From the NCBI RefSeq assembly GCF_039536245.1, contig NZ_BAAAYN010000023.1:254875-318874 (forward strand): DNA of 64,000 nt. The letters are read 5' to 3'. The notes under the pieces are model-generated. The model searched no databases. It was not told where the DNA came from and saw only the letters and a list, made by a program, of their open reading frames with translations. Shown in pieces: positions 1 to 64,000 of this stretch (positions within the stretch are counted from its first letter, which is position 1; every line of letters begins with the position of its first letter). Made by a program: the position numbers and the translations under genes. Origin of the DNA: Cryptosporangium minutisporangium (GTDB lineage: Bacteria; Actinomycetota; Actinomycetes; Mycobacteriales; Cryptosporangiaceae).

Positions 1-2319
1 AGCCTGATCCTGGAACGCGACGACGGGCCTCCGGTTAGCGCCCAGAACCTTCCGGCCGGCCTCAACGTCTCGGTGAGCTTCGCGGCCCGTACGGTCCTCG
101 ACCGGCCGCGACACGGGGTCACGATCCGCGCGGCCGACGGCTTCCTCGACGCGGACACCAATCCCCCTTCGGGTGCGCTGGTGCGCAATTTCATGGTCGT
201 CGCGGGAGTGATCGATCAAGTCTCCGGCAAGACATTCGAGCAGCGGATCCGGGTTCACCTCCACACCTCCGTCGCGCGCATGTGGTTGACGCCAGCGACA
301 CTCGCGATCCGCAGCGGCGCGGACGGCTCTCGGTTCACCGTCCTCGCACGGTTCGATGACGGGACCATCGGGGACGTCACGAACTGGCCGAATTTGATCT
401 GGACCGTCACCGAGCCCGGCGCCGGCACGCCGAGCCAGGCCGTACGGTTCGCCCCGGACGTCGGCCTTCAGACGCTCGCAGTGGGCCGGGAGGCACAGGT
501 CTCCGTCGCGTTCCCCGGCCCGCCACGCCGCACCGCGACCGCCACGGTGCGCACCGAACCGGCATGGTCGACGCCGACGCAGGTCACACCGCTCGCGCGC
601 CGCCCGGGCGGCGACTGGCGGCAGCGCCCGAATGTCCTGTTCCTGTCCGAGGGCTTCGAGGCCGACGAGGCGCAGGAGTTCCTCCGGGTGGTGCGGGCCG
701 TCGTCAAGAACTTGCGGACCTGGCCCTCCGCCCGGCCGTACAACCTGGTGGGGGACTTCCTCAACGTCTGGACCTGCTTCCGGCCCTCCCGGGAGGCCGG
801 GGTGAGCTTCCTCTCGGAGTGTTACACCACGCCACGCCGGAACCGGACGACGGGCGCGCGACTGGTCACCCGCCCCGCCCTGCCATTGACCGCCACGTCC
901 GAATGGTCCGTGGCGAACCTCGTGGACGCCGTGGGGCTACCCGTCCCGGTCGACGACGGCCCGGGAACGAACACGACGCTTCAGCAAAAACTCCGCGACT
1001 GGGAGCGCCTGTACCCGGGCCGGGTTCCCGCGGACGCGGTCACCCCCGAGGTGTACGCCGACTGGCGGGCGCAGGCCGGGCGCATCCTGGTCAACGAACG
1101 CGACACCGCCTTCGGCTTCGGGTACGGCGAGCGGCCCACGTTCCAGGACCCCGACACCGAGCCGTTCCACCGTCGACGCCTGCGCGAAGCGCCCTTCCTC
1201 GACTTCCTCGGCTCACTGCGGTTTGGCACCGAGCCGATCGGACCCACGTGGACGACCGGCAAGGACCGTCGGCTCGTGTGCCTCGTTCTCCGCAGCCGGT
1301 TCATCAGCGGCAACGCGTTCGGCCATCACTTCTCGATGGCGCTCGGCAGCAAGCAGGAGCTACTGGTGCGCGACGCCGCGAGCGGCGACGGCACGGACCT
1401 CGTCGTTCCCGCGGTTCCCCGCACCGTGCCGCTGACCGCGGTCGGAAGTGCGGCCCATGAGTTCTCGCACTGCGTGAACCTCGCCGACGAGTACGGGCGG
1501 GCGCCCGGCCCGCCTACGGTGACCGAGGCCGCCGAAGTTCGCCGCCATGGCAACGTGCAGCTCGCGAGCGACCTCGGGTCGACCGGGAACATCGATGCCG
1601 ACCGGATCATATGGACCTGGCACCGGATCGCGCGCTGCGGCGTGCTCGCCACCGCACCCGTTCCGCGCGGCGACAACGAGTACACGCTGCGGCTGCGGCC
1701 GGGCGACGCGTTCCCGTTCCAAGTCGACGACCTCGTTCGGCTGCGAGGACGCCCGCTGACACAGCGACCCGACCCGTCGTTCGCGCTCCGCGTGACGGCC
1801 AGGACCGGTGACGAACTGTCGGCGGAGCAGATCGAGGGGTTGCCGACCGCGCTGGATCCCGCACTGTTCCCGGCCGGGGCCGATCCGCAGCTCGACAGCA
1901 TCGTGTACGCGCCGGTCCGCGCAGCCGACGGCACCACCGAGTTGACGCTCGTGGCACCCGCGATCCAGCGACACCTGCGGACGACCCGGCGTCCGCTCTA
2001 TGCCAATCCGGTGGCCGGCTGCGGGTTCGACGCATCGGTGGTGCAGAAGCCGACGAGCTTGCCGAGCGGTCTGGATCCCCGCCGACCCCGCTTCCGGGAG
2101 CTGCTCGTCGGCCTCAGCGAGGGCGGCGCCGAGTTCAACTGTGGGGTGTACCACCCGACCGGGGCGTGTCTCATGCGCGACACCAGGTCGCTCGTCGAGA
2201 AGCTCCCTCACCTCGCCGGCTTCTGCCCGGTGTGCCGTTACCTGCTCGTCGATGTGCTCGACCCGACCCGGCACGGTGAGGTCGACGCGTACTACGCACC
2301 GGACTACCCCCGGCCATGA
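1..2319 (+). CDS. M64-like zinc metallopeptidase with Ig-like N-terminal region (5' partial)
   Basis: The frame is open from base 1, so the gene probably begins upstream; the GTG at 73 is only the first in-frame start candidate inside the window. Counting from base 1, about residues 110-180 resemble a bacterial Ig-like (Big) fold (TPATLAIRSGADGSRFTV). The segment NVLFLSEGFEADEAQEF near residue 210 is typical of IgA-peptidase M64 relatives. The catalytic motif HEFSHCVNLADEYG (first His encoded at 1456-1458) gives the HExxH zinc site, a further Asp ligand candidate and the DEY signature. The C-terminal Cys-rich end (YHPTGACLMRD, FCPVCRYLL) also matches M64. The substrate is unknown. It is first of five adjoining genes and overlaps the next by 4 bases. 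The family call is firm, the role is not. Confidence 0.85.
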   Translation, partial: SLILERDDGPPVSAQNLPAGLNVSVSFAARTVLDRPRHGVTIRAADGFLDADTNPPSGALVRNFMVVAGVIDQVSGKTFEQRIRVHLHTSVARMWLTPATLAIRSGADGSRFTVLARFDDGTIGDVTNWPNLIWTVTEPGAGTPSQAVRFAPDVGLQTLAVGREAQVSVAFPGPPRRTATATVRTEPAWSTPTQVTPLARRPGGDWRQRPNVLFLSEGFEADEAQEFLRVVRAVVKNLRTWPSARPYNLVGDFLNVWTCFRPSREAGVSFLSECYTTPRRNRTTGARLVTRPALPLTATSEWSVANLVDAVGLPVPVDDGPGTNTTLQQKLRDWERLYPGRVPADAVTPEVYADWRAQAGRILVNERDTAFGFGYGERPTFQDPDTEPFHRRRLREAPFLDFLGSLRFGTEPIGPTWTTGKDRRLVCLVLRSRFISGNAFGHHFSMALGSKQELLVRDAASGDGTDLVVPAVPRTVPLTAVGSAAHEFSHCVNLADEYGRAPGPPTVTEAAEVRRHGNVQLASDLGSTGNIDADRIIWTWHRIARCGVLATAPVPRGDNEYTLRLRPGDAFPFQVDDLVRLRGRPLTQRPDPSFALRVTARTGDELSAEQIEGLPTALDPALFPAGADPQLDSIVYAPVRAADGTTELTLVAPAIQRHLRTTRRPLYANPVAGCGFDASVVQKPTSLPSGLDPRRPRFRELLVGLSEGGAEFNCGVYHPTGACLMRDTRSLVEKLPHLAGFCPVCRYLLVDVLDPTRHGEVDAYYAPDYPRP

Positions 2320-5300
2320 GCACTCTCGCGACGATCGCTCGCCACCTCGCGCAGGCGGTGGCCCCGCTACGCCGGGCTACGACGGATCTGGCGAGTTTCC
2401 AGGCGTTCATGCTGCGCCTCGGCTGGACGGTGGACTCGCGGCCTTCCGGCTTCGCCGCACTGGCCACGCGGGTCGAACGCGTGCTGGACAGCGCGGCGAC
2501 GCTCGCCGACTCCGACGATCCGGAGCGCGTGCTCGACGTGCTGGCCGGAGTCCAGGAGCTCTACGACGCGATCGGCGAACTCACCGAGGCGCCCGCGGGC
2601 GTCGAACCGGCCGAGTTCCTCGCCGAGATCGGGGAGAGCCTGTTCGAACTCCTGCTCGTCGAGTACCTCGCCGTGGCCCTCCCCGCCCTCCACGACGGGC
2701 TGCGGCTGCTCGGGGCGATCGAGCACGAGGATCATCCGGAAACCGCGGGCCGGCCGGGTTTCGTCCGGACCCGGCTCCGTTACGACCTGCTCGCCCGGGC
2801 CCTCGACGACCCCGGCTCGGTTCCCGGGCGGCTTTACGGCTGGGGCACCGACGACGTCGACACCGACCTGCTCGCCGAGCACCTGCTGGGGTTGTCCTCG
2901 GCGCTCCGGCTGCCGGTGGTCCTCGAGCCGGTGGGGCCGGAGCAGGCGCGCGGCTATCAACCCGCTCCCGACGATGCGACGGGGGAGCCGGGCTTCTCCC
3001 TGCTGATCCCGCTGCTGGAACTGCGGGTCGACGACGTCCCCGTCAACGTATCGCTCGTACTGCTGGAGTTGCCGGCCGAAGGCTCGGCACCCGCGGGCGT
3101 GATCCTGCAACCGGCTGTGCCAGGGTCCGTCGAGGGGGAGGTGCGGGTCGACGACCGGACCACGTTCCGGGTACGCGCCGGGTCAGACGTCGAGAACACG
3201 TTCGGCATCCTCGTGCGCGGGAGCGAGGTCGCGGTGCGGTACCCGTTCCAACCCGGAACCGCCCTGCCGGCCGCCGGCTTCGGCGTCGCCGTCGAGTATC
3301 GCGCCGACGCGCCCAGCGTGCTCCTGGGCCGACCCGGCGGCACCCGCCTCGAGGCGCAGGGCGCCACCGGGACGTTCGAGGTGGACCGCGTCGGCGACGC
3401 GCTCGAGCTTCGGCTGGGCCTGGCCGTGGACCGGCTCGTGTTCACCCTCTCCGCCGGTGACCTCGACGGCTTTCTCGGCGACCTGCTGGGCAGCGCGGAG
3501 GGCCGTATCCCGATCCCCCTGGCGCTGCAGTGGTCGAGCCGCACCGGGGTGGGCTTCGTCGCCGGTGCGGGTCTCGAACGCGCGATCGCCGCCGGATATC
3601 GGCTCGGTGCGTTCACCGTCCTCGCCGGACGGGTTCGGGTGGCCGGCACCGCGGGCCCGGGGGCGGTACCGAAAGCGTTCGTTGAGGTGGGGCTGTCGGT
3701 CAGCGCCGCTGTGGGGCCGGTCCGACTCGAGGTCCGCGACCTCGGCCTGAGGCTGGAGCTGTCGTTCGCTGCGGGCAACGCCGGCCCGCTCGACGTCGGG
3801 CTCGGTGTGCGTGCGCCGGACGCGATCGGCCTAGCGCTCGAGGCCGGACCGGTCACCGGCGGCGGCGTCGTGGGCTTCGACGAGAGCACCGGGCGGTACA
3901 CAGGCGCGCTGGCACTGCAGCTGACGCGGATCAGCGTCCGGGCGATCGGACTGCTCGACACCCGGCTGCCGGGCGGTCAGCGGGGCTTCTCGCTGCTGGT
4001 CCTGCTGTCCGCCCGGTTCTCCCCGGGCATCCAGGTCGGGTTCGGCGTGACGCTGACCGGCGTCGGCGGCCTGGTCGGCGTCAACCGCCGCATCGACGTG
4101 GACGCCCTGTACGAGCGGTACGCCAGCGGCACGGCCGCCCGCATCCTGGCCGCCGAGGACCCGGTGCGCGACCTGCCCGCCGCGGTGACCGAGCTGTCCG
4201 CGATCTTCCCGCCTGCCCCGGGCGTGTTCGTGGTGGGGCCGACGCTGAGACTGCAGTGGGCGAAGATCGTCACGCTCGATGTGGGGGTGTTCCTGGAGTT
4301 CCCCGGTCCCACCCGGGTCGTGGTGCTCGGCACCGCGCGGGCCGACGTCACCAATCCCCTCGCGGCCGGTCCCCTGCTGCGGCTGCGAGCCGACTTCGTC
4401 GGTGTGCTCGACATGGTCAAAAGCACGCTGGCGTTCGACGCGGTGCTGGTCGACTCGCGCCTCCTGGAGAGCTTCCCGGTCACCGGCGGGCTGCTGGTCC
4501 GCGCGAGTTGGGGCGACGAGCCCTACGCGGTGTTCAGCGTCGGGGGGTTCCACCCGGACTTCGCGCCCGGGCCGCTGAAGGTGCCGAAGACGCTCACCCG
4601 GCTGGCGATGTCGTCCGGCTCTCCCGGCGACCGGCTGTACCTCCGATTCGAGGGCTACTTCGCGCTCACACCGAACACCGTCCAGTTCGGCGCATCGGTC
4701 GAGGTGGCGGCGAAGCTAGGGCCCATCCGGGTCCGGGGCGTCCTCGCGTTCAACGCGCTGATCCGGTTCGAGCCGTTCTTCTTCCAGATCACGTTCGAGG
4801 CCGGCATGCGCGCGGAGTGGCGCGGTCGCACGCTGCTCGGCCTGAAGGTGCGCGGCACGCTCTCCGGCCCTGGCCCGGTGCGATTCACCGGCAAGGCCTG
4901 CATCGAGGTGTTGTTCTTCGACATCTGCGCGAGCGCGAGTTTCACGCTGGGCAGTGAGGCGCCGCCCGCGGTCGGGCCGGCGCCGAACGTGCTGGACGTG
5001 GTCGCGGACGAGTTGCGGAACCCGGCCAACCTGCGCGCAGCGGCGGAAGACCGGACGGTGGTCCTGCGCCGGATGCCCAGCTCGGTGTTCCCGCCGACCG
5101 GCCTGATCTGGGAGCAGACCAGGGCACCCCTCGGCCTGCTGCTGGATCGGTTCGAGGGCACTCCGCTGGGCCGCGCGGAGATCGTCGAGGTGATCGGCGA
5201 CGCGGCATCCGGCGAGGAGCGGGACTGGTTCGCGCCGGGTGGCTTCGCGGAGCTGAGCGACGCCGAAGCACTCAACCGCCGCTCGTTCGAGCGGCTGCCG

Positions 5301-5645
5301 TCCGGCGTCCGGTTCGGCACCCAGAACGATGTGGTCTCCGCCGGCGTCCGGCACGACGTGACGACGCGCGAGTTCATCCTGCCCGCCCCGACGCCGCAGC
5401 CGCCCTCGGCGCGGACGCCGAGAGCCGCCCCGCCGTGGCTGATCGAGGCCGCCCAGGTCCGGGAGGGCCGCTCGGACGGTCGCCGATCGCAGCCCGTCCA
5501 CCGTGTGGAACCGGAGCGATGGCAGGTACTCGACCAGGACGGCGGAGTGCTGACCGAGGTCGGCGAGGCACAAGCACATCAGATCGCTCGTGCGCGCGGC
5601 TTCGTCGCGGTGGCCGCCGGCGACGTCGTCGACATCGGCCTGTGA
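2316..5645 (+). CDS. DUF6603 domain protein
   Basis: A 1109-residue protein whose ATG overlaps the peptidase stop (ATGA). About residues 515-885 read as the DUF6603 family: FDESTGRYTGALALQL, GFGVTLTGVGGLVGVNRRID, ELSAIFPPAPGVFVVGP and GGFHPDF are its recurring signatures. The region is rich in alternating hydrophobic and glycine residues, suggesting a long beta-rich structure. Residues 1-200 look helical and acidic. The C-terminus (after 900) is polar and Pro-rich. I see no signal peptide. DUF6603 has no established function. Its place between a metallopeptidase and three unknown large proteins suggests a subunit of a large assembly, which is inference only. Confidence 0.85.
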   Translation: MSTLATIARHLAQAVAPLRRATTDLASFQAFMLRLGWTVDSRPSGFAALATRVERVLDSAATLADSDDPERVLDVLAGVQELYDAIGELTEAPAGVEPAEFLAEIGESLFELLLVEYLAVALPALHDGLRLLGAIEHEDHPETAGRPGFVRTRLRYDLLARALDDPGSVPGRLYGWGTDDVDTDLLAEHLLGLSSALRLPVVLEPVGPEQARGYQPAPDDATGEPGFSLLIPLLELRVDDVPVNVSLVLLELPAEGSAPAGVILQPAVPGSVEGEVRVDDRTTFRVRAGSDVENTFGILVRGSEVAVRYPFQPGTALPAAGFGVAVEYRADAPSVLLGRPGGTRLEAQGATGTFEVDRVGDALELRLGLAVDRLVFTLSAGDLDGFLGDLLGSAEGRIPIPLALQWSSRTGVGFVAGAGLERAIAAGYRLGAFTVLAGRVRVAGTAGPGAVPKAFVEVGLSVSAAVGPVRLEVRDLGLRLELSFAAGNAGPLDVGLGVRAPDAIGLALEAGPVTGGGVVGFDESTGRYTGALALQLTRISVRAIGLLDTRLPGGQRGFSLLVLLSARFSPGIQVGFGVTLTGVGGLVGVNRRIDVDALYERYASGTAARILAAEDPVRDLPAAVTELSAIFPPAPGVFVVGPTLRLQWAKIVTLDVGVFLEFPGPTRVVVLGTARADVTNPLAAGPLLRLRADFVGVLDMVKSTLAFDAVLVDSRLLESFPVTGGLLVRASWGDEPYAVFSVGGFHPDFAPGPLKVPKTLTRLAMSSGSPGDRLYLRFEGYFALTPNTVQFGASVEVAAKLGPIRVRGVLAFNALIRFEPFFFQITFEAGMRAEWRGRTLLGLKVRGTLSGPGPVRFTGKACIEVLFFDICASASFTLGSEAPPAVGPAPNVLDVVADELRNPANLRAAAEDRTVVLRRMPSSVFPPTGLIWEQTRAPLGLLLDRFEGTPLGRAEIVEVIGDAASGEERDWFAPGGFAELSDAEALNRRSFERLPSGVRFGTQNDVVSAGVRHDVTTREFILPAPTPQPPSARTPRAAPPWLIEAAQVREGRSDGRRSQPVHRVEPERWQVLDQDGGVLTEVGEAQAHQIARARGFVAVAAGDVVDIGL

Positions 5646-5654
5646 GGGGGACGC

Positions 5655-8279
5655 ATGCCCATCGAGCTCACCTTCTTCGGTTGGCAGCGGCCGGCGATCT
5701 ACGACCTCGTCGACGGCGTCGAGGGCGCGCGCGCCCGGGTGCGACTGGCTACCCAAGCGCGCAGCCTCGCTCCAGACGGCGAAGTCAACCGCACCACCAC
5801 GGCCAGGCTCACCGTGCGGACCGCCGGGCCCGGCGACGTCCGGGCGCTTGCGCCGGACGCGATCACCGGCCGGTACCCGACGCCGGGTGCCCCGGATGCG
5901 GAAACCCCCCTCTGCCCGCACGTGGAGTTCGCCGATCCGACCCTGCCCTGGCGGTACACCCCGGCAGGCAACCCGAGAGCGGACGACCTGAGCCTGCGGC
6001 CGTGGCTGGCGCTGGTGGTCGGCACCGACGACGAGGTCGAGCTCGCCGGCGAGACGGCGACGATCGGTGCGGCGGCGCTCCGCGAGCACCCGTTGCGGCA
6101 GTCGCCCACCTGGGCGCACGTCCAGGAGCTCGACGGCCATCGGCTGGCCCGGCTGCTGTGCCGCCGTCTCCTGCAACCGCGGGTGACCTACCACGCGCTG
6201 CTGGTGCCCACGTTCGTCGTCGGTGGCGACGGCGAGCTCGCCAACGCCTGGGCGGCCTCTCCGCCGGGTCCGGTGACACTGCCGGTCTACGCCCGGTGGC
6301 GATTCCGGACGGGGCCCGGCGGTGACTTCCGGACGCTGGCCGATGCGCTGGAACCCGGTGCGGCGGATGCGTCGACCGGCCTGACCACCGTGCGTTATCC
6401 GCGGCTGCCGGACCAGCCGGTGCTGAGCGTCGGCGGGGCCCTCACCGCGGTCGATCCGCCGGCCGACGTCCCACCGCAGGCGATCCGCGACGACGTGGAC
6501 CTCCTCCGCGGGCGACCCACCGACGGAATCGGCCGGCGCATCCTCGGGCTGCCGACGTACGGCGGGGCCTGGAAGGACCAGCCGGACGAGACGGCGTGGG
6601 GCGGCCCGCTCAACACCGACCCACGCCATCGCGGGATCGCCGGTCTCGGCTCGGAGTTGGGTGTCGTGCTCCAGGAGGAACTGGCCGAGCGGGTCGCTCA
6701 GCAGGCCGGCGCCCAGGACGCCGCGGAGGAACGGATCCGCCATCTGACGCTCGGGCTCGCCGCGTCCGAAGCGCTCTGGCGCCGCCGCCTGCCGACCGAC
6801 CCCGCGCGCCGTGTCTGGCTGTTCGGACCGGCGCTGCGGCGGGTGGTGACCGCCGCCGGACCGGTGGCCGATCGGGCGACCGCCGATGACCGGCCGCTGC
6901 CGCGCGGCTGGTTCTCCCCGGCAGCGCGGCGGACCCTGCGGCGCGGACCGGCGCGCGTCGCCCTCGCGCACCCGGCCGCGGCGGATCCGGCACCGCTGAA
7001 CCAGGTCGCGAACCGCCCGCCGACGCGGCCATCGTTCGCCGACCCGGGCCTCCCGTCGTTCGGTCGCCTCGGCGCCGCCGAGTTCGACCGCGAGCGCGCC
7101 GAGGCCGCCGAGAGCCAACGCGTGGACGCCGGCGCCGTGGCCCACGCGTTCGGCAGCCTCGACATGAGCCGCTTCCGCAGTCACACCGACGATCTCCTCG
7201 AGGTCCGGGACAGCCTGCAGCTGCGACGGTCGCGCCGGGAACTCCCCTGGGTGCGGCTCACGCTCCTGCTGACCGCGCTCGCCGACGGCGAGGACGATCC
7301 CGGCTTCGACGCGGCGACCGTGGGGGACCTGCTGCCGGGTCTCGCCGCGGACCTCGACGAGCAGAACGACGACGCGGACGTGCTGCCCGCGTTGCTGCGC
7401 GAGCTGGGTGACGACGAAGACCCGCCACCGCTCTTCCGGCCCGTGGACCTCGGCGGGCTCGGCACCGAGCTGGCGGCCGCGTTCGACCCGACCGGCATCG
7501 CCGCCCCGGCACGACGCCGGGTGCTGTCCACGCTCACCGGTCTGGATCCAGCCCGGCCGCTCGAACCGCCGGAGCAGTGCCCCCGCCTGGACCTCCCGGT
7601 CTGGCGTCGCCTGGCCGATCGGGCTCCGGACTGGCTGCTGCCGGGCATCGGTCAGCTCGGCGAGGACGTCGTCCTCGCGCTCGGCACCAATCCCGCCTTC
7701 GTCGACGCGTTCCTGATCGGCCTGAACACCCGCCTGCTGGAGGAACTGCGCTGGCGCAACCTGCGGATCGCCACCGGCTGCACCCCGATCCGCGCGTTCT
7801 GGCTCCGCACCGACGAGTCCACCGGTGACCGCCTCGACGACATCGCCGGCATCGCCGACTGGGCCGACGACAGCTCGCTCGGCCACATCCTGCCCCGCCC
7901 ACCCGGCGCAACCGAGAGCGACCTCGTGCTGGTCTTCCGCACGCGACTCTTCCAGCGCTACCCGCACACGCTGCTGTACCTCGTCTCCGACAGCTCGGGC
8001 TTCACCGAACCGCCGGACGACGACGCACCGCGAACGCTCCCGACCTTCCAGGGACGCATCGGCGAGGACGTCACGTTCTTCGGCTTCGTCGGGGTGCGTC
8101 CGCAGGCGGTGACCGGCTTGTGGATCGCGCTGGAGGAACCGCCGTCCGGGTTCCGGTTCCGCAACGACCAGCCCGCGACCGGCGTCGACGACGGCGCACA
8201 GTTCGCCCACGTCGCGTTCGACGACCCCACTCGGGTGCTGATCCGCGGCGACCACCTCGTACCCGGAGCATCGTCGTGA
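5655..8279 (+). CDS. large protein of unknown function, third gene of the five-gene operon
   Basis: An 874-residue protein starting at an ATG with GAGGGGG just upstream, 9 bases after the previous stop. I do not recognise a family. Visible landmarks are an N-terminal beta-like section, a Trp-rich stretch (LPWRYTPAGNPRADDLSLRPW) near residue 110, a long Arg- and Ala-rich helical middle (residues 340-560), and a C-terminal domain ending in FFGFVGVRPQAVTGLWIALEEPP near residue 800. There is no signal peptide or membrane segment. Codon usage is strongly GC-biased like its neighbours, so it is certainly expressed coding sequence. Start and stop coupling to both neighbours indicates production with the DUF6603 protein. 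No catalytic motif was seen, so a structural role is as likely as an enzymatic one. Confidence 0.85.
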   Translation: MPIELTFFGWQRPAIYDLVDGVEGARARVRLATQARSLAPDGEVNRTTTARLTVRTAGPGDVRALAPDAITGRYPTPGAPDAETPLCPHVEFADPTLPWRYTPAGNPRADDLSLRPWLALVVGTDDEVELAGETATIGAAALREHPLRQSPTWAHVQELDGHRLARLLCRRLLQPRVTYHALLVPTFVVGGDGELANAWAASPPGPVTLPVYARWRFRTGPGGDFRTLADALEPGAADASTGLTTVRYPRLPDQPVLSVGGALTAVDPPADVPPQAIRDDVDLLRGRPTDGIGRRILGLPTYGGAWKDQPDETAWGGPLNTDPRHRGIAGLGSELGVVLQEELAERVAQQAGAQDAAEERIRHLTLGLAASEALWRRRLPTDPARRVWLFGPALRRVVTAAGPVADRATADDRPLPRGWFSPAARRTLRRGPARVALAHPAAADPAPLNQVANRPPTRPSFADPGLPSFGRLGAAEFDRERAEAAESQRVDAGAVAHAFGSLDMSRFRSHTDDLLEVRDSLQLRRSRRELPWVRLTLLLTALADGEDDPGFDAATVGDLLPGLAADLDEQNDDADVLPALLRELGDDEDPPPLFRPVDLGGLGTELAAAFDPTGIAAPARRRVLSTLTGLDPARPLEPPEQCPRLDLPVWRRLADRAPDWLLPGIGQLGEDVVLALGTNPAFVDAFLIGLNTRLLEELRWRNLRIATGCTPIRAFWLRTDESTGDRLDDIAGIADWADDSSLGHILPRPPGATESDLVLVFRTRLFQRYPHTLLYLVSDSSGFTEPPDDDAPRTLPTFQGRIGEDVTFFGFVGVRPQAVTGLWIALEEPPSGFRFRNDQPATGVDDGAQFAHVAFDDPTRVLIRGDHLVPGASS

Positions 8280-11200
8280 CCACCACCGCCGTGCTGCTAC
8301 CGCTGCGCCTGGAAACCCGGTTTCTCGGTACCACGCTGCGCGTGCTGGTCGTGCCCGATGAGCCCTGGTTCGACCGGCACGATCCGATCCCGACCGCGGC
8401 CGAACTGGACGACCTGGAGCGGTTCTACGCCGCGGCCGGGGGCGACCTCGACCAGCCGCCAGCGCAGGCCCCGTGGCGACTGTTCGCCGGCCGTCACGGA
8501 CCGGGCCGAGCCGCCTGGCTGGTCCGCACGTTCCCGCGGGCGCCCGGCGGTGCCCGCGGCCTTCTCGACCGACCGTCGGAGCTGCGGGAGGAGTTCTGGT
8601 TCACCGCGCTCCCCGACTTCCCCTCCGAACTCCAGGTCTGGATCGCCCGCGGGGACTCCGAACCGGCGCTCGCCGCGACCCTGCCGATCGACGCCGCCCG
8701 GCTCCGGCTCGACCCGCCGGATCCCAACCCACCCGCGCCCGAGCCGTCCGAGCCGGACGGTCCCGAAACCGAGGTGGACCCGGAGCAGCGGTGGTGGGAG
8801 TCGTGGGACGAGGCGAAGCGGGCCGGACTCGGCGTCGAGATCGACCTGGGTGAGCGCAGCGACGACATCGAGGCGCTGTACGTGGTGGGACTGGCCGACA
8901 CGACCGCGGCGGCGTTGTTCGCCCGGCACCGCGACGCCGGTCAGCTCGGCCTGCTGGCGCCGGGCACGCCGACCAACTCGGTCGACGGCGTGCCCACCGC
9001 CGACCTCGGCCGCGACCCGCTGCCCTGGCTGCGGTTGCTGCGACGGTCGGCCGACGAGACCGAGCGAATCGCTGGTTTCGCGCTCACCGGCGACCGCGAG
9101 CTGCTCGGCGCGCTGCCTGGCGACAACCGGCCCTACCAGTTCTGGGCCCGGCAGGTGCTGACCGCGCTGTGGCCGGCGTTGGCCGGACACACTCTCACCC
9201 ACGTGCTGGACGTGCTGAACTCCGCGCAGACCCCACGCTGGGTTGCCGACAACGTCGACCCGATCGGACCGTTTCCGGCGCTGCGGGTCGGGAGCCAGCC
9301 CTACGGGCTGCTGCCCGCGACTTCCCTGCGCGACTGGGTACCCGCCGGCGACGACCCGCCGTTCGAGGCGGTGCTGGGCCGGCGGCTGAGTACCCTGCGG
9401 GCACGGTGGGCGGCGGCGGCCGTGCGAGGCGGGCGCGGTGCGGTAGACGGTGCCGACACCGATCAGCTACTCAGCCTCCTCGGCCAGCCCCCGGCGTCGT
9501 CGGCGTACGCGCTTCGACCGATGCACGCGATGGAGCTGTGGCTGCTCGGTCTGCTGGCCACCGGGCACGGACAGATCCCCGGGCCGACGGACCGGGCGAT
9601 GGGCTGGCGGCGGCTGGTAGAGGCATGGCACGACCGGTATCCGCTCGCCGCGGAGTTCGCGCTGCGTCCACGGCGGTACTACGGCGCCAGGGGCTGGGCG
9701 CACCGGACGCGACTCCCGCTGGTCACGCCCCGCGGTCTGCCCGGCGGCGTCGGCGTCGCGACTGTGCTGCGGCGCCTGGTCGACCTCGCCAGGCAAGCGC
9801 CGACGACGTTTGCCACCACCGCGGCGGTCGAGGCGTCCGTCGCCGCACCGCTCGGCAGCCTGCTGCTTCGGCTGGCCGTCCGCTCCCTGCAGGTCGCCCT
9901 CGGCGACCTCGGCCGGCAGAAGCTCGACATCCCGCCGGAGAAGCACCAGGCCGCGGCGGTGCCCGCCGAGACCCCTCAACTGCTCTCGGACTGGATCCGG
10001 GCAGTCGCCCCGGAGGACCTCGACGCCGACACCGACGCCGCCCGCGACCTGCGCCGTCTCACCGAAGCCCTGATCCGCCTCAGCGGCGACGCGCTGGGGC
10101 ACCTGGAGCAGCTGGTCCCGGCTGCCGTCGACTGCACCAGCCACCGCATCGACCCGTGGGTGGTCGGGCTGGCCCGGGCCCGCTTACGGCGACTTCCCGA
10201 GCAGCCCCCGCTGCTGGGTGCCTACGGCTGGGTGGACGGACCACGTCCGGGGCAGCCCGGGCCCACGGCGGGCGGGCTGCTGCACGCTCCCTCGTACCCG
10301 CAGGCGCTTACCGCTGCGCTCATCCGCGACCGGATGATCAACGACCCCGAGCCCGACCGGTGGCACCTGGACATCACCTCCGCCCGCGCACGACGGGCCG
10401 CGCGGCTCGCCGATGAGGTCCGCGGCGGGGCGCACCCCGCCGAGGCGCTCGGCCGGGAGGCCGAACGAGTGGTGGACGATCCGCTGCGGATCCGGGCACT
10501 GCGTCAGCGGTATCCACTGCGCGGTGAGCACGCGGGCCGCCGTACCTGCGACGGTCTGCGAGTGCTCGCCGATCTCGACGACCTCGAATTCCCTGACCCC
10601 GTACGACACGAGCTGCTTCTGTTGCGCGAGTCCGTCGACGTCTACGCCGATCTGCTCGTCGCCGAGGCCGTTCAGCACGTGGTCGACGGTCGCACCGGTC
10701 AGGCCGGAGCGGCACTGGACGCCGCCGCCGGACTGGCCCGGCCCCCGACGTTCGACGTGCTGCGCACCCGGCGGGAAGGACGCCCCGCCGAGTCCACGTG
10801 CCTGATCGCCATACCCGACGCACCGTTCCTGGCGCTGCCCGACGATCCGGCCACCGTCCACCCGGCTCTGCTGGCCGATCCGGCCACCGCCGCGTTCCTC
10901 GCCGCCCGCACCGGCACGGCCCGCCAGTGGCGGTGGCGACTCGACGTCGCGGGCACAGCGCGGGAGATCACGCTCGCCGATCTCGACCTGGAACCCGCGG
11001 ACGCCTTGGCGCTGCCGCTGGGTGTGCTGGAACGACTGGTCCGGCAGGCCGTACCCGATCCCGGCGCCACGATCATCGACCGGGACGGCAGCGTCCGGTA
11101 CGAGCATGCCGCCCGACTGGCCGCACTCCTCGGCCGCTCACCCGCCACCGCGGCGGACGCCGCCGAGGGCTCCCCCCGGCCGGACCCGGACGGGACTGCC

Positions 11201-12082
11201 GCAGCCGACTTGCGGAGCCGCCTGGCCGACTTGCGCACCGCCGCGCAGGTACTCGCCGAACGGCTGCGTACCGACGCCGGCGCCCTGCCGCTCGCCGCTC
11301 GGTGGGGCATCGCTCCCGAGCCCGATTCCGGCGCGGCGGACGCCCTCGCCGATCGGCGGGATCGCGCTCGTGAGCACTTCCTCGACCGGCTCGCCGCGGC
11401 CCCCGACGACACCGCCTCCGCGAGCCTCGACCACCTCGCGCTGGCCGCCGCACTCGCCGCACTCACCTCATCGACCGGGCAGATCGCGGTGCTGGGCCGG
11501 CTGCGCCGGGACGCGTTCGCTCCGCTGCAACGCAGCGAGTCCGGCGCCACCGGGCTGGACGCGACATGGCTGCCGTTCGTTGCGCCGGTGCGGCCGCCGC
11601 TCGCGCGGCTCGAAGCGTTCCAACTCGGGGCCGGCGTCGTAGCCGGACTCGGACCGCCGCTGACCGGCTGGACCAACCGGCCGACCGATCCGTGGCAGAC
11701 CGATCCCGAGGACATGCGGCGCCTGGTGGCCGCGTACACCCCGCACGACCTGGACCCGACCGCGGGGCCACCGGGCCGGACGATGGCCGCCGGCCTGCTC
11801 GACCGATTCTCCGAGACGATCCCCGACGCCGAGCACACGACCACGGCCGCGTTCGGATTCGACGCGCCGGGCGCCCGCGCGCCGCAAGCCATTCTGCTCG
11901 CGGTTCCGCCGGATCCCGACCGTGATCTCGATCCGGCGACCCTCATCCGGATCGTCGCCGAGACCCGCGAGCTGACGCGGGCGCGCATGGCCACGCCGGA
12001 CGACCTCGACGACGTCACTGGCCTGGTGCCGCTCCCGCTGCTCCCTGCGAGCGGCGACACCGCCGTCCGACTGGAGCGATAA
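8276..12082 (+). CDS. very large protein of unknown function, fourth gene of the operon
   Basis: I place the start at the GTG of 8276, which overlaps the preceding stop (GTGA), giving 1268 residues; the frame is open further upstream but that part is antisense-like noise. The protein opens with TTTAVLLPLRLETRF. Near residue 330 it has PFPALRVGSQPYGLLPAT, which looks like its best conserved block. The remainder is a long Ala/Arg/Leu-rich helical body with Pro-rich acidic linkers (about residues 145-170). No signal peptide, membrane helix or catalytic motif is visible. I know no named family for it. Size and coupling suggest a scaffold partner of the adjoining gene products. Confidence 0.85.
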   Translation: MTTTAVLLPLRLETRFLGTTLRVLVVPDEPWFDRHDPIPTAAELDDLERFYAAAGGDLDQPPAQAPWRLFAGRHGPGRAAWLVRTFPRAPGGARGLLDRPSELREEFWFTALPDFPSELQVWIARGDSEPALAATLPIDAARLRLDPPDPNPPAPEPSEPDGPETEVDPEQRWWESWDEAKRAGLGVEIDLGERSDDIEALYVVGLADTTAAALFARHRDAGQLGLLAPGTPTNSVDGVPTADLGRDPLPWLRLLRRSADETERIAGFALTGDRELLGALPGDNRPYQFWARQVLTALWPALAGHTLTHVLDVLNSAQTPRWVADNVDPIGPFPALRVGSQPYGLLPATSLRDWVPAGDDPPFEAVLGRRLSTLRARWAAAAVRGGRGAVDGADTDQLLSLLGQPPASSAYALRPMHAMELWLLGLLATGHGQIPGPTDRAMGWRRLVEAWHDRYPLAAEFALRPRRYYGARGWAHRTRLPLVTPRGLPGGVGVATVLRRLVDLARQAPTTFATTAAVEASVAAPLGSLLLRLAVRSLQVALGDLGRQKLDIPPEKHQAAAVPAETPQLLSDWIRAVAPEDLDADTDAARDLRRLTEALIRLSGDALGHLEQLVPAAVDCTSHRIDPWVVGLARARLRRLPEQPPLLGAYGWVDGPRPGQPGPTAGGLLHAPSYPQALTAALIRDRMINDPEPDRWHLDITSARARRAARLADEVRGGAHPAEALGREAERVVDDPLRIRALRQRYPLRGEHAGRRTCDGLRVLADLDDLEFPDPVRHELLLLRESVDVYADLLVAEAVQHVVDGRTGQAGAALDAAAGLARPPTFDVLRTRREGRPAESTCLIAIPDAPFLALPDDPATVHPALLADPATAAFLAARTGTARQWRWRLDVAGTAREITLADLDLEPADALALPLGVLERLVRQAVPDPGATIIDRDGSVRYEHAARLAALLGRSPATAADAAEGSPRPDPDGTAAADLRSRLADLRTAAQVLAERLRTDAGALPLAARWGIAPEPDSGAADALADRRDRAREHFLDRLAAAPDDTASASLDHLALAAALAALTSSTGQIAVLGRLRRDAFAPLQRSESGATGLDATWLPFVAPVRPPLARLEAFQLGAGVVAGLGPPLTGWTNRPTDPWQTDPEDMRRLVAAYTPHDLDPTAGPPGRTMAAGLLDRFSETIPDAEHTTTAAFGFDAPGARAPQAILLAVPPDPDRDLDPATLIRIVAETRELTRARMATPDDLDDVTGLVPLPLLPASGDTAVRLER

Positions 12083-13620
12083 TGGCCTACCGCTACGACT
12101 CGGTCCTCCGGCTGGAGCCGGCCCACCCGTACTCCGACCTGACGCGGGGGCTGCGCGCCGAGATCGCCGACCCCGTGTGGTTCCTCGGTCGGCAGTGGCA
12201 GCTGGGCGAGCACCGCGGCGAGGACGCCGCCTCACCGGTCCGCGTCGAATACCGGGCCGAACGATCGCCGATCCGGCCGTTCGACGCCGACCCGCGCCTC
12301 GATCCGCGATCGGTTCCGACCGAGGCCATAGTCGAGTCCGAACCGGACGAGTTCTGGACCGTCGGGCGCCGCGTCACGGTGGGGCGCGGCGTCGAGCGTG
12401 CCGCCGCCGACGCCGGGCGGCCGCTCCCCGACGACGACGCGCTGCGCCTCGCCGACCTCGCACCCCCGTACGACCTGCTCAACGGCGCCTTCGACGGCCG
12501 GGTTCTGTTCCGGGACCGCGCCCAACTCGAGCTGCCCGAGGCGTGGTTCCCCGAAAGCCCGCCCCGACCGGCGCCACGGGATTTGTGGAACTCCGCCGAA
12601 CTCGCCTACGACGCCGATTTCACCGCCGGGCCAGCCACGCTCGCCCTGCGTCGGCACGACGGCGGCACCGTCGATTGGTGGTCCGTCGACGCCACGGCGC
12701 CCGTGCCCGATCCCGCGCGTCCCCCAGACGTCACGTCCGTCGTCGCCACCCGGATCCAGTACCCCGGCGCGCCCAACCCGCGCTGGTGGCAGATCGAGGA
12801 GTCCGCGGCCGACCTCGGCGCCTACGACACTGACCGCAGCCACTTCGGCACGCTCCTGCTAGTCGAACTGATTAGCTCCCACTCCGACGACTGGTACACC
12901 TTCCCGATCGTCGCACCGGTGGGCAGCGTCCTGACGCTGCACGAGGTCACCGTGATCGACTCGACCGGCGAACCGTGGGTCGTCCGGCCTCCCGACGACG
13001 GCTGGACGATGTTCACCGTCACCGGTCTGGATCCCCGCTCGCTCGTGGTGTGGTCCACGGTGACCACGGCGCTGACCGGTTCCGTCCTCGACCAAGTCGA
13101 CCTCGGCGTCGACGAGGACGCCAACCTGGTGTGGGCGGTCGAACGCCGGGTCGGTGGGCGTGACCTCCTCACTCCGCAGGGCGCCGAGGGAACCGGCGGC
13201 ACAGACGCCGCCGGCACCGGCGCCGATGCGACCGCGGCGCACCATTACACCTACGTCCCCGGTGCCGACGTCCCTGCGCACTGGCATCCGTACCTAGTCG
13301 ACGAGGAGCGTCCGACCTCCCGGCTCCTCGTCCAGGCGCGTCTGGCCGACTTGGCCGGCGTCGCCGACCGCCCCGGCCGACGCCCGCCGCCCATGCCCGC
13401 ACCGATCACCACGCTGCTCCGGCCGACGCCAGGCGGCGGGGAGCGGATCCACAGCCTCCAGCCCTCCGCCGTCCCGGTCGACGGGCTGCAGATCGAGCGG
13501 CGCTACCAACTCGGCCGCAGAGTCGACGGAGAACCCGTGCTGTGGCTGCAGCGCAGGCGCCTACCACTGGCTGCACCACCGACCATGCGCCTCCGTTTCG
13601 ACGCCCTCGAGGAGGAGTGA
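12082..13620 (+). CDS. protein of unknown function, last gene of the five-gene operon
   Basis: A 512-residue protein whose ATG shares one base with the previous stop (TAATG). It begins MAYRYDSVLRLEPAHPYSDL and has a striking block at residues 30-55, DPVWFLGRQWQLGEHRGEDA, that looks like a family hallmark. A Trp-rich stretch (PNPRWWQIEESAADLGAY, near residue 235) and an aromatic, beta-like middle follow. There is no signal sequence. The family is unknown to me. The operon ends here: the next gene is convergent and 85 bases away. Being last in a strictly coupled operon, it is probably made with the DUF6603 protein and the two larger unknown proteins. Confidence 0.85.
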   Translation: MAYRYDSVLRLEPAHPYSDLTRGLRAEIADPVWFLGRQWQLGEHRGEDAASPVRVEYRAERSPIRPFDADPRLDPRSVPTEAIVESEPDEFWTVGRRVTVGRGVERAAADAGRPLPDDDALRLADLAPPYDLLNGAFDGRVLFRDRAQLELPEAWFPESPPRPAPRDLWNSAELAYDADFTAGPATLALRRHDGGTVDWWSVDATAPVPDPARPPDVTSVVATRIQYPGAPNPRWWQIEESAADLGAYDTDRSHFGTLLLVELISSHSDDWYTFPIVAPVGSVLTLHEVTVIDSTGEPWVVRPPDDGWTMFTVTGLDPRSLVVWSTVTTALTGSVLDQVDLGVDEDANLVWAVERRVGGRDLLTPQGAEGTGGTDAAGTGADATAAHHYTYVPGADVPAHWHPYLVDEERPTSRLLVQARLADLAGVADRPGRRPPPMPAPITTLLRPTPGGGERIHSLQPSAVPVDGLQIERRYQLGRRVDGEPVLWLQRRRLPLAAPPTMRLRFDALEEE

Positions 13621-13705
13621 CGCGTGCGAAGCCCACGCCCAGGCCGGGGTTGTTGCCCCCGCCCGGCTCCGCGTTGATCAAGCACCGCCGCCCGCCTCGC
13701 CGCCC

Positions 13706-14164
13706 TCAGACCTGTTGAGCGCCAGGACCGGGGAGCACGTCGACGTCGGTGGCTCGCATCGTCTCGCCGCAGTGCGAGCAGCACAGCTCCACCTGGCCGA
13801 TCTCGCCGCAGGCGTGATGCCGGTAGAGGACGGGTGGCCCCGCGTCCCCGGCGGTCCAGCGGTCTCCCCAGCGCACCATCACCAGTAACAGGTCACACAG
13901 CTCTTGCCCCTTCACGGTCAGCACGTACTCCTGCCGGACCGGCCGGTCGGAGTACTGGCGTCGTTCCAATACGCCTTGTTCCACCAACCACGCGAGGCGC
14001 TGCGCGAGCACCTTGCGGGAGATACCGAGGTCGCCCTGCAACTGATCGAACCGATTGATGCCGACATAGACGTCGCGCAGGATCAGCGGCGACCACGGTT
14101 CCCCGATGACGTCGAGCGTTCGGGCGATCGAGCAGGCCATCTCGGCAAACTGCGTGCGCTGCAT
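13706..14164 (-). CDS. HxlR-family transcriptional regulator
   Basis: A 152-residue winged-helix regulator. The start is placed at the ATG of 14164 because HxlR proteins normally begin MxRTxFxxMxCSIARTL, which this does; an upstream in-frame GTG at 14206 would add 14 atypical residues and fall inside the operator. Family signatures are CSIARTLDVIGEPWSPLILRDV, GISRKVLAQRLAWLVEQGVL and the wing RRQYSDRPVRQEY. The C-terminal extension carries CGEIGQVELCCSHCGE, a possible metal- or redox-sensing Cys cluster. It is divergent from the DUF899 gene at 14253, with a pseudopalindrome between them. Likely a redox- or electrophile-responsive repressor of itself and that neighbour. Confidence 0.88.
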   Translation of the reverse strand: MQRTQFAEMACSIARTLDVIGEPWSPLILRDVYVGINRFDQLQGDLGISRKVLAQRLAWLVEQGVLERRQYSDRPVRQEYVLTVKGQELCDLLLVMVRWGDRWTAGDAGPPVLYRHHACGEIGQVELCCSHCGETMRATDVDVLPGPGAQQV

Positions 14165-14185
14165 GGACGGAGCATAACTCAGTCG

Positions 14186-14200
14186 GTTCCCTAAGGAGAC
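14186..14200. promoter_or_regulatory. Probable HxlR operator
   Basis: The 15-base sequence GTTCCCTAAGGAGAC matches its own reverse complement at 11 of 15 positions (GTnnCCTnAGGnnAC). It lies between the divergent hxlR-type and DUF899 genes. On the reverse strand TATGCT (14171-14176) could be the -10 box of the regulator gene, placing the transcript start almost at its ATG. The assignment to this regulator is inferred from position and symmetry. Confidence 0.55.
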
Positions 14201-14252
14201 TGACACCTGCTACGGTAACGGAGCGAGATTCCTCAGAGAGTGGAGGCTGCGC

Positions 14253-14921
14253 ATGAATCGCCCGCCCGTCGTGTCCCTAGCGGAGTGGCAGGAAGCACGA
14301 GACTCCCTCCTCACGAAGGAGAAAGAGCTCACCCACGCGCTCGACCGACTCGCCGCCGAACGACGCCGACTGCCGATGACCCGGCTGGACAAGCCGTACC
14401 GCTTCACCGCACCGGACGGCGCCGAGGTCGGCCTCGTGGACCTCTTCGACGGCTGCCGCCAGCTCGTCATCTACCACTTCATGCTCGAGCCTGGTGAGCA
14501 GCACCTCTGCGAAGGCTGCAGCACCTTCACCGACAACCTCGCGGAACACACGGCCTCGCATCTCCGTGCACGCGACACGAGGCTGATCCTCATGTCCCGC
14601 GCCGCGCAGGACCAAATCCGCTCGGTTCAGCAGCGGATGACGTGGACAGTGCCCTGGTACTCCAGCTACGGCAGCGACTTCAACGACGACATCGGGCTCG
14701 ACGGCGGCTTCGGCCTCAGCGTCTTGCTCCGCGACGGCGACGAAGTATTTCGGACCTACTTCACCCGCGGCCGAGGCGTCGACCGGCTACGACTGGACTT
14801 CAACCTGCTCGACCTCACCCCCTACGGTCGGCAGGAAGCCTGGGAGGACTCACCGGCAGGCTGGCCGCAGACCCCGACCATGCAGTGGCTGCGTCTCCAC
14901 GACGAGTACCAGCGGTCATAG
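14253..14921 (+). CDS. DUF899 family thioredoxin-like protein
   Basis: A 222-residue cytosolic protein of the DUF899 family, which has a thioredoxin-like fold. Signatures: SLAEWQEARDSLLTKEKELTH at the N-terminus, the basic stretch LAAERRRLPM, then YRFTAPDG, QLVIYHFML and EQHLCEGCSTFTDN, where the CxxC-type pair (C-E-G-C) sits at the expected place, followed by PWYSSYGSDFNDD. The start at 14253 has GTGGAGG upstream. It is divergent from an HxlR regulator, a common arrangement for small redox-linked enzymes. The in vivo substrate of DUF899 proteins is not established; a peroxide- or disulfide-related role is inference. Its 3' end overlaps the convergent membrane-protein gene by about 100 bases. 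Confidence 0.9.
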   Translation: MNRPPVVSLAEWQEARDSLLTKEKELTHALDRLAAERRRLPMTRLDKPYRFTAPDGAEVGLVDLFDGCRQLVIYHFMLEPGEQHLCEGCSTFTDNLAEHTASHLRARDTRLILMSRAAQDQIRSVQQRMTWTVPWYSSYGSDFNDDIGLDGGFGLSVLLRDGDEVFRTYFTRGRGVDRLRLDFNLLDLTPYGRQEAWEDSPAGWPQTPTMQWLRLHDEYQRS

Positions 14922-15372
14922 CGGTTCCGTACCCGCCGAGCACCAGCGCGACCGCGAGCGCCACGTGCCCCCAGTCGGTCGGGTTTGGCACGAGCATCCT
15001 CTCGCCGGAGTCGTTCCGCCAGCGGTAGTGCTCGGTAGTGATGTACGTGAACTCATCGCCGGGCTCGAAGTTCTGGCCTCGGTCCGCGACTATGGCCCCG
15101 CCGTCGTCAGTCTGTGCGGAGCAGCCGTACTCAGTGCCGATGAAGTCGCATTTCCCAATTGTGCCGTGCCGGTGCGGCTCGGTAAGCCAGTCGCCGATCC
15201 ACGGCGAGGTGAACGCACCCCACCAGACTCCGACCGCGATCAGCACAACCGACATGACGATCTTGGTCCGGATCTTCACGGGGTGCAGCTTGGCATCGTC
15301 AGTGACACCCAGCGCGTCGTTCTGCTGACGGGCCAGCTCTGCCGGCGTACCCCAGCGGTCGGGTCTTCCCAA
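14815..15372 (-). CDS. small membrane protein with two transmembrane helices
   Basis: A 185-residue protein not assigned to any family. A first hydrophobic segment near residues 33-50 (KIVMSVVLIAVGVWWGAF) and a second near residues 135-155 (HVALAVALVLGGYGTAM) flank an extracytoplasmic loop of about 80 residues that contains two cysteines (GKCDFIGTEYGCS), able to form a disulfide. Third codon positions are GC-rich in the loop and helices, which supports translation. The C-terminal 35 residues overlap the convergent DUF899 gene and are low-complexity, so overlap is tolerated there. Similar loop-bearing two-helix proteins are common and functionally undefined in actinobacteria. Confidence 0.65.
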   Translation of the reverse strand: MGRPDRWGTPAELARQQNDALGVTDDAKLHPVKIRTKIVMSVVLIAVGVWWGAFTSPWIGDWLTEPHRHGTIGKCDFIGTEYGCSAQTDDGGAIVADRGQNFEPGDEFTYITTEHYRWRNDSGERMLVPNPTDWGHVALAVALVLGGYGTAMTAGTRRGDAATAWSGSAASLPVSPPRLPADRRG

Positions 15373-15487
15373 TCGGGGCTGGATTCAGCTGCGGTTATTT
15401 GTCCACCGAGGACTGCGCAGTGCGGTGGCTCACAATCCACGTTCACCCGGTCGGCTCAGGCAGAGGACAGCCGGGCCGCGGAACGGT

Positions 15488-16150
15488 TCACGACGGACGC
15501 GGAGCGCCGCTGTGCACCGCCAGCCCGTCGAGGATCAGATCGAGGCCGACCTCGAACTGCCCGCCGAAGTCGTAGCCGGGCTGCTGGACGTGCTGCGTGG
15601 CGAACTCGACCAGATGCGGGTACTCCCCCGCCGCGAAGGCTTCCATGATCGAATCCGCGACCGCACCGGCGGACCCTGCGCGGTCGAACGGCAGCGACGC
15701 CTCCTGCAGCACGAAGCCGTAGACGTACGCGTCGACGATTGCGTACGCGTGGGCCGTCATCTCCAGGGAGAACCCCCCGGCTCGCAGCACGCCGAGCATG
15801 GCGTCGTGATGGCGCAGCGTGGCCGGGCCCGGACTGGTCCGGCTCTCCACCAGGGCCAGCGCCCAGGCGTGCCGCGCGAGGACCTTCCGGGCTGACAGCG
15901 ACCGGCGGCGCACCTCCGCGCGCCAGTCGCCGCCCACCTGCGGCAGTTCGATCTCGGCGAACACCCCGTCGACGAGGGCGTCGAGCAACTCGTCCTTGTT
16001 GCGGATGTAGTAGTAGAGCGACATCGGCTTGGCGTTCAGTTCGGCGGCGAGCGACCGGATCGTCAGCGCCGCCAGGCCGTGCGCATCGGCGATGCCGACG
16101 GCGGCCTGCAGCACTCGCTCGCGACTCAGCTGCCGCCCTTGTTCGCCCAC
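15488..16150 (-). CDS. TetR-family regulator (tetracycline-repressor-like C-terminal domain)
   Basis: A 220-residue repressor. The N-terminal HTH spans about residues 8-55 (LSRERVLQAAVGIADAHG, LTIRSLAAELNAKPMSLYYYIRNKDELLD), the pattern typical of TetR proteins with the TetR_C fold. The C-terminal domain (residues 75-210) should hold the ligand pocket. It is divergent from the DUF4386 membrane protein at 16246; between them two copies of TACTTAGTAC form a likely operator. Control of itself and of the membrane protein is inferred from that arrangement. The ligand is unknown. Confidence 0.88.
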   Translation of the reverse strand: MGEQGRQLSRERVLQAAVGIADAHGLAALTIRSLAAELNAKPMSLYYYIRNKDELLDALVDGVFAEIELPQVGGDWRAEVRRRSLSARKVLARHAWALALVESRTSPGPATLRHHDAMLGVLRAGGFSLEMTAHAYAIVDAYVYGFVLQEASLPFDRAGSAGAVADSIMEAFAAGEYPHLVEFATQHVQQPGYDFGGQFEVGLDLILDGLAVHSGAPRPS

Positions 16151-16206
16151 CGTTCGGTTCCCATCTCCTCGACGCTGCGTTGACCCGCCACCGCATTATG
16201 CCTATC

Positions 16207-16231
16207 GTACTTAGTACCCCTTACTTAGTAC
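16207..16231. promoter_or_regulatory. Double TetR operator (two TACTTAGTAC boxes)
   Basis: Two identical 10-mers TACTTAGTAC at 16208-16217 and 16222-16231 start 14 bases apart. The first extends to GTACTTAGTAC, symmetric about its central base, and the pair together forms a larger near-palindrome. It sits 15 bases before the membrane-protein ATG and 57 bases from the TetR start, a standard place for repression of both. Confidence 0.7.
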
Positions 16232-16245
16232 GAACGCCGGGAGGC

Positions 16246-17541
16246 ATGATGTCCCTCCGCACGCGCGGGCGATTTGCCGGCGCCTTGTTCTTGTCGGCGT
16301 TCGTCGCCTACGGCCTCGGCAGCGCTCTGGCCGGGCAGCTCGTCGGGTCGGCGCTGGTGGTGCTCAACTCCGCGATGGTGACCGCGATCGGCGTCCTGGC
16401 CTTCGGGGCGTTGAGCCGAGCGCATCCGGCGATCGCCTGGACGTACCTAGTCGCGCGCGGCGCGGAAGCGTTCTTGCTCACCGCCGGCATGGTGCTGCTG
16501 GACTCGGTCGGTGACGGTGCTGCCGATATCGCCTATCAGGCGGCCATGCTGTCGTTGTCGCTGGGCAGCCTGCCGTTCTGTCTGGCCCTCAAGCGGCAGC
16601 GCTGGGTACCGAACTGGCTGGCGATCTGGGGCTTCGCCGGATACGCGCTGTTCGCGACGGGCGCGGTGGCCGAGCTGATGGGAGTCTCGGTCGGGCTGGT
16701 GCTCGCGATCCCGGGAGGCCTGTTCGAGTTCGCCTTCGGTCTGCTGTTGCTCGCTCGCGGCTTCGCGCCGTCTGGCGCTGTTCCGCCGGGCACCGTTCCC
16801 GACGAGGCGTCGAGCTCGGCGGCCGCCGGCCCCGGCGACGCCCGGGCACAGCGCGCGGCACTGGCCGCCGGGGCAGGCCTCCTACTCATGGTGGTACTCG
16901 CCGGGCTCGCCAACTTCGGCGTCGTGGATCGGCTGGTCTCCACTGACGCCACCGAGACGACGACCCGGCTGCTGTCGAACCAACGGGCGTTCGTCCTCGC
17001 CGTCGTGGCCCTGCTCGCGGTCGCTTGCCTCGACGTCTTGGTCGCCTGGGCGCTGCGGGCGTTCTTCGACGACACCCACCGCGCCGTCGCACAGCTGTCG
17101 GCCTGGTGTCGCACCGTGTACGCGGTCGTCTTCGCGGTGGCGATCACCCACCTGATCGCCGCCGCCGGTCTCCTGCGCGACGCTGCGGCGACCGACCAGC
17201 TCAGCTCCAGGGTGTACGCACGGGTCACGGAATTCGAGGAGATCTGGAGCCTGGGCCTGACCGTGTTCGGCGTCCACCTGCTGATAATCGGGTGGCTGGC
17301 ATGGCGGTCCCGCACCGTGCCGACCTGGTTGGCGGTACTCGTCGCGATCGCCGGGGCGGGCTACCTCGCCGACTCGATCGGCGCGCTGTACTCGGCCCCA
17401 TATCCAGTGCAGGTCGCCGCGGTGACGTTCGTCGGTGAGGTGATCCTGATGGTGTGGCTGCTCGTTGTCGCCGCGCGCTCGCGCGGCCACCGCCGGTCCA
17501 ACCCGGACACGGTGCGGCCCCGCGAGAAGCAGCCCGCTTGA
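16246..17541 (+). CDS. Duplicated DUF4386 membrane protein
   Basis: About 431 residues; ATGATG gives starts at 16246 or 16249, the second being better spaced from GGGAGG. The first half (residues 5-170) is a DUF4386-type multi-helix unit: GRFAGALFLSAFVAYGLGSAL, then five or so further hydrophobic helices. After a Pro/Ala-rich linker (residues 180-205) a second unit of about six helices follows, with the DUF4386-like features LLSNQRAFVLAVVALLAVACLDVLVAW and LGLTVFGVHLLIIGWL. DUF4386 proteins usually have one unit of about 220-240 residues, so this is a tandem fusion. Function is unknown; control by the divergent TetR suggests a response to a small molecule. Confidence 0.8.
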   Translation: MMSLRTRGRFAGALFLSAFVAYGLGSALAGQLVGSALVVLNSAMVTAIGVLAFGALSRAHPAIAWTYLVARGAEAFLLTAGMVLLDSVGDGAADIAYQAAMLSLSLGSLPFCLALKRQRWVPNWLAIWGFAGYALFATGAVAELMGVSVGLVLAIPGGLFEFAFGLLLLARGFAPSGAVPPGTVPDEASSSAAAGPGDARAQRAALAAGAGLLLMVVLAGLANFGVVDRLVSTDATETTTRLLSNQRAFVLAVVALLAVACLDVLVAWALRAFFDDTHRAVAQLSAWCRTVYAVVFAVAITHLIAAAGLLRDAAATDQLSSRVYARVTEFEEIWSLGLTVFGVHLLIIGWLAWRSRTVPTWLAVLVAIAGAGYLADSIGALYSAPYPVQVAAVTFVGEVILMVWLLVVAARSRGHRRSNPDTVRPREKQPA

Positions 17542-17672
17542 GAGCGGCCGACGCCGTGCTCGGCCGTGGCCAGCACCGCCAGGTCGCCACCGAGCTGATC
17601 ACCGGCCACGGACGGATCACCGCGTGGCTCGTCGACGTACATCCGGCAGCGCCTCCAGTACGCAGCCGTTGG

Positions 17673-17981
17673 TCAATCGCACGGCCCACCGTGCACAGTC
17701 ATCCACATCGCGCATTTGTCGTTCTGGCACGCCGCCTTCTCCGACTGGGCGCGTGCGACGCCATTGGGGTTGTCTCTCAGTCCCCGTGCTACCTGGAGCA
17801 GTCCGGAAGCATGGGACTGCCCGTAGACCGCGCCCTGCGCGTCCTTGCGCATTCCGACGCCCTTCATCACGTCGTGGTAGTAAATCCGGCTGACGATGGC
17901 CGCGTACGTGGACACCCATTCGGGCGCGAACCCATCGTCGATGAGCAGGTCCTTGACAGAAAGACGGTTATTGGTGATCAC
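17673..17981 (-). CDS. small hypothetical protein
   Basis: A 102-residue reading frame. The GTG at 17981 is preceded by TGGAG at a fitting distance, and sequence upstream of it reads as noise, so I choose this start. The product (ITNNRLSVKDLLIDDG, then WVSTYAAIVSRIYYHDVMKG and VARGLRDNPNG) has the balance of a small folded protein and ends with two cysteines (AACQNDKC). No family recognised. It may be a remnant of a larger gene. Confidence is moderate because base composition is less biased here than in neighbours. Confidence 0.45.
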   Translation of the reverse strand: MITNNRLSVKDLLIDDGFAPEWVSTYAAIVSRIYYHDVMKGVGMRKDAQGAVYGQSHASGLLQVARGLRDNPNGVARAQSEKAACQNDKCAMWMTVHGGPCD

Positions 17982-18407
17982 GCGGACTCCAGGGCGGCAT
18001 GTACCAACGAGGGCGTTGCGCCTACGTTGATCGTCGGACGGGGCCCTCGCTACGTCGGCGCCGCATCGTCGGAGTTGAGGTGAGCGCCGGACGAGCTGAT
18101 CAGCGCCGACGATCACTTGGGGCATGGTGCCCGCGCTGGTCACGGGGTCGGTCGACCGCACCGGAAATTGAATCGGGTCGTGTGGTGTTTCCGACTACCG
18201 TGATCCTCATGTTCGCGTTCGGTCTGCAGCTGCCCTCGTCGGTGGCTCCCGTGCGCGCGTTCTGGGTCAGCGGCGTCGATACCCGAAGCTGACCCTTCCC
18301 CACTGGCAGCAGAACCCCGGGGAAGGGTCGCTGTCCCCTGCGTGGGTTCTGACGCGGCGGAAGCCGCGGTTCACCGTCGAGAATGCCTTACAACCAGTGA
18401 GGAAATC
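17982..18407. other. Intergenic stretch upstream of the orphan tuf gene
   Basis: I see no convincing gene in these 426 bases. The last 120 bases hold a long inverted repeat (separate entry) and the ribosome-binding site GTGAGG of the EF-Tu gene. TACCGT near 18196 is a possible -10 box for the tuf promoter, with no clear -35 partner. Confidence 0.5.
18291..18329 (+). promoter_or_regulatory. Long hairpin in the leader of the orphan tuf gene
   Basis: GACCCTTCCCC (18291-18301) and GGGGAAGGGTC (18319-18329) are exact 11-base complements around a 17-base loop. No U-run follows and the tuf start codon is 78 bases downstream, so an attenuator, an mRNA leader structure or a protein-binding site are all possible. 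The structure is read from sequence; its role is inference. Confidence 0.55.
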
Positions 18408-19598
18408 ATGGCCAAGAGCCAGTTCGTCCGTAACAAGCCGCACGTCAACATCGGGACGATGGGGCACGTCGACCACGGCAAGACGACCCTGACCGCCGCC
18501 ATCACGAAGGTGCTCGCCGACCGCGACCCGGCCGCCAACCGGTACGTCGCGTTCGAGGGCATCGACAAGGCGCCGGAGGAGGCTGCCCGCGGGATCACCA
18601 TCACCATCGCGCACGTCGAGTACGAGACGCCGACGCGCCACTACGCGCACGTGGACATGCCCGGCCACGCCGACTACGTGAAGAACATGATCACGGGGGC
18701 GGCGCAGGTGGACGGCGCCATTCTCGTCGTGTCGGCGCAGGACGGGTCGATGCCGCAGACCCGCGAGCACGTGCTGCTCGCCCGGCGGGTCGGCGTGCCG
18801 TACCTGGTGGTGGCGCTCAACAAGAGCGACACCGTCGACGACCCCGAGCTGCTCGACCTGGTCGAACTGGAGGTCCGCGAGCTGCTGTCGACGTACGGAT
18901 TCCCCGGTGACGAGGTGCCGGTGGTTCCGGTCAGCGCGCTCAAGGCGCTGGACGGCGACCCGCGCTGGGTGCAGTCCATAGCCGACCTGCTCGACGCGGT
19001 CGACGACTACGTACCGGTGCCGCCGCGCGAACTCGGCGAGCCGTTCCTGATGCCGATCGAGAATGTCTTGTCGATCAGCGGCCGGGGCACCGTCGTCACC
19101 GGCAAGGTCGAGCGCGGCACGCTGCGCGTCGGCGACCCGGTCGAGGTCGTCGGCCTCGGGCCGACGGTGGCGAGCGTCGCCACGGGCCTGGAGATGTTCG
19201 GCAAGTCCCTCGACGCGGCACAGGCCGGCGACAACGCCGCGGTCCTGCTCCGTGGGGTCAAGCGCGAGCAGGTGCAGCGTGGCCAGGTGGTCGCGGTGCC
19301 CGGCAGCGTGACGCCGCACCAGCGGTTCCGGGCTACGCTGTACGCACTGACCTACGCCGAGGGCGGCCGCCACACGCCGTTCGAGGCCAACTACCGGCCC
19401 CAGTTCTACTTCCACACGACCGACGTGTCGGGCGGGCTGGAGCTGGACGGGGTGGAGATCGTGATGCCGGGGGACACTCTCGACTCGGTCGTGGTGGACC
19501 TGAGCAAGCCGGTCGCGCTCGAGGTCGGCTTGGGCTTCGCCGTCCGTGAGGGCAATCGCACGGTCGCCGCCGGCACGGTCACCGAACTGCTGGACTGA
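18408..19598 (+). CDS. tuf: Divergent orphan elongation factor Tu (tuf3-like), cysteine-free
   Basis: A 396-residue EF-Tu, full length. GTPase motifs are intact: GHVDHGKT (19-26), DMPGH (83-87) and NKSD (138-141), followed by the domain 2 and 3 signatures [13 protein letters not shown] and [18 protein letters not shown]. Compared with the usual DCPGH, NKCD and STCTG, the three conserved cysteine positions are Met, Ser and Ala, and the protein contains no cysteine. The start is the ATG after GTGAGG. It is not beside rpsL, rpsG or fusA, so it is a stand-alone copy like the third tuf gene of some Streptomyces. It probably delivers aminoacyl-tRNA under special conditions; oxidative or thiol stress is my inference from the missing cysteines. 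A strong hairpin terminator follows. Confidence 0.93.
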
Positions 19599-19608
19599 AA
19601 CACGATTG

Positions 19609-19640
19609 GCGGCCCGGCCGGGAACTCCCGGCCGGGCCGC
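19609..19640 (+). terminator. Rho-independent-type terminator after tuf
   Basis: A perfect 14-base-pair stem, GCGGCCCGGCCGGG with CCCGGCCGGGCCGC, closes an AACT tetraloop 11 bases after the tuf stop codon. No U-tract follows, which is usual for actinobacterial terminators. Confidence 0.85.
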
Positions 19641-19732
19641 GGATCGAACGGGGAGATCCGAGAGCGCGCCGCCGTTCTTGGTGGCCGTATGCGGCCGGCA
19701 GCAGGCCGGGGAGGGTGCGCTAGCGTGCGCCC

Positions 19733-21013
19733 ATGACGGCGACCGGACCCAGCCGACCTGCAGGAAGTCGCGAACGTGTCGGCGGGTTGGTCTTCGCCGC
19801 AGCGGTGGGAGCGTTGGCCGGCGCTTCGGTGACGCCACGCCGGAAGGGGCGCGCGGCGGTAGCTGGGGCGGTGGCGCTTGCCGCGATCGAAGCGGTGGCG
19901 CGCGCCCGGCAGCGGCCCGGTGAGATTCCTGCGTGGTGGTCGCGGGTCCTGATGAGCGGTGCGCTGGCGGCGCCGGTGGGCTGGCTCGGTGGGCGACTCA
20001 CCAACGCCGGGCCGGTGGCGGTGGGTACGACGGCCGGCGCGATGGCGGGCGCGCTCGGGTTGCGGCCGCAGAAGGTGGCGCTCGGCCCGGTGGCGGGTGC
20101 TGCCGTAGGAGCTGCCTGGCGGGTGGCCGGCGGCAAGGAACCCGGTGCGGTGGCGGCCACCGCGGTGGTCGGTTTCCGCGTGTTGTCCGCTCTGCTGTTC
20201 CGCGACGCCCAGGTAAGCCTGCTGGCCGAAGGCGTGCAGGCCGAGGAGTTGCCGTTCGTCGTGCCGCTCGAAGCCCGTGCGCGCTACGTCGGCACCAACT
20301 ACGTGCGCGAGCTCGCCGACGTGATCGGCGGTAAGTACGAGGCCGACGCCCCCGACGTGGGGATCGTGGCCTCTCTCGATGACGTGGCCGGTCCGCAGTT
20401 CGACCCCGCGGGCGTCCAGCCGCTGGTCCGCGAGTTCTACGAGCACACCACCCGGTTCCGGCTCGACATCGTGCCCGAGTGGCGGCTCTGGGTGCGGCCG
20501 GGCTACCTGCTCTACCGCACGCTCGTGGCGCGTCCGGTGGGCCAGGCCAACGTGCCGATGAACCAGCGCGAGATCGTACGAGGAGTGCACAGCCGCATCG
20601 ACACGATCACGCCGGACGGCACCGACCTGATCGGTGTTCGGGGATGGATTCGCTCGTTCGCCGACACCGACGAGCCCATCTACGTAGGCATCTACACCAC
20701 GTACCGGCACGAGGGACGCGGCTATGTGAGCGTCGGCTTCCCGGTGCCGCAGGGCAGCTTCACCGCCACCCTGCTGCCCCAACCCCGCCCGGACGGCGGG
20801 CTCCGTTTGACCAGCCACAGCCCGCTCGCCCACCCCGGCCACTACCTGACCTACATCGACCCCGGCACCCGCGAGCTCACCACGCTGAGCGTTCCCGGCT
20901 TCGCCGAGCAACTCGACGTCTACACGACGGACGGCGAGCTACGCGCCGAGCATGCGTTTTCGCTGTACGGCTTGCCGTTCCTCGTCCTGCACTACACGAT
21001 CCGCCGCAAGTAA
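19733..21013 (+). CDS. Conserved hypothetical protein with Gly/Ala-rich membrane N-terminus
   Basis: A 426-residue protein of no family I can name. Residues 15-155 are Gly/Ala/Val-rich ([41 protein letters not shown]) and could form several short membrane or amphipathic helices. The C-terminal 250 residues are a soluble, beta-like domain with regularly spaced aromatic residues ([38 protein letters not shown]). TAGCGT at 19721-19726 is a possible -10 box directly before the ATG, suggesting a leaderless mRNA. It stands alone between the tuf terminator and a small membrane-protein gene. A surface or envelope role is only a guess. Confidence 0.75.
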
Positions 21014-21160
21014 GCGCGGATTGGTGATGGACAGAGCGAGAGCGTGTCTGCCAGCCCTCGTTCCGGCCGACGCACACTGACCAGCCACCCCTCGGGGATG
21101 AAGCGCGCGCCCGACCCGGCCGCGACCATCAGGGGCCGGAGCCCCGAGAGGAGGACGGCC

Positions 21161-21457
21161 ATGGGCTGTCTGTTCGCATTGTTCGCAGGGACCTTCCCCC
21201 GGCTGGGCTTGTTCATCGTCTGGCTCGTCCGCCCGGCGTTGGTCAACGCGGCCTTCGACACCTGGATCTTGCCCCTGCTCGGAATCCTCTTCCTGCCGTT
21301 CGCCACCCTGATGTACGTCATCCTCTACGCCCCGGGCGTCGGCCTGACGGGCTGGGGGTGGTTCTGGGTCGGGTTAGCGGCGGTTCTGGACGTCGGACAC
21401 TGGGCAGCGAGTGCGACGCAGCGTCGGCAGATTCCTGGCTACCCCGCGGCCCGGTGA
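21161..21457 (+). CDS. small integral membrane protein
   Basis: A 98-residue protein. The ATG at 21161 has GAGGAGG upstream; the open frame before it is not protein-like. Three hydrophobic helices are visible: residues 3-22 (CLFALFAGTFPRLGLFIVWL), 35-58 and 62-80 (GWGWFWVGLAAVLDVGHWAA), with a short polar tail. This pattern is common among unannotated actinobacterial membrane proteins. No function can be assigned. It lies 147 bases after the previous gene and converges on the DUF998 gene. Confidence 0.7.
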   Translation: MGCLFALFAGTFPRLGLFIVWLVRPALVNAAFDTWILPLLGILFLPFATLMYVILYAPGVGLTGWGWFWVGLAAVLDVGHWAASATQRRQIPGYPAAR

Positions 21458-21463
21458 CCGGCC

Positions 21464-22120
21464 TCAAGCGCTTGGGTAACGGGCGAATTGACGCGCGTCC
21501 ACGGTCAGCGCCGCCACGAACGCGAACTGCAGAGCGGTCGCGACGACGAGCCGGACGCTCAGCCCGTCCAGGTCCGGCCAGGCCGCGAGCGTGAGCACTG
21601 CCGAGAACGTCACCGCGGTCGCCGCGCTCGCGACCCACCGGCGACGGCGCAGGAAGCGGACCAGGAAGAGAACCGCGGCGGCGGTCCAGCAGAGGGAGGC
21701 GACCACGAATCCGATCTCGTGCAGGGCGCCGTGCCAGGTGAAACGCTCGGGCGCCCCGGCCGGTGCCCCGGCCGGGAAACCGGCACCCGGATCGGTGACG
21801 AACACCCCGGCGACGATCATGCCGACGCCGAAGCCGGCGATAAGTGCACTGCCCCAGCCGACGCTCCGCCCGGGCCCGAGTGTTCGCCACAGCCCTGCTC
21901 CCGCCGCGATGAGCAAAGTGCCCGTGACGACGAAGTTCGCGATCTGGATCCAGCCGAGAGCGCCGAGCGCCAGCAGGCTCAGCGGGTGGCGATCCGGCTC
22001 GAACCCGCTCCGGGTGAACGCCTGAGCGGCCCAAACGACGAGAAACAGCGGTCCGGCGGCGAGACCGGCGTCGAGCGCTCGGACTCTCGGGCGGACGGGG
22101 GTGGGGCGCAGAGCGGACAT
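21464..22120 (-). CDS. DUF998 family membrane protein
   Basis: A 218-residue, six-helix integral membrane protein of the DUF998 type. The start at 22120 has GGAGGAG at good spacing; the frame continues upstream but that part is a shadow of the sigma-factor gene. Signatures include DRHPLSLLALGALGWIQIANF, GVGMIVAGVFVTDPG and FTWHGALHEIGF. The order small-loop, DPG motif, WHG motif is usual for the family. No enzymatic function is established. It is downstream of the ECF sigma factor on the same strand with a 124-base gap, so it may belong to that transcription unit. Confidence 0.85.
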   Translation of the reverse strand: MSALRPTPVRPRVRALDAGLAAGPLFLVVWAAQAFTRSGFEPDRHPLSLLALGALGWIQIANFVVTGTLLIAAGAGLWRTLGPGRSVGWGSALIAGFGVGMIVAGVFVTDPGAGFPAGAPAGAPERFTWHGALHEIGFVVASLCWTAAAVLFLVRFLRRRRWVASAATAVTFSAVLTLAAWPDLDGLSVRLVVATALQFAFVAALTVDARQFARYPSA

Positions 22121-22244
22121 TCGCGAACTCCTCCGGGATTCCGGCGCCGCGGTGGCGCCTCGTATCCGGGACGTCGGAGCGGCGTCCGCGATCCGGACGG
22201 CTCGCTGCCCGGCGGAGGGATGCTCTTCGGAGAGGGCAGCCCTT

Positions 22245-23507
22245 TCAGTCCGGAGGGCAGGCCGCTGAGCCCGGAAGGCGTGCCGCGCGGGCGCGGAGGT
22301 ACCGGGCCTGAGGCGGGCTGCCGGTCCGGCCGGCCGCTTCCTCGTACGCCGCGCGCGCTCCCGCCGCGTCGCCGGCACGCTCGAGAAGATGCGCCCGCAC
22401 CGCGGGAACCCGGTAATCGGCGGCGAGCCACCCGTCGTCCGCCAGTTCGTCGAGTAGCCGTAGGCCGGCGTCCGGCCCGTGCACCATCGCGACCGCAACC
22501 GTGTGGTTGATCCGGACGACGGGGTTGTCGGCGATCCGCAGCAGCACCTCGTAGAGCGCGAGGATCTGCGGCCAGTCGGTCTCCTCGGCGGTCGGCGCCT
22601 CGTCGTGCAGCGCCGCGATCGCCGCCTGCACCTGGTACGCGCCGGTCGCCCCGCGGGGCAGCGCCGCGGTGAGCAGCTCGATCCCCTCGGCGATGCGTTG
22701 AGCGTCCCACCGCGTCCGGTCTTGCTCGGACATCGGAACCAGCGCGCCGTCCGGCCCGGTCCGCGCCGCGCGCCGCGCGTCGGTAAGAAGCATCAACGCG
22801 AGCAGACCGCTGACCTCGCTGTCCGCAGGCAGCAGGGCGTGCACCATCCGGGTGAGCCGGATCGCCTCCTCGGTCAGGTCGACCCGCTGCAGGGACGGCC
22901 CCGCCGTGGTGGCGTAACCCTCGGTGAAGACGAGGTAGAGCACGTGCAGGACCGCGCCGAGGCGGGCGTTCCGGTCGGCGGCCGACGGAAGCGCGAACGG
23001 CACGCCGCTGTCCTTGATGCGCTGCTTGGCCCGGGTGATGCGGCGGGTCATCGTCGCCTCCGGCACCAGGAACGCGCGGGCGATCTCGGCCGTGGTCAGG
23101 CCGCCGACCGTGCGGAGCGTCAGCGCGATCTGCGAGGCCACCGGCAGCGACGGGTGACACGCCAAGAACAGCAGGATGAGTGTGTCGTCGGAGGCCGGGG
23201 CGACCTGGTCGGCAGCCGGCGCAAGCCAGTCGCCGGGCAGGGACCGGCTCGCCACCGTGCCTTCCCGGCGCTGCCGCGCCTGATCGCTGCGGAGCAGGTC
23301 GGTCAGGCGGCGAGCCGCGACGCGGATCAGCCAGGCGCGCGGATCGGTTGGAAGCCCGTCGCGTGGCCACTGGAGCGCGGCGGCGAGCAGCGCTTCCTGG
23401 GTCGCGTCCTCGGCGACGTCGAAGTGGCCGTACCGCCGGACGACCGCGGCGAGGACCTGCGGCGCCAGTTCGCGCAACAGGTCCTCGACGGCGGACGGGC
23501 CGGACAT
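22245..23507 (-). CDS. ECF42-type RNA polymerase sigma factor with C-terminal extension
   Basis: A 420-residue sigma factor. Residues 10-75 form region 2 (LLRELAPQVLAAVVRRYGHFDVAEDATQEALLAA, then the -10 reading segment PRAWLIRVAARRLTD). Residues 115-165 form region 4 (SQIALTLRTVGGLTTAEIARAFLVPEATMTRRITRAKQRI). Unlike ordinary ECF factors of about 180-200 residues it carries a 250-residue helical, TPR-like tail. That architecture and the DGPF-protein gene immediately upstream are the marks of group ECF42, in which the tail is known to be needed for activity. No anti-sigma factor is present, also typical. The targets usually include the DGPF gene. Confidence 0.9.
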   Translation of the reverse strand: MSGPSAVEDLLRELAPQVLAAVVRRYGHFDVAEDATQEALLAAALQWPRDGLPTDPRAWLIRVAARRLTDLLRSDQARQRREGTVASRSLPGDWLAPAADQVAPASDDTLILLFLACHPSLPVASQIALTLRTVGGLTTAEIARAFLVPEATMTRRITRAKQRIKDSGVPFALPSAADRNARLGAVLHVLYLVFTEGYATTAGPSLQRVDLTEEAIRLTRMVHALLPADSEVSGLLALMLLTDARRAARTGPDGALVPMSEQDRTRWDAQRIAEGIELLTAALPRGATGAYQVQAAIAALHDEAPTAEETDWPQILALYEVLLRIADNPVVRINHTVAVAMVHGPDAGLRLLDELADDGWLAADYRVPAVRAHLLERAGDAAGARAAYEEAAGRTGSPPQARYLRARAARLPGSAACPPD

Positions 23508-23519
23508 CGACAGAGCTGG

Positions 23520-23936
23520 TCAGAGCTCCGGCTCTGGCGCGTGGTCGAGGATCGGCCGGACATCGGCGTAGCTGTCGGCGAAGACGTCACCGGGGCTGGG
23601 GCAGGCCGACAGCCGGGCAGCGATCTGGGTGGCCCGGTCGAAGCTCGCGCAGTCGACGACCCAGTAACCGGCCAGTACCTCCTGCGTCTCGGCGTACGGG
23701 CCGTCGGTCACCACCGGTACGCCGTCCCGCACCTGCACGCGCCTGGTGTGGACCGGCGCGTCGAGGCCCTGGGTGTCGACGAACTCACCGGAGTCGACCA
23801 GCTCCTTCGTGAAGGACTCCATGAACTCGTGCATCGGCGCGAAGTCCTCCGGCGTCAACGCCGGGCCGTCGGCGGCTCGTCCTGCCATCAGGTCGTGGTC
23901 GCGCTGGGAGCTGTACATCATGATCAGGTACTTCAT
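23520..23936 (-). CDS. DGPF/YCII-related protein, partner of the ECF42 sigma factor
   Basis: A 138-residue YCII-fold protein. MKYLIMMYSS at the N-terminus and TDGPYAETQEVLAGYWVVDC (residues 77-96) match the DGPFAETKE family. Genes of this family regularly adjoin ECF42 sigma factors and are their main targets; this one ends 12 bases before the sigma gene, on the same strand. A GAGAGG ribosome-binding site precedes the ATG. The biochemical function is unknown; the fold is related to small dimeric alpha/beta-barrel enzymes. Confidence 0.9.
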   Translation of the reverse strand: MKYLIMMYSSQRDHDLMAGRAADGPALTPEDFAPMHEFMESFTKELVDSGEFVDTQGLDAPVHTRRVQVRDGVPVVTDGPYAETQEVLAGYWVVDCASFDRATQIAARLSACPSPGDVFADSYADVRPILDHAPEPEL

Positions 23937-23987
23937 GGTTCAACCTCTCCACGATCGGCTCTCTCCGCGAGAGCGCTGTCGCAGGGG

Positions 23988-24016
23988 ACGTCGGAGCCGC
24001 CGACCGCAACCGGACA
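23988..24016 (-). promoter_or_regulatory. Candidate ECF42 promoter of the DGPF-sigma operon
   Basis: Reading the reverse strand, TGTCCG (24011-24016) is followed after 17 bases by CGACGT (23988-23993), about 50 bases before the DGPF start codon. Reported ECF42 promoters have a TGTCGA-like -35 and a CGA-containing -10 element, so this is a plausible autoregulatory site with one or two mismatches. Confidence 0.4.
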
Positions 24017-24092
24017 CCGCGCCGCCCCGGCCGAACGCACTGATCTGCGTCCGCGCGTTGCCCGCCCGGCGTGACGACGACTCATCGTTGTC

Positions 24093-24347
24093 ATGAGGCC
24101 GGTCACTACCACGATAAGTCGTCGGCGCGTCGCCGAGTCACGGTCGAGGGACCCTGACGCCGTCACCGCGCGGTTCCTGCACGATGCAGGCGTTGATCGA
24201 CTTCAAGGCAGCCACCCACTCGAGGTGAACGTGCCTCCGGGCGAGGGAACACGTCTCGTCGTCGAGCCGGGTGAGCACGCGATGCACACGTTCGGCATGA
24301 CGACCGCGCGGAAACCCTACCTCGTGCTCCAGCGGGAGCCGACGTAA
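24093..24347 (+). CDS. possible small or degenerate gene
   Basis: An 84-codon frame. Only the second half looks protein-like (LEVNVPPGEGTRLVVEPGEHA, then TFGMTTARKPYLVLQREPT) with strongly GC-biased third positions; the first 35 codons look random. It could be a real small protein or the 3' remnant of a larger gene whose front is lost. No family recognised. Nothing else in the 500-base gap 23937-24438 looks coding except this stretch. Confidence 0.25.
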   Translation: MRPVTTTISRRRVAESRSRDPDAVTARFLHDAGVDRLQGSHPLEVNVPPGEGTRLVVEPGEHAMHTFGMTTARKPYLVLQREPT

Positions 24348-24365
24348 GACGGGAAACACACCGAA

Positions 24366-24380
24366 ATCTATAGATGCTTG
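24366..24380. promoter_or_regulatory. Catabolic-island motif, copy 1
   Basis: ATCTATAGATGCTTG contains a perfect 10-base palindrome ATCTATAGAT and resembles the three other motif copies at 24433, 33032 and 34001. It lies about 70 bases before the acyl-CoA ligase gene at 24439, upstream of its presumed promoter. Confidence 0.4.
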
Positions 24381-24401
24381 CCCGCCACACCAGAGGCGAT
24401 C

Positions 24402-24445
24402 TTGCGCTCCTGACGTGGACTAGCGTTATAACCTCTAGATGTATG
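24402..24445 (+). promoter_or_regulatory. Promoter and operator of the 24439 ligase
   Basis: TTGCGC (24402-24407) and TTATAA (24426-24431) make an 18-base-spaced -35/-10 pair. The motif CTCTAGATGTATG (24433-24445) covers the expected transcription start and the first ATG, so binding there would block transcription. If the ATG at 24439 is used the mRNA would be leaderless. Confidence 0.5.
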
Positions 24446-25953
24446 AGAATCCCTCTATGCCGACCACAGTCGCAGCGTTCTGGGATCTCGTCGAGGAGTC
24501 CGCCCAGTGGCGGCCCGCCGCCGTGATGCTCTCCGACGACCACGGTCGTTCCCTGACCACCGTGGCCTTCCGCACCGAGGCGGAGCGGGTGGCGGCCGGG
24601 CTGCATGCTCGCGGCGTCACGACCGGAGACGTGGTGTCGTGGCAACTACCGACGACGCTCGAAGCGGCCGTGCTCATGGCCGCGTGCGCACGTCTCGGCG
24701 CGGTGCAGAACCCGATCATTCCGAACTTCCGTGCCCGGGAAGTGACGTTCATCGTCGACCAGGTGCGGTCCCGGCTCGTCGTCATACCCGAGGCCTGGAA
24801 CGGCTTCGACCACGGCGACATGGCCAGGACGCTGGGGCGCGACGTCCTCCCGGTGGCGCTGGACGGTCCGCCCGGCGCCGCGATCCGGCTGCCCGGTGAC
24901 ATCACCGACCCGCTTCCCGCACCCTCAGGGCCGTCGACGGCCTGCCGGTGGATCTACTACTCGTCGGGGACCACCGCCGAGCCGAAGGGCGCGCGGCACA
25001 CCGACCGGTCGGCGCTCGCCGCGTCGAACGGTGTCGTCGACCAGTTGGGCCTGCGCGCGGACGACGTCTACCCGATCGCCTGGCCGATCGCGCACATCGG
25101 CGGCGTGGCGATGCTCGGAGCAGCGTTACGGACCGGTGCTCGCCTCGTTCTGTTCGACACGTTCGACCCACCGACGACGCCGGACCGGATGGCGGCGCAC
25201 CGGCCGACGATCCTCGGCTCGGCCACGCCGTTCTTCCAGGCCTATGTGGCCGCCCAACGACGCCACGGCGACCGGCCGCTCTTCCCGGAGTTACGGGCCT
25301 GCGTGGGCGGCGGCGCACCGACTCCGGAAGCCATCAACCAGCAGGTCGCCGACGTGCTCGGCGTGCCGGGCGTGGCCGGTTCGTGGGGACTGACCGAGTT
25401 CCCGGTCGCGACCAGCGAAACACCCGCGGACGACGGCGTCGGGTGCAGCGTCGGACGGCCCGCCCACGGCGTCGAGGTCCGCGTCGTCGGCGGGGAGCTG
25501 CGTCTGAACGGCCCACAGAAGTTCCTCGGCTACGTCGACGCGTCCCTCGACGCCGAGGCCTTTGACGATGACGGCTGGGTGCGAACCGGCGACCTCGGTG
25601 TCGTGGACGGCGACGGCCGGGTCCGGATCAGTGGCCGCCGCAAGGACGTGATCCTCCGCAACGCCGAGAACATCTCCGCTTCGGAGGTCGAGGAGGTCGT
25701 GCTGCGGTGCCCCGGAGTGGCCGACGCCGCGGTGATCGGCGTTCCGGACGCACGCACCGGTGAACGGGTCCGCGCGGTCGTCGTCACGGTGCCCGGTATC
25801 GACGTGTCCCTGGCCGACGTGGTGGAGCACTGCCGACGCGCAGGCCTGGCTCGGTACAAGTGGCCGGAGGACTTCCGGCTCGCCGACGCAATACCGCGCA
25901 ACGCGATGGGCAAGGTCGTCAAGCGCGAGCTGACCGCGGACGGCGGTCGGTAG
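24439..25953 (+). CDS. AMP-forming acyl-CoA ligase
   Basis: A 504-residue member of the ANL superfamily that activates a carboxylic acid with ATP and CoA. Motifs: the phosphate loop SSGTTAEPKGARHT (residues 171-184), GSWGLTEFP, the hinge and adenosine-binding segment DDGWVRTGDLG, and the C-terminal lysine motif NAMGKVVK (493-500). An ATG at 24457 is an alternative start. The gene is transcribed toward the reverse-strand ligase operon and ends 18 bases from it. A copy of the island motif overlaps its start, so it probably shares control with the crotonase and gntR promoters. The substrate cannot be deduced. Confidence 0.88.
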   Translation: MYENPSMPTTVAAFWDLVEESAQWRPAAVMLSDDHGRSLTTVAFRTEAERVAAGLHARGVTTGDVVSWQLPTTLEAAVLMAACARLGAVQNPIIPNFRAREVTFIVDQVRSRLVVIPEAWNGFDHGDMARTLGRDVLPVALDGPPGAAIRLPGDITDPLPAPSGPSTACRWIYYSSGTTAEPKGARHTDRSALAASNGVVDQLGLRADDVYPIAWPIAHIGGVAMLGAALRTGARLVLFDTFDPPTTPDRMAAHRPTILGSATPFFQAYVAAQRRHGDRPLFPELRACVGGGAPTPEAINQQVADVLGVPGVAGSWGLTEFPVATSETPADDGVGCSVGRPAHGVEVRVVGGELRLNGPQKFLGYVDASLDAEAFDDDGWVRTGDLGVVDGDGRVRISGRRKDVILRNAENISASEVEEVVLRCPGVADAAVIGVPDARTGERVRAVVVTVPGIDVSLADVVEHCRRAGLARYKWPEDFRLADAIPRNAMGKVVKRELTADGGR

Positions 25954-25971
25954 ACCACCGTCCGCGGCTGT

Positions 25972-27540
25972 TCACGCGGTGAGGCCGTCGGTCCGAACGA
26001 GGCGACGGAGCGCCGCCACGTCGACCTTTCCGCTGGCCAGCCGCGGCACCCGGCCTGGATCGTCCACGATGACCCAGCGCGTCGGCACCTTGAAGGCGGA
26101 CAGCCGCTGCCGCGCGCCGTCGGCCAGCGTCGCCACGTCGACCGAGTGCTCCACCACGACCATCGCGGCGACACGGCAGATGCCCTGATCGTCGACGGAG
26201 TCGGTGACAGAGGCCTCGGAAACGCCGGCGAGCCCACGTAGGGCCTGTTCCACCTCGATCGGGTACACGGTGGCGCCGCTGACCTTGAACATGTCGTCGA
26301 GCCGTCCGCGATACCAGAGGTAACCGTCGGCATCGAGGACGCCGAGGTCGCCGGTGGGGTAAAACCCGTCGCGATCAAACAGCTCGGGGCGTGTCCGGCC
26401 ACAGATACCGCGCATCACGGCGCGGCCGCGGACGCGGATCTCCCCCTCCGTACCGGCGTCGACCTCGGTTTCGGTCCCGGGCGCGACGATCCGCGCCTCG
26501 ATCCCGGCGAACGGGCGCCCGCAACTCCCGGCCTTGCCGTCGGGCAGATCCTCGTCGAGCCGCGCGCCGGAGTACGGGCCCATCGTTTCGGTCATGCCGA
26601 GCAGCGCGGCCCGCGCGCCCGGGGGCGGACGCCGGTCGTCCGGGAGCAGCGCCGGCAGGCTCGCCGGGCGCAACCGCGACAGGTCGGTCGCCCGGAAGTC
26701 CGGGTGCGCAGCCAGGCGTTGCGCCTGGTCCGGCCAGCCCCGGAAGAGCGTGACACCGCTTCGTTCGAGGAACCGGAGCGTCCGCCCCGGCTCCGGTTCC
26801 GCCTCGGTCACCAACGTGGCGCCGGCGACCAGCGCGGAGAGAATCCCGGCACCGAAACCGCCGGTCCAGAAGAACGGCATCGGCAGGTACAGCCGGTCGT
26901 CGGCGCCGACGCAGCGGGCCTCGAGCCCCGCACCGACAGCCCGGAGCGCGCTCCCGTGGGTGTGGATGACGCCCTTCGGCCGGCCGCGGCTGCCGGAGGT
27001 GAAGAGAACCACCAGGTCATCAGCGGGCCGGACGCCGGCTTCGAGAGCGTCGACCAGCGCCGGCGGCGCCGCCTCGCCGGGCACACTGTCCGGTGTCCAC
27101 ACTCGGCGGAGCGACGGCACCGCTGCACTCCGCCGGTCCTCGGCCACCCCGCCGAGACCGGGCACCTCCGCGTCCAGCTCCTCGAGGTAAGTCCGACCGC
27201 GGAAGCGCGGCGCGGCGATCAGGTGCGTCACCGAGGCGGACCGGAGCTGCGCGAGCAGCTCTGGCGGCCGAAGCAGCGTGCTGAGTGGAACGAGAACCGC
27301 ACCGGTCCGGGTGACCGCCAGCGCGGTGACCACCCAGTCGACGCTGTTCGGGAGCAGCAGTCCGACCCGGCTGCTCGTCCCCATACCGGCGTGCACCAGC
27401 CTCGCGGCCAGGGCACGGCTGTCGCGGTGGAGGTCGGCATAGGTGATCGTCCGGTCGTCGTCCACGACCGCGTCCCGGTCCCCCGCGTGCCGCCGGTGGG
27501 TGGCGAGCAGCGTCGGCACGGTCAGGTCATCCGCCGGCAC
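25972..27540 (-). CDS. AMP-forming acyl-CoA ligase (last gene of the reverse operon)
   Basis: A 522-residue ANL enzyme. The phosphate-binding loop is FTSGSRGRPKGVIHTHG, the A5 region LLGMTETMGPYSG, the motif DGFYPTGDLGVLD and the C-terminal catalytic lysine motif PRLASGKVD. The start codon region overlaps the end of the next ligase gene (27527) by 14 bases, so translation is coupled. The three consecutive ligases of this operon differ enough in sequence to suggest different acids, possibly successive intermediates of one pathway or a set of related side-chain acids. The substrate is unknown. Confidence 0.88.
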   Translation of the reverse strand: MPADDLTVPTLLATHRRHAGDRDAVVDDDRTITYADLHRDSRALAARLVHAGMGTSSRVGLLLPNSVDWVVTALAVTRTGAVLVPLSTLLRPPELLAQLRSASVTHLIAAPRFRGRTYLEELDAEVPGLGGVAEDRRSAAVPSLRRVWTPDSVPGEAAPPALVDALEAGVRPADDLVVLFTSGSRGRPKGVIHTHGSALRAVGAGLEARCVGADDRLYLPMPFFWTGGFGAGILSALVAGATLVTEAEPEPGRTLRFLERSGVTLFRGWPDQAQRLAAHPDFRATDLSRLRPASLPALLPDDRRPPPGARAALLGMTETMGPYSGARLDEDLPDGKAGSCGRPFAGIEARIVAPGTETEVDAGTEGEIRVRGRAVMRGICGRTRPELFDRDGFYPTGDLGVLDADGYLWYRGRLDDMFKVSGATVYPIEVEQALRGLAGVSEASVTDSVDDQGICRVAAMVVVEHSVDVATLADGARQRLSAFKVPTRWVIVDDPGRVPRLASGKVDVAALRRLVRTDGLTA

Positions 27541-29134
27541 GAAGCCGCTCCTTGAGCGCCGGGACGTCCAACTTTCCGCTGGACATGATCGGTACCTCGC
27601 CCTCGGCGAACAGCACGATGCGGTGGGGAATCTTGTAGGTCGAGAGGTGATCGGCCAACCGTCGCCGCAAGTCTTCGGCGTCGATGCCCTCGCCCGGCGG
27701 GACGCGGATCGCGGCCGCCACGATCTGCCCGCGGTCGGGGTCCTCCAGGCCCACGACGTGCGCGGTCAGCCCGGCGACCTCGCGGATCACCTGCTCGACC
27801 TCAACTGGGGACACGTTGGCGCCGGACGTCTTGATGACGTCACCGCCGCGGCCGCGGAAGTAGTAGAAACCCTCCTCGTCGACGAGGAACAGATCGCCGG
27901 TGCGGAACCAGCCGTCCGCGTCGAACACCTCGTGCCGCTCGCGTCCGTAGTAGCCCTCCATCAGGAAGGGACCGCGCAACCAGAGCTCGCCGACCGCTCC
28001 AGGGCCGCAGTCCGTCCCCTCCTCCGGGTCGACGATTCGGGCCCCGAACCCCGGCGCGGGCCGCCCGAACGAGCCCCGCCGCCGTTCGGGCTGGTCGCTC
28101 TCGTCCGGGTCGACCAGGCAGACGCTGCCGGTCTCGGTCATCCCCAGCATCTGGTGCCGCAGCTGCGGATCGGCCGGCCGGACCTCGGCCGGCATGATCG
28201 GGTACAGGTTTCCGCGCCGGATCGACGTCAGATTCCTCCGTGCGAACGTCGGGTCTTGCGCCAGGTGCGCGACCGACTGCGCGTAGCCGTTGACCATGGT
28301 GGGGCGTTCGCGCTCCAGGACGTCCAGTACTCCGGCGGCGTCGGACGCGTTGGAGCAGACCAGCGTCCCGCCGGCCAGCAGGGTTCCGAGCAGCGCGTAC
28401 GCGAAGCCGCCGATCCAGAAGAACGGCGAGTTGGAGAACAGCACCTCGTCGTCGGTGTAGCGGCGAATCGTGTTCAGGTTCGCCAGGTGCTGGAGCAGCG
28501 CGCCGTGGGTGTGGATGACGCCCTTCGGCGCGCTGGTCGAGCCCGACGTGTGCACGATCACCAGCCGGTCCCCGGGGTCGACGGCGTTTTCGGCGGCGCG
28601 CAGCACGGACCGCGACACCGCGTCACCCGAGGCGAGCAACGCGGCGGCCGTCCGGGGTGGAGGAATCCCGTCGTCGGTGTGGACGAACACGTGCCGCAGG
28701 GCCGGTACCGAGGCCGCGAGGGTCGGGCCGCCGGTGGCGAGGTCGAGTTCGGGCACTGCTGCGGCGACCGTCGCCAGGTAGTCGTGCGAACGATACGACC
28801 GCGCGCTCAGCAGTACCTCGACGTCGGCGTCGCGCAGGAGTCTCCGCAGTTCGACGCTGGTCGAGAACGTGCTCACCGGCACGGTCACCGCCCCGATCCG
28901 GGCCGCCGCCAGCCACCCGACGACAAAATCGCCGCCGTTCGGCTGCAGCACACCGACGTGGGTGCCCTTACCCGCCCCGATCGCGAGCAGACCGCGGGCG
29001 AGCAAGCCGGACCAGCGGTCGGCGTCGGCGTAGGTCAACCGGTCGTCGTCGCAGACGAGAAAAGGCCGCGAGCCGTAGCGACCGGCCCGTTCCCGGAGCA
29101 ACGCCGGGAGCGTGAGCGGAGGGCCGAACGTCAC
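27527..29134 (-). CDS. AMP-forming acyl-CoA ligase
   Basis: A 535-residue ANL enzyme. I place the start at the GTG of 29134, which overlaps the previous stop (GTGA); the open frame upstream is a shadow of the neighbouring gene. Motifs: VHTSGSTSAPKGVIHTHG (loop), MLGMTETGSVCLVDP, DGWFRTGDLFLVDEEG and IMSSGKLDVP with the C-terminal lysine. The phenylalanine-rich FSNSPFFWIGGFAYALLG matches PMPFFWTGGFGAGI of the next ligase, so the two are close paralogs. It should form an acyl-adenylate and then an acyl-CoA for the crotonases encoded upstream. Confidence 0.88.
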   Translation of the reverse strand: MTFGPPLTLPALLRERAGRYGSRPFLVCDDDRLTYADADRWSGLLARGLLAIGAGKGTHVGVLQPNGGDFVVGWLAAARIGAVTVPVSTFSTSVELRRLLRDADVEVLLSARSYRSHDYLATVAAAVPELDLATGGPTLAASVPALRHVFVHTDDGIPPPRTAAALLASGDAVSRSVLRAAENAVDPGDRLVIVHTSGSTSAPKGVIHTHGALLQHLANLNTIRRYTDDEVLFSNSPFFWIGGFAYALLGTLLAGGTLVCSNASDAAGVLDVLERERPTMVNGYAQSVAHLAQDPTFARRNLTSIRRGNLYPIMPAEVRPADPQLRHQMLGMTETGSVCLVDPDESDQPERRRGSFGRPAPGFGARIVDPEEGTDCGPGAVGELWLRGPFLMEGYYGRERHEVFDADGWFRTGDLFLVDEEGFYYFRGRGGDVIKTSGANVSPVEVEQVIREVAGLTAHVVGLEDPDRGQIVAAAIRVPPGEGIDAEDLRRRLADHLSTYKIPHRIVLFAEGEVPIMSSGKLDVPALKERLRAGG

Positions 29135-30588
29135 CGCCCACCACCCAGCAACGCCCGCACGGCGCCGAGATCGACCTTGGCCGACGGGGTGCGGGGTAAC
29201 GCGTCGACGATCCGGATCTCCACCGGCCGCTCGTACGGGGCCAGCTGGGTCGAGACGTGCGCGGCCAGGTCGTCGGCGGTGACGGGAGCCCGGATCTCGA
29301 CGGCGGCCACCGGCACCGCACCCAGCCGCCGGTCGGGGAGGCCGACGACCGCGGCGGCTCGCACCGCGGGGTGCCGCTCCAACACCGCGCGGACGTCGTC
29401 CGGCAGGATCTTGAAGCCGCCGCGGATGATCGCCTGGTCGGCCCGGCCGAGGATCCAGACGAACCCGTCGGCGTCGATCCGGGCCAGGTCGGTGGTCCGG
29501 ATCCACTCGTCGCCGGTGCCCAGCTGGGCGGCCCGCACCTCCAGCAGGCCCGGCTGGTCGGGCGGTAGCACGGCGCCGGTCTCCGAGGAGACCACCCGCA
29601 GCGCGCACCCCGCGTGGGCCCGCCCGACGCTGCCGCGTTTCGTCGACCAGTACCGCTGGTGGTCGGCGAGGTTCCAGCCGGCGACGCCGCCGCCGAACTC
29701 GGTCGCGGCGTAGGAGACCAGCACCGGGACTCCGTACTTCCCGGTGAACGCGTCGGCGTCGTCGGCGGAGAGCGGCGCCGTGCCGCACACGACCGACCGG
29801 ACCGACCGCAGGTCGGACGGGTCCAGGTCGGCGTCGAGGACCATCCGCAGTGCGGCCGGGACCAGGCTCACCGTCGCCGGACGGTGTCGCCGGACCGCGT
29901 CCGCCCAGGCTTCGACCGTGAAACGTTCGAGCAGCGCGAACGACCGCCCGTCGACGACGCACTGCAGCACCCGGAACAGCCCGCCCAGGTGGACCAGCGG
30001 CGCGTTGACCACCGCGATGCCCGACCGCAGCCGGACGGCGGAGTCGCGATTACCCTCGTAGTGCTTCGCGCCCGCGAAGACCCGCTCCAGCATCCGGTAG
30101 GACAGGTCGACCCGCTTCGGCGGTCCGGTGGTGCCGCTGGTCAACATCTGCACCGCGACGCCCGGCCGCGGCTCTGCCGCAGCGGCGGTACCGCGTGCCT
30201 CGACCGGTGCGCCGAGCTCGTCGGCCGCGAGCACGGCTCCCGGGAGGCCCACCAGGTCGGCCGGACCGCCGGCGACGAGCGCGGGTCGCAGCGCGGCGAT
30301 CTCCGCGCGGACCCGCTCGGCGCCCCGGTGTGGGTTGACCGTCACGACGCAGCCACCCGCGCGCAGCACCCCGAGCACGAACGCCACCGAGACCGGGCTG
30401 TTGCGCAGCAGCACCGCGACCCGGGTTCCCGGCTCCGGCACGTGTGCGGCGACAGCCTCGGCGGTCGCACCGAGCTCGCCCCACGTCCACCAGCGGCCCT
30501 GGAACTCGATCGCCGGTCGGTCCGGGTCCAGCGCGGTCACCGCGGCGCTGCGCTCGCCGAGGGTACGGCCGCTGCCGGGCCCGCTCAT
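29131..30588 (-). CDS. AMP-forming acyl-CoA ligase, short form
   Basis: A 485-residue ANL enzyme. The ATG at 30588 overlaps the crotonase stop by 4 bases. The loop reads MLTSGTTGPPKRVDLSY, with Arg where most members have Gly after PPK, a variant seen in one actinobacterial subgroup. Other motifs are VSYAATEFGGGVAGWN, DEWIRTTDLARID and the lysine motif PRTPSAKVD. N-terminal domain is compact, explaining the short length. It lies between crotonase and ligase genes of the same operon. Confidence 0.87.
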   Translation of the reverse strand: MSGPGSGRTLGERSAAVTALDPDRPAIEFQGRWWTWGELGATAEAVAAHVPEPGTRVAVLLRNSPVSVAFVLGVLRAGGCVVTVNPHRGAERVRAEIAALRPALVAGGPADLVGLPGAVLAADELGAPVEARGTAAAAEPRPGVAVQMLTSGTTGPPKRVDLSYRMLERVFAGAKHYEGNRDSAVRLRSGIAVVNAPLVHLGGLFRVLQCVVDGRSFALLERFTVEAWADAVRRHRPATVSLVPAALRMVLDADLDPSDLRSVRSVVCGTAPLSADDADAFTGKYGVPVLVSYAATEFGGGVAGWNLADHQRYWSTKRGSVGRAHAGCALRVVSSETGAVLPPDQPGLLEVRAAQLGTGDEWIRTTDLARIDADGFVWILGRADQAIIRGGFKILPDDVRAVLERHPAVRAAAVVGLPDRRLGAVPVAAVEIRAPVTADDLAAHVSTQLAPYERPVEIRIVDALPRTPSAKVDLGAVRALLGGGR

Positions 30589-31346
30589 CGGACCCACCCC
30601 CGCCGCGGCGCCGCGGCATCCGCCGCCGCCATCCCGACCGGGTTGCCCAGCCGCGTGTAGATCAGTGCCTGCTCGGTCGCGGCCCGGTAGGGCCGGTCCA
30701 GCGATTCCCAGATCGCACGCACGGTGCCCTGGGTGGCTGCGGTCGGCTTCTCCGCGATCGCCGCGGCGATCTCGTGGGCGCGGCCGTGCAGCGCGTCCGG
30801 CTCGGTCACCTCGGTCACCAGTCCGATCCGCAGCGCGGTCGCGGCGGACACCCGCTCGTCGTTGCCGAGCAGCGCCATCCGCAGCGTCTCGCCGAGCCCG
30901 ATCCGGCGCATCAGACCGACCGGCTCCACCGCGCTGACCCGGCCGCCGCTGACGTGCGAGTCGAAGAACGTGGCGTCGGTCGAGCAGATCACCACGTCGG
31001 CCTCGTTCACGAAGTAGAACGCGCCGGCCGTGCAGAGTCCCTGCACGGCGCAGACCACCGGCTTCCAGACCTTCTGCCACTTCGGGCTGAGCAACTCGCC
31101 CGGGTCCTCGTGGTTCCAGACGTCGTCGGGCTGCCCGTAGGGCTTCGTGACGTCGAGCCCGGCGCAGAACGCGCGCTCCCCCGCCGCCCGCAGCACCACT
31201 GCGTGCACGTTCGGGTCGGCTTTGACTTGTCGCCAGGCGTCCCGGATGTCGTGGCACATCTGTCGGTCGAACGCGTTCAGGACCTCCGGCCGGTTCAGCG
31301 TGATCGTGGCGACGTGATCCGGCGTGACTTGGTACGAGATCGTCAT
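30585..31346 (-). CDS. Enoyl-CoA hydratase/isomerase family protein (DSHVS type)
   Basis: A 253-residue crotonase-fold protein. The CoA and oxyanion-hole segments are AFCAGLDV and CAVQGLCTAGAFYF. In true hydratases the two catalytic glutamates sit in GGGCE and GQPE; here the aligned segments read AGAFY and FFDSH, so both are missing. That pattern is shared with its neighbour at 31343. It may be a hydrolase, lyase or isomerase acting on a CoA thioester rather than a simple hydratase. Start at 31346 with a 4-base overlap to the gene before it; the following ligase overlaps by 4 as well. Confidence 0.85.
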   Translation of the reverse strand: MTISYQVTPDHVATITLNRPEVLNAFDRQMCHDIRDAWRQVKADPNVHAVVLRAAGERAFCAGLDVTKPYGQPDDVWNHEDPGELLSPKWQKVWKPVVCAVQGLCTAGAFYFVNEADVVICSTDATFFDSHVSGGRVSAVEPVGLMRRIGLGETLRMALLGNDERVSAATALRIGLVTEVTEPDALHGRAHEIAAAIAEKPTAATQGTVRAIWESLDRPYRAATEQALIYTRLGNPVGMAAADAAAPRRGWVR

Positions 31347-32152
31347 CGGCACTGCCACCTCGGCGCGCGCTTCTCCAGGAACGCGCGTGGCCCCTCCCGA
31401 GCGTCCTCGGTGCGCACCACCCGCTCCCGGTAGGCCTCGGCGAGGATCTCCGCGTCGTGCAGCGGAAGGTCGAGCCCGCGACGGATCGCGAGCCGGGTGC
31501 CCCGCACGGCCAGCGGCGCGTTCCGGTTGATCAACTCGGCGACCTCCCGGGCCCGGGCCATCAGTTGATCGTGCGGGACGACCTCGGACACCAGCCCGAA
31601 CTGGTAGGCCCGTTCGGCGCTCAGCCGCTCGTGCTTTCCCATCAGGGCCACCCGCAGCGCGATACCCGGCGGAAGCACCCGTGCGAGCCGGACCGACTCG
31701 CGTCCGGACACCAGGCCGATGCTCACGTGCGGGTCGAAGAACTCCGCCCGCTCCGACGCGATCGCGATGTCGCCGGTCGTGACGAGATCCAGCCCGGCGC
31801 CGCAGCACAGGCCGTTGACCGCCGCGAGCACCGGTTTGGTCATCGTCCGGAACGGTGGCGTGGCCTCTTGGGGCGCTTCCCACTGCGGGTACGTGGAGAG
31901 GTACGGCTCGTCGTAGATCACCCGCCCGTCGTCGGGGATCTGCCCCACGTCGGCGCCGGCGCAGAACGCCCGCCCGGTGCCGGTGACGATGATCGTCCAC
32001 ACGTTCTCGTCGGCCTCGGCCGCCGCGTACGCGGTCCGCAGCTCGCGGGCCATCAGTGGGTTCACCGCGTTGAGCTGGTCGGGTCGGTTGAACGTGAGGG
32101 TGGCGACCCGATCGGCCACCTCGTACTGGATCGTCTCGAACTGCATCGGCAC
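31343..32152 (-). CDS. Enoyl-CoA hydratase/isomerase family protein (DPHVS type)
   Basis: A 269-residue crotonase. A GTG at 32152 directly follows the previous stop; the ATG at 32146 with GGTAGG upstream is an equally good start. CoA-binding features RAFCAGADVGQ and AAVNGLCCGAGLDLVTTGDI are intact. The first catalytic glutamate is replaced by Asp (GAGLD) and the second by His (FFDPH), followed by VSIGLVSGRESVRLARVLP. It is a paralog of the next gene but not a recent copy. The chemistry is uncertain; a role in processing a CoA thioester in the same pathway is likely from context. Confidence 0.86.
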   Translation of the reverse strand: MPMQFETIQYEVADRVATLTFNRPDQLNAVNPLMARELRTAYAAAEADENVWTIIVTGTGRAFCAGADVGQIPDDGRVIYDEPYLSTYPQWEAPQEATPPFRTMTKPVLAAVNGLCCGAGLDLVTTGDIAIASERAEFFDPHVSIGLVSGRESVRLARVLPPGIALRVALMGKHERLSAERAYQFGLVSEVVPHDQLMARAREVAELINRNAPLAVRGTRLAIRRGLDLPLHDAEILAEAYRERVVRTEDAREGPRAFLEKRAPRWQCR

Positions 32153-32956
32153 CTACCGTCCGGTGAAGCGGGGCGGGCGGCGCTGGGTGAACGCCGCGAG
32201 TCCTTCTTTGAAGTCGGTCGTCCGGGACGACAGTTCGAGCGCCGTCGCCTCGTACTCCATCGCGTCGCCCAGGCCGAGCGAGAGGCCACGGTGGATCGCG
32301 CGTTTGGTGAGGCCGACCGCGACCGTGGGGCCCACGGCGAGCCGTTCGACGACGTCCGCAGCGGCCGATTCGACGTCAGCAGCCGGCACGGCCCGGTGGA
32401 TCATGCCCCAAGCGGCGGCCTCGGCGCCCGTGACCTTCCTCCCGAGCAGCAACATGTCCTTGGCCCGCGCGACCCCGGCCAGGCGCGGCAGTAGCCAGGT
32501 CGCGCCGCCGTCGGCGCTGAACCCGCGCTGGACGAACGGCTCCCAGAAGCAACTGTCCTCGGCGGCGACCGTGAAGTCAGCGGCCAGCGCTAGCTGGCAC
32601 CCCAGCCCGGCCGCGTACCCGCGGACCGCGCACACGACCGGTAGTTGGACCTCGGTGATCAGCTGGACCAGCCGGTGCGCCTCGACCGCGGTACGCCGCT
32701 GCACGGCGCCGGTACGAGGTCGCGGCTGATCCCCGCGATTGGTCCTCACCCAGTCGGCGCCGGAACAGAAGTCCGGGCCGCGGCTCCCGAGCACGACGAC
32801 ACGCAGATCGTCATCGGTCGCGGCAGCGGTGAACACCTCGATCAGCCGGCACACCGTCGCCGCGTCGAGAGCGTTCTTGCGCGCCGACCGATCGAGGTCG
32901 ATGCGGAGCACGCCACCGTCCCGGCTCACGGCGAAGCCGGTCGAAGTGTTCTCCAT
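32153..32956 (-). CDS. PaaG-like enoyl-CoA hydratase/isomerase, first gene of the reverse operon
   Basis: A 267-residue crotonase. Segments RGPDFCSGADW and CAVRGYAAGLGCQLALAAD carry the CoA-binding fold; the position of the first catalytic Glu is Gln. The stretch FVQRGFSADGGATWLLPRLAG, with Asp before the paired glycines, is characteristic of PaaG-type isomerase/hydratases, where that Asp is the acid-base residue. It heads a six-gene reverse-strand operon (three crotonases, then three ligases) and is divergent from the crotonase at 33086. The shared 129-base gap holds one island motif, so both directions may be controlled together. Confidence 0.87.
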   Translation of the reverse strand: MENTSTGFAVSRDGGVLRIDLDRSARKNALDAATVCRLIEVFTAAATDDDLRVVVLGSRGPDFCSGADWVRTNRGDQPRPRTGAVQRRTAVEAHRLVQLITEVQLPVVCAVRGYAAGLGCQLALAADFTVAAEDSCFWEPFVQRGFSADGGATWLLPRLAGVARAKDMLLLGRKVTGAEAAAWGMIHRAVPAADVESAAADVVERLAVGPTVAVGLTKRAIHRGLSLGLGDAMEYEATALELSSRTTDFKEGLAAFTQRRPPRFTGR

Positions 32957-33031
32957 CCGGCCGTCCCTCCTCGTGGCACTACACGAAACGACGGATCACT
33001 AGCTGCGATGCTAACCAAGGCATCCGCGAAA

Positions 33032-33045
33032 GATCTAGATGTATG
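33032..33045. promoter_or_regulatory. Catabolic-island motif in the divergent crotonase promoter
   Basis: GATCTAGATGTATG is identical at 11 consecutive bases (CTAGATGTATG) to the copy at the 24439 ligase promoter and contains the palindrome ATCTAGAT. It lies between the divergent crotonase genes (32956 and 33086), 41 bases before the forward start codon. Confidence 0.6.
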
Positions 33046-33085
33046 GCACCGTGGGCGTCGACGATCGCGAACGAAGGGGTCACCG

Positions 33086-33976
33086 ATGGACGCAGGCCGG
33101 ATAGAGCTCGACCGCGACACCGAGGCGGGCATCGCTTGCCTCACCATCGACAACCCCGAACGGCGGAACGCCTACGACCCCGGCATGCGCGAGCAGCTCG
33201 GCGGCCATCTCGACGATCTCGCCGCCGACGACGCGATCAAGGTCGTCGTTCTGCGCGGAAGCGGCGACACGTTCAGTACCGGCGCGGACATGAACAATGC
33301 CTACGGCTGGTACGGCGAGGGCGGGCCCGAGCGCCGGCGTCGCCCGAGTCAGCGGCGGCGGTTGACCGTCGATCGGAAGTCGTTCAGCTTCTACCACGAC
33401 TTCATGGGCTACCCGAAGGTGACGATCGCCGAGGTCCGGGGGTTCGCCCTCGGCGGCGGATTCGAACTGGCACTGATGGCCGACATCTCGGTGATCGCCG
33501 AAGACACCAAGATCGGCATGCCCGCGACGCGTTTCCTGGGCCCCGCACTGGGATCGCTGCACATGTTCTTCTACCGACTCGGACCGACGCTGGCCCGACG
33601 CCTGCTGCTGACCGGCGACGTCATCCCGGCCGGCGAGTTGGCTCACTTGTCGATCTTCACCGAGGTCGTGAACGCGGCCGACGTCGCGCCCCGGGCCGAC
33701 TGGTGGGCCCGGAAGATCGCGCGGATGCCCGCCGACGGCTTGGTGATCGCGAAAGAGGCGTTCCGGCTCGTCGAACAGTTGCAGGGCTACCAGGGCGAAG
33801 AGGTGGCCAGCTATCTGTTCCATGCATTCGGCACCAACCTGCAGTTCGAAGAGGACGAGTTCAACTTCGTGAAGACCCGCGCCGAGCACGGCACCCGCCG
33901 CGCGTTCGAACTGCGGGACGCCCACTTCGACGTGCCCGCCCCGCAGCCGTCGAGCCCGCACGGCGGACCCCAATGA
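33086..33976 (+). CDS. Enoyl-CoA hydratase/isomerase family protein
   Basis: A 296-residue crotonase starting at an ATG behind AAGGGG. DTFSTGADMNNAYGW and the central GFALGGGFELALMADISVIAED retain the first catalytic glutamate (GGGFE). The second Glu position is within IGMPATRFLGPALGS and appears to be Ala. An insert rich in Arg (PERRRRPSQRRRL, near residues 77-89) distinguishes it from the other crotonases here. It stands alone in the forward direction before the GntR gene, 63 bases apart, and may be cotranscribed with it, although the regulator also has its own motif. Confidence 0.87.
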   Translation: MDAGRIELDRDTEAGIACLTIDNPERRNAYDPGMREQLGGHLDDLAADDAIKVVVLRGSGDTFSTGADMNNAYGWYGEGGPERRRRPSQRRRLTVDRKSFSFYHDFMGYPKVTIAEVRGFALGGGFELALMADISVIAEDTKIGMPATRFLGPALGSLHMFFYRLGPTLARRLLLTGDVIPAGELAHLSIFTEVVNAADVAPRADWWARKIARMPADGLVIAKEAFRLVEQLQGYQGEEVASYLFHAFGTNLQFEEDEFNFVKTRAEHGTRRAFELRDAHFDVPAPQPSSPHGGPQ

Positions 33977-34000
33977 CGCTGCTTTAGACTTCGCCACAAA

Positions 34001-34015
34001 GATCCAGAGGTATCG
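34001..34015. promoter_or_regulatory. Catabolic-island motif upstream of gntR
   Basis: GATCCAGAGGTATCG matches the consensus GATCTAGATGTATGG with three or four changes. TAGACT at 33985-33990 could be the -10 box, putting the motif just past the transcription start. Its presence here suggests that the GntR regulator binds the motif and controls itself. Confidence 0.5.
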
Positions 34016-34081
34016 GCATCCCACATCGAGGTCCGACGGATGACGTTCGCTCCGGAGCAGCGGACGGAGGAAGGGGCCGGC

Positions 34082-34882
34082 ATGGCTGCCGCGGCACGGC
34101 GGAGCGAGAACGGGCGCAGCGCCCCGGCACGGGAGAAGCCGCTGCAGATCGCGGACGAGATCCGCGCGCTCATCCTGCGGGGCGAGCTGGCGGAAGGCGA
34201 GTCGCTCGGACGCGAGCCCGACCTCGTCGAGCGGTTCGGCGTTTCCCGGCCCTCGCTGCGTGAAGCCCTGCGCACCCTCGAGGCCGAAGGTCTGATCTCG
34301 GTCAAACGGGGTGCCACCGGCGGGGTCGTCGCCCATCGCCCCGACCACCGGATGACCGCGCGCACCGCAGCCCTGGTTCTCCAGGCGCGGAACGTGCCCC
34401 TCTCCGACGTCTGGGAGGCCCGGAGGCTGCTCGAGCCGATCGCTGCGCGGACGGTGGCAGCGTCGCCTTCTCACCGTGAGGCCGCCGCGGAGCTGCGGCG
34501 GCTGATCTCCGAGCAACTCGAGGCCGTGAGCGACCCGGCAGCGTTCGGGCTCGCCAACTCGCAGTTCCACGCCCGCCTCGTCGAGATGGCCGGTAATCAG
34601 ACGCTCGGCATCGTCGCCGAAATGCTCAACGAGATCGTCGCCAGAGCCGTAGCGACGGTCAGCCAACCCAGCCCCGATTCCGGCACCGGCGAAGAAGGCA
34701 TCGATCGGAGCGTCGTCCGGCTGAAAGGCCTCCGCGCCCAGGCACGACTCGCCGCGCTGATCGAGGACGGCGACGCGACCGCCGCCGAATCCCACTGGGC
34801 CGAGCACATGAAGGTGGTCGGCCGCGTGATGCTGGCCCAGCGAGCGAAGACCGTGATCGACCTGATGCAGCACGAGACCTGA
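34082..34882 (+). CDS. GntR-family regulator with FCD domain
   Basis: A FadR-subfamily regulator of about 266 residues. I prefer the ATG at 34082 because GGAGGAAGGGG precedes it; an in-frame ATG at 34040 would add 14 residues. The winged helix is IADEIRALILRGELAEGESL, FGVSRPSLREALRTLEAEGLISVKRGATGG. The C-terminal FCD domain (residues 95-250) has WEARRLLEPIAARTVA, then SQFHARLVEMAGN and HWAEHM, with the His/Asp metal-binding pattern of FCD proteins. These regulators usually sense an acyl-CoA or organic acid. The island motif before its own gene and before three other start sites makes it the likely regulator of the ligase-crotonase part of the island. Confidence 0.88.
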   Translation: MAAAARRSENGRSAPAREKPLQIADEIRALILRGELAEGESLGREPDLVERFGVSRPSLREALRTLEAEGLISVKRGATGGVVAHRPDHRMTARTAALVLQARNVPLSDVWEARRLLEPIAARTVAASPSHREAAAELRRLISEQLEAVSDPAAFGLANSQFHARLVEMAGNQTLGIVAEMLNEIVARAVATVSQPSPDSGTGEEGIDRSVVRLKGLRAQARLAALIEDGDATAAESHWAEHMKVVGRVMLAQRAKTVIDLMQHET

Positions 34883-34888
34883 CCGGCC

Positions 34889-35524
34889 CTACGTCAAGCC
34901 GTCGATCGCGTACCGCTGCACGAACGAGGCAACCGACGCCGGATCGTCCGCCGTGTACGCGATCGACGCCTGGAACACCGTGAAGGACAGGATGATTCGG
35001 GCCAGCCACTCGCTGGCATCGGCGACGTCGAGATCGGACCGCACCTCGCCGTTCCGGCGCGCGCTCTCCAGGAACGGGCGGAGAAGCCGCGCCGTCCGCA
35101 CCAGCGCGTGCGCGCCCTGGGTGCCGAGCATGCGGACCATGGCCACCCGATTGGCTTCCGGATCGTCGACATCCGGATGGATCGCCCGCACCATGAGTTC
35201 AGACAGTGCGCCGAGCCGGGCGGAGAGCGTCGGCTGCGGCTCCATCAGGGCCGCCGCCTCGGCGAAGAACCGGTCCGCGCCACGGTTCGACAACGCGTCG
35301 AGCAGGACTTCTCTCGACTCGAAGTAGCGGTAGAGGGTCCCGCGCGAGACCCCCGCCCCTCGTGCGACGTCCGCCATGCTCGTCTTCCCGGAACCGATCT
35401 GCTGCACGAGCCGATCGGTCGCGTCGAGCAGTCGATCGCGGACCGCCCCGTCCAGTATCACGCCACCACCGGCCCCTCTGCGCAGCGGAATCACATCGCC
35501 GCTCGATCCGGCTCGGTCGGTCAT
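34889..35524 (-). CDS. TetR-family regulator
   Basis: About 211 residues from the ATG at 35524, which has GAGGGG upstream; an earlier ATG at 35542 is possible. HTH: RDRLLDATDRLVQQIGSGKTSMADVARGAGVSRGTLYRYFESREVLLDAL. The C-terminal half ends DASEWLARIILSFTVFQASIAYTADDP...SFVQRYAIDGLT, nearly the same as the regulator at 42594, so the two are paralogs. It ends 6 bases from the convergent gntR stop and is divergent from the amidohydrolase operon, which it probably represses. The ligand may be an acyl-CoA intermediate, by analogy to other island-linked TetR proteins. Confidence 0.87.
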   Translation of the reverse strand: MTDRAGSSGDVIPLRRGAGGGVILDGAVRDRLLDATDRLVQQIGSGKTSMADVARGAGVSRGTLYRYFESREVLLDALSNRGADRFFAEAAALMEPQPTLSARLGALSELMVRAIHPDVDDPEANRVAMVRMLGTQGAHALVRTARLLRPFLESARRNGEVRSDLDVADASEWLARIILSFTVFQASIAYTADDPASVASFVQRYAIDGLT

Positions 35525-35592
35525 CCGAGCCCCTCGCCTCATCCGCCGAGATCGTCGGCGCCACTGCTGGACACTTGAACAGATTGTGTCTT

Positions 35593-35615
35593 ACCGTTTC
35601 GGCAACCGCAACGGT
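35593..35615. promoter_or_regulatory. Inverted repeat between tetR and the amidohydrolase operon
   Basis: ACCGTT (35593-35598) and AACGGT (35610-35615) are exact complements 11 bases apart in the divergent gap. The extended 8-mer ACCGTTTC recurs, as GAAACGGT at 43282-43289, upstream of the paralogous TetR gene. It could be a shared operator half-site, but the evidence is thin. Confidence 0.35.
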
Positions 35616-35658
35616 GGTCCGCACGGGGCGAGGGTCGCCGATCCACGGAGGGGTTCCC

Positions 35659-36873
35659 ATGACGTTGACGGCTTCGGAGCAGACGACCAGCACGGTGGTC
35701 TACGACCGCCCGTTCGACAGCGACAACCACTACTACGAGACGCTGGACGCATTCACCCGCCACCTGGACCCGAAGTACAAGGACCGCGGGATCCGCGTGA
35801 TCCAGCGCGGCAAGCGCACCGAGTTGCTGGCCGGTAGCGAGCTGTTCGAGTTCGTCCCGAACCCGACGTTCGACCCCGTCATCGTTCCCGGCTGCCAGGA
35901 CCTGCTCTTCCGCGGCCAGATCCCGGAGGGTGTGAGCCCGCGCGACCTGATGAAGGTCGAGCCGTTGAGCCCCGCCTACCGCGACCACGGCGTGCGACTG
36001 GGGATGATCGAGGAGCAGGGCCTGTCCGGCGTGCTCATGCTGCCGACGCTCGCCTGCGGGGTCGAAGAGGCTCTGAAGAAGGACATCCCCGCGCTGATGG
36101 CCAGCGCCAGTGCGTTCAACCGCTGGCTGGACGAGGACTGGGGCTTCGCGTACCAGGGCCGGATCTTCTCCGCCCCGATGCTCTCGTTCGCCGACCCCGA
36201 CGCGGCGGTCACCGAGCTCGACTGGCTCATCGAGCGGGGTACCCGCGTCGTCTACGTGCGACCGGCCCCGATCCCGGCCGGGTACGGCCGCTCCAAGCCC
36301 TTCGGTGCGCCGGAGTACGACAAGGTGTGGGCGAAGCTGGCCGAGGCCGGCATCGTGGTCGCCTTCCACCTCAGCGACAGTGGCTACAACTCCTTAGCCG
36401 CCGCCTGGGGCGGTCCCGAGCGGTTCGTGCCCTTCCGGAACCACAACCCGCTGTCCAGCGTCCTCGTCTCCGACCGCGCCATTCACGACACCCTCGCCAG
36501 CGTCATCATGGGCGGCGTTCTGCACCGGCACCCGACGCTGAAGATCGCCAGCATCGAGAACGGCTCGGACTTCGTCCACCTGCTGATCAAGCGGCTGCGC
36601 AAGCAGGCCAACCAGAGCCCGCACGTGTTCCACGAGGACCCGGCCGACACGATCCGCAAGCACCTGTGGGTGACGCCCTACTACGAGGAGGACATCCGCA
36701 AGCTCGCCGACGTCATCGGCGTCGACAAGGTGCTGTTCGGCTCGGACTGGCCGCACGGCGAGGGTCTCGAGACGCCGACCGACTTCGTCAAGGAGCTGCA
36801 CGCCTTCAACGAGGCGGAGAAGGACCAGATCATGCGCACCAACGCCCTCGACTTGCTCGGCCTGGCCTACTGA
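35659..36873 (+). CDS. Amidohydrolase family 2 protein (long)
   Basis: A 404-residue metal-dependent hydrolase or decarboxylase of the amidohydrolase-2 (ACMSD-related) group, starting at ATG 35659 behind GGAGGGG. The N-terminal metal segment is DSDNHYYE rather than HxH. Further conserved pieces are VVAFHLSDSGYN, IASIENGSDFVHLLIKRL and VLFGSDWPHGEG, the last giving the conserved Asp and His. It is the first gene of a six-gene forward operon and is translated through a TGATG junction into a second, shorter amidohydrolase. Such pairs accompany acyl-CoA genes in several actinobacterial degradation clusters; the reaction is not defined. Confidence 0.88.
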   Translation: MTLTASEQTTSTVVYDRPFDSDNHYYETLDAFTRHLDPKYKDRGIRVIQRGKRTELLAGSELFEFVPNPTFDPVIVPGCQDLLFRGQIPEGVSPRDLMKVEPLSPAYRDHGVRLGMIEEQGLSGVLMLPTLACGVEEALKKDIPALMASASAFNRWLDEDWGFAYQGRIFSAPMLSFADPDAAVTELDWLIERGTRVVYVRPAPIPAGYGRSKPFGAPEYDKVWAKLAEAGIVVAFHLSDSGYNSLAAAWGGPERFVPFRNHNPLSSVLVSDRAIHDTLASVIMGGVLHRHPTLKIASIENGSDFVHLLIKRLRKQANQSPHVFHEDPADTIRKHLWVTPYYEEDIRKLADVIGVDKVLFGSDWPHGEGLETPTDFVKELHAFNEAEKDQIMRTNALDLLGLAY

Positions 36874-37706
36874 TGCCGCGGGTCCACGACTGCCTCATCA
36901 ACGTCCACTTCGGTGACGAGCAGCAGGCCGAGTACATGCACCGCGTCAAGAACGAGTACTTCAAGCGGGCCGACTCCATCTTCGACCCCTGGGACATGTC
37001 CGCCGTCCTCGACGAGATGGACGCCAACGGTGTCGAGCGGGCCGTCCTGACCGCCGACGTCCGCAAGCCGGGTGGTTCGCCGTACAAGTTCGTCGACGCC
37101 CACCCGGACCGATTCTCCCTCGCGCTGGGTGGATTCGACCTGCTCAAACCGATGCCGACGCTGCGCACGCTGCAGTCGATGGTCGCGGACTACCCGGTCA
37201 CCTCCGCCAATGTCGGCCCCGCGTTCTGGGGCGACGGAATGTACGCGCCGGACAACGCGGTGTACTTCCCGCTGTACACGAAGTGCGCCGAGCTGGAACT
37301 GCCGCTCTGCATGAACACCGGCCTGCCGGGCCCCCCGATCCCCGGCGAGGCGCAGAACCCGATCTACCTCGACCGGGTCTGCGTCCGGTTCCCCGAGCTC
37401 AAGCTCTGCATGATCCACGGCGCCGACCCGTGGTGGGACACCGCGATCCGGCTGCTCGGCAAGTACCCCAACCTGCGCCTGATGACCTCGGCCTGGGCAC
37501 CGAAGTACCTGCCGGAGAGCCTGCTGCACTTCATGCGCACCCGCGGCAAGAACAAGGTCATCTTCGCGTCCGACGCCCCGGTGCTCTCTATCACCCGCAC
37601 GGTCGGCGAGGCGACGAAGCTCGACCTGCCGCCCGAGGTCATGGACAACTACCTCTACGGCAACGCCGAGCAGTTCTTCTTCCAGAACCTGGGAGTCCAC
37701 GCATGA
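36873..37706 (+). CDS. Amidohydrolase family 2 protein (short)
   Basis: A 277-residue amidohydrolase-2 protein whose ATG shares a base with the stop before it. Its metal-site segments are HDCLINVHF at the N-terminus, LCMIHGADPWWDTAIRLLGKYPNLRL and VIFASDAPVLSI. The first HxH pair is replaced by an N-V-H arrangement, so its metal content may differ from the classic decarboxylases. As a tandem partner of the 404-residue enzyme it may form a heteromer or act one step later, for example opening a ring or removing a carboxylate. The function is inferred from family and position only. Confidence 0.87.
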   Translation: MPRVHDCLINVHFGDEQQAEYMHRVKNEYFKRADSIFDPWDMSAVLDEMDANGVERAVLTADVRKPGGSPYKFVDAHPDRFSLALGGFDLLKPMPTLRTLQSMVADYPVTSANVGPAFWGDGMYAPDNAVYFPLYTKCAELELPLCMNTGLPGPPIPGEAQNPIYLDRVCVRFPELKLCMIHGADPWWDTAIRLLGKYPNLRLMTSAWAPKYLPESLLHFMRTRGKNKVIFASDAPVLSITRTVGEATKLDLPPEVMDNYLYGNAEQFFFQNLGVHA

Positions 37707-38488
37707 GTGACCTCCTCGTGGAACGTTCCGACGGCCTGGTCACGGTCACGTTCAACCGGCCGGCGAAGAAGAACGCGATCAACGCGTCCATGTGGAACGC
37801 GCTGGACGGTGTCCTGACCGAAGTGATGTACGACCCGGCCGACCGCGCGCTGATCCTCACCGGGTCCGGGGGGCACTTCTCCGCAGGCGCCGACCTCGGC
37901 GGGAGTCCCAGCGGCACGGGGCTGACCGGACGGCCGACCCAGGCGATCGTGCACGAGATGCGCGCGGCCGGGGAGATCGTCCACCGCCTCCAGCGACTGC
38001 CGAAACCCACGGTCGCCGCGGTCGACGGCGTGGCGATCGGAGTCGCCCTGGGGCTCGCTCTCGCCTGCGACCTGATCGTCTGCTCCGACCGGGCCCGCTT
38101 CGCGGAGGTCTTCGTCAAACGAGGGCTCGCGCTCGACGGCGGGACGTCGTGGACGCTCCCCCGCCAGATCGGGCTCCGACGGGCGAAGCAGCTGGCGTTC
38201 TTCGGAGACTTCCTCGACGCCCAGCAGGCGGAGCAGTGGGGATTGGTCAACGACGTCGTTCCGGCCGACGATCTGGCCAAGGCCGCGCAGGAGTGGGGCC
38301 GACGGCTCGCGACCGGGCCGACCACCGCATTGAGCCTCATCAAACGCCTGCTGGATGCCGAAGGAAGCTTCGAGCAGGCCCTCGAGGACGAGGCACGGGC
38401 CCAGCACATCGCGTACACCACCGAGGACATGAAAGAAGGCATCCAGGCCTTCCTGGAACGCCGCGACCCGAACTTCACGGGTGCGTGA
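37703..38488 (+). CDS. PaaG-like enoyl-CoA hydratase/isomerase
   Basis: A 261-residue crotonase, overlapping the upstream stop by 4 bases. It has GGHFSAGADLGG and AAVDGVAIGVALGLALACDLIVCSDRARF, then FVKRGLALDGGTSWTLPRQIGL, the PaaG-type signature with Asp before GG. The classical first Glu is absent (the ALGLAL segment). It resembles the crotonase at 32153 more than the other three. Position between amidohydrolases and acyl-CoA dehydrogenases suggests a hydration or double-bond shift in beta-oxidation of a cyclic or branched acyl-CoA. Confidence 0.87.
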   Translation: MSDLLVERSDGLVTVTFNRPAKKNAINASMWNALDGVLTEVMYDPADRALILTGSGGHFSAGADLGGSPSGTGLTGRPTQAIVHEMRAAGEIVHRLQRLPKPTVAAVDGVAIGVALGLALACDLIVCSDRARFAEVFVKRGLALDGGTSWTLPRQIGLRRAKQLAFFGDFLDAQQAEQWGLVNDVVPADDLAKAAQEWGRRLATGPTTALSLIKRLLDAEGSFEQALEDEARAQHIAYTTEDMKEGIQAFLERRDPNFTGA

Positions 38489-38492
38489 GGCC

Positions 38493-39575
38493 ATGACCGT
38501 CGATCTGATACCCGCTCCTACCGAGGAGCAGGCGATGGTGCTCGACGCCACCGTCCGGTTCATCCAGAACGAGTTCCCGCTCACCAGGGTCCGGGAGCGG
38601 GTCGACGGCCGGGACGGCGTCGGCAGCGGGTACCGGAAAGGCGCGGCCGAGCTGGGCTGGTTCGGCATGCTCGCCGACGAGACGCACGGCGGCGGCAGCG
38701 CGTCGGACAACGGCCTGGTCGACGCCGCGATGATCGCCGCGGAACGCGGGGCGGTCCTCCAGCCGGGGCCGTACGTGGGGCACAGCGTCGTCGTGCATGC
38801 GCTGTCCACCGCGGGCGGCGACCCGCGGCTCCCGGATCTCCTGCAGGGCAATTCGTGGGCGACGTGGATCCCCGGCGGCGCCGAGCTACGGGGTTCGGCG
38901 CTGCACGGCGTCGTCGGGGCTGCGGCCGAGATCGATGACTGCGCCTGGCTGCTGGTCACCGCCCGGTCGCCGGAAGGGCCGGCACAGCTGCTCGTACCGA
39001 CCGACGCGCCCGGCCTGACGGTCCACCCCCTCGATGGCCTGGACCTGACGCGTCGCTGGTTCCGCGTCGAGTTCGACGGCGTGGTGCCGGACACGGTCAT
39101 CGGCGGTCCCGGCGCCGAGACCGCACGGGCTGTCGCACGACAGGAGCAGATCGCCGCTGTGCTCTCGGCTGCCGAAGCCGTCGGCGCGATGCACGCGAAC
39201 TTCGCGCTCGCGCTGGAGTACGCGAAGTCGCGCATCGCGTTCGGACGGCCCATCGGGTCGTTCCAAGCGATCAAGCATCTGCTGGCCGACACCAGCCTGT
39301 GGCTGGAGATGTCCAAGGCCATCGTCGCCAACGCGGCCGAAGCGCTGGGACAACGCGACGTGACCGGCGGAGCGGCCCTCGCCCACGCCGCGAAGTCGTT
39401 CGTCGGCGAACGTAGCGCCGAGCTGACGCAGAACTGCTTCCAGATCTTCGGCGGGATCGGCTACACCTGGGAGCACGATCAGCACCTGTTCCTCCGCCGG
39501 CTCGCCGCCGAGCGGGTCGCGTTCGGCTCACCGTCCTGGCACCGCGACCAACTTCTGAAGCTGGGGAACCTATGA
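38493..39575 (+). CDS. Acyl-CoA dehydrogenase, short subunit
   Basis: A 360-residue acyl-CoA dehydrogenase family protein. I choose the ATG at 38493, with TGAGG just upstream, over the GTG at 38481. The FAD-binding C-terminal domain is recognised by SRIAFGRPIGSFQAIKHLLAD and FQIFGGIGYTWEHDQHLFLRR. It is shorter than typical enzymes of about 380-400 residues. The next gene encodes a second, 418-residue dehydrogenase and overlaps it by 4 bases. Tandem unequal pairs like this form heterotetramers in steroid side-chain degradation, which I infer here. Confidence 0.87.
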   Translation: MTVDLIPAPTEEQAMVLDATVRFIQNEFPLTRVRERVDGRDGVGSGYRKGAAELGWFGMLADETHGGGSASDNGLVDAAMIAAERGAVLQPGPYVGHSVVVHALSTAGGDPRLPDLLQGNSWATWIPGGAELRGSALHGVVGAAAEIDDCAWLLVTARSPEGPAQLLVPTDAPGLTVHPLDGLDLTRRWFRVEFDGVVPDTVIGGPGAETARAVARQEQIAAVLSAAEAVGAMHANFALALEYAKSRIAFGRPIGSFQAIKHLLADTSLWLEMSKAIVANAAEALGQRDVTGGAALAHAAKSFVGERSAELTQNCFQIFGGIGYTWEHDQHLFLRRLAAERVAFGSPSWHRDQLLKLGNL

Positions 39576-40828
39576 GCGAGGACCTGGACGCCTACCGGGC
39601 ACGAGCCCGGGAGTGGATCGCCACCAACCTGGAACGCCGCACTCCCGGCGGCCGCAACCCGATGTTCGGAAGTGACCACCGCACCGACGCGTACATCGCC
39701 GAGCAGCGCGCCCTGCAGCGGCGCCTGTGGGAAGCCGGCTACGCCGGTATCACGTGGCCGACGGAGTACGGCGGGCAGGGGCTGGGGCCGGAGTACCAGC
39801 GCGCCTTCGACGAGGAAGCCAAGGGTTACGCTCGCCCCGACTTCGGCGTCATCGGCGGCACGACGTTCGGCGTCTGCGCGACGACCATGCTCGCCCACGG
39901 ATCACCAGAGTTCCTCGAGCGCCACATTCCCCGGGTGTTGGCCGGGGACGAACTCATCGCCCAGTTCTTCTCTGATCCCGAAGCCGGCTCCGACCTCGCT
40001 GGTGTGCGCACTCAAGCGGTGAAGGACGGTGACCGCTGGATCCTCAACGGCTCGAAGATCTGGAGCAGCGGCGCTTACCTCGCCGATTACGGGCTCTGCC
40101 TGGCCCGCACCAACTGGGACGCCCCGAAACACCGCGGCCTGACCTGGTTCGCGGTACCGACGAACGCCCAGGGCGTCACCGTCCAGCGAATCAAGCAGAT
40201 CAACGGCGACGCCGAGTTCTGCCAAGAGTTCTTCGACGACGTCGAGCTGACCGATGACGACATCGTCGGGCAGGTCAACGACGGCTGGACCGTCACCCAG
40301 ACCATGCTGTACTTCGAACGCGGCGGCGGTGGCACCGCGACCGCCCACGCCGCACGGCCGATCGGAATCGCGCCCGATCTGGTAGAGCTCGCCACGGCGG
40401 CCGGCCGTCTCGGCGATCCACACGCTCGCGACCTCCTCGCCAAGGCCCATGTCGACGACCTGGTCCGCGCGGCGATGGCGCGCCGGGTGGGTGCACTGAT
40501 GGCCGCAGATCCGGTCCGGGGCGCCAACATCGCTTCGTACGGCAAGCTCATGTCCGGCGTCTTCGATCCACGTCGGGCCGCGTTCGCGATGGAGCTCGCC
40601 GCCGACCACGCGGTCGTCTGGGAGAGCAGCGACTCCCCCGCCGCCGACGCCGCGACCGGGCTGCTGAACGGCAGGTTCATGTCGATCGCCGGCGGGACCT
40701 GCGAGATGCAACGCAACTCCATCTCCGAACGCGTGCTCGGGCTACCCCGCGAGCCGTCGTTCGACTCCCGCAAGCCGTTCCGCGACGTGCTCCGGGATGC
40801 CCAGAACTGGTCCGGCCGGGTCGGCTGA
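39572..40828 (+). CDS. Acyl-CoA dehydrogenase, long subunit
   Basis: A 418-residue dehydrogenase. Signatures: GYAGITWPTEYGGQGLGPEYQ, then AQFFSDPEAGSDLAGVRTQA (substrate and FAD contact), ILNGSKIWSSGAYLADYGLCLART, and near the C-terminus SIAGGTCEMQRNSISERVLGLPREP, which carries the adenine-ribose contact region of FadE proteins. Start ATG at 39572 overlaps the partner stop. The pair should introduce a double bond into an acyl-CoA with electrons passing to ETF. The ligase gene follows after 3 bases. Confidence 0.88.
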   Translation: MSEDLDAYRARAREWIATNLERRTPGGRNPMFGSDHRTDAYIAEQRALQRRLWEAGYAGITWPTEYGGQGLGPEYQRAFDEEAKGYARPDFGVIGGTTFGVCATTMLAHGSPEFLERHIPRVLAGDELIAQFFSDPEAGSDLAGVRTQAVKDGDRWILNGSKIWSSGAYLADYGLCLARTNWDAPKHRGLTWFAVPTNAQGVTVQRIKQINGDAEFCQEFFDDVELTDDDIVGQVNDGWTVTQTMLYFERGGGGTATAHAARPIGIAPDLVELATAAGRLGDPHARDLLAKAHVDDLVRAAMARRVGALMAADPVRGANIASYGKLMSGVFDPRRAAFAMELAADHAVVWESSDSPAADAATGLLNGRFMSIAGGTCEMQRNSISERVLGLPREPSFDSRKPFRDVLRDAQNWSGRVG

Positions 40829-40831
40829 CCG

Positions 40832-42556
40832 ATGCCCCTCAGCGAATCACAACCCACAGCCGACGAAACGACTACCGCCCTGCTGCGGCAGGCACGTCAG
40901 ACTCTCACCGCGCCCGGTACACCGTTCGAGATCCTCGAGGAGGACGTCCGGGGCAACCGGATGCCGGTGTTCCGCCATCGCATCCCCTCGTTATCCGACC
41001 TGTTCCAGACGTCGCGGCGACACGACACCCGCACGTACGTCGTCGACGGCGACGTGCGACTCGACTTCCGGACGCATGCGGAGCTGGTCGACGCGCTCGC
41101 GGCCGCCCTGCAGACGGAGTTCCGCGTGCGGCCCGGCGACCGGGTCGCGCTCTACGCCGCCAACCGTTGGGAGTGGATCGTCTGCTTCTGGGCGATCACC
41201 GTCGCCGGCGCGATCCCGAGCGCCTTCAACGGATGGTGGAGCGTCGACGAGTTCACCGCGGCCGCCCGCCTGGTGGAGCCGGTCTTACTGATCGGCGACG
41301 GACCTCGTCTCGAACGCGCGGCCGAGTCGGGGCTGGCGCTGCGCCTACTCGGAATGGACGAAGATCTCCCGGCCGTGCTGGATCGGCACCGCCGCCTGAG
41401 TCCCACGCCGGCGCCGGTCAGCGAGGACGACCCGGCGATGTTGATCTTCACCAGCGGCACGACCGGCCGGGCGAAAGCGGTCGCCGTGCCCCACCGGGCG
41501 GTGTCCGGACACCTCCAGCTGGTCGGCCTCGCCGAGACCGCGGCCCGGGTCGCGTTCTTCGGGCAGCCGGTGCCGGCCGCCGACGATCCGGTCCCGGTGA
41601 GCGACGACGTCGTCTTGCTGACGTCCCCGCTGTTCCACGTCTCGATGTTGTACGGCGCGGTCTTCCCCACGCTGGCCAAGGGATCCCAGATGGTTGTCGT
41701 CCCCGGCCGCTTCGACCCGGAACGCGTCCTCCGGGTGATCGAGCAGGAGCGAGTGACCATGTGGATGGCGCTCGGCAGTGCTGCCCCGCGGCTGTGCGCC
41801 TCCCCTGCTCTTGGACGCTACGACACCAGCAGTGTCCGTGTGCTCGGGGTCGGCGGCGCCCCGGTCAGCCCGGCGGTGCAGCGCGGCCTGCGGGAGGCGT
41901 TCCCCAGTGCGTCTCAGGCACTCGGCATGGGCTACACCAGCACCGAGGCCGGCGCCACGGTTGCGAGCATCAACGGGCCGGAGTACGTCGCTCATCCGAC
42001 CTCGACCGGCCGGGTCTTCCCCACCACCACGGTCGAGCTGCGGGATCCCCTCGGCGCACCCGTCCCGGAGGGCGAACTCGGCGAGGTCCACGTCCGCAGC
42101 CCGTACGTGATGCTCGGCTACTGGAACGACCCGGATGCCTCCGCCGCGGTGCTCAAGACCGGAGGCTGGCTGGCGATGGGCGACATGGCGCGCCTCCGGA
42201 GCGGTCTGCTGTACATCGACTCCCGGGCCCGGGACATGATTCTCGTCAGTGCCGAGAACGTGTCCCCCACCGAGGTCGAGTACCGACTGGACGAGCATCC
42301 GGACGTGTTGGAAGCCGCCGTCTTCGCGGTCGACGACGACCTCACGGGCGACGCGGTGTGCGCCGTGGTGGTCACCGGGCCGACGAGCTCCGTGGGCACC
42401 GCAGAGCTGACCGCGTGGTGCCGCAGCGGCCTCGCCCACTACAAGGTGCCGACACAGTGGCACCTCACGCAAGAGCCGCTGCCACGGACGGCGAGCGGGA
42501 AACTCGTCAAAAGCATCCTGCGGGATCAGCTCACGAACGCGACGATCGACAGCTGA
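40832..42556 (+). CDS. AMP-forming acyl-CoA ligase, long form (last gene of forward operon)
   Basis: A 574-residue ANL enzyme with an N-terminal extension of about 70 residues compared with the other ligases of the island. Motifs: IFTSGTTGRAKAVAVPHRA (loop with Ala replacing the usual Pro-Lys-Gly glycine), GMGYTSTEAGATVASING, GGWLAMGDMARL and PRTASGKLVKSIL with the catalytic lysine. It closes the operon that starts with the amidohydrolases and is followed by a hairpin. It may activate the entry substrate of this arm of the pathway, but the acid is unknown. Confidence 0.88.
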   Translation: MPLSESQPTADETTTALLRQARQTLTAPGTPFEILEEDVRGNRMPVFRHRIPSLSDLFQTSRRHDTRTYVVDGDVRLDFRTHAELVDALAAALQTEFRVRPGDRVALYAANRWEWIVCFWAITVAGAIPSAFNGWWSVDEFTAAARLVEPVLLIGDGPRLERAAESGLALRLLGMDEDLPAVLDRHRRLSPTPAPVSEDDPAMLIFTSGTTGRAKAVAVPHRAVSGHLQLVGLAETAARVAFFGQPVPAADDPVPVSDDVVLLTSPLFHVSMLYGAVFPTLAKGSQMVVVPGRFDPERVLRVIEQERVTMWMALGSAAPRLCASPALGRYDTSSVRVLGVGGAPVSPAVQRGLREAFPSASQALGMGYTSTEAGATVASINGPEYVAHPTSTGRVFPTTTVELRDPLGAPVPEGELGEVHVRSPYVMLGYWNDPDASAAVLKTGGWLAMGDMARLRSGLLYIDSRARDMILVSAENVSPTEVEYRLDEHPDVLEAAVFAVDDDLTGDAVCAVVVTGPTSSVGTAELTAWCRSGLAHYKVPTQWHLTQEPLPRTASGKLVKSILRDQLTNATIDS

Positions 42557-42571
42557 CTACGGGCAGTGGCC

Positions 42572-42587
42572 CGGCGACGGGTCGCCG
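42572..42587. terminator. Bidirectional terminator between operon end and tetR
   Basis: CGGCGAC (42572-42578) and GTCGCCG (42581-42587) are exact complements around GG, effectively a CGGCG stem with an ACGGGT loop. It lies in the 37-base gap between two convergent genes, so it can serve both. Confidence 0.45.
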
Positions 42588-42593
42588 CCGGAA

Positions 42594-43217
42594 TCACGCC
42601 CCGGTCAGGCCATCGATGGCGTACCGCTGCACGAACGAGCTCACCGACTCCGGATCGTCGGCCTCGTACGCGATCGAGGTCTGGAACACCGTGAACGACA
42701 AGAGCATCCGGGCCAGCCACTCGCTGGCGTCGTCGACGTCGAGGTCCGTCCGCACCTCTCCGCGTTCCAGTGCGGCTTGGATGTAGGGACGCAAGAATTT
42801 CGACGTCCGGCGCAGCGCCTGAGGACTCTGGGTGATCAGCATCCGGATCATCGCCGTCCGACTGTTGCCGAACTGATCCGGGCCCGGGTGAAGGGCCCGG
42901 ATCATCGTCTCCGAGAACTTCCCGACCTGCTCGGCGAGGCCGGTGCTCGCGTCCATCGCCGCGGCGGCGTCCGCGAAGAACCGATCGGTCGTGCGCTGCG
43001 ACAAGGCGTCGAGCAGCGTCTCGCGCGAGTCGAAGTACCGGTACAGCGTCCCGCGGGAGACGTTGGCCGCGCGCGCGACGTCGGCCATGCTCGTTTTGCC
43101 GATGCCGATCTGCTTCATCAGACGCTCGGTCGCGTCGAGCAACCGCTCAGCCGTGTCGCCGTCGGAGGGACCCGCCTTCTCCGCCAGGCCGGCCGCGGGC
43201 CAGAGCCCGTCTGTCAT
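42594..43217 (-). CDS. TetR-family regulator, paralog of the one at 34889
   Basis: About 207 residues from the ATG at 43217, preceded by GAGGGG; the frame opens earlier at 43292 but lacks a ribosome-binding site. HTH: ERLLDATERLMKQIGIGKTSMADVARAANVSRGTLYRYFDSRETLLDAL. The end DASEWLARMLLSFTVFQTSIAYEADDP...SSFVQRYAIDGLT shows close kinship with the regulator at 34889. It converges on the forward operon. Two paralogous repressors at either end of one operon suggest recent duplication and possibly response to two different intermediates. The 300-base gap beyond it (43218-43517) holds GAAACGGT at 43282 and no gene I can see. Confidence 0.87.
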   Translation of the reverse strand: MTDGLWPAAGLAEKAGPSDGDTAERLLDATERLMKQIGIGKTSMADVARAANVSRGTLYRYFDSRETLLDALSQRTTDRFFADAAAAMDASTGLAEQVGKFSETMIRALHPGPDQFGNSRTAMIRMLITQSPQALRRTSKFLRPYIQAALERGEVRTDLDVDDASEWLARMLLSFTVFQTSIAYEADDPESVSSFVQRYAIDGLTGA

Positions 43218-43517
43218 CCTGTCGGTCCCCTCGCCTCGATACGTCTCGACGCAGTCTACGTTCCTGCACTGAAGAGGGGTTGAAACGGTCAATCAGCGAC
43301 CGGCGGGCGCAGATCAGCGAGTGTCTTCGACCTCGAGGAACACAGCACGGCGGCCGGGGCGAGAGGGAAGCGCCGAGCGCGTCTTCGGGAACCCAACCTC
43401 TCCGGACGCGCGCGGAGGTTGATATTCGGGAAATCGGCCCGATGGGCGGGCACCGCTAGCGACCCCCCTCCGCGCGGAGGCATGTCACGGTCTCGCGGGG
43501 TACCTCGTCAGGTCGGC

Positions 43518-43997
43518 ATGAACGACATCGTGACCACCGGATCCACCGGCGTCATCGGGCGGCGCGCCGTTCGCGACCTGCTGGCCGCCGGCCACCACGT
43601 CACCGGCGTGACGCGATCCGCGCGCGGCCGTGAGCGGCTGCAGAGCCTCGGGGCCAGGGCCATCGAGGCCGACGTGTTCGACGAGGCGCCGCTGCGCCGC
43701 GCGTTCGACGGAGCGGACGCCGTCGTCAACCTGCTGACGCACATCCCGAGCGCCGATCGGATGGCCGACCCGTCCGCCTGGGAGGAGAACGACCGCGTGC
43801 GCACCGAGGCGTCGACGGCGATCGCGCGCGCTGCCAGTGCCGCCCGCGTACCCCGGCTCCTGCAGGAGTCGATCGCGTTCGTGTACGCCGACGGCGGCGA
43901 CGCGTGGCTCGACGAGTCCGCGCCGGTCGTCGGCGACGGCGTGACGACAACCGCGCTGACGGCCGAGCACAACGCGCACGTCTGCTATCGCCGCTGA
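43518..43997 (+). pseudogene. Truncated NAD-dependent epimerase/dehydratase
   Basis: A 159-codon frame with a proper Rossmann N-terminus: TTGSTGVIGRRAVRDLLAAGHHVTGVTR, then GARAIEADVFDEAPLRRAFDGADAVVNL and the expected LLQESIAFVYADG. Extended SDR proteins run to 280-330 residues; here translation stops shortly after ALTAEHNAH, before the Tyr-x-x-x-Lys and substrate-binding parts. I therefore read it as a 3'-truncated gene. It abuts the stop of the convergent DoxX-like gene, so a deletion likely joined the two. A short functional NAD-binding protein is possible but unlikely. Confidence 0.6.
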
Positions 43998-44546
43998 TTA
44001 TTCCCGTGGCGGTGATCGTGGTCGGACAGGTGTCGGGTGCTTGATGCGACGCTCCTGTGCGGCAAGCCAGCCGGTCGGCAGATAGACCTGGTCGACCAGA
44101 GCGCGACGGTGATGAAGAGGATCTGTTCCGGGATTCGGAACCACAAGGGGGGTCGCGGGGTCGCCGTTGAGAGGCACGTGTTCGATCGCCGCGTAGACGT
44201 TCGCCGGGAGCATCAGTAAGAACAGGACGGCGAGGCCGATCCCGGTGGCGGCGCGGGTTTTGGAGATGACGAGTCCGAGCGCGCTGAGGAGTTCCAGCGC
44301 ACCGGTCGCATAGACCATCAGGTCGGGGAAGGGCACGAGCGGCGGAACCATGGCCGTCAGGTCGGCGTGGCTGGGCATCGCCGAGACGCTGTCCGGCGCG
44401 AAGTGTGCCGCGCCGGTGAAGAGCAGCATCGTGGCCAGCGCGTGGGCTCCGCTGGTCCGCCAGTCGGCGAATCGGCGGATGCCGAGGACCCCCAGCAGCC
44501 GGTAACCCAGCCAGGGGCCGATGAGCAGGAGAACAGTGTCGAACAT
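43998..44546 (-). CDS. DoxX-like membrane protein
   Basis: A 182-residue integral membrane protein. Start at the ATG of 44546 with GAAGGACG upstream. Four hydrophobic helices are visible (residues 3-20, 32-50, 75-95 with GALELLSALGLVIS, and 100-118 with GIGLAVLFLLMLPANVYAA), the pattern of DoxX-like proteins. A hydrophilic tail (VPLNGDPATPLVVPNPGTD onward) is unusually long. It lies 13 bases after the VOC gene on the same strand, so the two are probably one operon. DoxX proteins are linked to redox and sulfur metabolism, but here no specific role can be named. Confidence 0.75.
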   Translation of the reverse strand: MFDTVLLLIGPWLGYRLLGVLGIRRFADWRTSGAHALATMLLFTGAAHFAPDSVSAMPSHADLTAMVPPLVPFPDLMVYATGALELLSALGLVISKTRAATGIGLAVLFLLMLPANVYAAIEHVPLNGDPATPLVVPNPGTDPLHHRRALVDQVYLPTGWLAAQERRIKHPTPVRPRSPPRE

Positions 44547-44559
44547 TTTCGTCCTTCGG

Positions 44560-45435
44560 TCAGCGCGCAGTGAAGAACAGGGCTGCGCCGTAGGCATCGC
44601 GGGCCGAGACGAAGAAGCCGTCGCCGGTGGTCCGGGTCGCGGTGCCGCCGTTCTCCACGACGTCACGTGCGGTCGCGAGGTCGTCGACCCGAATGGTCAG
44701 GGCAGCCAGGTAGGACGGGGCGGGGACGGGCTGGTCGGGCAGCACGGCGGGGGCATCCGAGGCTCGGACGATCTCCAGCCGTCCGGTGCTCATACGCAGC
44801 ACGGTGACCGGCCCGCGTCGCTCGACGGTGGGTCGCAGGACGCGGGTGTATCGGTCGGTGGTGTCATCGAAGGCGTCGTCCTCGGCGACGATCAGCACCG
44901 CGTCCAGTGCGCGTGCCCCGTTGCGGTGGTGCAAGTAGCGCGGTTGATGCACGTACTCGCGGGTGAGGTGCTGCGCGAAGCCGAGGTGCCCTTCCGGTGT
45001 GGAGCGCGGATCGACGTGCACTGCCCGGGCTCGCACCGTCCGCGGTCCGTCCTCGGTGTCGACGTCGCGTTCCAGATCCAGTACGCCCGAGGTGCGGAGT
45101 CCGGCGTCGTCGAGGTGTGCGGCGGTGACGCTGGCGTCGGTGGTGTCGAAGTTGAGCAGCCGGAAGCCCTCGTACTCCGCTGCGATCGCCCGGGTGTGCC
45201 AGGGGTCGGGCGCCGCGTCGTCCACGATCCCGAGGAGTTCCAGGTAGGCATCGCCGAACAGGGCGCACCGGTTGGCCGTGCAGCCGGGAACCGGCGCCGC
45301 GCCGGGATGCTCGGTCAGCAGGTGTCGCGAGCGGGGGCTAAGGGTGAAGCCGAAGGACGTATAGGCGCGCTCGAGCCCGTCCAGGTCACAGGTCAGCAAG
45401 CCGACGTGGTGGAAGCCGTTGATAACGCTTGTCAT
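44560..45435 (-). CDS. VOC/glyoxalase-like protein
   Basis: A 291-residue vicinal-oxygen-chelate fold protein with a start at 45435. The first module opens FHHVGLLTCDLDGLERAYTSFGFTLSP, with the His that usually holds metal, and NRCALFGDAYLELLGIV. The second module near residues 165-290 contains DAVLIVAEDDAFDDTTDRYTRVLR and ALTIRVDDLATARDVVENGG. The two-module arrangement fits lyase, dioxygenase or resistance members of the family. It precedes the DoxX-like gene and is divergent from an Lrp-type regulator that may control both. Confidence 0.83.
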   Translation of the reverse strand: MTSVINGFHHVGLLTCDLDGLERAYTSFGFTLSPRSRHLLTEHPGAAPVPGCTANRCALFGDAYLELLGIVDDAAPDPWHTRAIAAEYEGFRLLNFDTTDASVTAAHLDDAGLRTSGVLDLERDVDTEDGPRTVRARAVHVDPRSTPEGHLGFAQHLTREYVHQPRYLHHRNGARALDAVLIVAEDDAFDDTTDRYTRVLRPTVERRGPVTVLRMSTGRLEIVRASDAPAVLPDQPVPAPSYLAALTIRVDDLATARDVVENGGTATRTTGDGFFVSARDAYGAALFFTAR

Positions 45436-45520
45436 GGCACCGATGCTGAGCCGAATACGGGTCCCCGGCTCTCGGAACTGTCGCGGACGCCGGGATCGGA
45501 CACCGGACTATGCTCGGCCG

Positions 45521-46474
45521 GTGGATGCGGACACGCTCGACCCGCTGGACCGGCAGCTCCTGCACGCGTTGCACCTCGACGGGCGGGCTCCCTTCGCCAC
45601 CATCGCCAACGTCCTCGGAGTATCTGACCGCACGGTCGGCCGACGCGTCGCCCGGCTACGCGCGACCGGTGCGGCCCGGGTCACCGCCGTGGTCGACAAC
45701 CGCGCCACCGGCTCCGCGGACTGGCTGGTTCGCCTGCGGGTCATGCCCTCGGGAGCCGGCGCCCTGGCTCGGGCGCTGGCCGGGCGTCCCGACACGTCCT
45801 GGGTGACGGTTCTGTCCAGCGGAACCGAGATCGTGTGCCTCGTGCGCGCACCTGCCGGAGCTCCGGCTCCGTTGGAAACGCTGACCCGACACCCGCACAT
45901 CCGCGACGCCTATGCGCACCGAGTGCTGCGACACCTGATGAACCGCCGCTGGGCAGGCCGGACCTCCGCCCTCTCCGACGATCAGGCTGCCGCGCTGCAA
46001 GCGCCCCTCTCGGACAACGCCGCACCGATCGCCCTCAACGATCTCGACCGTCGGCTGCTGCCCGCGCTGGCCGCTGATGGCCGTGCCGGGTACCCGCATC
46101 TGGCCCGCTCTGTAGGGTGGTCGGAATCCGCGGTCCGGCGGCGCCTGGAGGACCTGCGGCGGTCTGGCGCAGTCCGGTTCGACGTCGAAGCCGACCCGGC
46201 ACTGTTCGGCTTCTCCACCCAATGCCTGCTCTGGCTGACCGTCGCTCCGCCGCGGCTGGCCGTCGTCGCCCAGGCCGTGGCCGGGGACACTGAGACCGCG
46301 TTCGTCGGCGCGATCACCGGCGCGGCGAATCTGCTCGTGATCGCCGTATGCCGCGACGAGACCGCCCTCTACGCCTATCTCAGCGATCGGATCGGAGCGT
46401 TGCGCGGCGTCGAGCGTGTCGAAACCGCCCCGATCACCGCCTACGCCAAGCGAGTCGTCCCTGCCCTGCCATGA
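45521..46474 (+). CDS. Lrp/AsnC-family regulator with two HTH modules
   Basis: A 317-residue regulator. The GTG at 45521 is preferred: TATGCT at 45509-45514 is a likely -10 box that places the transcript start at the GTG (leaderless). First HTH: LDPLDRQLLHALHLDGRAPFATIANVLGVSDRTVGRRVARLRATG. A ligand-binding (RAM-like) region follows. A second HTH near residues 178-225 is DLDRRLLPALAADGRAGYPHLARSVGWSESAVRRRLEDLRRSG, again with a following alpha/beta domain. Ordinary Lrp proteins have one module of about 150 residues, so this is a fused dimer-like form. It is divergent from the VOC-DoxX operon. Confidence 0.88.
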   Translation: MDADTLDPLDRQLLHALHLDGRAPFATIANVLGVSDRTVGRRVARLRATGAARVTAVVDNRATGSADWLVRLRVMPSGAGALARALAGRPDTSWVTVLSSGTEIVCLVRAPAGAPAPLETLTRHPHIRDAYAHRVLRHLMNRRWAGRTSALSDDQAAALQAPLSDNAAPIALNDLDRRLLPALAADGRAGYPHLARSVGWSESAVRRRLEDLRRSGAVRFDVEADPALFGFSTQCLLWLTVAPPRLAVVAQAVAGDTETAFVGAITGAANLLVIAVCRDETALYAYLSDRIGALRGVERVETAPITAYAKRVVPALP

Positions 46475-46914
46475 CCGGACGAGAGCCCACCGATGGATTC
46501 GCTAAGACATCCCGCCATCACAACCACCTGGCCCGTGCCAACGCTGATCCAGTTGGTCTGGGCGTTGCAATCGGAGTACTCAGAAAATCCCTGCGGATGC
46601 CGACGGAAGTCTGTGTCTACTACAGCGCCAACGGCGCCGACAGAATTAGCCGCACGAAGGCCTATAGCCGCGCATTGAATGCACCTCAGAACGCCATTGC
46701 CCTTGCTCGCCCCTTCCGATCACGCGGTCGCCGAACGTGCGTTCATGGCAACTAGAAGCGTCAGAGAAGGCATTGCCGCGCCTACGAATCGGCGTCACGC
46801 CGCATGGCGGGTGTGAAGGTCGCCTGAAGGGTTGCGTCCAATAGGTGATGTATCCGTTGGCCGCATCCTGAGGTTCATCGAACCGTTAGTGCGCTGGCCG
46901 CAGGCCGTGCGCTG
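46475..46914. other. Gap without recognisable gene
   Basis: These 440 bases between the Lrp regulator and the convergent MerR gene are less GC-rich than their surroundings. Short frames are present but show no sensible protein, ribosome-binding site or codon bias. I see no tRNA or obvious repeat. It may be eroded DNA. Confidence 0.5.
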
Positions 46915-47706
46915 TTACGGGTCTTGCTGTGCATCAGTTGGCTGTGCGCGTTCGAGCTTGGTCCACCCGGTCCAGCCTCGCTTCCTCATCAGTTCGATCA
47001 ATCGACGAGCCGGCGGCACCGCGTCGAACGCCAGCGTGTCCATTAGCGTGGCGAGCGGCGGTTCGACGTCGACGTCGCTCACGTGGTTCTCGCCGTGCTC
47101 GTCGGCTATCTGGGTGAGGTAGGCGGCTAGCTTGTCGGCCAACTCGACCAGGTATGTGTCGTCGTGGGCCCGGTCGAAAGCCCGGCCCAAGATGAGATAG
47201 AAGTCGATGAGCTGCGGGTCGGCGATCTGTTCGCGCTTGCGTGCTATCCACTCCGGAACTCGCTCAGGTGAATGCGCGGCCAGCGGAATCCAGCCGTCGC
47301 GTTCGACTTGGACGATGCGCTCGTCCACACCGAGCGCCCGCAGTCGGTCGAGATATTCCACCACCTCCGGGGGTAGCGCCAGGCTGTCCCCGACGGCGAG
47401 ACGGGCGATCCGCTGGCGGTGTCGTTGCCGCTCCCGGATCTCTGCCCGCAGCCGCCCATCGATCTCTGCGATCGCTGCCGCGAACGTCTCCTCGTCGGCC
47501 CGCAGCAATTCCCGAACGCGAGCGAGTGGAACCCCGGCCTCGGCGAGAGTCCGGATCTTGATCAGCTCCACCACGGCGCGGGCGTCATACCGTCGATATC
47601 CCGACTGGTCGCGCTCCGGCTCCGGGAGCAGTCCCTTGGCGTGATAGTGCCGCACCGCGCGCACGGTCACTCCGGCGTAGGACGCCAGCTCACCGATGGT
47701 CAGCAT
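46915..47706 (-). CDS. MerR-family regulator
   Basis: A 263-residue regulator starting at ATG 47706, with GAGACTGG upstream. The N-terminal winged HTH is LTIGELASYAGVTVRAVRHYHAKGLLPEPERDQSGYRRYDARAVVEL, followed by a dimerisation helix (LRAEIRERQRHRQRIARLAVG) and a 130-residue C-terminal effector domain rich in helices. It lacks the Cys pattern of metal sensors, so an organic effector is more likely. It is the second gene of an operon with the alpha/beta hydrolase; the operator at that promoter matches this class, so the unit is probably self-regulated. Confidence 0.88.
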   Translation of the reverse strand: MLTIGELASYAGVTVRAVRHYHAKGLLPEPERDQSGYRRYDARAVVELIKIRTLAEAGVPLARVRELLRADEETFAAAIAEIDGRLRAEIRERQRHRQRIARLAVGDSLALPPEVVEYLDRLRALGVDERIVQVERDGWIPLAAHSPERVPEWIARKREQIADPQLIDFYLILGRAFDRAHDDTYLVELADKLAAYLTQIADEHGENHVSDVDVEPPLATLMDTLAFDAVPPARRLIELMRKRGWTGWTKLERAQPTDAQQDP

Positions 47707-47745
47707 CAGACCAGTCTCCTCGCCGGAAGCGCTTATGAAAGACAC

Positions 47746-48630
47746 CTAGTCAGCTGAGCGTCGCTCGCCCCGAATGATCTGGGCGATGTGCTCGGCGTGG
47801 GAGAAGACGAGCCCGTGATCGGCGTCCAACCAGAACGTGGAGACGTGCGGCCGGGCACGGGCGAGCCGATCGACGCCGGCACGCCAGTTCAGATTGAGCC
47901 GCAGTGCACGCTCGTCGCCGCTGGCGCCGGCCATCGACGTCGACATGATCATCGTGATCGGTTGGTCGATCTGCCGGTATCGGTCGAGGATGCCGGACCG
48001 AACCGCGTCGACCTCGAGGTTCACCTCGAGAATATCCCGGCCCGTGAGCAGAACCTGACCCGCGGTCCCCCGCTTGGCTTCCTGCTGCGTCGCCAGACCC
48101 TCCCACATCGCACGGAAATCCGGCAGGTCGGCCTCGGTGATGAACCGCTCGGGCACCGGGTTCGCCCCGTCGATGAGAACGAGTTCGGCCACCGTCTCAG
48201 GACGCTCAGAGGCATAGTGCACGGCCAGATCCGCGCCCAGGGAATAGCCGACGAGCACGGGCGCCGAAGACAGATCGAGGCGCCGCGACTCCGCCATCAC
48301 GGCGACGAGATCGCCGAGAAATGCCTCGAAGGAGTACCGGTCGGTGGCTGAGGTGCGGCCGTGCCCTCTGAGGTCGAAGGTCATCACGTCGTTGTCGTGC
48401 CGGAGCAACTCGATCAGCGTGTGCAGATCCGCCTGTGTCGAGTTCAGCCCAGGGCAAAGAATGAGTGGTCGCCCCCGGCCGCCGCGAGACACCGGGATCG
48501 CGACCCCGTCGTGGTGGACCGTGAAGTGCCGAACCGTCCTGTCGTCTTGCTTGAGCCCTTTCGTCTCGTCGCCGGACCAATCGCGCGGTCCGTCAACGTC
48601 AATAGCACCGGTTTTCGTCATGCCAGCCAT
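47746..48630 (-). CDS. Alpha/beta hydrolase
   Basis: About 294 residues; ATG at 48630 or 48621, neither with a clear ribosome-binding site. The strand-loop features are GRGRPLILCPGLNSTQADLHTLIELL, DVMTFDLRGHGRTSATDRYSFEAFLGDL, the nucleophile elbow VLVGYSLGADLAVHYASERP (Ser in GYSLG) and the C-terminal FWLDADHGLVFSH with the catalytic His. The substrate is unknown. The gene is transcribed first in an operon with merR, 39 bases apart, behind a MerR-type operator. Induction by its own substrate or product through MerR is a reasonable inference. Confidence 0.85.
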   Translation of the reverse strand: MAGMTKTGAIDVDGPRDWSGDETKGLKQDDRTVRHFTVHHDGVAIPVSRGGRGRPLILCPGLNSTQADLHTLIELLRHDNDVMTFDLRGHGRTSATDRYSFEAFLGDLVAVMAESRRLDLSSAPVLVGYSLGADLAVHYASERPETVAELVLIDGANPVPERFITEADLPDFRAMWEGLATQQEAKRGTAGQVLLTGRDILEVNLEVDAVRSGILDRYRQIDQPITMIMSTSMAGASGDERALRLNLNWRAGVDRLARARPHVSTFWLDADHGLVFSHAEHIAQIIRGERRSAD

Positions 48631-48639
48631 GCTCAGACA

Positions 48640-48660
48640 TTGACCCTGCGTCAGGGTCAA
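48640..48660 (-). promoter_or_regulatory. MerR-type operator of the hydrolase-merR operon
   Basis: Arms TTGACCCTG and CAGGGTCAA are exact 9-base complements separated by CGT. On the reverse strand TTGACC at the distal end serves as a -35 box, as is usual when MerR proteins bind between -35 and -10. The -10 element is not clear (TGAGCA at 48630-48635 fits a 19-base spacer). The hydrolase start is less than 20 bases downstream. Confidence 0.75.
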
Positions 48661-48841
48661 CCTCTCAAGGTGAGATGACCGCCGAACCAGCCACGGCAAC
48701 CCGGTAACGACCGGCCCGGACCGCCTGCATCGACGCCAAATCGCTATGGAGTCAACGCGGCTGCTCAACACCGCTTTCGCACCGCAGCCACGACCCCCAG
48801 GCGAAGGCACTCATCTGCCGTTGGCAGGCAAGGGTCAGGCG

Positions 48842-49055
48842 TCAAGTGCGGCGCAAGAATTTCTCGATCGCATCGAGGTCGCCGGGTCGAAGTCCCCGCC
48901 GGTGGTCTGGAGAGATCAGCAGCGCGCGCTCGCCGACGACCAGTGCGTCGCGGTCAGTGCCCGCCGTGGGTATCGCGTCATCATCGATCCACACTAGCCG
49001 CCTGCCGTCGGCGACTACCCCGTGCGCGGCCCGGAGCTTCGCTGCGATCCAAAGC
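48842..49055 (-). pseudogene. 3' remnant of a HAD-domain (RNA-repair associated type) gene
   Basis: Reading the reverse strand, this piece encodes WIAAKLRAAHG, DGRRLVWIDDDAIP and RRGLRPGDLDAIEKFLRR, a good match for the C-terminal part of small HAD-domain proteins with the WxDD signature. The 5' part is missing: at about 49055 the sequence changes to the IS256 transposase remnant on the other strand. No start codon with a ribosome-binding site remains, so it is a broken gene. Confidence 0.55.
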
Positions 49056-49391
49056 AGATTCGAGGAGTTCGACGAGGTCTGGGGCGGCAAGTATCCGGCG
49101 ATCGTGCGACTCTGGCGCAACGCGTGGGAGCAATTCGTTCCGTTCCTGGACTTCCCGCCCGAGCTGCACCGGCTGATCTACACCACCAACGCCATCGAGT
49201 CGCTCAACGCCCGATTCCCGGCAAACCACCCGCCGGCGCGGGCACTTCCCCAACGACCAGCCGCGCTGAAAGTGCTCTACCTGGTCATCCGGTCCCCGCG
49301 ACCCAACCGGGCCAACGTCACCGGCAAACCAGCGGCTGGAAAAGCGTCCTGAACACCCTGGCCATCTACTACGGCGACCTCCAGCCGATCC
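49056..49391 (+). mobile_element. IS256-family transposase remnant, frameshifted
   Basis: The fragments RFEEFDEVWGGKYPAIVRLW, NAWEQFVPFLDFPPELHRLI and TTNAIESLNARF are the typical C-terminal part of IS256/Mutator transposases. After them the reading continues in other frames: GHFPNDQ, then AALKVLYLVIRSPRPN, then TSGWKSVLNTLAIYYGD. At least two frameshifts are therefore present, and the whole N-terminal two-thirds with the catalytic Asp residues is missing. I found no terminal inverted repeats. The insertion has cut the HAD gene on its left. It is not active. Confidence 0.75.
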
Positions 49392-49743
49392 GGCCTGCCG
49401 ACACGGTCGGACCCGCCCCGCGGGCTCGGAACGTCGCAGGCATGTCGGGTCACACCATGAACGCAGCCGCCCAAGAGCACTGAATCGCATATGCTCCGAG
49501 TTCGACAAACTACACCTTTCGGTCAGCGACGACGCGCTCATCGGCCGGAGCATTGCGACCGAGCGATGCCACGCTGTCCGGCATCGGTAACGTCCTGTGG
49601 TGGGCGACCGGCCGATTTGCAGCGCAGACTCGCTGCGCGCCGATGGTTCGGCCGCCCCCACTGATAGGTTCTCCGAGTCGCCAGGCGTTCCATTACGGAC
49701 AGTCTCTCCGGCTGCGAGCAGGGGAACCTCGAATTTGAACGGT

Positions 49744-50448
49744 ATGCCGGTCAGGCGCCACGCACCACGCCGACGGCCCGTCCGCCTCGGCCGGTGCTCG
49801 TGGCTGGTCGCCGTAGCGGTCTTCCTCGTGTCCGTGTGCCGCTCCGATGAGCTGCAGCTCCGCGCGGAGCCGACGGGAGGAGATGCTCCTTCGTACTGCG
49901 CGGGTTTCGACGTCCGGTTCCAGCTGCCGGTCGACACCGAGCCGGAGGTGGTCCTCTACCGGCGAGGGCCGGCGCTCCTGAGCGCGTTGGCGCAGCACAG
50001 TTCGGTGCCTCCTCACCTCTGTCATGTCGACGGGGTGGTCGACGTGATCGCCACGGTGCCCAGCGAACGCATGACAGACGTCTGGAGCAGCGTCGTGCGG
50101 GCGTACCAGAACGACCCACCCAGGGAGGGGGCCGACCCCCGGCGGACGAGCGGACCACTGAAAAGACGCCCCGCAATCCTCGACGGCCAGCAGGGCGTCG
50201 AGTTCCACCAGAGTCTGCAGGTCGAATGGGCTCCCTCGCCCGACGCGGAGTACCTCCGGTTGGGGGAACACACCCATACGGAGCTCTGGGCGTTCTCCTA
50301 CACCACGTCACGGGAGCTCATGATGGTCGTCGTGATCGGCACCAGCGTCACGGACATGTATGGCCCGGACGTCGCCCGCGCGGAGGCGGAGGAACTCGCG
50401 AAGGAACGCGTCGACGCGGTCCGCTCCAGCCTGACCATCCGGCGCTGA
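49744..50448 (+). CDS. Exported or membrane-anchored protein, paralog of the next gene
   Basis: A 234-residue protein from ATG 49744. It has an Arg-rich start followed by a hydrophobic segment (WLVAVAVFLVSVC, residues 23-35) that ends in Cys; the residue before Cys is Val, so a lipoprotein signal is only weakly supported. The mature part carries two cysteines (YCAGF and HLCHV) and the conserved end ELWAFSYTTSRELMMVVVIG followed by a helix. The same layout occurs in the following gene, so they are tandem paralogs. No family known to me. The 350 bases upstream (49392-49743) hold no gene that I can see. Confidence 0.65.
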   Translation: MPVRRHAPRRRPVRLGRCSWLVAVAVFLVSVCRSDELQLRAEPTGGDAPSYCAGFDVRFQLPVDTEPEVVLYRRGPALLSALAQHSSVPPHLCHVDGVVDVIATVPSERMTDVWSSVVRAYQNDPPREGADPRRTSGPLKRRPAILDGQQGVEFHQSLQVEWAPSPDAEYLRLGEHTHTELWAFSYTTSRELMMVVVIGTSVTDMYGPDVARAEAEELAKERVDAVRSSLTIRR

Positions 50449-50479
50449 CCGTGCCAGCGATCCAGGGCCTCTCGGCGCG

Positions 50480-51139
50480 ATGACCCGAGGACAGCGGTGG
50501 ACGGCGGCCGCCCTGACGATCGTGCTACTCGTCGGGATCGGCTACCAGCCCTGGCACCTACTCCCTCTGAGCGTCGGGAAAGGCACGTCACGCTGCCCGG
50601 ACGCTTCTGTCCGCCTGCGCCTCCACCGCGACCCCCTCATCGTCTTCGCGGAGGAGCAGCAGGGCGCGACGCAGCTTCGCTGGCTTCCCCGGCCCGGACC
50701 GCTCGCCCGCCTCTGCAACGTCCTGGACATCGTCGAGATCGTCGAGAACGACGCCTCCGGACCGCTCGTCCGTCAGGCCGCCGAGGTGTGGGACGCCTAC
50801 CTGCGGACGAGGCACGACGACTCGCAGAAGGACCCGTCACAGCCACCCACCACGGCTGGACCGCTCCAGAGCTCGCCGGACACCATCGACGGGCGAAGCG
50901 GCATGCGGCTCTCTCAACTCGTCCACGAGGAGTGGAAGCGCTTCGACGATCCTCGGCCGTCCACGCACACCTACTGGGACTATCAGGCGTTCGCCTACAC
51001 CACGGGTCCGCGGTTCATCCTGCTCGTCGTGTTCGGGTACGCCACCGACACCGATGCCGACGCCGCCCGCAAGCACGCCGAGAGCCTCTCCAAGGATCGA
51101 AACGCCATGGCACGCCGAACCCTGGACACCCATCCCTGA
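50480..51139 (+). CDS. Exported or membrane-anchored protein, paralog of the previous gene
   Basis: A 219-residue protein, 31 bases after its paralog and so in the same operon. N-terminal signal anchor: RWTAAALTIVLLVGIGY (residues 6-22). Shared features with the upstream protein are the paired cysteines (SRCPD, ARLCNV), the central linker GPLQSSPDTIDGRSGMRL matching GPLKRRPAILDGQQGVEF, and the end YQAFAYTTGPRFILLVVFGYATD. The C-terminal part is a charged helix (ARKHAESLSKDRNAMARRTL). Predicted to sit outside the membrane. Function unknown. Confidence 0.7.
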   Translation: MTRGQRWTAAALTIVLLVGIGYQPWHLLPLSVGKGTSRCPDASVRLRLHRDPLIVFAEEQQGATQLRWLPRPGPLARLCNVLDIVEIVENDASGPLVRQAAEVWDAYLRTRHDDSQKDPSQPPTTAGPLQSSPDTIDGRSGMRLSQLVHEEWKRFDDPRPSTHTYWDYQAFAYTTGPRFILLVVFGYATDTDADAARKHAESLSKDRNAMARRTLDTHP

Positions 51140-51206
51140 GCCACGGTGGGCGGCGATCACACAGCACCGCGATCCGCTCGGCGACCTCCGCGGACACCCT
51201 GCCGAC

Positions 51207-51293
51207 ACAACCGATCGTTGTTCAGTTCGCCGTAGTGGTTGTTTGGCCTCGGACGACATCCCCCGCTTTGATTTCCCCCGACCAACATTTGGT
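51207..51293. promoter_or_regulatory. Inverted repeats before the MFS remnant
   Basis: ACAAC-CGATC-GTTGT (51207-51221) and ACCAA-CAT-TTGGT (51281-51293) are two palindromic sites within 90 bases upstream of the broken MFS gene. They look like operators for a small repressor (ArsR or MarR type) and are probably leftovers from the intact locus, since no such regulator gene is nearby. Confidence 0.4.
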
Positions 51294-51315
51294 TGTGCGA
51301 ATGAGGAATGCCGAC

Positions 51316-51441
51316 ATGAGAAGTGCCGGTCGATTGGGGCGGGAGTTCGGGTGGCTCTGGGCGCTTACGTCACCAGCGCCCTCGGCACGCGGCTCGCGTT
51401 CGGAGCGTTCCCACTGATCGCCATCCAGGTGCTGCACATTC
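51316..51441 (+). pseudogene. 5' remnant of an MFS transporter gene, frameshifted
   Basis: Starting at ATG 51316, the frame reads RSAGRLGREFGWLW and then the typical first helix appears in another frame: GAYVTSALGTRLAFGAFPLI followed by AIQVLH. One base is missing near 51358-51362, which would restore a continuous MFS N-terminus. Homology ends near 51440, where a recombinase fragment begins. So only about 40 of some 400 codons survive. Confidence 0.65.
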
Positions 51442-51881
51442 GAAGCCACCGGAGCCAACATCGCCGACCTCGGCGAGGAACACGGACACCGCGTCCTACG
51501 CGTACGCGGCAAAGGCGGCAAGGTCGTCCTCGCCCCACTACCCCCTGCCGTCGGACGAGCGCTCGACCGCGCCGTCGACGAACGATCCGGCGGACCGATC
51601 CTGCGCAACACCCCGGGGGCCGGATGGATCGGCACGCCGCGACCCGCCGCCTCGAGCACCTCGCGGCCACCGCCGGGATCCGGATGCCCAGGATGCACCC
51701 GCACATGCTCAGACACACTTTCGTCACCACCATGCTCGACGCCGGCGTCAGCCTCCGCGACACACAGATCGCCGCCCTCCACGCCGGCCCGCGCACCACG
51801 ATGCGCTACGACCGAGCCCGCAAGAACCTCGACCGACACCCCAACTACATACTCGCCGCCTACATGGCCTCCGGAACGTAA
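51442..51881 (+). pseudogene. Tyrosine recombinase (integrase) C-terminal remnant, frameshifted
   Basis: The first part, EATGANIADLGEEHGHRVL followed by RVRGKGGKVVLAPLPPAVGR, is the integrase catalytic-domain core in one frame. From 51624 the reading continues in another frame: MDRHAATRRLEHLAATAGI, then HPHMLRHTFVTTMLDAG with the HxLRH motif, and finally HAGPRTTMRYDRARKNLDR with the histidine and the nucleophilic tyrosine. One frameshift lies near 51610-51624 and the N-terminal arm-binding part and first catalytic Arg region are lost. I find no tRNA or attachment site nearby. Confidence 0.75.
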
Positions 51882-52157
51882 CGCGGATGCGCGACCGTGC
51901 CGACGAGAGTGCGTGTCAGATCGTCGCTTCGGTCGACGACCTATCGGAGTAAACCCGCGCCCGAATTACCCCGAAGTCACCGGCGGACATGGTGCTTCGC
52001 GCGAACGCACTACTATGCCGCGCAGCGGGCGTTCGGTGGGACTGCGTAGGCACGGCGGCGGTGCGTTCTCTCGCTGCGCACTGTTCTACGAGGTCGATCC
52101 TGCTGGAGACCAGCACCATCGCAGTGCCAGCGGAATCGTATACGTCACAGAGCTCGG
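51882..52157. other. Gap after the integrase remnant
   Basis: No convincing gene. Several short frames exist, but none with codon bias or a recognisable domain. Base composition is slightly lower in GC than the core genes. It is probably part of the decayed mobile region. Confidence 0.4.
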
Positions 52158-52511
52158 CTAGTCCTGCATGTCGAGGCCGCTGCCGGCTTGGTCGAAATCG
52201 GTGAACGGCATGAGCACTGCAACCGGCGCGAACACCAACACCGCCAGAAGCCCGGCTAGCCACCCGACCGCGATCAGTAAGCAGGCGGTCAACGCCACAC
52301 CGACCAGCATGAACGAACCGCCGAAGATGGTGCGATGACTCCAACGCCGCGCGTCGCACAGGTAATACCAGATCGGCACTGACACGATTCCCTGCCACAT
52401 CAGAAGGAACGCGATCGCGCTCTGCCGGAACGCCAGTGCGGGAACCCATGCCCACGATGCAGTGATCAAGGCGACCCGAACCGCTTCCGCACGACGCTCG
52501 TAGACAGCCAC
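52158..52511 (-). CDS. Small multi-helix membrane protein
   Basis: About 117 residues from the GTG at 52511, which has AGGAG six bases upstream; an ATG at 52529 would add six residues. Hydrophobic helices cover residues 18-35, 40-58 (FLLMWQGIVSVPIWYYL), 70-90 (IFGGSFMLVGVALTACLLI) and 90-108, with a short acidic tail (FDQAGSGLDMQD). No family recognised. It is isolated, with a short tandem repeat upstream at 52618-52643. Its composition is typical of the chromosome, unlike the remnants before it. Confidence 0.6.
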   Translation of the reverse strand: MAVYERRAEAVRVALITASWAWVPALAFRQSAIAFLLMWQGIVSVPIWYYLCDARRWSHRTIFGGSFMLVGVALTACLLIAVGWLAGLLAVLVFAPVAVLMPFTDFDQAGSGLDMQD

Positions 52512-52734
52512 GGCAACTCCTCGGGCCATCCACTCTAGAACTTGCCGACGACCGACGCTGGGCTCTCATGCGAATAATTCCTGGCCACGAAGTTGCACTC
52601 AAAGTTGCGCGGAGCGCGGCGCACTCTCCTGGCGCACTCTCCTGGCCGCGGCCAGCGTATTCGGCGAGGGCTGTGCTGGGGTGTCCGGCGCCCTGCGATG
52701 CTCACCTGGGTAGCTGGTGCAACGGGGGGTGAGA

Positions 52735-53418
52735 GTGTCAGGTCTGTATGACGAGATGATGGTCCTCATCGAGGCGCCCTTGTCCGCGCTGGTCGTGCCG
52801 CAGGTCCAGGTTCGATTCGATCGAGTGGTCGAGCGCTGGGACCTGCCCGAATCAGATCGTTCGGCGCTGCTGACGTGGGGACTACCCGTCGGGCCCGCAC
52901 TGCGCCCGGCGCCGCAACCCGGCGCGCTCCCTACGCTGAGACCCACCGTAGCTGGTGAGCGAGAACGTCAGCTGGTCTCGGGCGACGAACAGCTTTACCT
53001 GTTAGGAATCGATGGCACCGACACCGATCCGGAACTAATGGTTCAAGTCGGTGCGATCGCCGGCACCGGGCGAGTCATGGGCATCAGCGCGCGTCCGATG
53101 ACCGCCGATGACCTCGCTCCAGGGCTGCGCCCGTTCAAGCCAGACCTGTACTACCCGGCCGTCAGCCACTACAACGGATCGGTATCGGCGTTTGTCGAGG
53201 TCGCCTGGCGCTGGTATGCCGCCGACCGACTGATTGGAGACCATCCCGGACCCGACGACAGCGCGCCCCTCGAAGCGCATCACTGGTACTACGCAGAGTT
53301 GAAACTGTCGTGCGCAACCTTCCTCGCCCGGATGGCATTGCTCGATCCCACGCTAGGCGACAACGGCCTCGACTCAGCGTGGGCAGAAGAGATCTACGAG
53401 ATCCTCCACTGGTTCTAA
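52735..53418 (+). CDS. SUKH-like (SUKH-4 type) protein, possible orphan immunity protein
   Basis: About 227 residues from the GTG at 52735, which follows GGGGGGTGAGA. The order of motifs fits SUKH-4 immunity proteins: VERWDLPESDRSALLTWGLPVG near the N-terminus, a central beta section (ERQLVSGDEQLYLLGIDG), and YYPAVSHYNGSVSAFVEVAWRWY, similar to the NSSVxxFV element of that family. SUKH proteins neutralise cognate toxins in polymorphic toxin systems. No toxin gene is adjacent, so it may be an orphan or may act on a toxin elsewhere. Assignment is by motif memory only. Confidence 0.5.
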   Translation: MSGLYDEMMVLIEAPLSALVVPQVQVRFDRVVERWDLPESDRSALLTWGLPVGPALRPAPQPGALPTLRPTVAGERERQLVSGDEQLYLLGIDGTDTDPELMVQVGAIAGTGRVMGISARPMTADDLAPGLRPFKPDLYYPAVSHYNGSVSAFVEVAWRWYAADRLIGDHPGPDDSAPLEAHHWYYAELKLSCATFLARMALLDPTLGDNGLDSAWAEEIYEILHWF

Positions 53419-53577
53419 TGCGACAGAGATCCAAGCGGCGCATCGGGAACGTAGCCGCTGCGGGCCACACGATTGGCCCTTGCGCGACGTTCTCGCGAGA
53501 GGCACAGCTCTTACTGAGACGTGGAGCTGCCTCTGATTCTCGCCCGACTGGGCATCCGTCCAGTCGGTGGCCCAAGG

Positions 53578-56367
53578 TCACTCGTCGAGCTGTTGGAGCA
53601 GCTCGCCGATCTCCGCACGTAAACCGTGGTCCTCATCGGAGAGCAGCTCGAGGGCCGCGCTCAACGCGGTCCGGGCCTCCGCGGTTCGGCCGAGCTCGGC
53701 AAGGAGCCGGCCGTGCAGGGTGTGGGCCGCCGTGACTTGCAGCGTGGCGTCGAGCGCGACGAACAGCTCGGCCGACGTCGCGGCGTGGGTCACGGCGTCG
53801 TCGAGGCGGTTCAGCCGAGCCAGGACACGTGCGGTGTCGTAGTGCATCATGCCGAGCTCCCACGTCTTCGCGGGCGTCTCCTCGGCGATCGTGTCGCCGA
53901 GCTTCGCCGCAGCCTCCAGCGCGGCGAGGCTCCGCTCGGGGCGGCCGGCCCAGTGCCAGGACAGCCCGGCGCCGCGACGGTTGTGGAGGTGCCGGAGCAC
54001 GTCGTCGATCTCGGCGAACGCATCGGCGGCCTGCTCGTAGCGGATCGCGGCGGCTTCGTCGCGGTCGAGGCTGTCGAGAACATCGGCGGCGACGCCACGC
54101 GCCCGGCCCAGCGCGCCGTGCTCGCCGCGCACCGCGTACTCCTCGGCGGTCTCGTCCAGCAGTAGCAGCGCCTGTTCGTGGTAGCGGAGGTCGATGTAGC
54201 AGTCGGCCAGCAGGGACTTCGCGTCGAGCAACGTGTCGGCGTCCTCGTCGGCGGTCAGCGCGCCGATCGCCTCCTCGAGCGCGTCCACCGCCTCGTCCGG
54301 CCGCTCTCCGGCCAGGCACGCACGGGCCAAGTCGACCCGAACATGGCCCGCGGCGCGGGGAATGGCCGCGGCGTCGAGCGCGGTGACGGCGTCGGCGAAC
54401 GCCGCGGCGGCGTCGGCCGGACGCTCGAGCTGGAACGCCACCCGTCCCCGCAGCCCGAGGGCTTCCGCGCGCTCGACCGGGTCGGTGAGGCGCGCTGCCT
54501 CGCCGAGGAGCGCGTACGCGTCCTCCAGCTCGCCGCCGACCGCACGGAGCCGGCCGGCGAGCAGCTGCGCGTCGTGCAGGGCCTCGGCCGGCGCCAGCGG
54601 TGTGAACAGCGCGATCGCCCGGTCGGCGTGCTCCGCCGCCTCGGCGTAGTGGGCCGGTCCGAACTCGGTGAGCAGCTGAGCGAGCAGTTGCTCCGCGTCG
54701 GCTCGACGGGCGGGCGCGTCCGCGTCGGACGCCGAGTCAGCGATCGCCAGCGCGCGGCGAGCGGCTTCGACCGCTTCCTCCCGGCGACCGACGATCCAAC
54801 GGGCCTGCGAGAGCCGGAGGGCGGACGCGCACCGCTGCCCGGCGCTTCCCTCCGTGTCCACCAGCGCGGCCTCAATCTCGACGGCCGGTAAGCCCTCGTC
54901 CGCCCGGTCGGTCAGGCACAGCAGCAGCCCTCGCCGCTGCCGTGCCGCGGCCGCGCGGACGTCGTCGTGGCCGGCGAAGACGTCCGCGGCCTCCGACCAG
55001 AACCGGTCGGCAGCGGCCACGTCGCCGACCTGAGCCCGCTCGATGCCCGCGGCGATCAGGCGCCTTCCCCGCAGCACTCCGGTCGGCTCCGGGCAGAGCT
55101 CGTCGAAGCGCGCCCAAGCCGCCGCGATCGCGACGTCGTTGTCGAGGTATCCCTGCAGATCCGCCCAGTCGGCCAGTCCCTCGGGCGTCGCGGGCAGCTC
55201 GGGCGTCGGCCCGTCGGCCGCGCTCCCGACGGTCCCACCGGCCGGATCGCCTGACGACGCCGCCCGTCGGCGCGCGACCCCCGACAGCGGCAACGTGTCG
55301 GCCAGCGGTTCCGCTGCCAGCCGCTCGCGCGTCCGGATCCCCACCGCGGGCGTCCCGTTCCGCGCGTCGAACCGTGCGGCCAGCGCCAACGCTCGCGCAG
55401 CGAGCTCTTCCCCGAGCACGGCAGCCGAATGTTCCTCGCCGCCCCACCGAATGACGAGCTCGTCGTACCCGGCCGATGCGGTCTTCCGCAGCGCATCCGC
55501 CGCGGACGCGCTGAACACCAGGTCGGCCATTGGCGTCGCCGGGTCGTCCAGCCAACCGACGTGCCGCTGGATCAGCTCCACGGCCCGCGGCAGGTTGCCG
55601 GTCCGCGCGCAGAACGCCACGTGCTCGCCGATCAGCGCGAGGTCGCTGCGGGAGGTCTGCAGCTGCCGGTAGGCCCGTCGATGGGCGTCCGCCGCCTCGG
55701 TGTGCCTGCCGGTACGGACGAACGGCTCGAGCAACGCGGTCAGGATCGCCGCCGGCTGCTCGACGCAGGTCTGCGATCCGCTCAGCACCGGCGCCGCCAC
55801 CGTCATCGCGTCCTCGTACCGCCCGGCGACCATCAGGTGCCGCGCCTTCTGCGTGGGCTCGCACCCGATGCAGTCCGAGAACTCGCCGCGCGGCGCGGCG
55901 CACCACAGCCGGTACTGCTCCGCCGCGTCGGCCTCGTCCCCGAGGTGATCGGCCAGCTCGGTGCGGAGCATGTACACCGGGTTCAACGACTGACCAGCCA
56001 ACCGGTACCGACGCTCCATGTCGTCCAGCACCGCACGGGTCCGGTCGAGCGGAACCTCCGGAAACCCCGACAGCCCGCTGACCACGTACTTGAACGCCCA
56101 CATCAGCGAGTGGTCGTAGTGCGGGTCGGCGTCGCCACGGTCGTAGACCGACAGGCACCAGGCGAACGGCACGAACACCTTCGCTTTCTCACCGGCGTAG
56201 TTGTACGCCTTGATCGCGAGGATGCGTGCGGCGTACTGCAGATCGGCGAGCTGCTGGGCGTCCGCGTGCCGGATGACCTCTTCGACGGCGGCCACCTGCG
56301 CGCGCCCGTAGGGCATCTGCCAGGCCGTGCCGAGCAGGTGGCGCAGATCGTGCGGGGTGGGGTTCAT
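53578..56367 (-). CDS. Large TPR-repeat protein, partner of Hsp90
   Basis: A 929-residue, all-helical protein; ATG 56367 overlaps the Hsp90 stop by 4 bases. It consists of successive helix pairs with the TPR pattern (small residues at G/A positions), for example the region ADAEQLLAQLLTEFGPAHYAEAAEHADRAIALF and the C-terminal unit with HTLHGRLLAELGRTAEARTALSAALELL. The N-terminal 250 residues are less regular and hold clustered Cys (DCIGCEP near residue 175). It is cytosolic. The tight coupling with Hsp90 suggests a complex, comparable in outline to eukaryotic Hsp90 co-chaperones. What it recruits is unknown. Confidence 0.83.
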   Translation of the reverse strand: MNPTPHDLRHLLGTAWQMPYGRAQVAAVEEVIRHADAQQLADLQYAARILAIKAYNYAGEKAKVFVPFAWCLSVYDRGDADPHYDHSLMWAFKYVVSGLSGFPEVPLDRTRAVLDDMERRYRLAGQSLNPVYMLRTELADHLGDEADAAEQYRLWCAAPRGEFSDCIGCEPTQKARHLMVAGRYEDAMTVAAPVLSGSQTCVEQPAAILTALLEPFVRTGRHTEAADAHRRAYRQLQTSRSDLALIGEHVAFCARTGNLPRAVELIQRHVGWLDDPATPMADLVFSASAADALRKTASAGYDELVIRWGGEEHSAAVLGEELAARALALAARFDARNGTPAVGIRTRERLAAEPLADTLPLSGVARRRAASSGDPAGGTVGSAADGPTPELPATPEGLADWADLQGYLDNDVAIAAAWARFDELCPEPTGVLRGRRLIAAGIERAQVGDVAAADRFWSEAADVFAGHDDVRAAAARQRRGLLLCLTDRADEGLPAVEIEAALVDTEGSAGQRCASALRLSQARWIVGRREEAVEAARRALAIADSASDADAPARRADAEQLLAQLLTEFGPAHYAEAAEHADRAIALFTPLAPAEALHDAQLLAGRLRAVGGELEDAYALLGEAARLTDPVERAEALGLRGRVAFQLERPADAAAAFADAVTALDAAAIPRAAGHVRVDLARACLAGERPDEAVDALEEAIGALTADEDADTLLDAKSLLADCYIDLRYHEQALLLLDETAEEYAVRGEHGALGRARGVAADVLDSLDRDEAAAIRYEQAADAFAEIDDVLRHLHNRRGAGLSWHWAGRPERSLAALEAAAKLGDTIAEETPAKTWELGMMHYDTARVLARLNRLDDAVTHAATSAELFVALDATLQVTAAHTLHGRLLAELGRTAEARTALSAALELLSDEDHGLRAEIGELLQQLDE

Positions 56368-58142
56368 CGGTCGGTGTCTCCCATCGGCACGGCCTGCTCC
56401 AGCAGCCCGATGAACGAACGGTTGAGGAGCGCGGCGTCGGCTGGGCGGATCGGGTGGTAGCCCAGCAGCAGCGCCTGTCCGTAGAGCGCCTCGACGGCCA
56501 GCGCGACCAAGTGCGGATCGGTCAGTGCGCAGATCCGCCGGACCAGCGGGCTGCGGTGATTGAGCACGAGCTGCGGCCGTTCGTCGGTGGGCTTGTCGAA
56601 CGCGGAGAGGACGCCGGCCCACAGCTCGTCGACCTGATCGCGGGTCGCCCGCAGTTCCGCGCGGAACGCGGCGGACCGGTCGACGAGGTAGAGCACCGGT
56701 ACCGACGACGGCTCGAACGTGCGGAGGACGACCTCGCAGCCGAGTCGATCCATCGCGGTCTGCGCGGCCGCGAGGAACGGTCGCAGCGACAGCTCGACCT
56801 CCGGTTCCACCGAATCGAACCGGGTTGCGAGGTCGGTCGGGTCGAGCCGCTCGACGACGACGCCGTCGCCGAGGCCCGGTAGCCGCTCGATCAGCTCGCT
56901 GTCGTAGGTGTAGCCGCCGTTGACCACCGCGATGTCCTGCCCGGCCGCGACTCCGGCGAGTTGGCGGAAGTCGTCGGTCGTCGCGGTGTAGCGGATCACG
57001 CCGTAGCGGGCCCGGAAGTCGGCCAGCGGCATCCGGCCGACGTTCGTCTCCATCGGCCACCACTCGTCGACCAGCCGCAGCATGTCGTCGTCGTGCAGCG
57101 CCAACGCCTTCACGCCGAGGTGGTGGATCTCGAGGAACTTCGTCAACCGCGCCGGCGCGCTGTGAGCCAGCCCGACCAGCCAGCCGCGCAGCCGGTCGCC
57201 GATCGCGTCCCGGACCCGGTCGAGCAGCCCGTCCGCGTAGAGCGCCTCACGGCTGGCGGTCGGGCGCAGTTCGGTGGCGTCGACGACGCAGCGGGCGAAG
57301 AAGGCCCAGTCCGGTAGCAGCCCTTCCGCGGTCTCGGAGAGCAGCATCCGCTTGAGGTAGACGCGGTGGCCGCCGCGGTCGGCAGGGTTGGTCGCGACCG
57401 GCAGTACATATGCGACGCCGGTGAGACCGGCCTCGGGAACGTCGAGGTCCACCACGTCGAACGGTGTGATGCCCAGCGTTTCCTGGGCGTAGCCGACGAG
57501 CGCTGCCCTGCGCTCGGCGTCACCCCAGCCGTCGATCCGCCAAGGCAGAACGGACCCGGTCGCCGGCTCGCCGTCGACCGTGACCTCGAACGGCAGGATC
57601 GCTCCGTAGTGCGCGACCAGCTCGGCCACCGTCACCGGCCGGAACCACTGCTCGGCTCCGCGACGCGCGACGAGCGTGACGGTCGTCCCGGTCTCCGCGC
57701 GGTCGGTCGGGCCGACCCGGTACGTGCCATCCGAGCGCCCGACCCACTCGACGGCGGCGCACCCCTCCGCGCGGGTGACCACCCGCACCTCGTCGGCGAC
57801 GAGGAACGCCGACAGCAGTCCGATGCCGAACTGACCGAGGAACTCGTGGCGCGCGAAGCCGATCTCGTCGCGCTTGGAGCTCCGGCCGATGGTCGCGAGG
57901 AACTCGTGCACCTGCGTCTCGGTCAGGCCAACGCCGGTGTCGACGACGGTGAGCGTCTCACCGTCCGTCGTGAGCGCGATCCGTGCCGGTGCCGCCGGAT
58001 CGGACGCTCGCCGCGCGGTGATCGCGTCCACCGCGTTTTGCAGCAGTTCCCGGATGTAGACCCGAGGGCTGGAGTACAGATGGTGGCTCAGCAGGTCGAC
58101 CATCCCACGCAGATCGACCTTGAACGTTCGTTGCCCGGACAC
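56364..58142 (-). CDS. Hsp90 (HtpG-like) chaperone, short actinobacterial form
   Basis: A 592-residue protein starting at the GTG of 58142, preceded by GGAGGAAACGC. The ATP-binding Bergerat fold is intact: RELLQNAVDAI (Glu32, Asn36, Asp39), DTGVGLT (68-74) and GQFGIGLLSAF (103-113). In the middle domain VYLKRMLLSE and the segment LRPTASREAL match the HtpG family. The C-terminal domain is divergent and ends GDTDR, without MEEVD. It is an ATP-driven chaperone for unknown clients. Downstream and upstream genes both encode helical-repeat proteins on the same strand, which suggests a dedicated complex rather than a general stress chaperone. Confidence 0.9.
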   Translation of the reverse strand: MSGQRTFKVDLRGMVDLLSHHLYSSPRVYIRELLQNAVDAITARRASDPAAPARIALTTDGETLTVVDTGVGLTETQVHEFLATIGRSSKRDEIGFARHEFLGQFGIGLLSAFLVADEVRVVTRAEGCAAVEWVGRSDGTYRVGPTDRAETGTTVTLVARRGAEQWFRPVTVAELVAHYGAILPFEVTVDGEPATGSVLPWRIDGWGDAERRAALVGYAQETLGITPFDVVDLDVPEAGLTGVAYVLPVATNPADRGGHRVYLKRMLLSETAEGLLPDWAFFARCVVDATELRPTASREALYADGLLDRVRDAIGDRLRGWLVGLAHSAPARLTKFLEIHHLGVKALALHDDDMLRLVDEWWPMETNVGRMPLADFRARYGVIRYTATTDDFRQLAGVAAGQDIAVVNGGYTYDSELIERLPGLGDGVVVERLDPTDLATRFDSVEPEVELSLRPFLAAAQTAMDRLGCEVVLRTFEPSSVPVLYLVDRSAAFRAELRATRDQVDELWAGVLSAFDKPTDERPQLVLNHRSPLVRRICALTDPHLVALAVEALYGQALLLGYHPIRPADAALLNRSFIGLLEQAVPMGDTDR

Positions 58143-58230
58143 GCGTTTCCTCCGGATCGGCCGGCGCCCCGCATCGCGAGAGGCGAAGGCATTCTGTCGC
58201 AGCCCGGCAACCTGATTCCGGCTGGTCCGC

Positions 58231-59271
58231 TTACGGCCCCGGTACGTCGTGCGAAGGGCCATCGGTCGCCGTCTGGACGCGAACGGGCACGTCGCGGGCC
58301 AGCGTCGTCAGTTCCCGCCGCAAATTGGGTGTGCGGACCGCCTTGCGTACGCGATCGAGCGTCGCCTGCTCGCCGATCGCCGGCCACAGGGAGAACAGCA
58401 GTCCGTCACGGGCGCGCATGGTGGCCTTGTCGGTGGTCGGGTCGACGGCGATGATTCGGTCCACGGTCTGGTCCAGGAGCGGATGGTTGCTCTCAGGATC
58501 TCTACCGGTGGCCTTCCGCAGCGCCTGTGCGAGCACGCCGAGCTCGTCGATCTCCGAGAGAACGCCCGCGGCCTCCCCGGTCAAGACGCGGGAGAGCCCC
58601 TCGACGTCGGCGCCGAACGCACTGAACGCGTTCTGGGCGAAACTGGGGCCTAGCCGCTTGTCCCGAGTCACCGCCAGCGCGGCCCGCCAGCCTTCGGCGC
58701 GTGCGACCCCGGCTACCAGACTCATCTTGAGGCTGACCATCCCGTCGCGGCTCTGCGTGGCGGAGTAGCGGCTCCAACCGGCGAAGAACCCCGCCACGTC
58801 TCCTCGGTCGGCGAGTACGGCGGCGACGTCGCGGTGGCCGGCCCACGACGTGCCGCCCGTGATCCGATCGGCGGCCTCGAGGGCACCGGCGAGGTCGTCG
58901 GCGGCGAGACGGTTCAGGACCTGTTGCCGTCGGATCCTGCACGACTGCGGCAGGAGCGGGATCAGCGCATCGATGTCGGAATCGTCCAGCGCCCCGACCG
59001 CGAGCAGGGCGCAGGCTGCGTCGGCGAACCGGAAGCCACCCGGCCTGGACAACGACCGCACCACTCCGCGGTAGGTCCGCGGTGTTCCCAGGATTCTGGT
59101 GACTGTCCGCGGCCCGTCGCCAGTTGCCGGAAGCCGGGCGACGAGTTCGCGGATCAGGCGTTCGCGCGGCGCGACGCGGGAAGCAGGCACCGGATAGGGA
59201 GGTTTGGCGGCGGCCTCGCGCTCGGCTGCCGTCACCGGAGCCGTTAATCCTTGGACCACCACGTCCCGCAC
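58231..59271 (-). CDS. Helical protein upstream of Hsp90
   Basis: About 346 residues from the GTG at 59271, which has AGAGGA six bases upstream; an ATG at 59298 lacks one. The middle is a run of helix-turn-helix units (NRLAADDLAGALEAADRI, DVAAVLADRGDVAGFFAGW, RAEGWRAALAVTRDKRLG) like a TPR or HEAT-type solenoid. There is a conserved-looking charged C-terminus. No family named. It lies 88 bases upstream of the Hsp90 gene, same strand, and so likely shares its transcript. The gap may contain a second promoter. Confidence 0.75.
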   Translation of the reverse strand: MRDVVVQGLTAPVTAAEREAAAKPPYPVPASRVAPRERLIRELVARLPATGDGPRTVTRILGTPRTYRGVVRSLSRPGGFRFADAACALLAVGALDDSDIDALIPLLPQSCRIRRQQVLNRLAADDLAGALEAADRITGGTSWAGHRDVAAVLADRGDVAGFFAGWSRYSATQSRDGMVSLKMSLVAGVARAEGWRAALAVTRDKRLGPSFAQNAFSAFGADVEGLSRVLTGEAAGVLSEIDELGVLAQALRKATGRDPESNHPLLDQTVDRIIAVDPTTDKATMRARDGLLFSLWPAIGEQATLDRVRKAVRTPNLRRELTTLARDVPVRVQTATDGPSHDVPGP

Positions 59272-59441
59272 GATCGATCCTCTCGAACTGTCCCGCATCC
59301 CCCACGATTACAGCGACCACCAGCAACCCGCGCGGCCCGCCCGGGTTGTGGCCCAGGTCACACTCTCGGACGTCGAGCAGGCGCAGCCGGCTCCGACACC
59401 CTGCCGAGAAGAGTTCGTCGCACTGCTTCTGGAGGTTCCCG

Positions 59442-60053
59442 GTGTCGGACACCACGTGCCACATGTCGATCTCTCTGGACGGCTTCGTCGCCGGGCCTGG
59501 CCAGAGCCGCGAGCAGCCCCTGGGCAAGCGAGGTCTGGAGCTGCACACCTGGCACATCGGCGACCCGCGGGCCAACGACGCCGACAAGATCGCGAACGAG
59601 TGGCTCATGCGCCCGCGTGGCGCGTACGTGATGGGTCGCAACATGTACGGCCCGATCCGCGGGGACTGGGACGAGGAATGGACCGGGTGGTGGGGCGCCG
59701 AGCCGCCGTATCACGCGCCGGTGTTCGTGCTGAGCCACCACGCACACGACCCGATCCGGATGGACGGCGGGACGACGTTCCACTTCGTCACCGAGGGCTT
59801 CGACGCGGCCTACGCCGCGGCGCGCCAGGCCGCCGGCGACCAGGGCGTGGACATCGCCGGTGGGGCCTCGACCGTCCGGCAGGCACTGATCGCCGGCGTG
59901 ATCGACGAGCTCACACTCGACGTCGCACCGGTTCTGCTCGGTTCCGGCGAGCGCATCTTCGACGGCGTCGAATCGTTCGGGTTCGAACCCGTCGAGGTGC
60001 TTCACTCACCGCTCGCCACCCACATCCGATACCGCCGGACGGAGATCCGCTAG
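59442..60053 (+). CDS. Dihydrofolate-reductase-like (RibD C-terminal) protein
   Basis: A 203-residue reductase-like protein. The GTG at 59442 with GGAGG upstream is the best start: it yields the family opening TCHMSISLDGFVAGPGQ. Other conserved parts are PRGAYVMGRNMYGPI, VFVLSHHAHDP, DIAGGASTVRQALIAGVIDELTLDVAPVLLGSGERIF. These belong to the RibD-C/DHFR superfamily of NADPH-dependent reductases, often stress- or antibiotic-linked in actinobacteria. True substrate unknown. Its 5' neighbour is divergent with a gap of 170 bases, so no operon partner is evident. Confidence 0.87.
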   Translation: MSDTTCHMSISLDGFVAGPGQSREQPLGKRGLELHTWHIGDPRANDADKIANEWLMRPRGAYVMGRNMYGPIRGDWDEEWTGWWGAEPPYHAPVFVLSHHAHDPIRMDGGTTFHFVTEGFDAAYAAARQAAGDQGVDIAGGASTVRQALIAGVIDELTLDVAPVLLGSGERIFDGVESFGFEPVEVLHSPLATHIRYRRTEIR

Positions 60054-60133
60054 GGCAATCGACGCCCGCTACCTCAACGGCATCCACCTGCTCGCCGCCC
60101 CGTCCGCGATCGCGGAGCAGCGTTCGACGGAGG

Positions 60134-60454
60134 TCAGTGGGCGGCGCCGAGCTCGACGAGGAGGACGCCTCCGACGATGAGCACGATGCCGCCGAGCATG
60201 ACGACGGTGAGGGGTTCTTCGAACAGGACGCGGGCGGCGATCGCGGTGAGGGCGACGCCACTGGCAGCCCAGATCCCGTAGCCGACGCCGAGCGCGAGAC
60301 CGTGGTCGAGCGCCAGCGACAGTTGGGCGAAGGCACCGACGTAGCCGATGAGTACGCCGACGTACCAGGCGGAGCGCCCGGTGGAGGCGGCGCGGAGAGA
60401 GAGGGTGCCGCCGAGTTCGAACAGGATGGCGGCGGCGAGGAAAGCCCACTGCAT
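60134..60454 (-). CDS. SMR efflux subunit 2
   Basis: A 106-residue four-helix transporter of the small multidrug resistance family. Glu13 in AILFELGGTLSLR is the proton- and drug-binding carboxylate; GVGYGIWAASGVALTA is the conserved helix-3 segment, and LIVGGVLLVELG closes helix 4. ATG 60454 overlaps the previous stop by 4 bases. It is shorter and more divergent than its partner; the pair suggests a heterodimeric exporter. Substrate, from family knowledge, would be quaternary ammonium or guanidinium compounds. Confidence 0.88.
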   Translation of the reverse strand: MQWAFLAAAILFELGGTLSLRAASTGRSAWYVGVLIGYVGAFAQLSLALDHGLALGVGYGIWAASGVALTAIAARVLFEEPLTVVMLGGIVLIVGGVLLVELGAAH

Positions 60455-60813
60455 CAGCTGACTCCGGTTTCGAGGCGTGCCTGCTTGGCGTGGGCGGCTT
60501 GGGAGCCCAGTTCGACGAGGAGGACGCCACCGATGATGAGCAGCAGGCCCCCGGCCATGACGAGGGTGAAGGGCTCGTCGTAGATGAGCGCGGAGAGGAC
60601 CGCGGTACTCGCGACGCCGAGAGCGGCCCAGATGCCGTAGGCCACACCGATGCCCATTCCCTGACGGAGGACGCCGGTGATCAGGATGAAGGATGCGGTG
60701 TAGCCAACGACGACCAACACGTAGAGGGCGGGGTGGTCGAGGGCGCCCTTGAGGGACAGCGTGGCGACGACTTCGCTGGCGATCGCACCGACCAGCAGCA
60801 GCCATTTGGTCAT
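60454..60813 (-). CDS. SMR efflux subunit 1
   Basis: A 119-residue SMR protein. Glu14 in ASEVVATLSLKG is the essential carboxylate, and GVAYGIWAALGVASTA the helix-3 signature; a short basic tail (AHAKQARLE) extends the C-terminus. The start ATG at 60813 overlaps the tetR stop by 4 bases and its own stop overlaps the second subunit. Paired SMR genes commonly encode antiparallel heterodimers. Expression should depend on the TetR operator upstream of the operon. Confidence 0.9.
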   Translation of the reverse strand: MTKWLLLVGAIASEVVATLSLKGALDHPALYVLVVVGYTASFILITGVLRQGMGIGVAYGIWAALGVASTAVLSALIYDEPFTLVMAGGLLLIIGGVLLVELGSQAAHAKQARLETGVS

Positions 60814-61373
60814 GAGTCGATTCCGTTCAGCAGTTCGAGTGCGATGGCAAGCAGCGCCGGGCGGTCGGCGGCGGGCAGCGGCAGGACGTTGCTGGCGTCG
60901 GCGAACCAGCAGCCGTCGGCGATGAAGCGCAGCGCGTGCAGGCGAGCGCGGTGCTCGGCGGGAAGGTCGGCGGGGACTTCGATCCAGGCGCGGAGCCGGT
61001 CGGTCCAGCGGACGATCATGCGGTCCCGTAGTTTCGGGTCGCTGAGTATGACCAGGTCGGCCGCGTCGTGAGTGCTGGTGAGTGCCCACCGCAGGTAGGC
61101 AGTGAGCCGTTCGGCCGTAGTGGGCGTCGATACCGAGGGCTCGGGTAGCAGGGCGAAGAGTTCGCGCTCGTAGCCGTCGACCAGGTGGTCGACCATCGCC
61201 GTGATGAGCGCTTCCTTGGTCGGGAAGTGGTACATCAGCCCGGGTTTGCTCAGGCCGGCGGCGCGGGCGGCCGATTCCAGCGACAGGGCTCCGCCGACAC
61301 GGAGCAGGTCGAGGGCGTGGTCCAACGCCGCCTCCCGCTGGGAGGGCCGGTGCGGAGCATTCCCGAGCGTCAT
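60810..61373 (-). CDS. TetR-family regulator of the SMR operon
   Basis: A 187-residue repressor beginning at ATG 61373. HTH: REAALDHALDLLRVGGALSLESAARAAGLSKPGLMYHFPTKEALITA. The remaining helices carry a Trp-rich pocket (LRWALTS, RWTDRLRAW, DGCWFADASN), suited to a cationic lipophilic ligand. It is first in an operon with the two SMR genes and overlaps the first of them. The operator ahead of it overlaps a likely promoter, so the whole operon is probably induced by its own substrates. Confidence 0.9.
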   Translation of the reverse strand: MTLGNAPHRPSQREAALDHALDLLRVGGALSLESAARAAGLSKPGLMYHFPTKEALITAMVDHLVDGYERELFALLPEPSVSTPTTAERLTAYLRWALTSTHDAADLVILSDPKLRDRMIVRWTDRLRAWIEVPADLPAEHRARLHALRFIADGCWFADASNVLPLPAADRPALLAIALELLNGIDS

Positions 61374-61376
61374 ATG

Positions 61377-61406
61377 CTTACTATACCATCCGGTTGGTAA
61401 AGTAAG
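61377..61406 (-). promoter_or_regulatory. TetR operator and promoter of the SMR operon
   Basis: CTTACTATACCA (61377-61388) and TTGGTAAAGTAAG (61394-61406) form a long interrupted palindrome with a 5-base centre and only one mismatch in the arms. On the reverse strand TATAGT (61380-61385) is the -10 box, 7 bases before the ATG, so the mRNA may be leaderless and the repressor would cover the promoter. Confidence 0.75.
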
Positions 61407-61487
61407 TTGGCCAGAACGGTTCCCTGAAAGCGAAGTTTGTCCCAGTCCTGGTCGGGTACCCCACCCGGACGCAGAAAGGGGGTATCG

Positions 61488-61871
61488 ATGGCGCTCATCG
61501 TGACGGCCGAGGATGATCCCGATGTCCGTGAGCTCATCATCGCCCTTTTGCAGCGGGAAGGGCATACGGTCGTCGGCGCACCCGATGGTGTCAGCGCACT
61601 GTCCGAGGCGTACGCCCACCGCCCAGATCTGATGATCACCGACAACGACATGCCGGGGATCTCGGGCTTCGAGCTGTGCAAGCGGTTGAAAGAGTCGGCC
61701 GCGACGCGTCACATCCCCGTGCTGATGATCAGCGGGTCTCTGACCGAAGCCCAAGTCGAGGCCGGCCTGCCTTGTGTGACCAGCAGCCTGGCCAAGCCCT
61801 TCCGGCCCCGCGTCCTACGCGAGCGTGTCGAGGCACTGCTCTCCTCCCCGGCGAGCGAACGACGACGCTAG
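61488..61871 (+). CDS. Single-domain response regulator
   Basis: A 127-residue CheY-like receiver. Acidic pocket AEDDPDV (residues 7-13), phosphoacceptor Asp52 in ITDNDMPGISG, a conserved Ser in MISGSL and the lysine in LAKPF. There is no output domain, so it acts by binding a partner. ATG 61488 follows AAAGGGGG. It converges on a hybrid histidine kinase gene with a 4-base overlap at 61868-61871. Transfer of phosphate between the two is likely but not proven by sequence. Confidence 0.92.
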   Translation: MALIVTAEDDPDVRELIIALLQREGHTVVGAPDGVSALSEAYAHRPDLMITDNDMPGISGFELCKRLKESAATRHIPVLMISGSLTEAQVEAGLPCVTSSLAKPFRPRVLRERVEALLSSPASERRR

Positions 61872-63826
61872 AGCCTTGCCGCGCTGGCCAAGACGTCGCC
61901 GATCTTGGCGCGGAGGTCCTTGCTGGTGAAAGGCTTCTCGATGAAGGCGACGTCCTCGTCGAGCACGTGGGTGGTGCCGAGCAGTCCGTTGCTGTATCCG
62001 GACATGTAGAGCACAGGGAGCCCCGGATGGCGATGCTGGAGTAGCTCAGCCAGCCTCGGCCCGGACATCTCGGGCATGATCACGTCGGTGAGCAGCAGGT
62101 CGCAGCCCTGCTGCTCGTGGAGGACCAGCGCGTCCTGCCCGTTGGTCGCCGACAGGACGTGATACCCGGCTTTGGTCAGGATGCGGGTGATGACGCGGGC
62201 CAGGGCGGGCTCGTCCTCGACGACCAGGACCGTGCTTCCCTCGGCGGGAGCTGGCTCGGCATCCGGGTCGGCGGTTTCGCCCGCGCTCTCCGGCGCTGTC
62301 GCCAGCGGGAAGTACATGCGGAACGTGGTGCCGACCCCGGGCTCGGAGTACACGTTGATGCTGCCGGCGGCCTCGGTGACGATGCCGTAGACGGTCGAGA
62401 GGCCCAATCCGGTGCCTCGGCCCCGTGGCTTGGTGGTGTAGAACGGCTCGAAGATGTGCTCGGCTACGTCCGGTGGCATACCTTCCCCGGTGTCGCTGAC
62501 GAGCAGGCACGCGTAGACCCCCGCCTCCAAGGGAGGCTGCATGTTCACCTCGCGTCCGTCGAGCGCGGTTCGGCGGGCCTCGAGGACCAGCGTGCCACCG
62601 TCCGGCATGGCGTCTCGGGCGTTGATGGCGAGGTTGAGCAGAACCTGCTGAATTTGACCGGGATCGGCATGGATCACCGGAGCCTCCGGCGCGGGCACGG
62701 TCTGCACGATGATGTGCTCACCGATGGTGCGTTCGAGCATCGCGTGCACCTCGGCGATCGCGGCGTTGAGGTCCACGTCCTGCGGCTGGATGGTGTCTCC
62801 GCGGGTGAAGGTCAACAACTGGCGGGTGAGACCGATCGCGCGCTCGGTCGCCTTCTGCACCTGGGCGAGGTCGGCCTGCACCGCGTCGTTGTCTCCGGTG
62901 GCCTCGGCGGCGAACTCGGTGTAGTTGGCGATGATGGCCAGGATGTTGTTGAAGTCGTGGGCGACACCACCGGCCAGTTTCCCCAGACTCTCCATACGCT
63001 GGGCCTGGTGGGTGCGCTCCTCGATGGCGCGCTGTCGCTCGGCCGCTTCCTTCATCGCGCTGATGTCGCGAGCGACCACGGAGATACCGATGAGGGTTCC
63101 GACGTCGTCCTGGACCGGCGCGACACCGACCGAGACCTCGAGCGGCGAGCCGTCCTTGTGCCGGCGTCGCGCCTCGTAGTGGAGCCCTTGTTCGCCCGCG
63201 ATGATGCGCGCGAGGGCGGCCGCCTGATCACCGGCATGCTCGTCGTCCGCGAGGATCGCCGCGGGCCGCCCGATCACTTCCTCAGCCGCATACCCGAAGA
63301 GCCGCTCGGCGCCGCGGTTCCACGCGTTGACCGTGCCGTCCAGCGTCGCCCCGATGATCGCGTCATTCGTATGTTCGACCACCGCGGCGAGCGTGGCCCG
63401 ATGGTTCTCGGCCGCGTGACGGGCGGCACGTTCCCGCGCGTCGGCCTCGTCGAGCCGATGCTGGCCCCACGGATCCACATAAATGGCGCCCTTGCCGAGC
63501 AGCACGCCGTAGCTCCGGCGCAAGGACCAGTAGTAAATGCCGACGCCGGCAGTGAGCAGGTCCCAGAGCGCCGACGGCCACGGTATCCCGCTCGCGTCCA
63601 TCGCTGTTCCACCCATGGACGCCGCGTGCAGGATCATCTCGTAGGACATCACCGCGTGCAGACCGTGCCCGATGGCGCAGCTGAAGAAGATCAACGCCGT
63701 CGCCATAGCCAGCTTGTTCGACCGCAACTGCCCAGCTCGGGCCAGCGGCACCAGAATAGCGACCATGATCGCGGCGTACGAGACCATGATCACCAGATTG
63801 CCGAGCAGGAAAGTCTGTTCGGACAT
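61868..63826 (-). CDS. Hybrid histidine kinase: membrane, PAS, HisKA, HATPase, receiver
   Basis: A 652-residue sensor kinase. Three hydrophobic helices cover residues 8-30, 38-58 and 86-103. A PAS domain with PAC runs from about 145 to 265 (HTNDAIIGATLDGTVNAWN, ARRRHKDGSPLEVSVGV). HisKA has the phosphorylated His290 in GGVAHDFNNILA; the ATPase domain shows NLAINARDAM, DTGEGM and GRGTGLGLSTVYG. The C-terminal receiver carries Asp581 in LLTDVIMPEMSG. The promoter region lies near the right end of the window. Signal unknown; the PAS domain may bind a ligand or cofactor. Confidence 0.92.
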   Translation of the reverse strand: MSEQTFLLGNLVIMVSYAAIMVAILVPLARAGQLRSNKLAMATALIFFSCAIGHGLHAVMSYEMILHAASMGGTAMDASGIPWPSALWDLLTAGVGIYYWSLRRSYGVLLGKGAIYVDPWGQHRLDEADARERAARHAAENHRATLAAVVEHTNDAIIGATLDGTVNAWNRGAERLFGYAAEEVIGRPAAILADDEHAGDQAAALARIIAGEQGLHYEARRRHKDGSPLEVSVGVAPVQDDVGTLIGISVVARDISAMKEAAERQRAIEERTHQAQRMESLGKLAGGVAHDFNNILAIIANYTEFAAEATGDNDAVQADLAQVQKATERAIGLTRQLLTFTRGDTIQPQDVDLNAAIAEVHAMLERTIGEHIIVQTVPAPEAPVIHADPGQIQQVLLNLAINARDAMPDGGTLVLEARRTALDGREVNMQPPLEAGVYACLLVSDTGEGMPPDVAEHIFEPFYTTKPRGRGTGLGLSTVYGIVTEAAGSINVYSEPGVGTTFRMYFPLATAPESAGETADPDAEPAPAEGSTVLVVEDEPALARVITRILTKAGYHVLSATNGQDALVLHEQQGCDLLLTDVIMPEMSGPRLAELLQHRHPGLPVLYMSGYSNGLLGTTHVLDEDVAFIEKPFTSKDLRAKIGDVLASAARL

Positions 63827-63884
63827 GTTCGTCTATCGGACAGTTACCTGAAGAACTGAGATCAGCACCCGCCAGTTCGTCCGG

Positions 63885-64000
63885 TCAGCCCGCGGCGATT
63901 AGGTGATGCTCCGTGGCCGCCGTGGTCGCAAGGGCGTGCGGTGTGCCGGGCTTACCGTAGAGCCAGCCCTGTCCGGCGTCGACGCCGTGGGCGCGGAGCG
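63885..64000 (-). CDS. EAL-domain protein, C-terminal end only (partial)
   Basis: The last 37 codons of a reverse-strand gene reaching the window edge. LRAHGVDAGQGWLYGKPGTPH matches the final helix-strand part of EAL cyclic-di-GMP phosphodiesterase domains, where the GVDxxQGxLxGxP pattern is standard. The rest of the gene, including catalytic residues, lies outside. It ends 58 bases before the hybrid kinase start on the same strand, so signalling through cyclic di-GMP near this kinase is possible. Confidence 0.7.
   Translation of the reverse strand, partial: LRAHGVDAGQGWLYGKPGTPHALATTAATEHHLIAAG

What the first reader, a model, noticed from the sequence alone, without database searches (positions are those of the whole stretch)
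1..13620. Five-gene operon joining an M64-like peptidase, a DUF6603 protein and three large unknown proteins
Genes of 2.3, 3.3, 2.6, 3.8 and 1.5 kb are joined by overlaps of 4, 4 and 1 bases and one 9-base gap, so they should be made in fixed proportion. Only the M64-type zinc site and the DUF6603 region are recognisable; the other three (874, 1268 and 512 residues) have blocks such as RVGSQPYGLLPAT and DPVWFLGRQWQLGEHRGEDA that look like conserved hallmarks. None has a signal peptide. My inference is a large multi-subunit particle or secreted complex with a processing protease.
Basis: partly seen in the sequence, partly recalled or inferred. Interest (0 to 1): 0.8.

Follow-up and report, generated by a model that had tools for sequence, protein, structure and literature searches.

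The report
Swappable-enzyme cassette with four-protein carrier
The five genes are one copy of an undescribed cassette, scattered across bacteria and salt-loving archaea, in which four conserved giant proteins follow an interchangeable enzyme (here a protease); it looks like a delivery or display system for enzymes that carry no export signal, but no function has been shown.

Summary
In detail: five same-strand genes with junctions of -4, +9, -4 and -1 bases. Gene 1 starts 84 bases before the window.

The processing-protease idea is not supported. The same genome holds a second copy 100 kb away in which a PhoD-type phosphatase takes the peptidase's place. In 64 of 64 loci with enough flank (eleven bacterial phyla plus haloarchaea), DUF6603, G3, G4 and G5 occur in that order. 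In 54 of 65 loci a tightly linked first gene varies: PhoD, M64, trypsin-like, subtilase, phospholipase D, galactose oxidase, tyrosinase and unknowns. Cargo type changes at least 25 times on the DUF6603 tree. All but one of the 54 lack a hydrophobic N-terminus.

G3, G4 and G5 have no known relatives in the libraries searched; DUF6603 appears in none of 5.39 million open papers. DUF6603 is predicted to be a giant amphipathic beta-meander nearest to outer-membrane barrels, though superposition is poor. G5 has no clear fold match.

Best reading: a cargo-plus-carrier system that delivers or displays a folded enzyme outside the cytoplasm. The cassette, its conservation and the swapping are shown; complex formation, location and transport are inferred. 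Contractile injection systems sometimes co-occur but are not required.

The parts
1..2319 (+). Cargo slot: M64-like metallopeptidase, 800 aa in full; the GTG start lies 84 bases upstream of the window (G000:C23 about 254791)
   Evidence: Pfam PF09471 30.5 bits; HEFSHCVNLADEY site and Cys cluster CLMR...FCPVC; start
2316..5645 (+). Core 1: DUF6603 protein, 1109 aa; helical N-terminal part (about 1-200) then about 32 long strands to residue 880
   Evidence: PF20248 E 1.7e-112; AlphaFold2 model, mean pLDDT 81.6, pTM 0.58
5655..8279 (+). Core 2 (G3), 874 aa, undescribed family
   Evidence: No family match; conserved in 55-sequence alignment A9; no PDB relative
8276..12082 (+). Core 3 (G4), 1268 aa (GTG start), undescribed family, holds RVGSQPYGLLP
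   Evidence: No family match; 46-sequence alignment A10; only chance-like helical PDB hits
12082..13620 (+). Core 4 (G5), 512 aa, undescribed family, holds DPVWFLGRQWQLGEHRGEDA; part of it FN3-like in the model
   Evidence: No family match; 56-sequence alignment A8; AlphaFold2 mean pLDDT 76.5; best VIA Z 4.7 over 62 residues to FN3 domains

Best explanation
A cargo-plus-carrier system. Four conserved proteins (DUF6603, G3, G4, G5), made from one transcript, assemble a large complex in the cytoplasm together with one folded, signal-less enzyme encoded by the first gene. The complex carries that enzyme out of the cytoplasm (release, surface display or delivery to a target). The enzyme is interchangeable: an M64-like metallopeptidase here, a PhoD-type phosphatase in the second copy, and proteases, oxidases or a phospholipase elsewhere. 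DUF6603, a giant amphipathic beta-meander, is the most likely housing or conduit; G3-G5 are the most likely shell, stalk or binding parts. Shown: the cassette, its order, its spread, cargo swapping, absence of signal peptides. Inferred: physical complex, export, division of labour.
For: Four-gene order in 64 of 64 loci with enough flank, eleven bacterial phyla plus Haladaptatus and a haloarchaeal plasmid; close junctions, DUF6603-G3 mostly -4. Linked first gene in 54 of 65 loci, 27 overlapping DUF6603, of at least seven unrelated identified types. At least 25 cargo changes on the DUF6603 tree, 13 types, shuffled mean 39. Cargo tracks DUF6603 (20 changes) better than G3, G4 or G5 (25, 26, 25), on quick trees. 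53 of 54 linked first genes lack a hydrophobic N-terminus, although studied M64 enzymes are secreted with signal peptides. Extracellular-type domains sit on core or cargo proteins in some lineages: PA14, lamin-tail, FG-GAP, peptidoglycan-binding. DUF6603 model resembles large beta-barrels; strands have one hydrophobic face (mean KD 2.2, polar fraction 0.07) and one polar face.
Against: No experiment shows a complex, its location or transport. Fold matches to barrels have rmsd over 10 A, so barrel closure is not established. Many carriers live in cells without an outer membrane. The added domains are seen in a few lineages only. In some Streptomyces loci the tightly linked genes lie downstream (a WD40 protein) and the upstream enzyme is distant or absent. 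The better tracking of cargo by DUF6603 may only reflect that the two genes are neighbours.
Confidence: 0.5

Rival explanations
1. The cassette is an accessory or effector module of contractile injection systems (CIS): the complex is loaded into or onto a CIS particle.
For: In Winogradskya humida the cassette lies directly downstream of a CIS cluster on the same strand (sheath, gp19 tube, baseplate J, Tail_P2_I). The window's genome has a sheath gene on another contig. Sheath matches in 5 of 12 DUF6603 actinobacterial genomes against 32 of 384 others (Fisher p 0.003) and in 19 of 33 other cassette genomes (13 over the curated cut-off).
Against: 14 of 33 cassette genomes have no sheath match. 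Linkage is seen in one of these loci only, and blastp of two CIS clusters against all called flanking proteins found no CIS relatives near the others. The association is not corrected for genome size.
Confidence: 0.15
2. The core forms a cytoplasmic compartment or scaffold (encapsulin-like or microcompartment-like in role) that encloses the enzyme and never leaves the cell.
For: All five proteins lack signal peptides; the cargo is an enzyme; the carrier is large and conserved.
Against: No encapsulin or microcompartment family was reported among Pfam hits. Cargo families are mostly of extracellular type, and PA14, lamin-tail, FG-GAP and peptidoglycan-binding domains on core or cargo proteins fit an outside location better.
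Confidence: 0.15
3. A multi-subunit toxin, Tc-like in logic: DUF6603 inserts into a target membrane or encloses the enzyme, and G3-G5 bind the target.
For: Giant amphipathic beta-protein; two cargo proteins carry a weak match to the C-terminal part of the T6SS effector BTH_I2691 family (L049, L084; 33-38 bits, cut-off 150), a pore-forming toxin family (PMC12909789).
Against: No Rhs or Tc families in Pfam. No immunity gene was recognised in the cassette. Most cargos are general hydrolases or oxidases.
Confidence: 0.12
4. A lipid-associated particle or lipid-transfer complex: the hydrophobic face of DUF6603 binds lipid, as in apolipoprotein B, and the enzyme acts on lipid or surface molecules.
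For: ApoB100 is among the fold matches and gives the longest alignment (454 residues, Z 11.8, rmsd 36.6); one strand face is strongly hydrophobic.
Against: The rmsd is very poor; cargo enzymes are mostly not lipid enzymes.
Confidence: 0.08

Closest known systems
Pfam PF20248 (DUF6603)
   Same: Gene 2 is a clear member
   Different: The Pfam entry has no function and, in the library searched, no paper; the four-gene cassette context is not part of the family's description
Peptidase family M64 (PF09471; ThomasA, BF3526)
   Same: Pfam match above cut-off; HExxH...DE zinc site; Cys cluster like the secondary zinc site of ThomasA
   Different: The site is HEXXHXXXLXDEY, one residue shorter than HEXXHXXXGXXD; no signal peptide; always tied to the cassette in the cases examined
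Effector modules of T6SS and contractile injection systems
   Same: Interchangeable enzymatic cargo without signal peptide; a T6SS-effector-like domain among cargos
   Different: None of the five proteins is a sheath, tube, baseplate or spike protein; most loci have no such genes nearby
Tc (ABC) toxins
   Same: Few large proteins plus a variable enzyme
   Different: No Rhs/Tc domains found; the variable part is a separate first gene and not a C-terminal region
Giant beta-barrel translocons (T9SS SprA, LptD) and porins
   Same: Long antiparallel amphipathic beta-meander
   Different: No signal peptide; present in monoderm bacteria and archaea; poor superposition, closure unknown

Membership tests
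DUF6603 (PF20248) | Match above Pfam gathering score | tested here: met
   377 bits, cut-off 27
Peptidase M64 (PF09471) | Match above Pfam gathering score | tested here: met
   30.5 bits, cut-off 26, residues 206-286 only
Peptidase M64 (PF09471) | Catalytic motif HEXXHXXXGXXD (as stated in PMC12402451) | tested here: not met
   HEFSHCVNLADEY: D is one residue closer; the same spacing in all cassette M64 proteins in which the motif was found. Hence called M64-like
Peptidase M64 (PF09471) | Secondary zinc site (E after D, three Cys) | tested here: met
   DEY plus CLMR...FCPVC by sequence; metal binding not tested
Contractile injection system | Sheath, tube and baseplate genes in the locus | tested here: not met
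   None in the cassette nor near this copy; sheath gene on another contig
Type VI secretion system | Hcp tube protein in the genome | tested here: not met
   No PF05638 match in the window's genome
Tc toxin | TcA/TcB/Rhs domains | tested here: not met
   No such family in Pfam at E up to 1
Outer-membrane beta-barrel / T9SS SprA | Signal peptide and outer-membrane barrel | tested here: inconclusive
   No N-terminal hydrophobic segment; barrel-like meander but rmsd over 10 A
Encapsulin / microcompartment | HK97-type or BMC shell domain | tested here: inconclusive
   No Pfam match in any core protein; G3 and G4 folds not predicted

The most novel reading that the evidence does not exclude
A new class of protein export or delivery machine, working in bacteria with or without an outer membrane and in archaea, in which one polypeptide forms a giant beta-barrel-like housing or conduit for an already folded, interchangeable enzyme.
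Probability: 0.25. Interest if true: 0.92.

Novelty: categorically new. Interest (0 to 1): 0.78.

Why it matters
If right, a widespread cargo system with no described counterpart has been missed because three of its four core families have no model in Pfam, NCBIfam, PHROGs or PADLOC, and the fourth is a DUF absent from the paper library. It would explain how PhoD, M64, subtilase, tyrosinase and similar enzymes without signal peptides reach the outside in monoderms, diderms and archaea. It gives a ready genetic handle: one operon, natural cargo swaps and two paralogous copies in one genome. Carriers that accept unrelated enzymes are also of practical interest for protein display.

Tried and rejected
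Pfam, NCBIfam, PADLOC and PHROGs with genes 3-5: nothing. Profile searches of the PDB: only artefact-like hits to designed helical bundles for the helical part of DUF6603 and for G4, none for G3, one at E 0.19 for G5. Profile comparison of G3, G4 and G5: not related, save a weak 66-column match of G5 to G4. G5 fold: no Foldseek match below E 1 in PDB; nothing convincing in the viral library (best E 0.04, prob 0.03); VIA Z at most 4.7 to FN3 domains. Viral contigs: no relative. The one phage-collection hit is an unverified contig whose other genes look bacterial, so phage origin was rejected. Processing protease: rejected because the slot is filled by unrelated enzymes. CIS dependence: rejected as a requirement. 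Rhs/Tc shells and encapsulins did not appear among the fold or family hits, which does not exclude them. An IPT-like tail on the second copy's G4 was suspected by eye, but Pfam gave no match, so it is not claimed. Trypsin-like assignments rest on weak Pfam matches plus a GDSG motif in each case. One alignment failed for the genome scan because no stretch was conserved enough.

Full report
1. Check. The five ORFs and their junctions are exactly as described. Gene 1 is truncated by the window; in the genome (window = G000:C23:254875-318874) its likely GTG start is 84 bases upstream, giving 800 aa. Pfam sees M64 weakly in gene 1 and DUF6603 strongly in gene 2. Genes 3-5, here G3, G4 and G5, match nothing in Pfam, NCBIfam, PHROGs or PADLOC. 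A consensus scan gave no convincing promoter or terminator.

2. A second copy. DUF6603 occurs twice in this genome. The other copy, about 100 kb away on the opposite strand, reads PhoD-type phosphatase, DUF6603, G3, G4, G5, with the same order and short overlaps or gaps. Each core protein is only about 28-35% identical to the window's, and there is no peptidase. So four genes are a unit and the first is exchangeable.

3. Survey. In 396 actinobacterial genomes DUF6603 occurs in 12, G3 in 10 (all among the 12; p 3e-18) and G5 in 10 (8 among the 12). A genome-wide scan with a G3 profile found 233 relatives and returned 80 loci from eleven named bacterial phyla and a haloarchaeon. Called genes were annotated with HMMs built from these families. 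Of the 64 loci with enough flank, 57 show DUF6603-G3-G4-G5 consecutively by simple gene calling. The other seven also contain all four in order: split G4 in L060, an extra ORF in L109, and uncalled genes recovered by six-frame search. The cassette also occurs on 13 plasmid records, including haloarchaeal and Streptomyces plasmids with recombinases nearby. The DUF6603-G3 junction is a 4-base overlap in most loci.

4. Cargo. In 54 of 65 loci a same-strand gene ends within 70 bases of DUF6603, 27 of them overlapping it. Pfam identifies PhoD, M64, trypsin-like, subtilase, phospholipase D, galactose oxidase and tyrosinase in this position. Looser or divergent cases are a LodA-type oxidase (divergently oriented, L027), a ferritin-like protein (gap about 240 bases), a metallo-beta-lactamase fold and a WD40 protein. 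Two cargos carry a weak match to the C-terminal part of the T6SS effector family BTH_I2691. On a quick maximum-likelihood tree of DUF6603, 60 rows with 13 cargo types need 25 changes (shuffled mean 39, lowest 32); sister rows often differ, for example trypsin-like and tyrosinase, M64 and tyrosinase, M64 and galactose oxidase. On a common set of 55 loci the cargo follows the DUF6603 tree (20 changes) better than those of G3, G4 and G5 (25, 26, 25). This fits DUF6603 touching the cargo, but also simple neighbourhood on the chromosome.

5. Localisation clues. G3, G4 and G5 never have a hydrophobic N-terminus (0 of 85, 81 and 71) and DUF6603 rarely does (3 of 83). 53 of 54 linked first genes lack one too, although characterised M64 enzymes are secreted with signal peptides (PMC12402451). 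Core or cargo proteins have gained PA14, lamin-tail, FG-GAP or peptidoglycan-binding domains in some lineages. Together these suggest action outside the cytoplasm by a route other than Sec; this is inference.

6. The peptidase. The cassette M64 proteins share HEXXHXXXLXDEY, one residue shorter than the M64 motif HEXXHXXXGXXD reported as general, while the Cys cluster of the secondary zinc site is kept. I call the window protein M64-like.

7. Structures. The DUF6603 model (pLDDT 81.6, pTM 0.58) has a helical N-terminal part and about 32 long antiparallel strands (residues 220-880), nearly all with one hydrophobic and one polar face. Best matches are SlpA, the S-layer deinoxanthin complex, LptD, SprA, porins, VDAC, TOM40 and ApoB. 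With rmsd above 10 A these show a kind of architecture, not kinship or a closed barrel. G5 (pLDDT 76.5) has no convincing match; a stretch looks FN3-like. No core family has a credible relative of solved structure by sequence.

8. Contractile injection systems. The window's genome has one on another contig. Sheath genes are commoner in cassette genomes (5 of 12 against 32 of 384; 19 of 33 in a wider set), and in Winogradskya humida the cassette directly follows a CIS cluster. But 14 of 33 cassette genomes lack any sheath match and other loci show no CIS genes nearby, so the cassette cannot need one. Genome size was not controlled.

9. Verdict. The cassette, its conservation, its mobility and its cargo swapping are shown. 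That the products form one complex which carries the enzyme out of the cytoplasm is the best-supported inference (about 0.5). No library or paper available here describes it.

Noticed in passing
G000:C23:145089-160726 (L005:5090 to L006:726): Second, diverged copy of the cassette in the same genome, with a PhoD-type phosphatase in place of the peptidase.
   Followed up: yes
L128 (G396:C93:50001-70000) and L035: In Winogradskya humida a contractile injection cluster (two sheath genes, gp19 tube, baseplate J, Tail_P2_I) lies directly upstream of the cassette on the same strand.
   Followed up: partly
L129 (G000:C24:142000-161999): The window's genome encodes a contractile injection system (sheath with C-terminal domain, tube-like and baseplate-like genes).
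   Followed up: partly
L018/L019, L021, L031: Divergent DUF6603 loci in which G3 and G4 are replaced by distant or unrelated partners; L021 also has two Hcp-like genes and a 3233-aa DUF6603 protein.
   Followed up: partly
L083:3855-6569 compared with L044, L055 and L064: A subtilase cargo and trypsin-like cargos share a C-terminal helical domain ('AWHR..GP'), possibly a docking module.
   Followed up: partly
L081:1186-6584: Four trypsin-like genes in tandem upstream of one DUF6603 cassette, so one carrier may serve several cargos.
   Followed up: no
window 53578-58103 (- strand): An Hsp90-like ATPase gene overlaps by 4 bases a gene for a 929-aa protein of no obvious family.
   Followed up: no
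window 18408-19598: A complete EF-Tu gene that appears to stand alone, with no other translation genes recognised beside it.
   Followed up: no
L113 (MT835531.1): A record filed as 'Bacteriophage sp.' from human faeces carries the cassette, and its other genes look actinobacterial; it is probably a mislabelled bacterial contig.
   Followed up: yes
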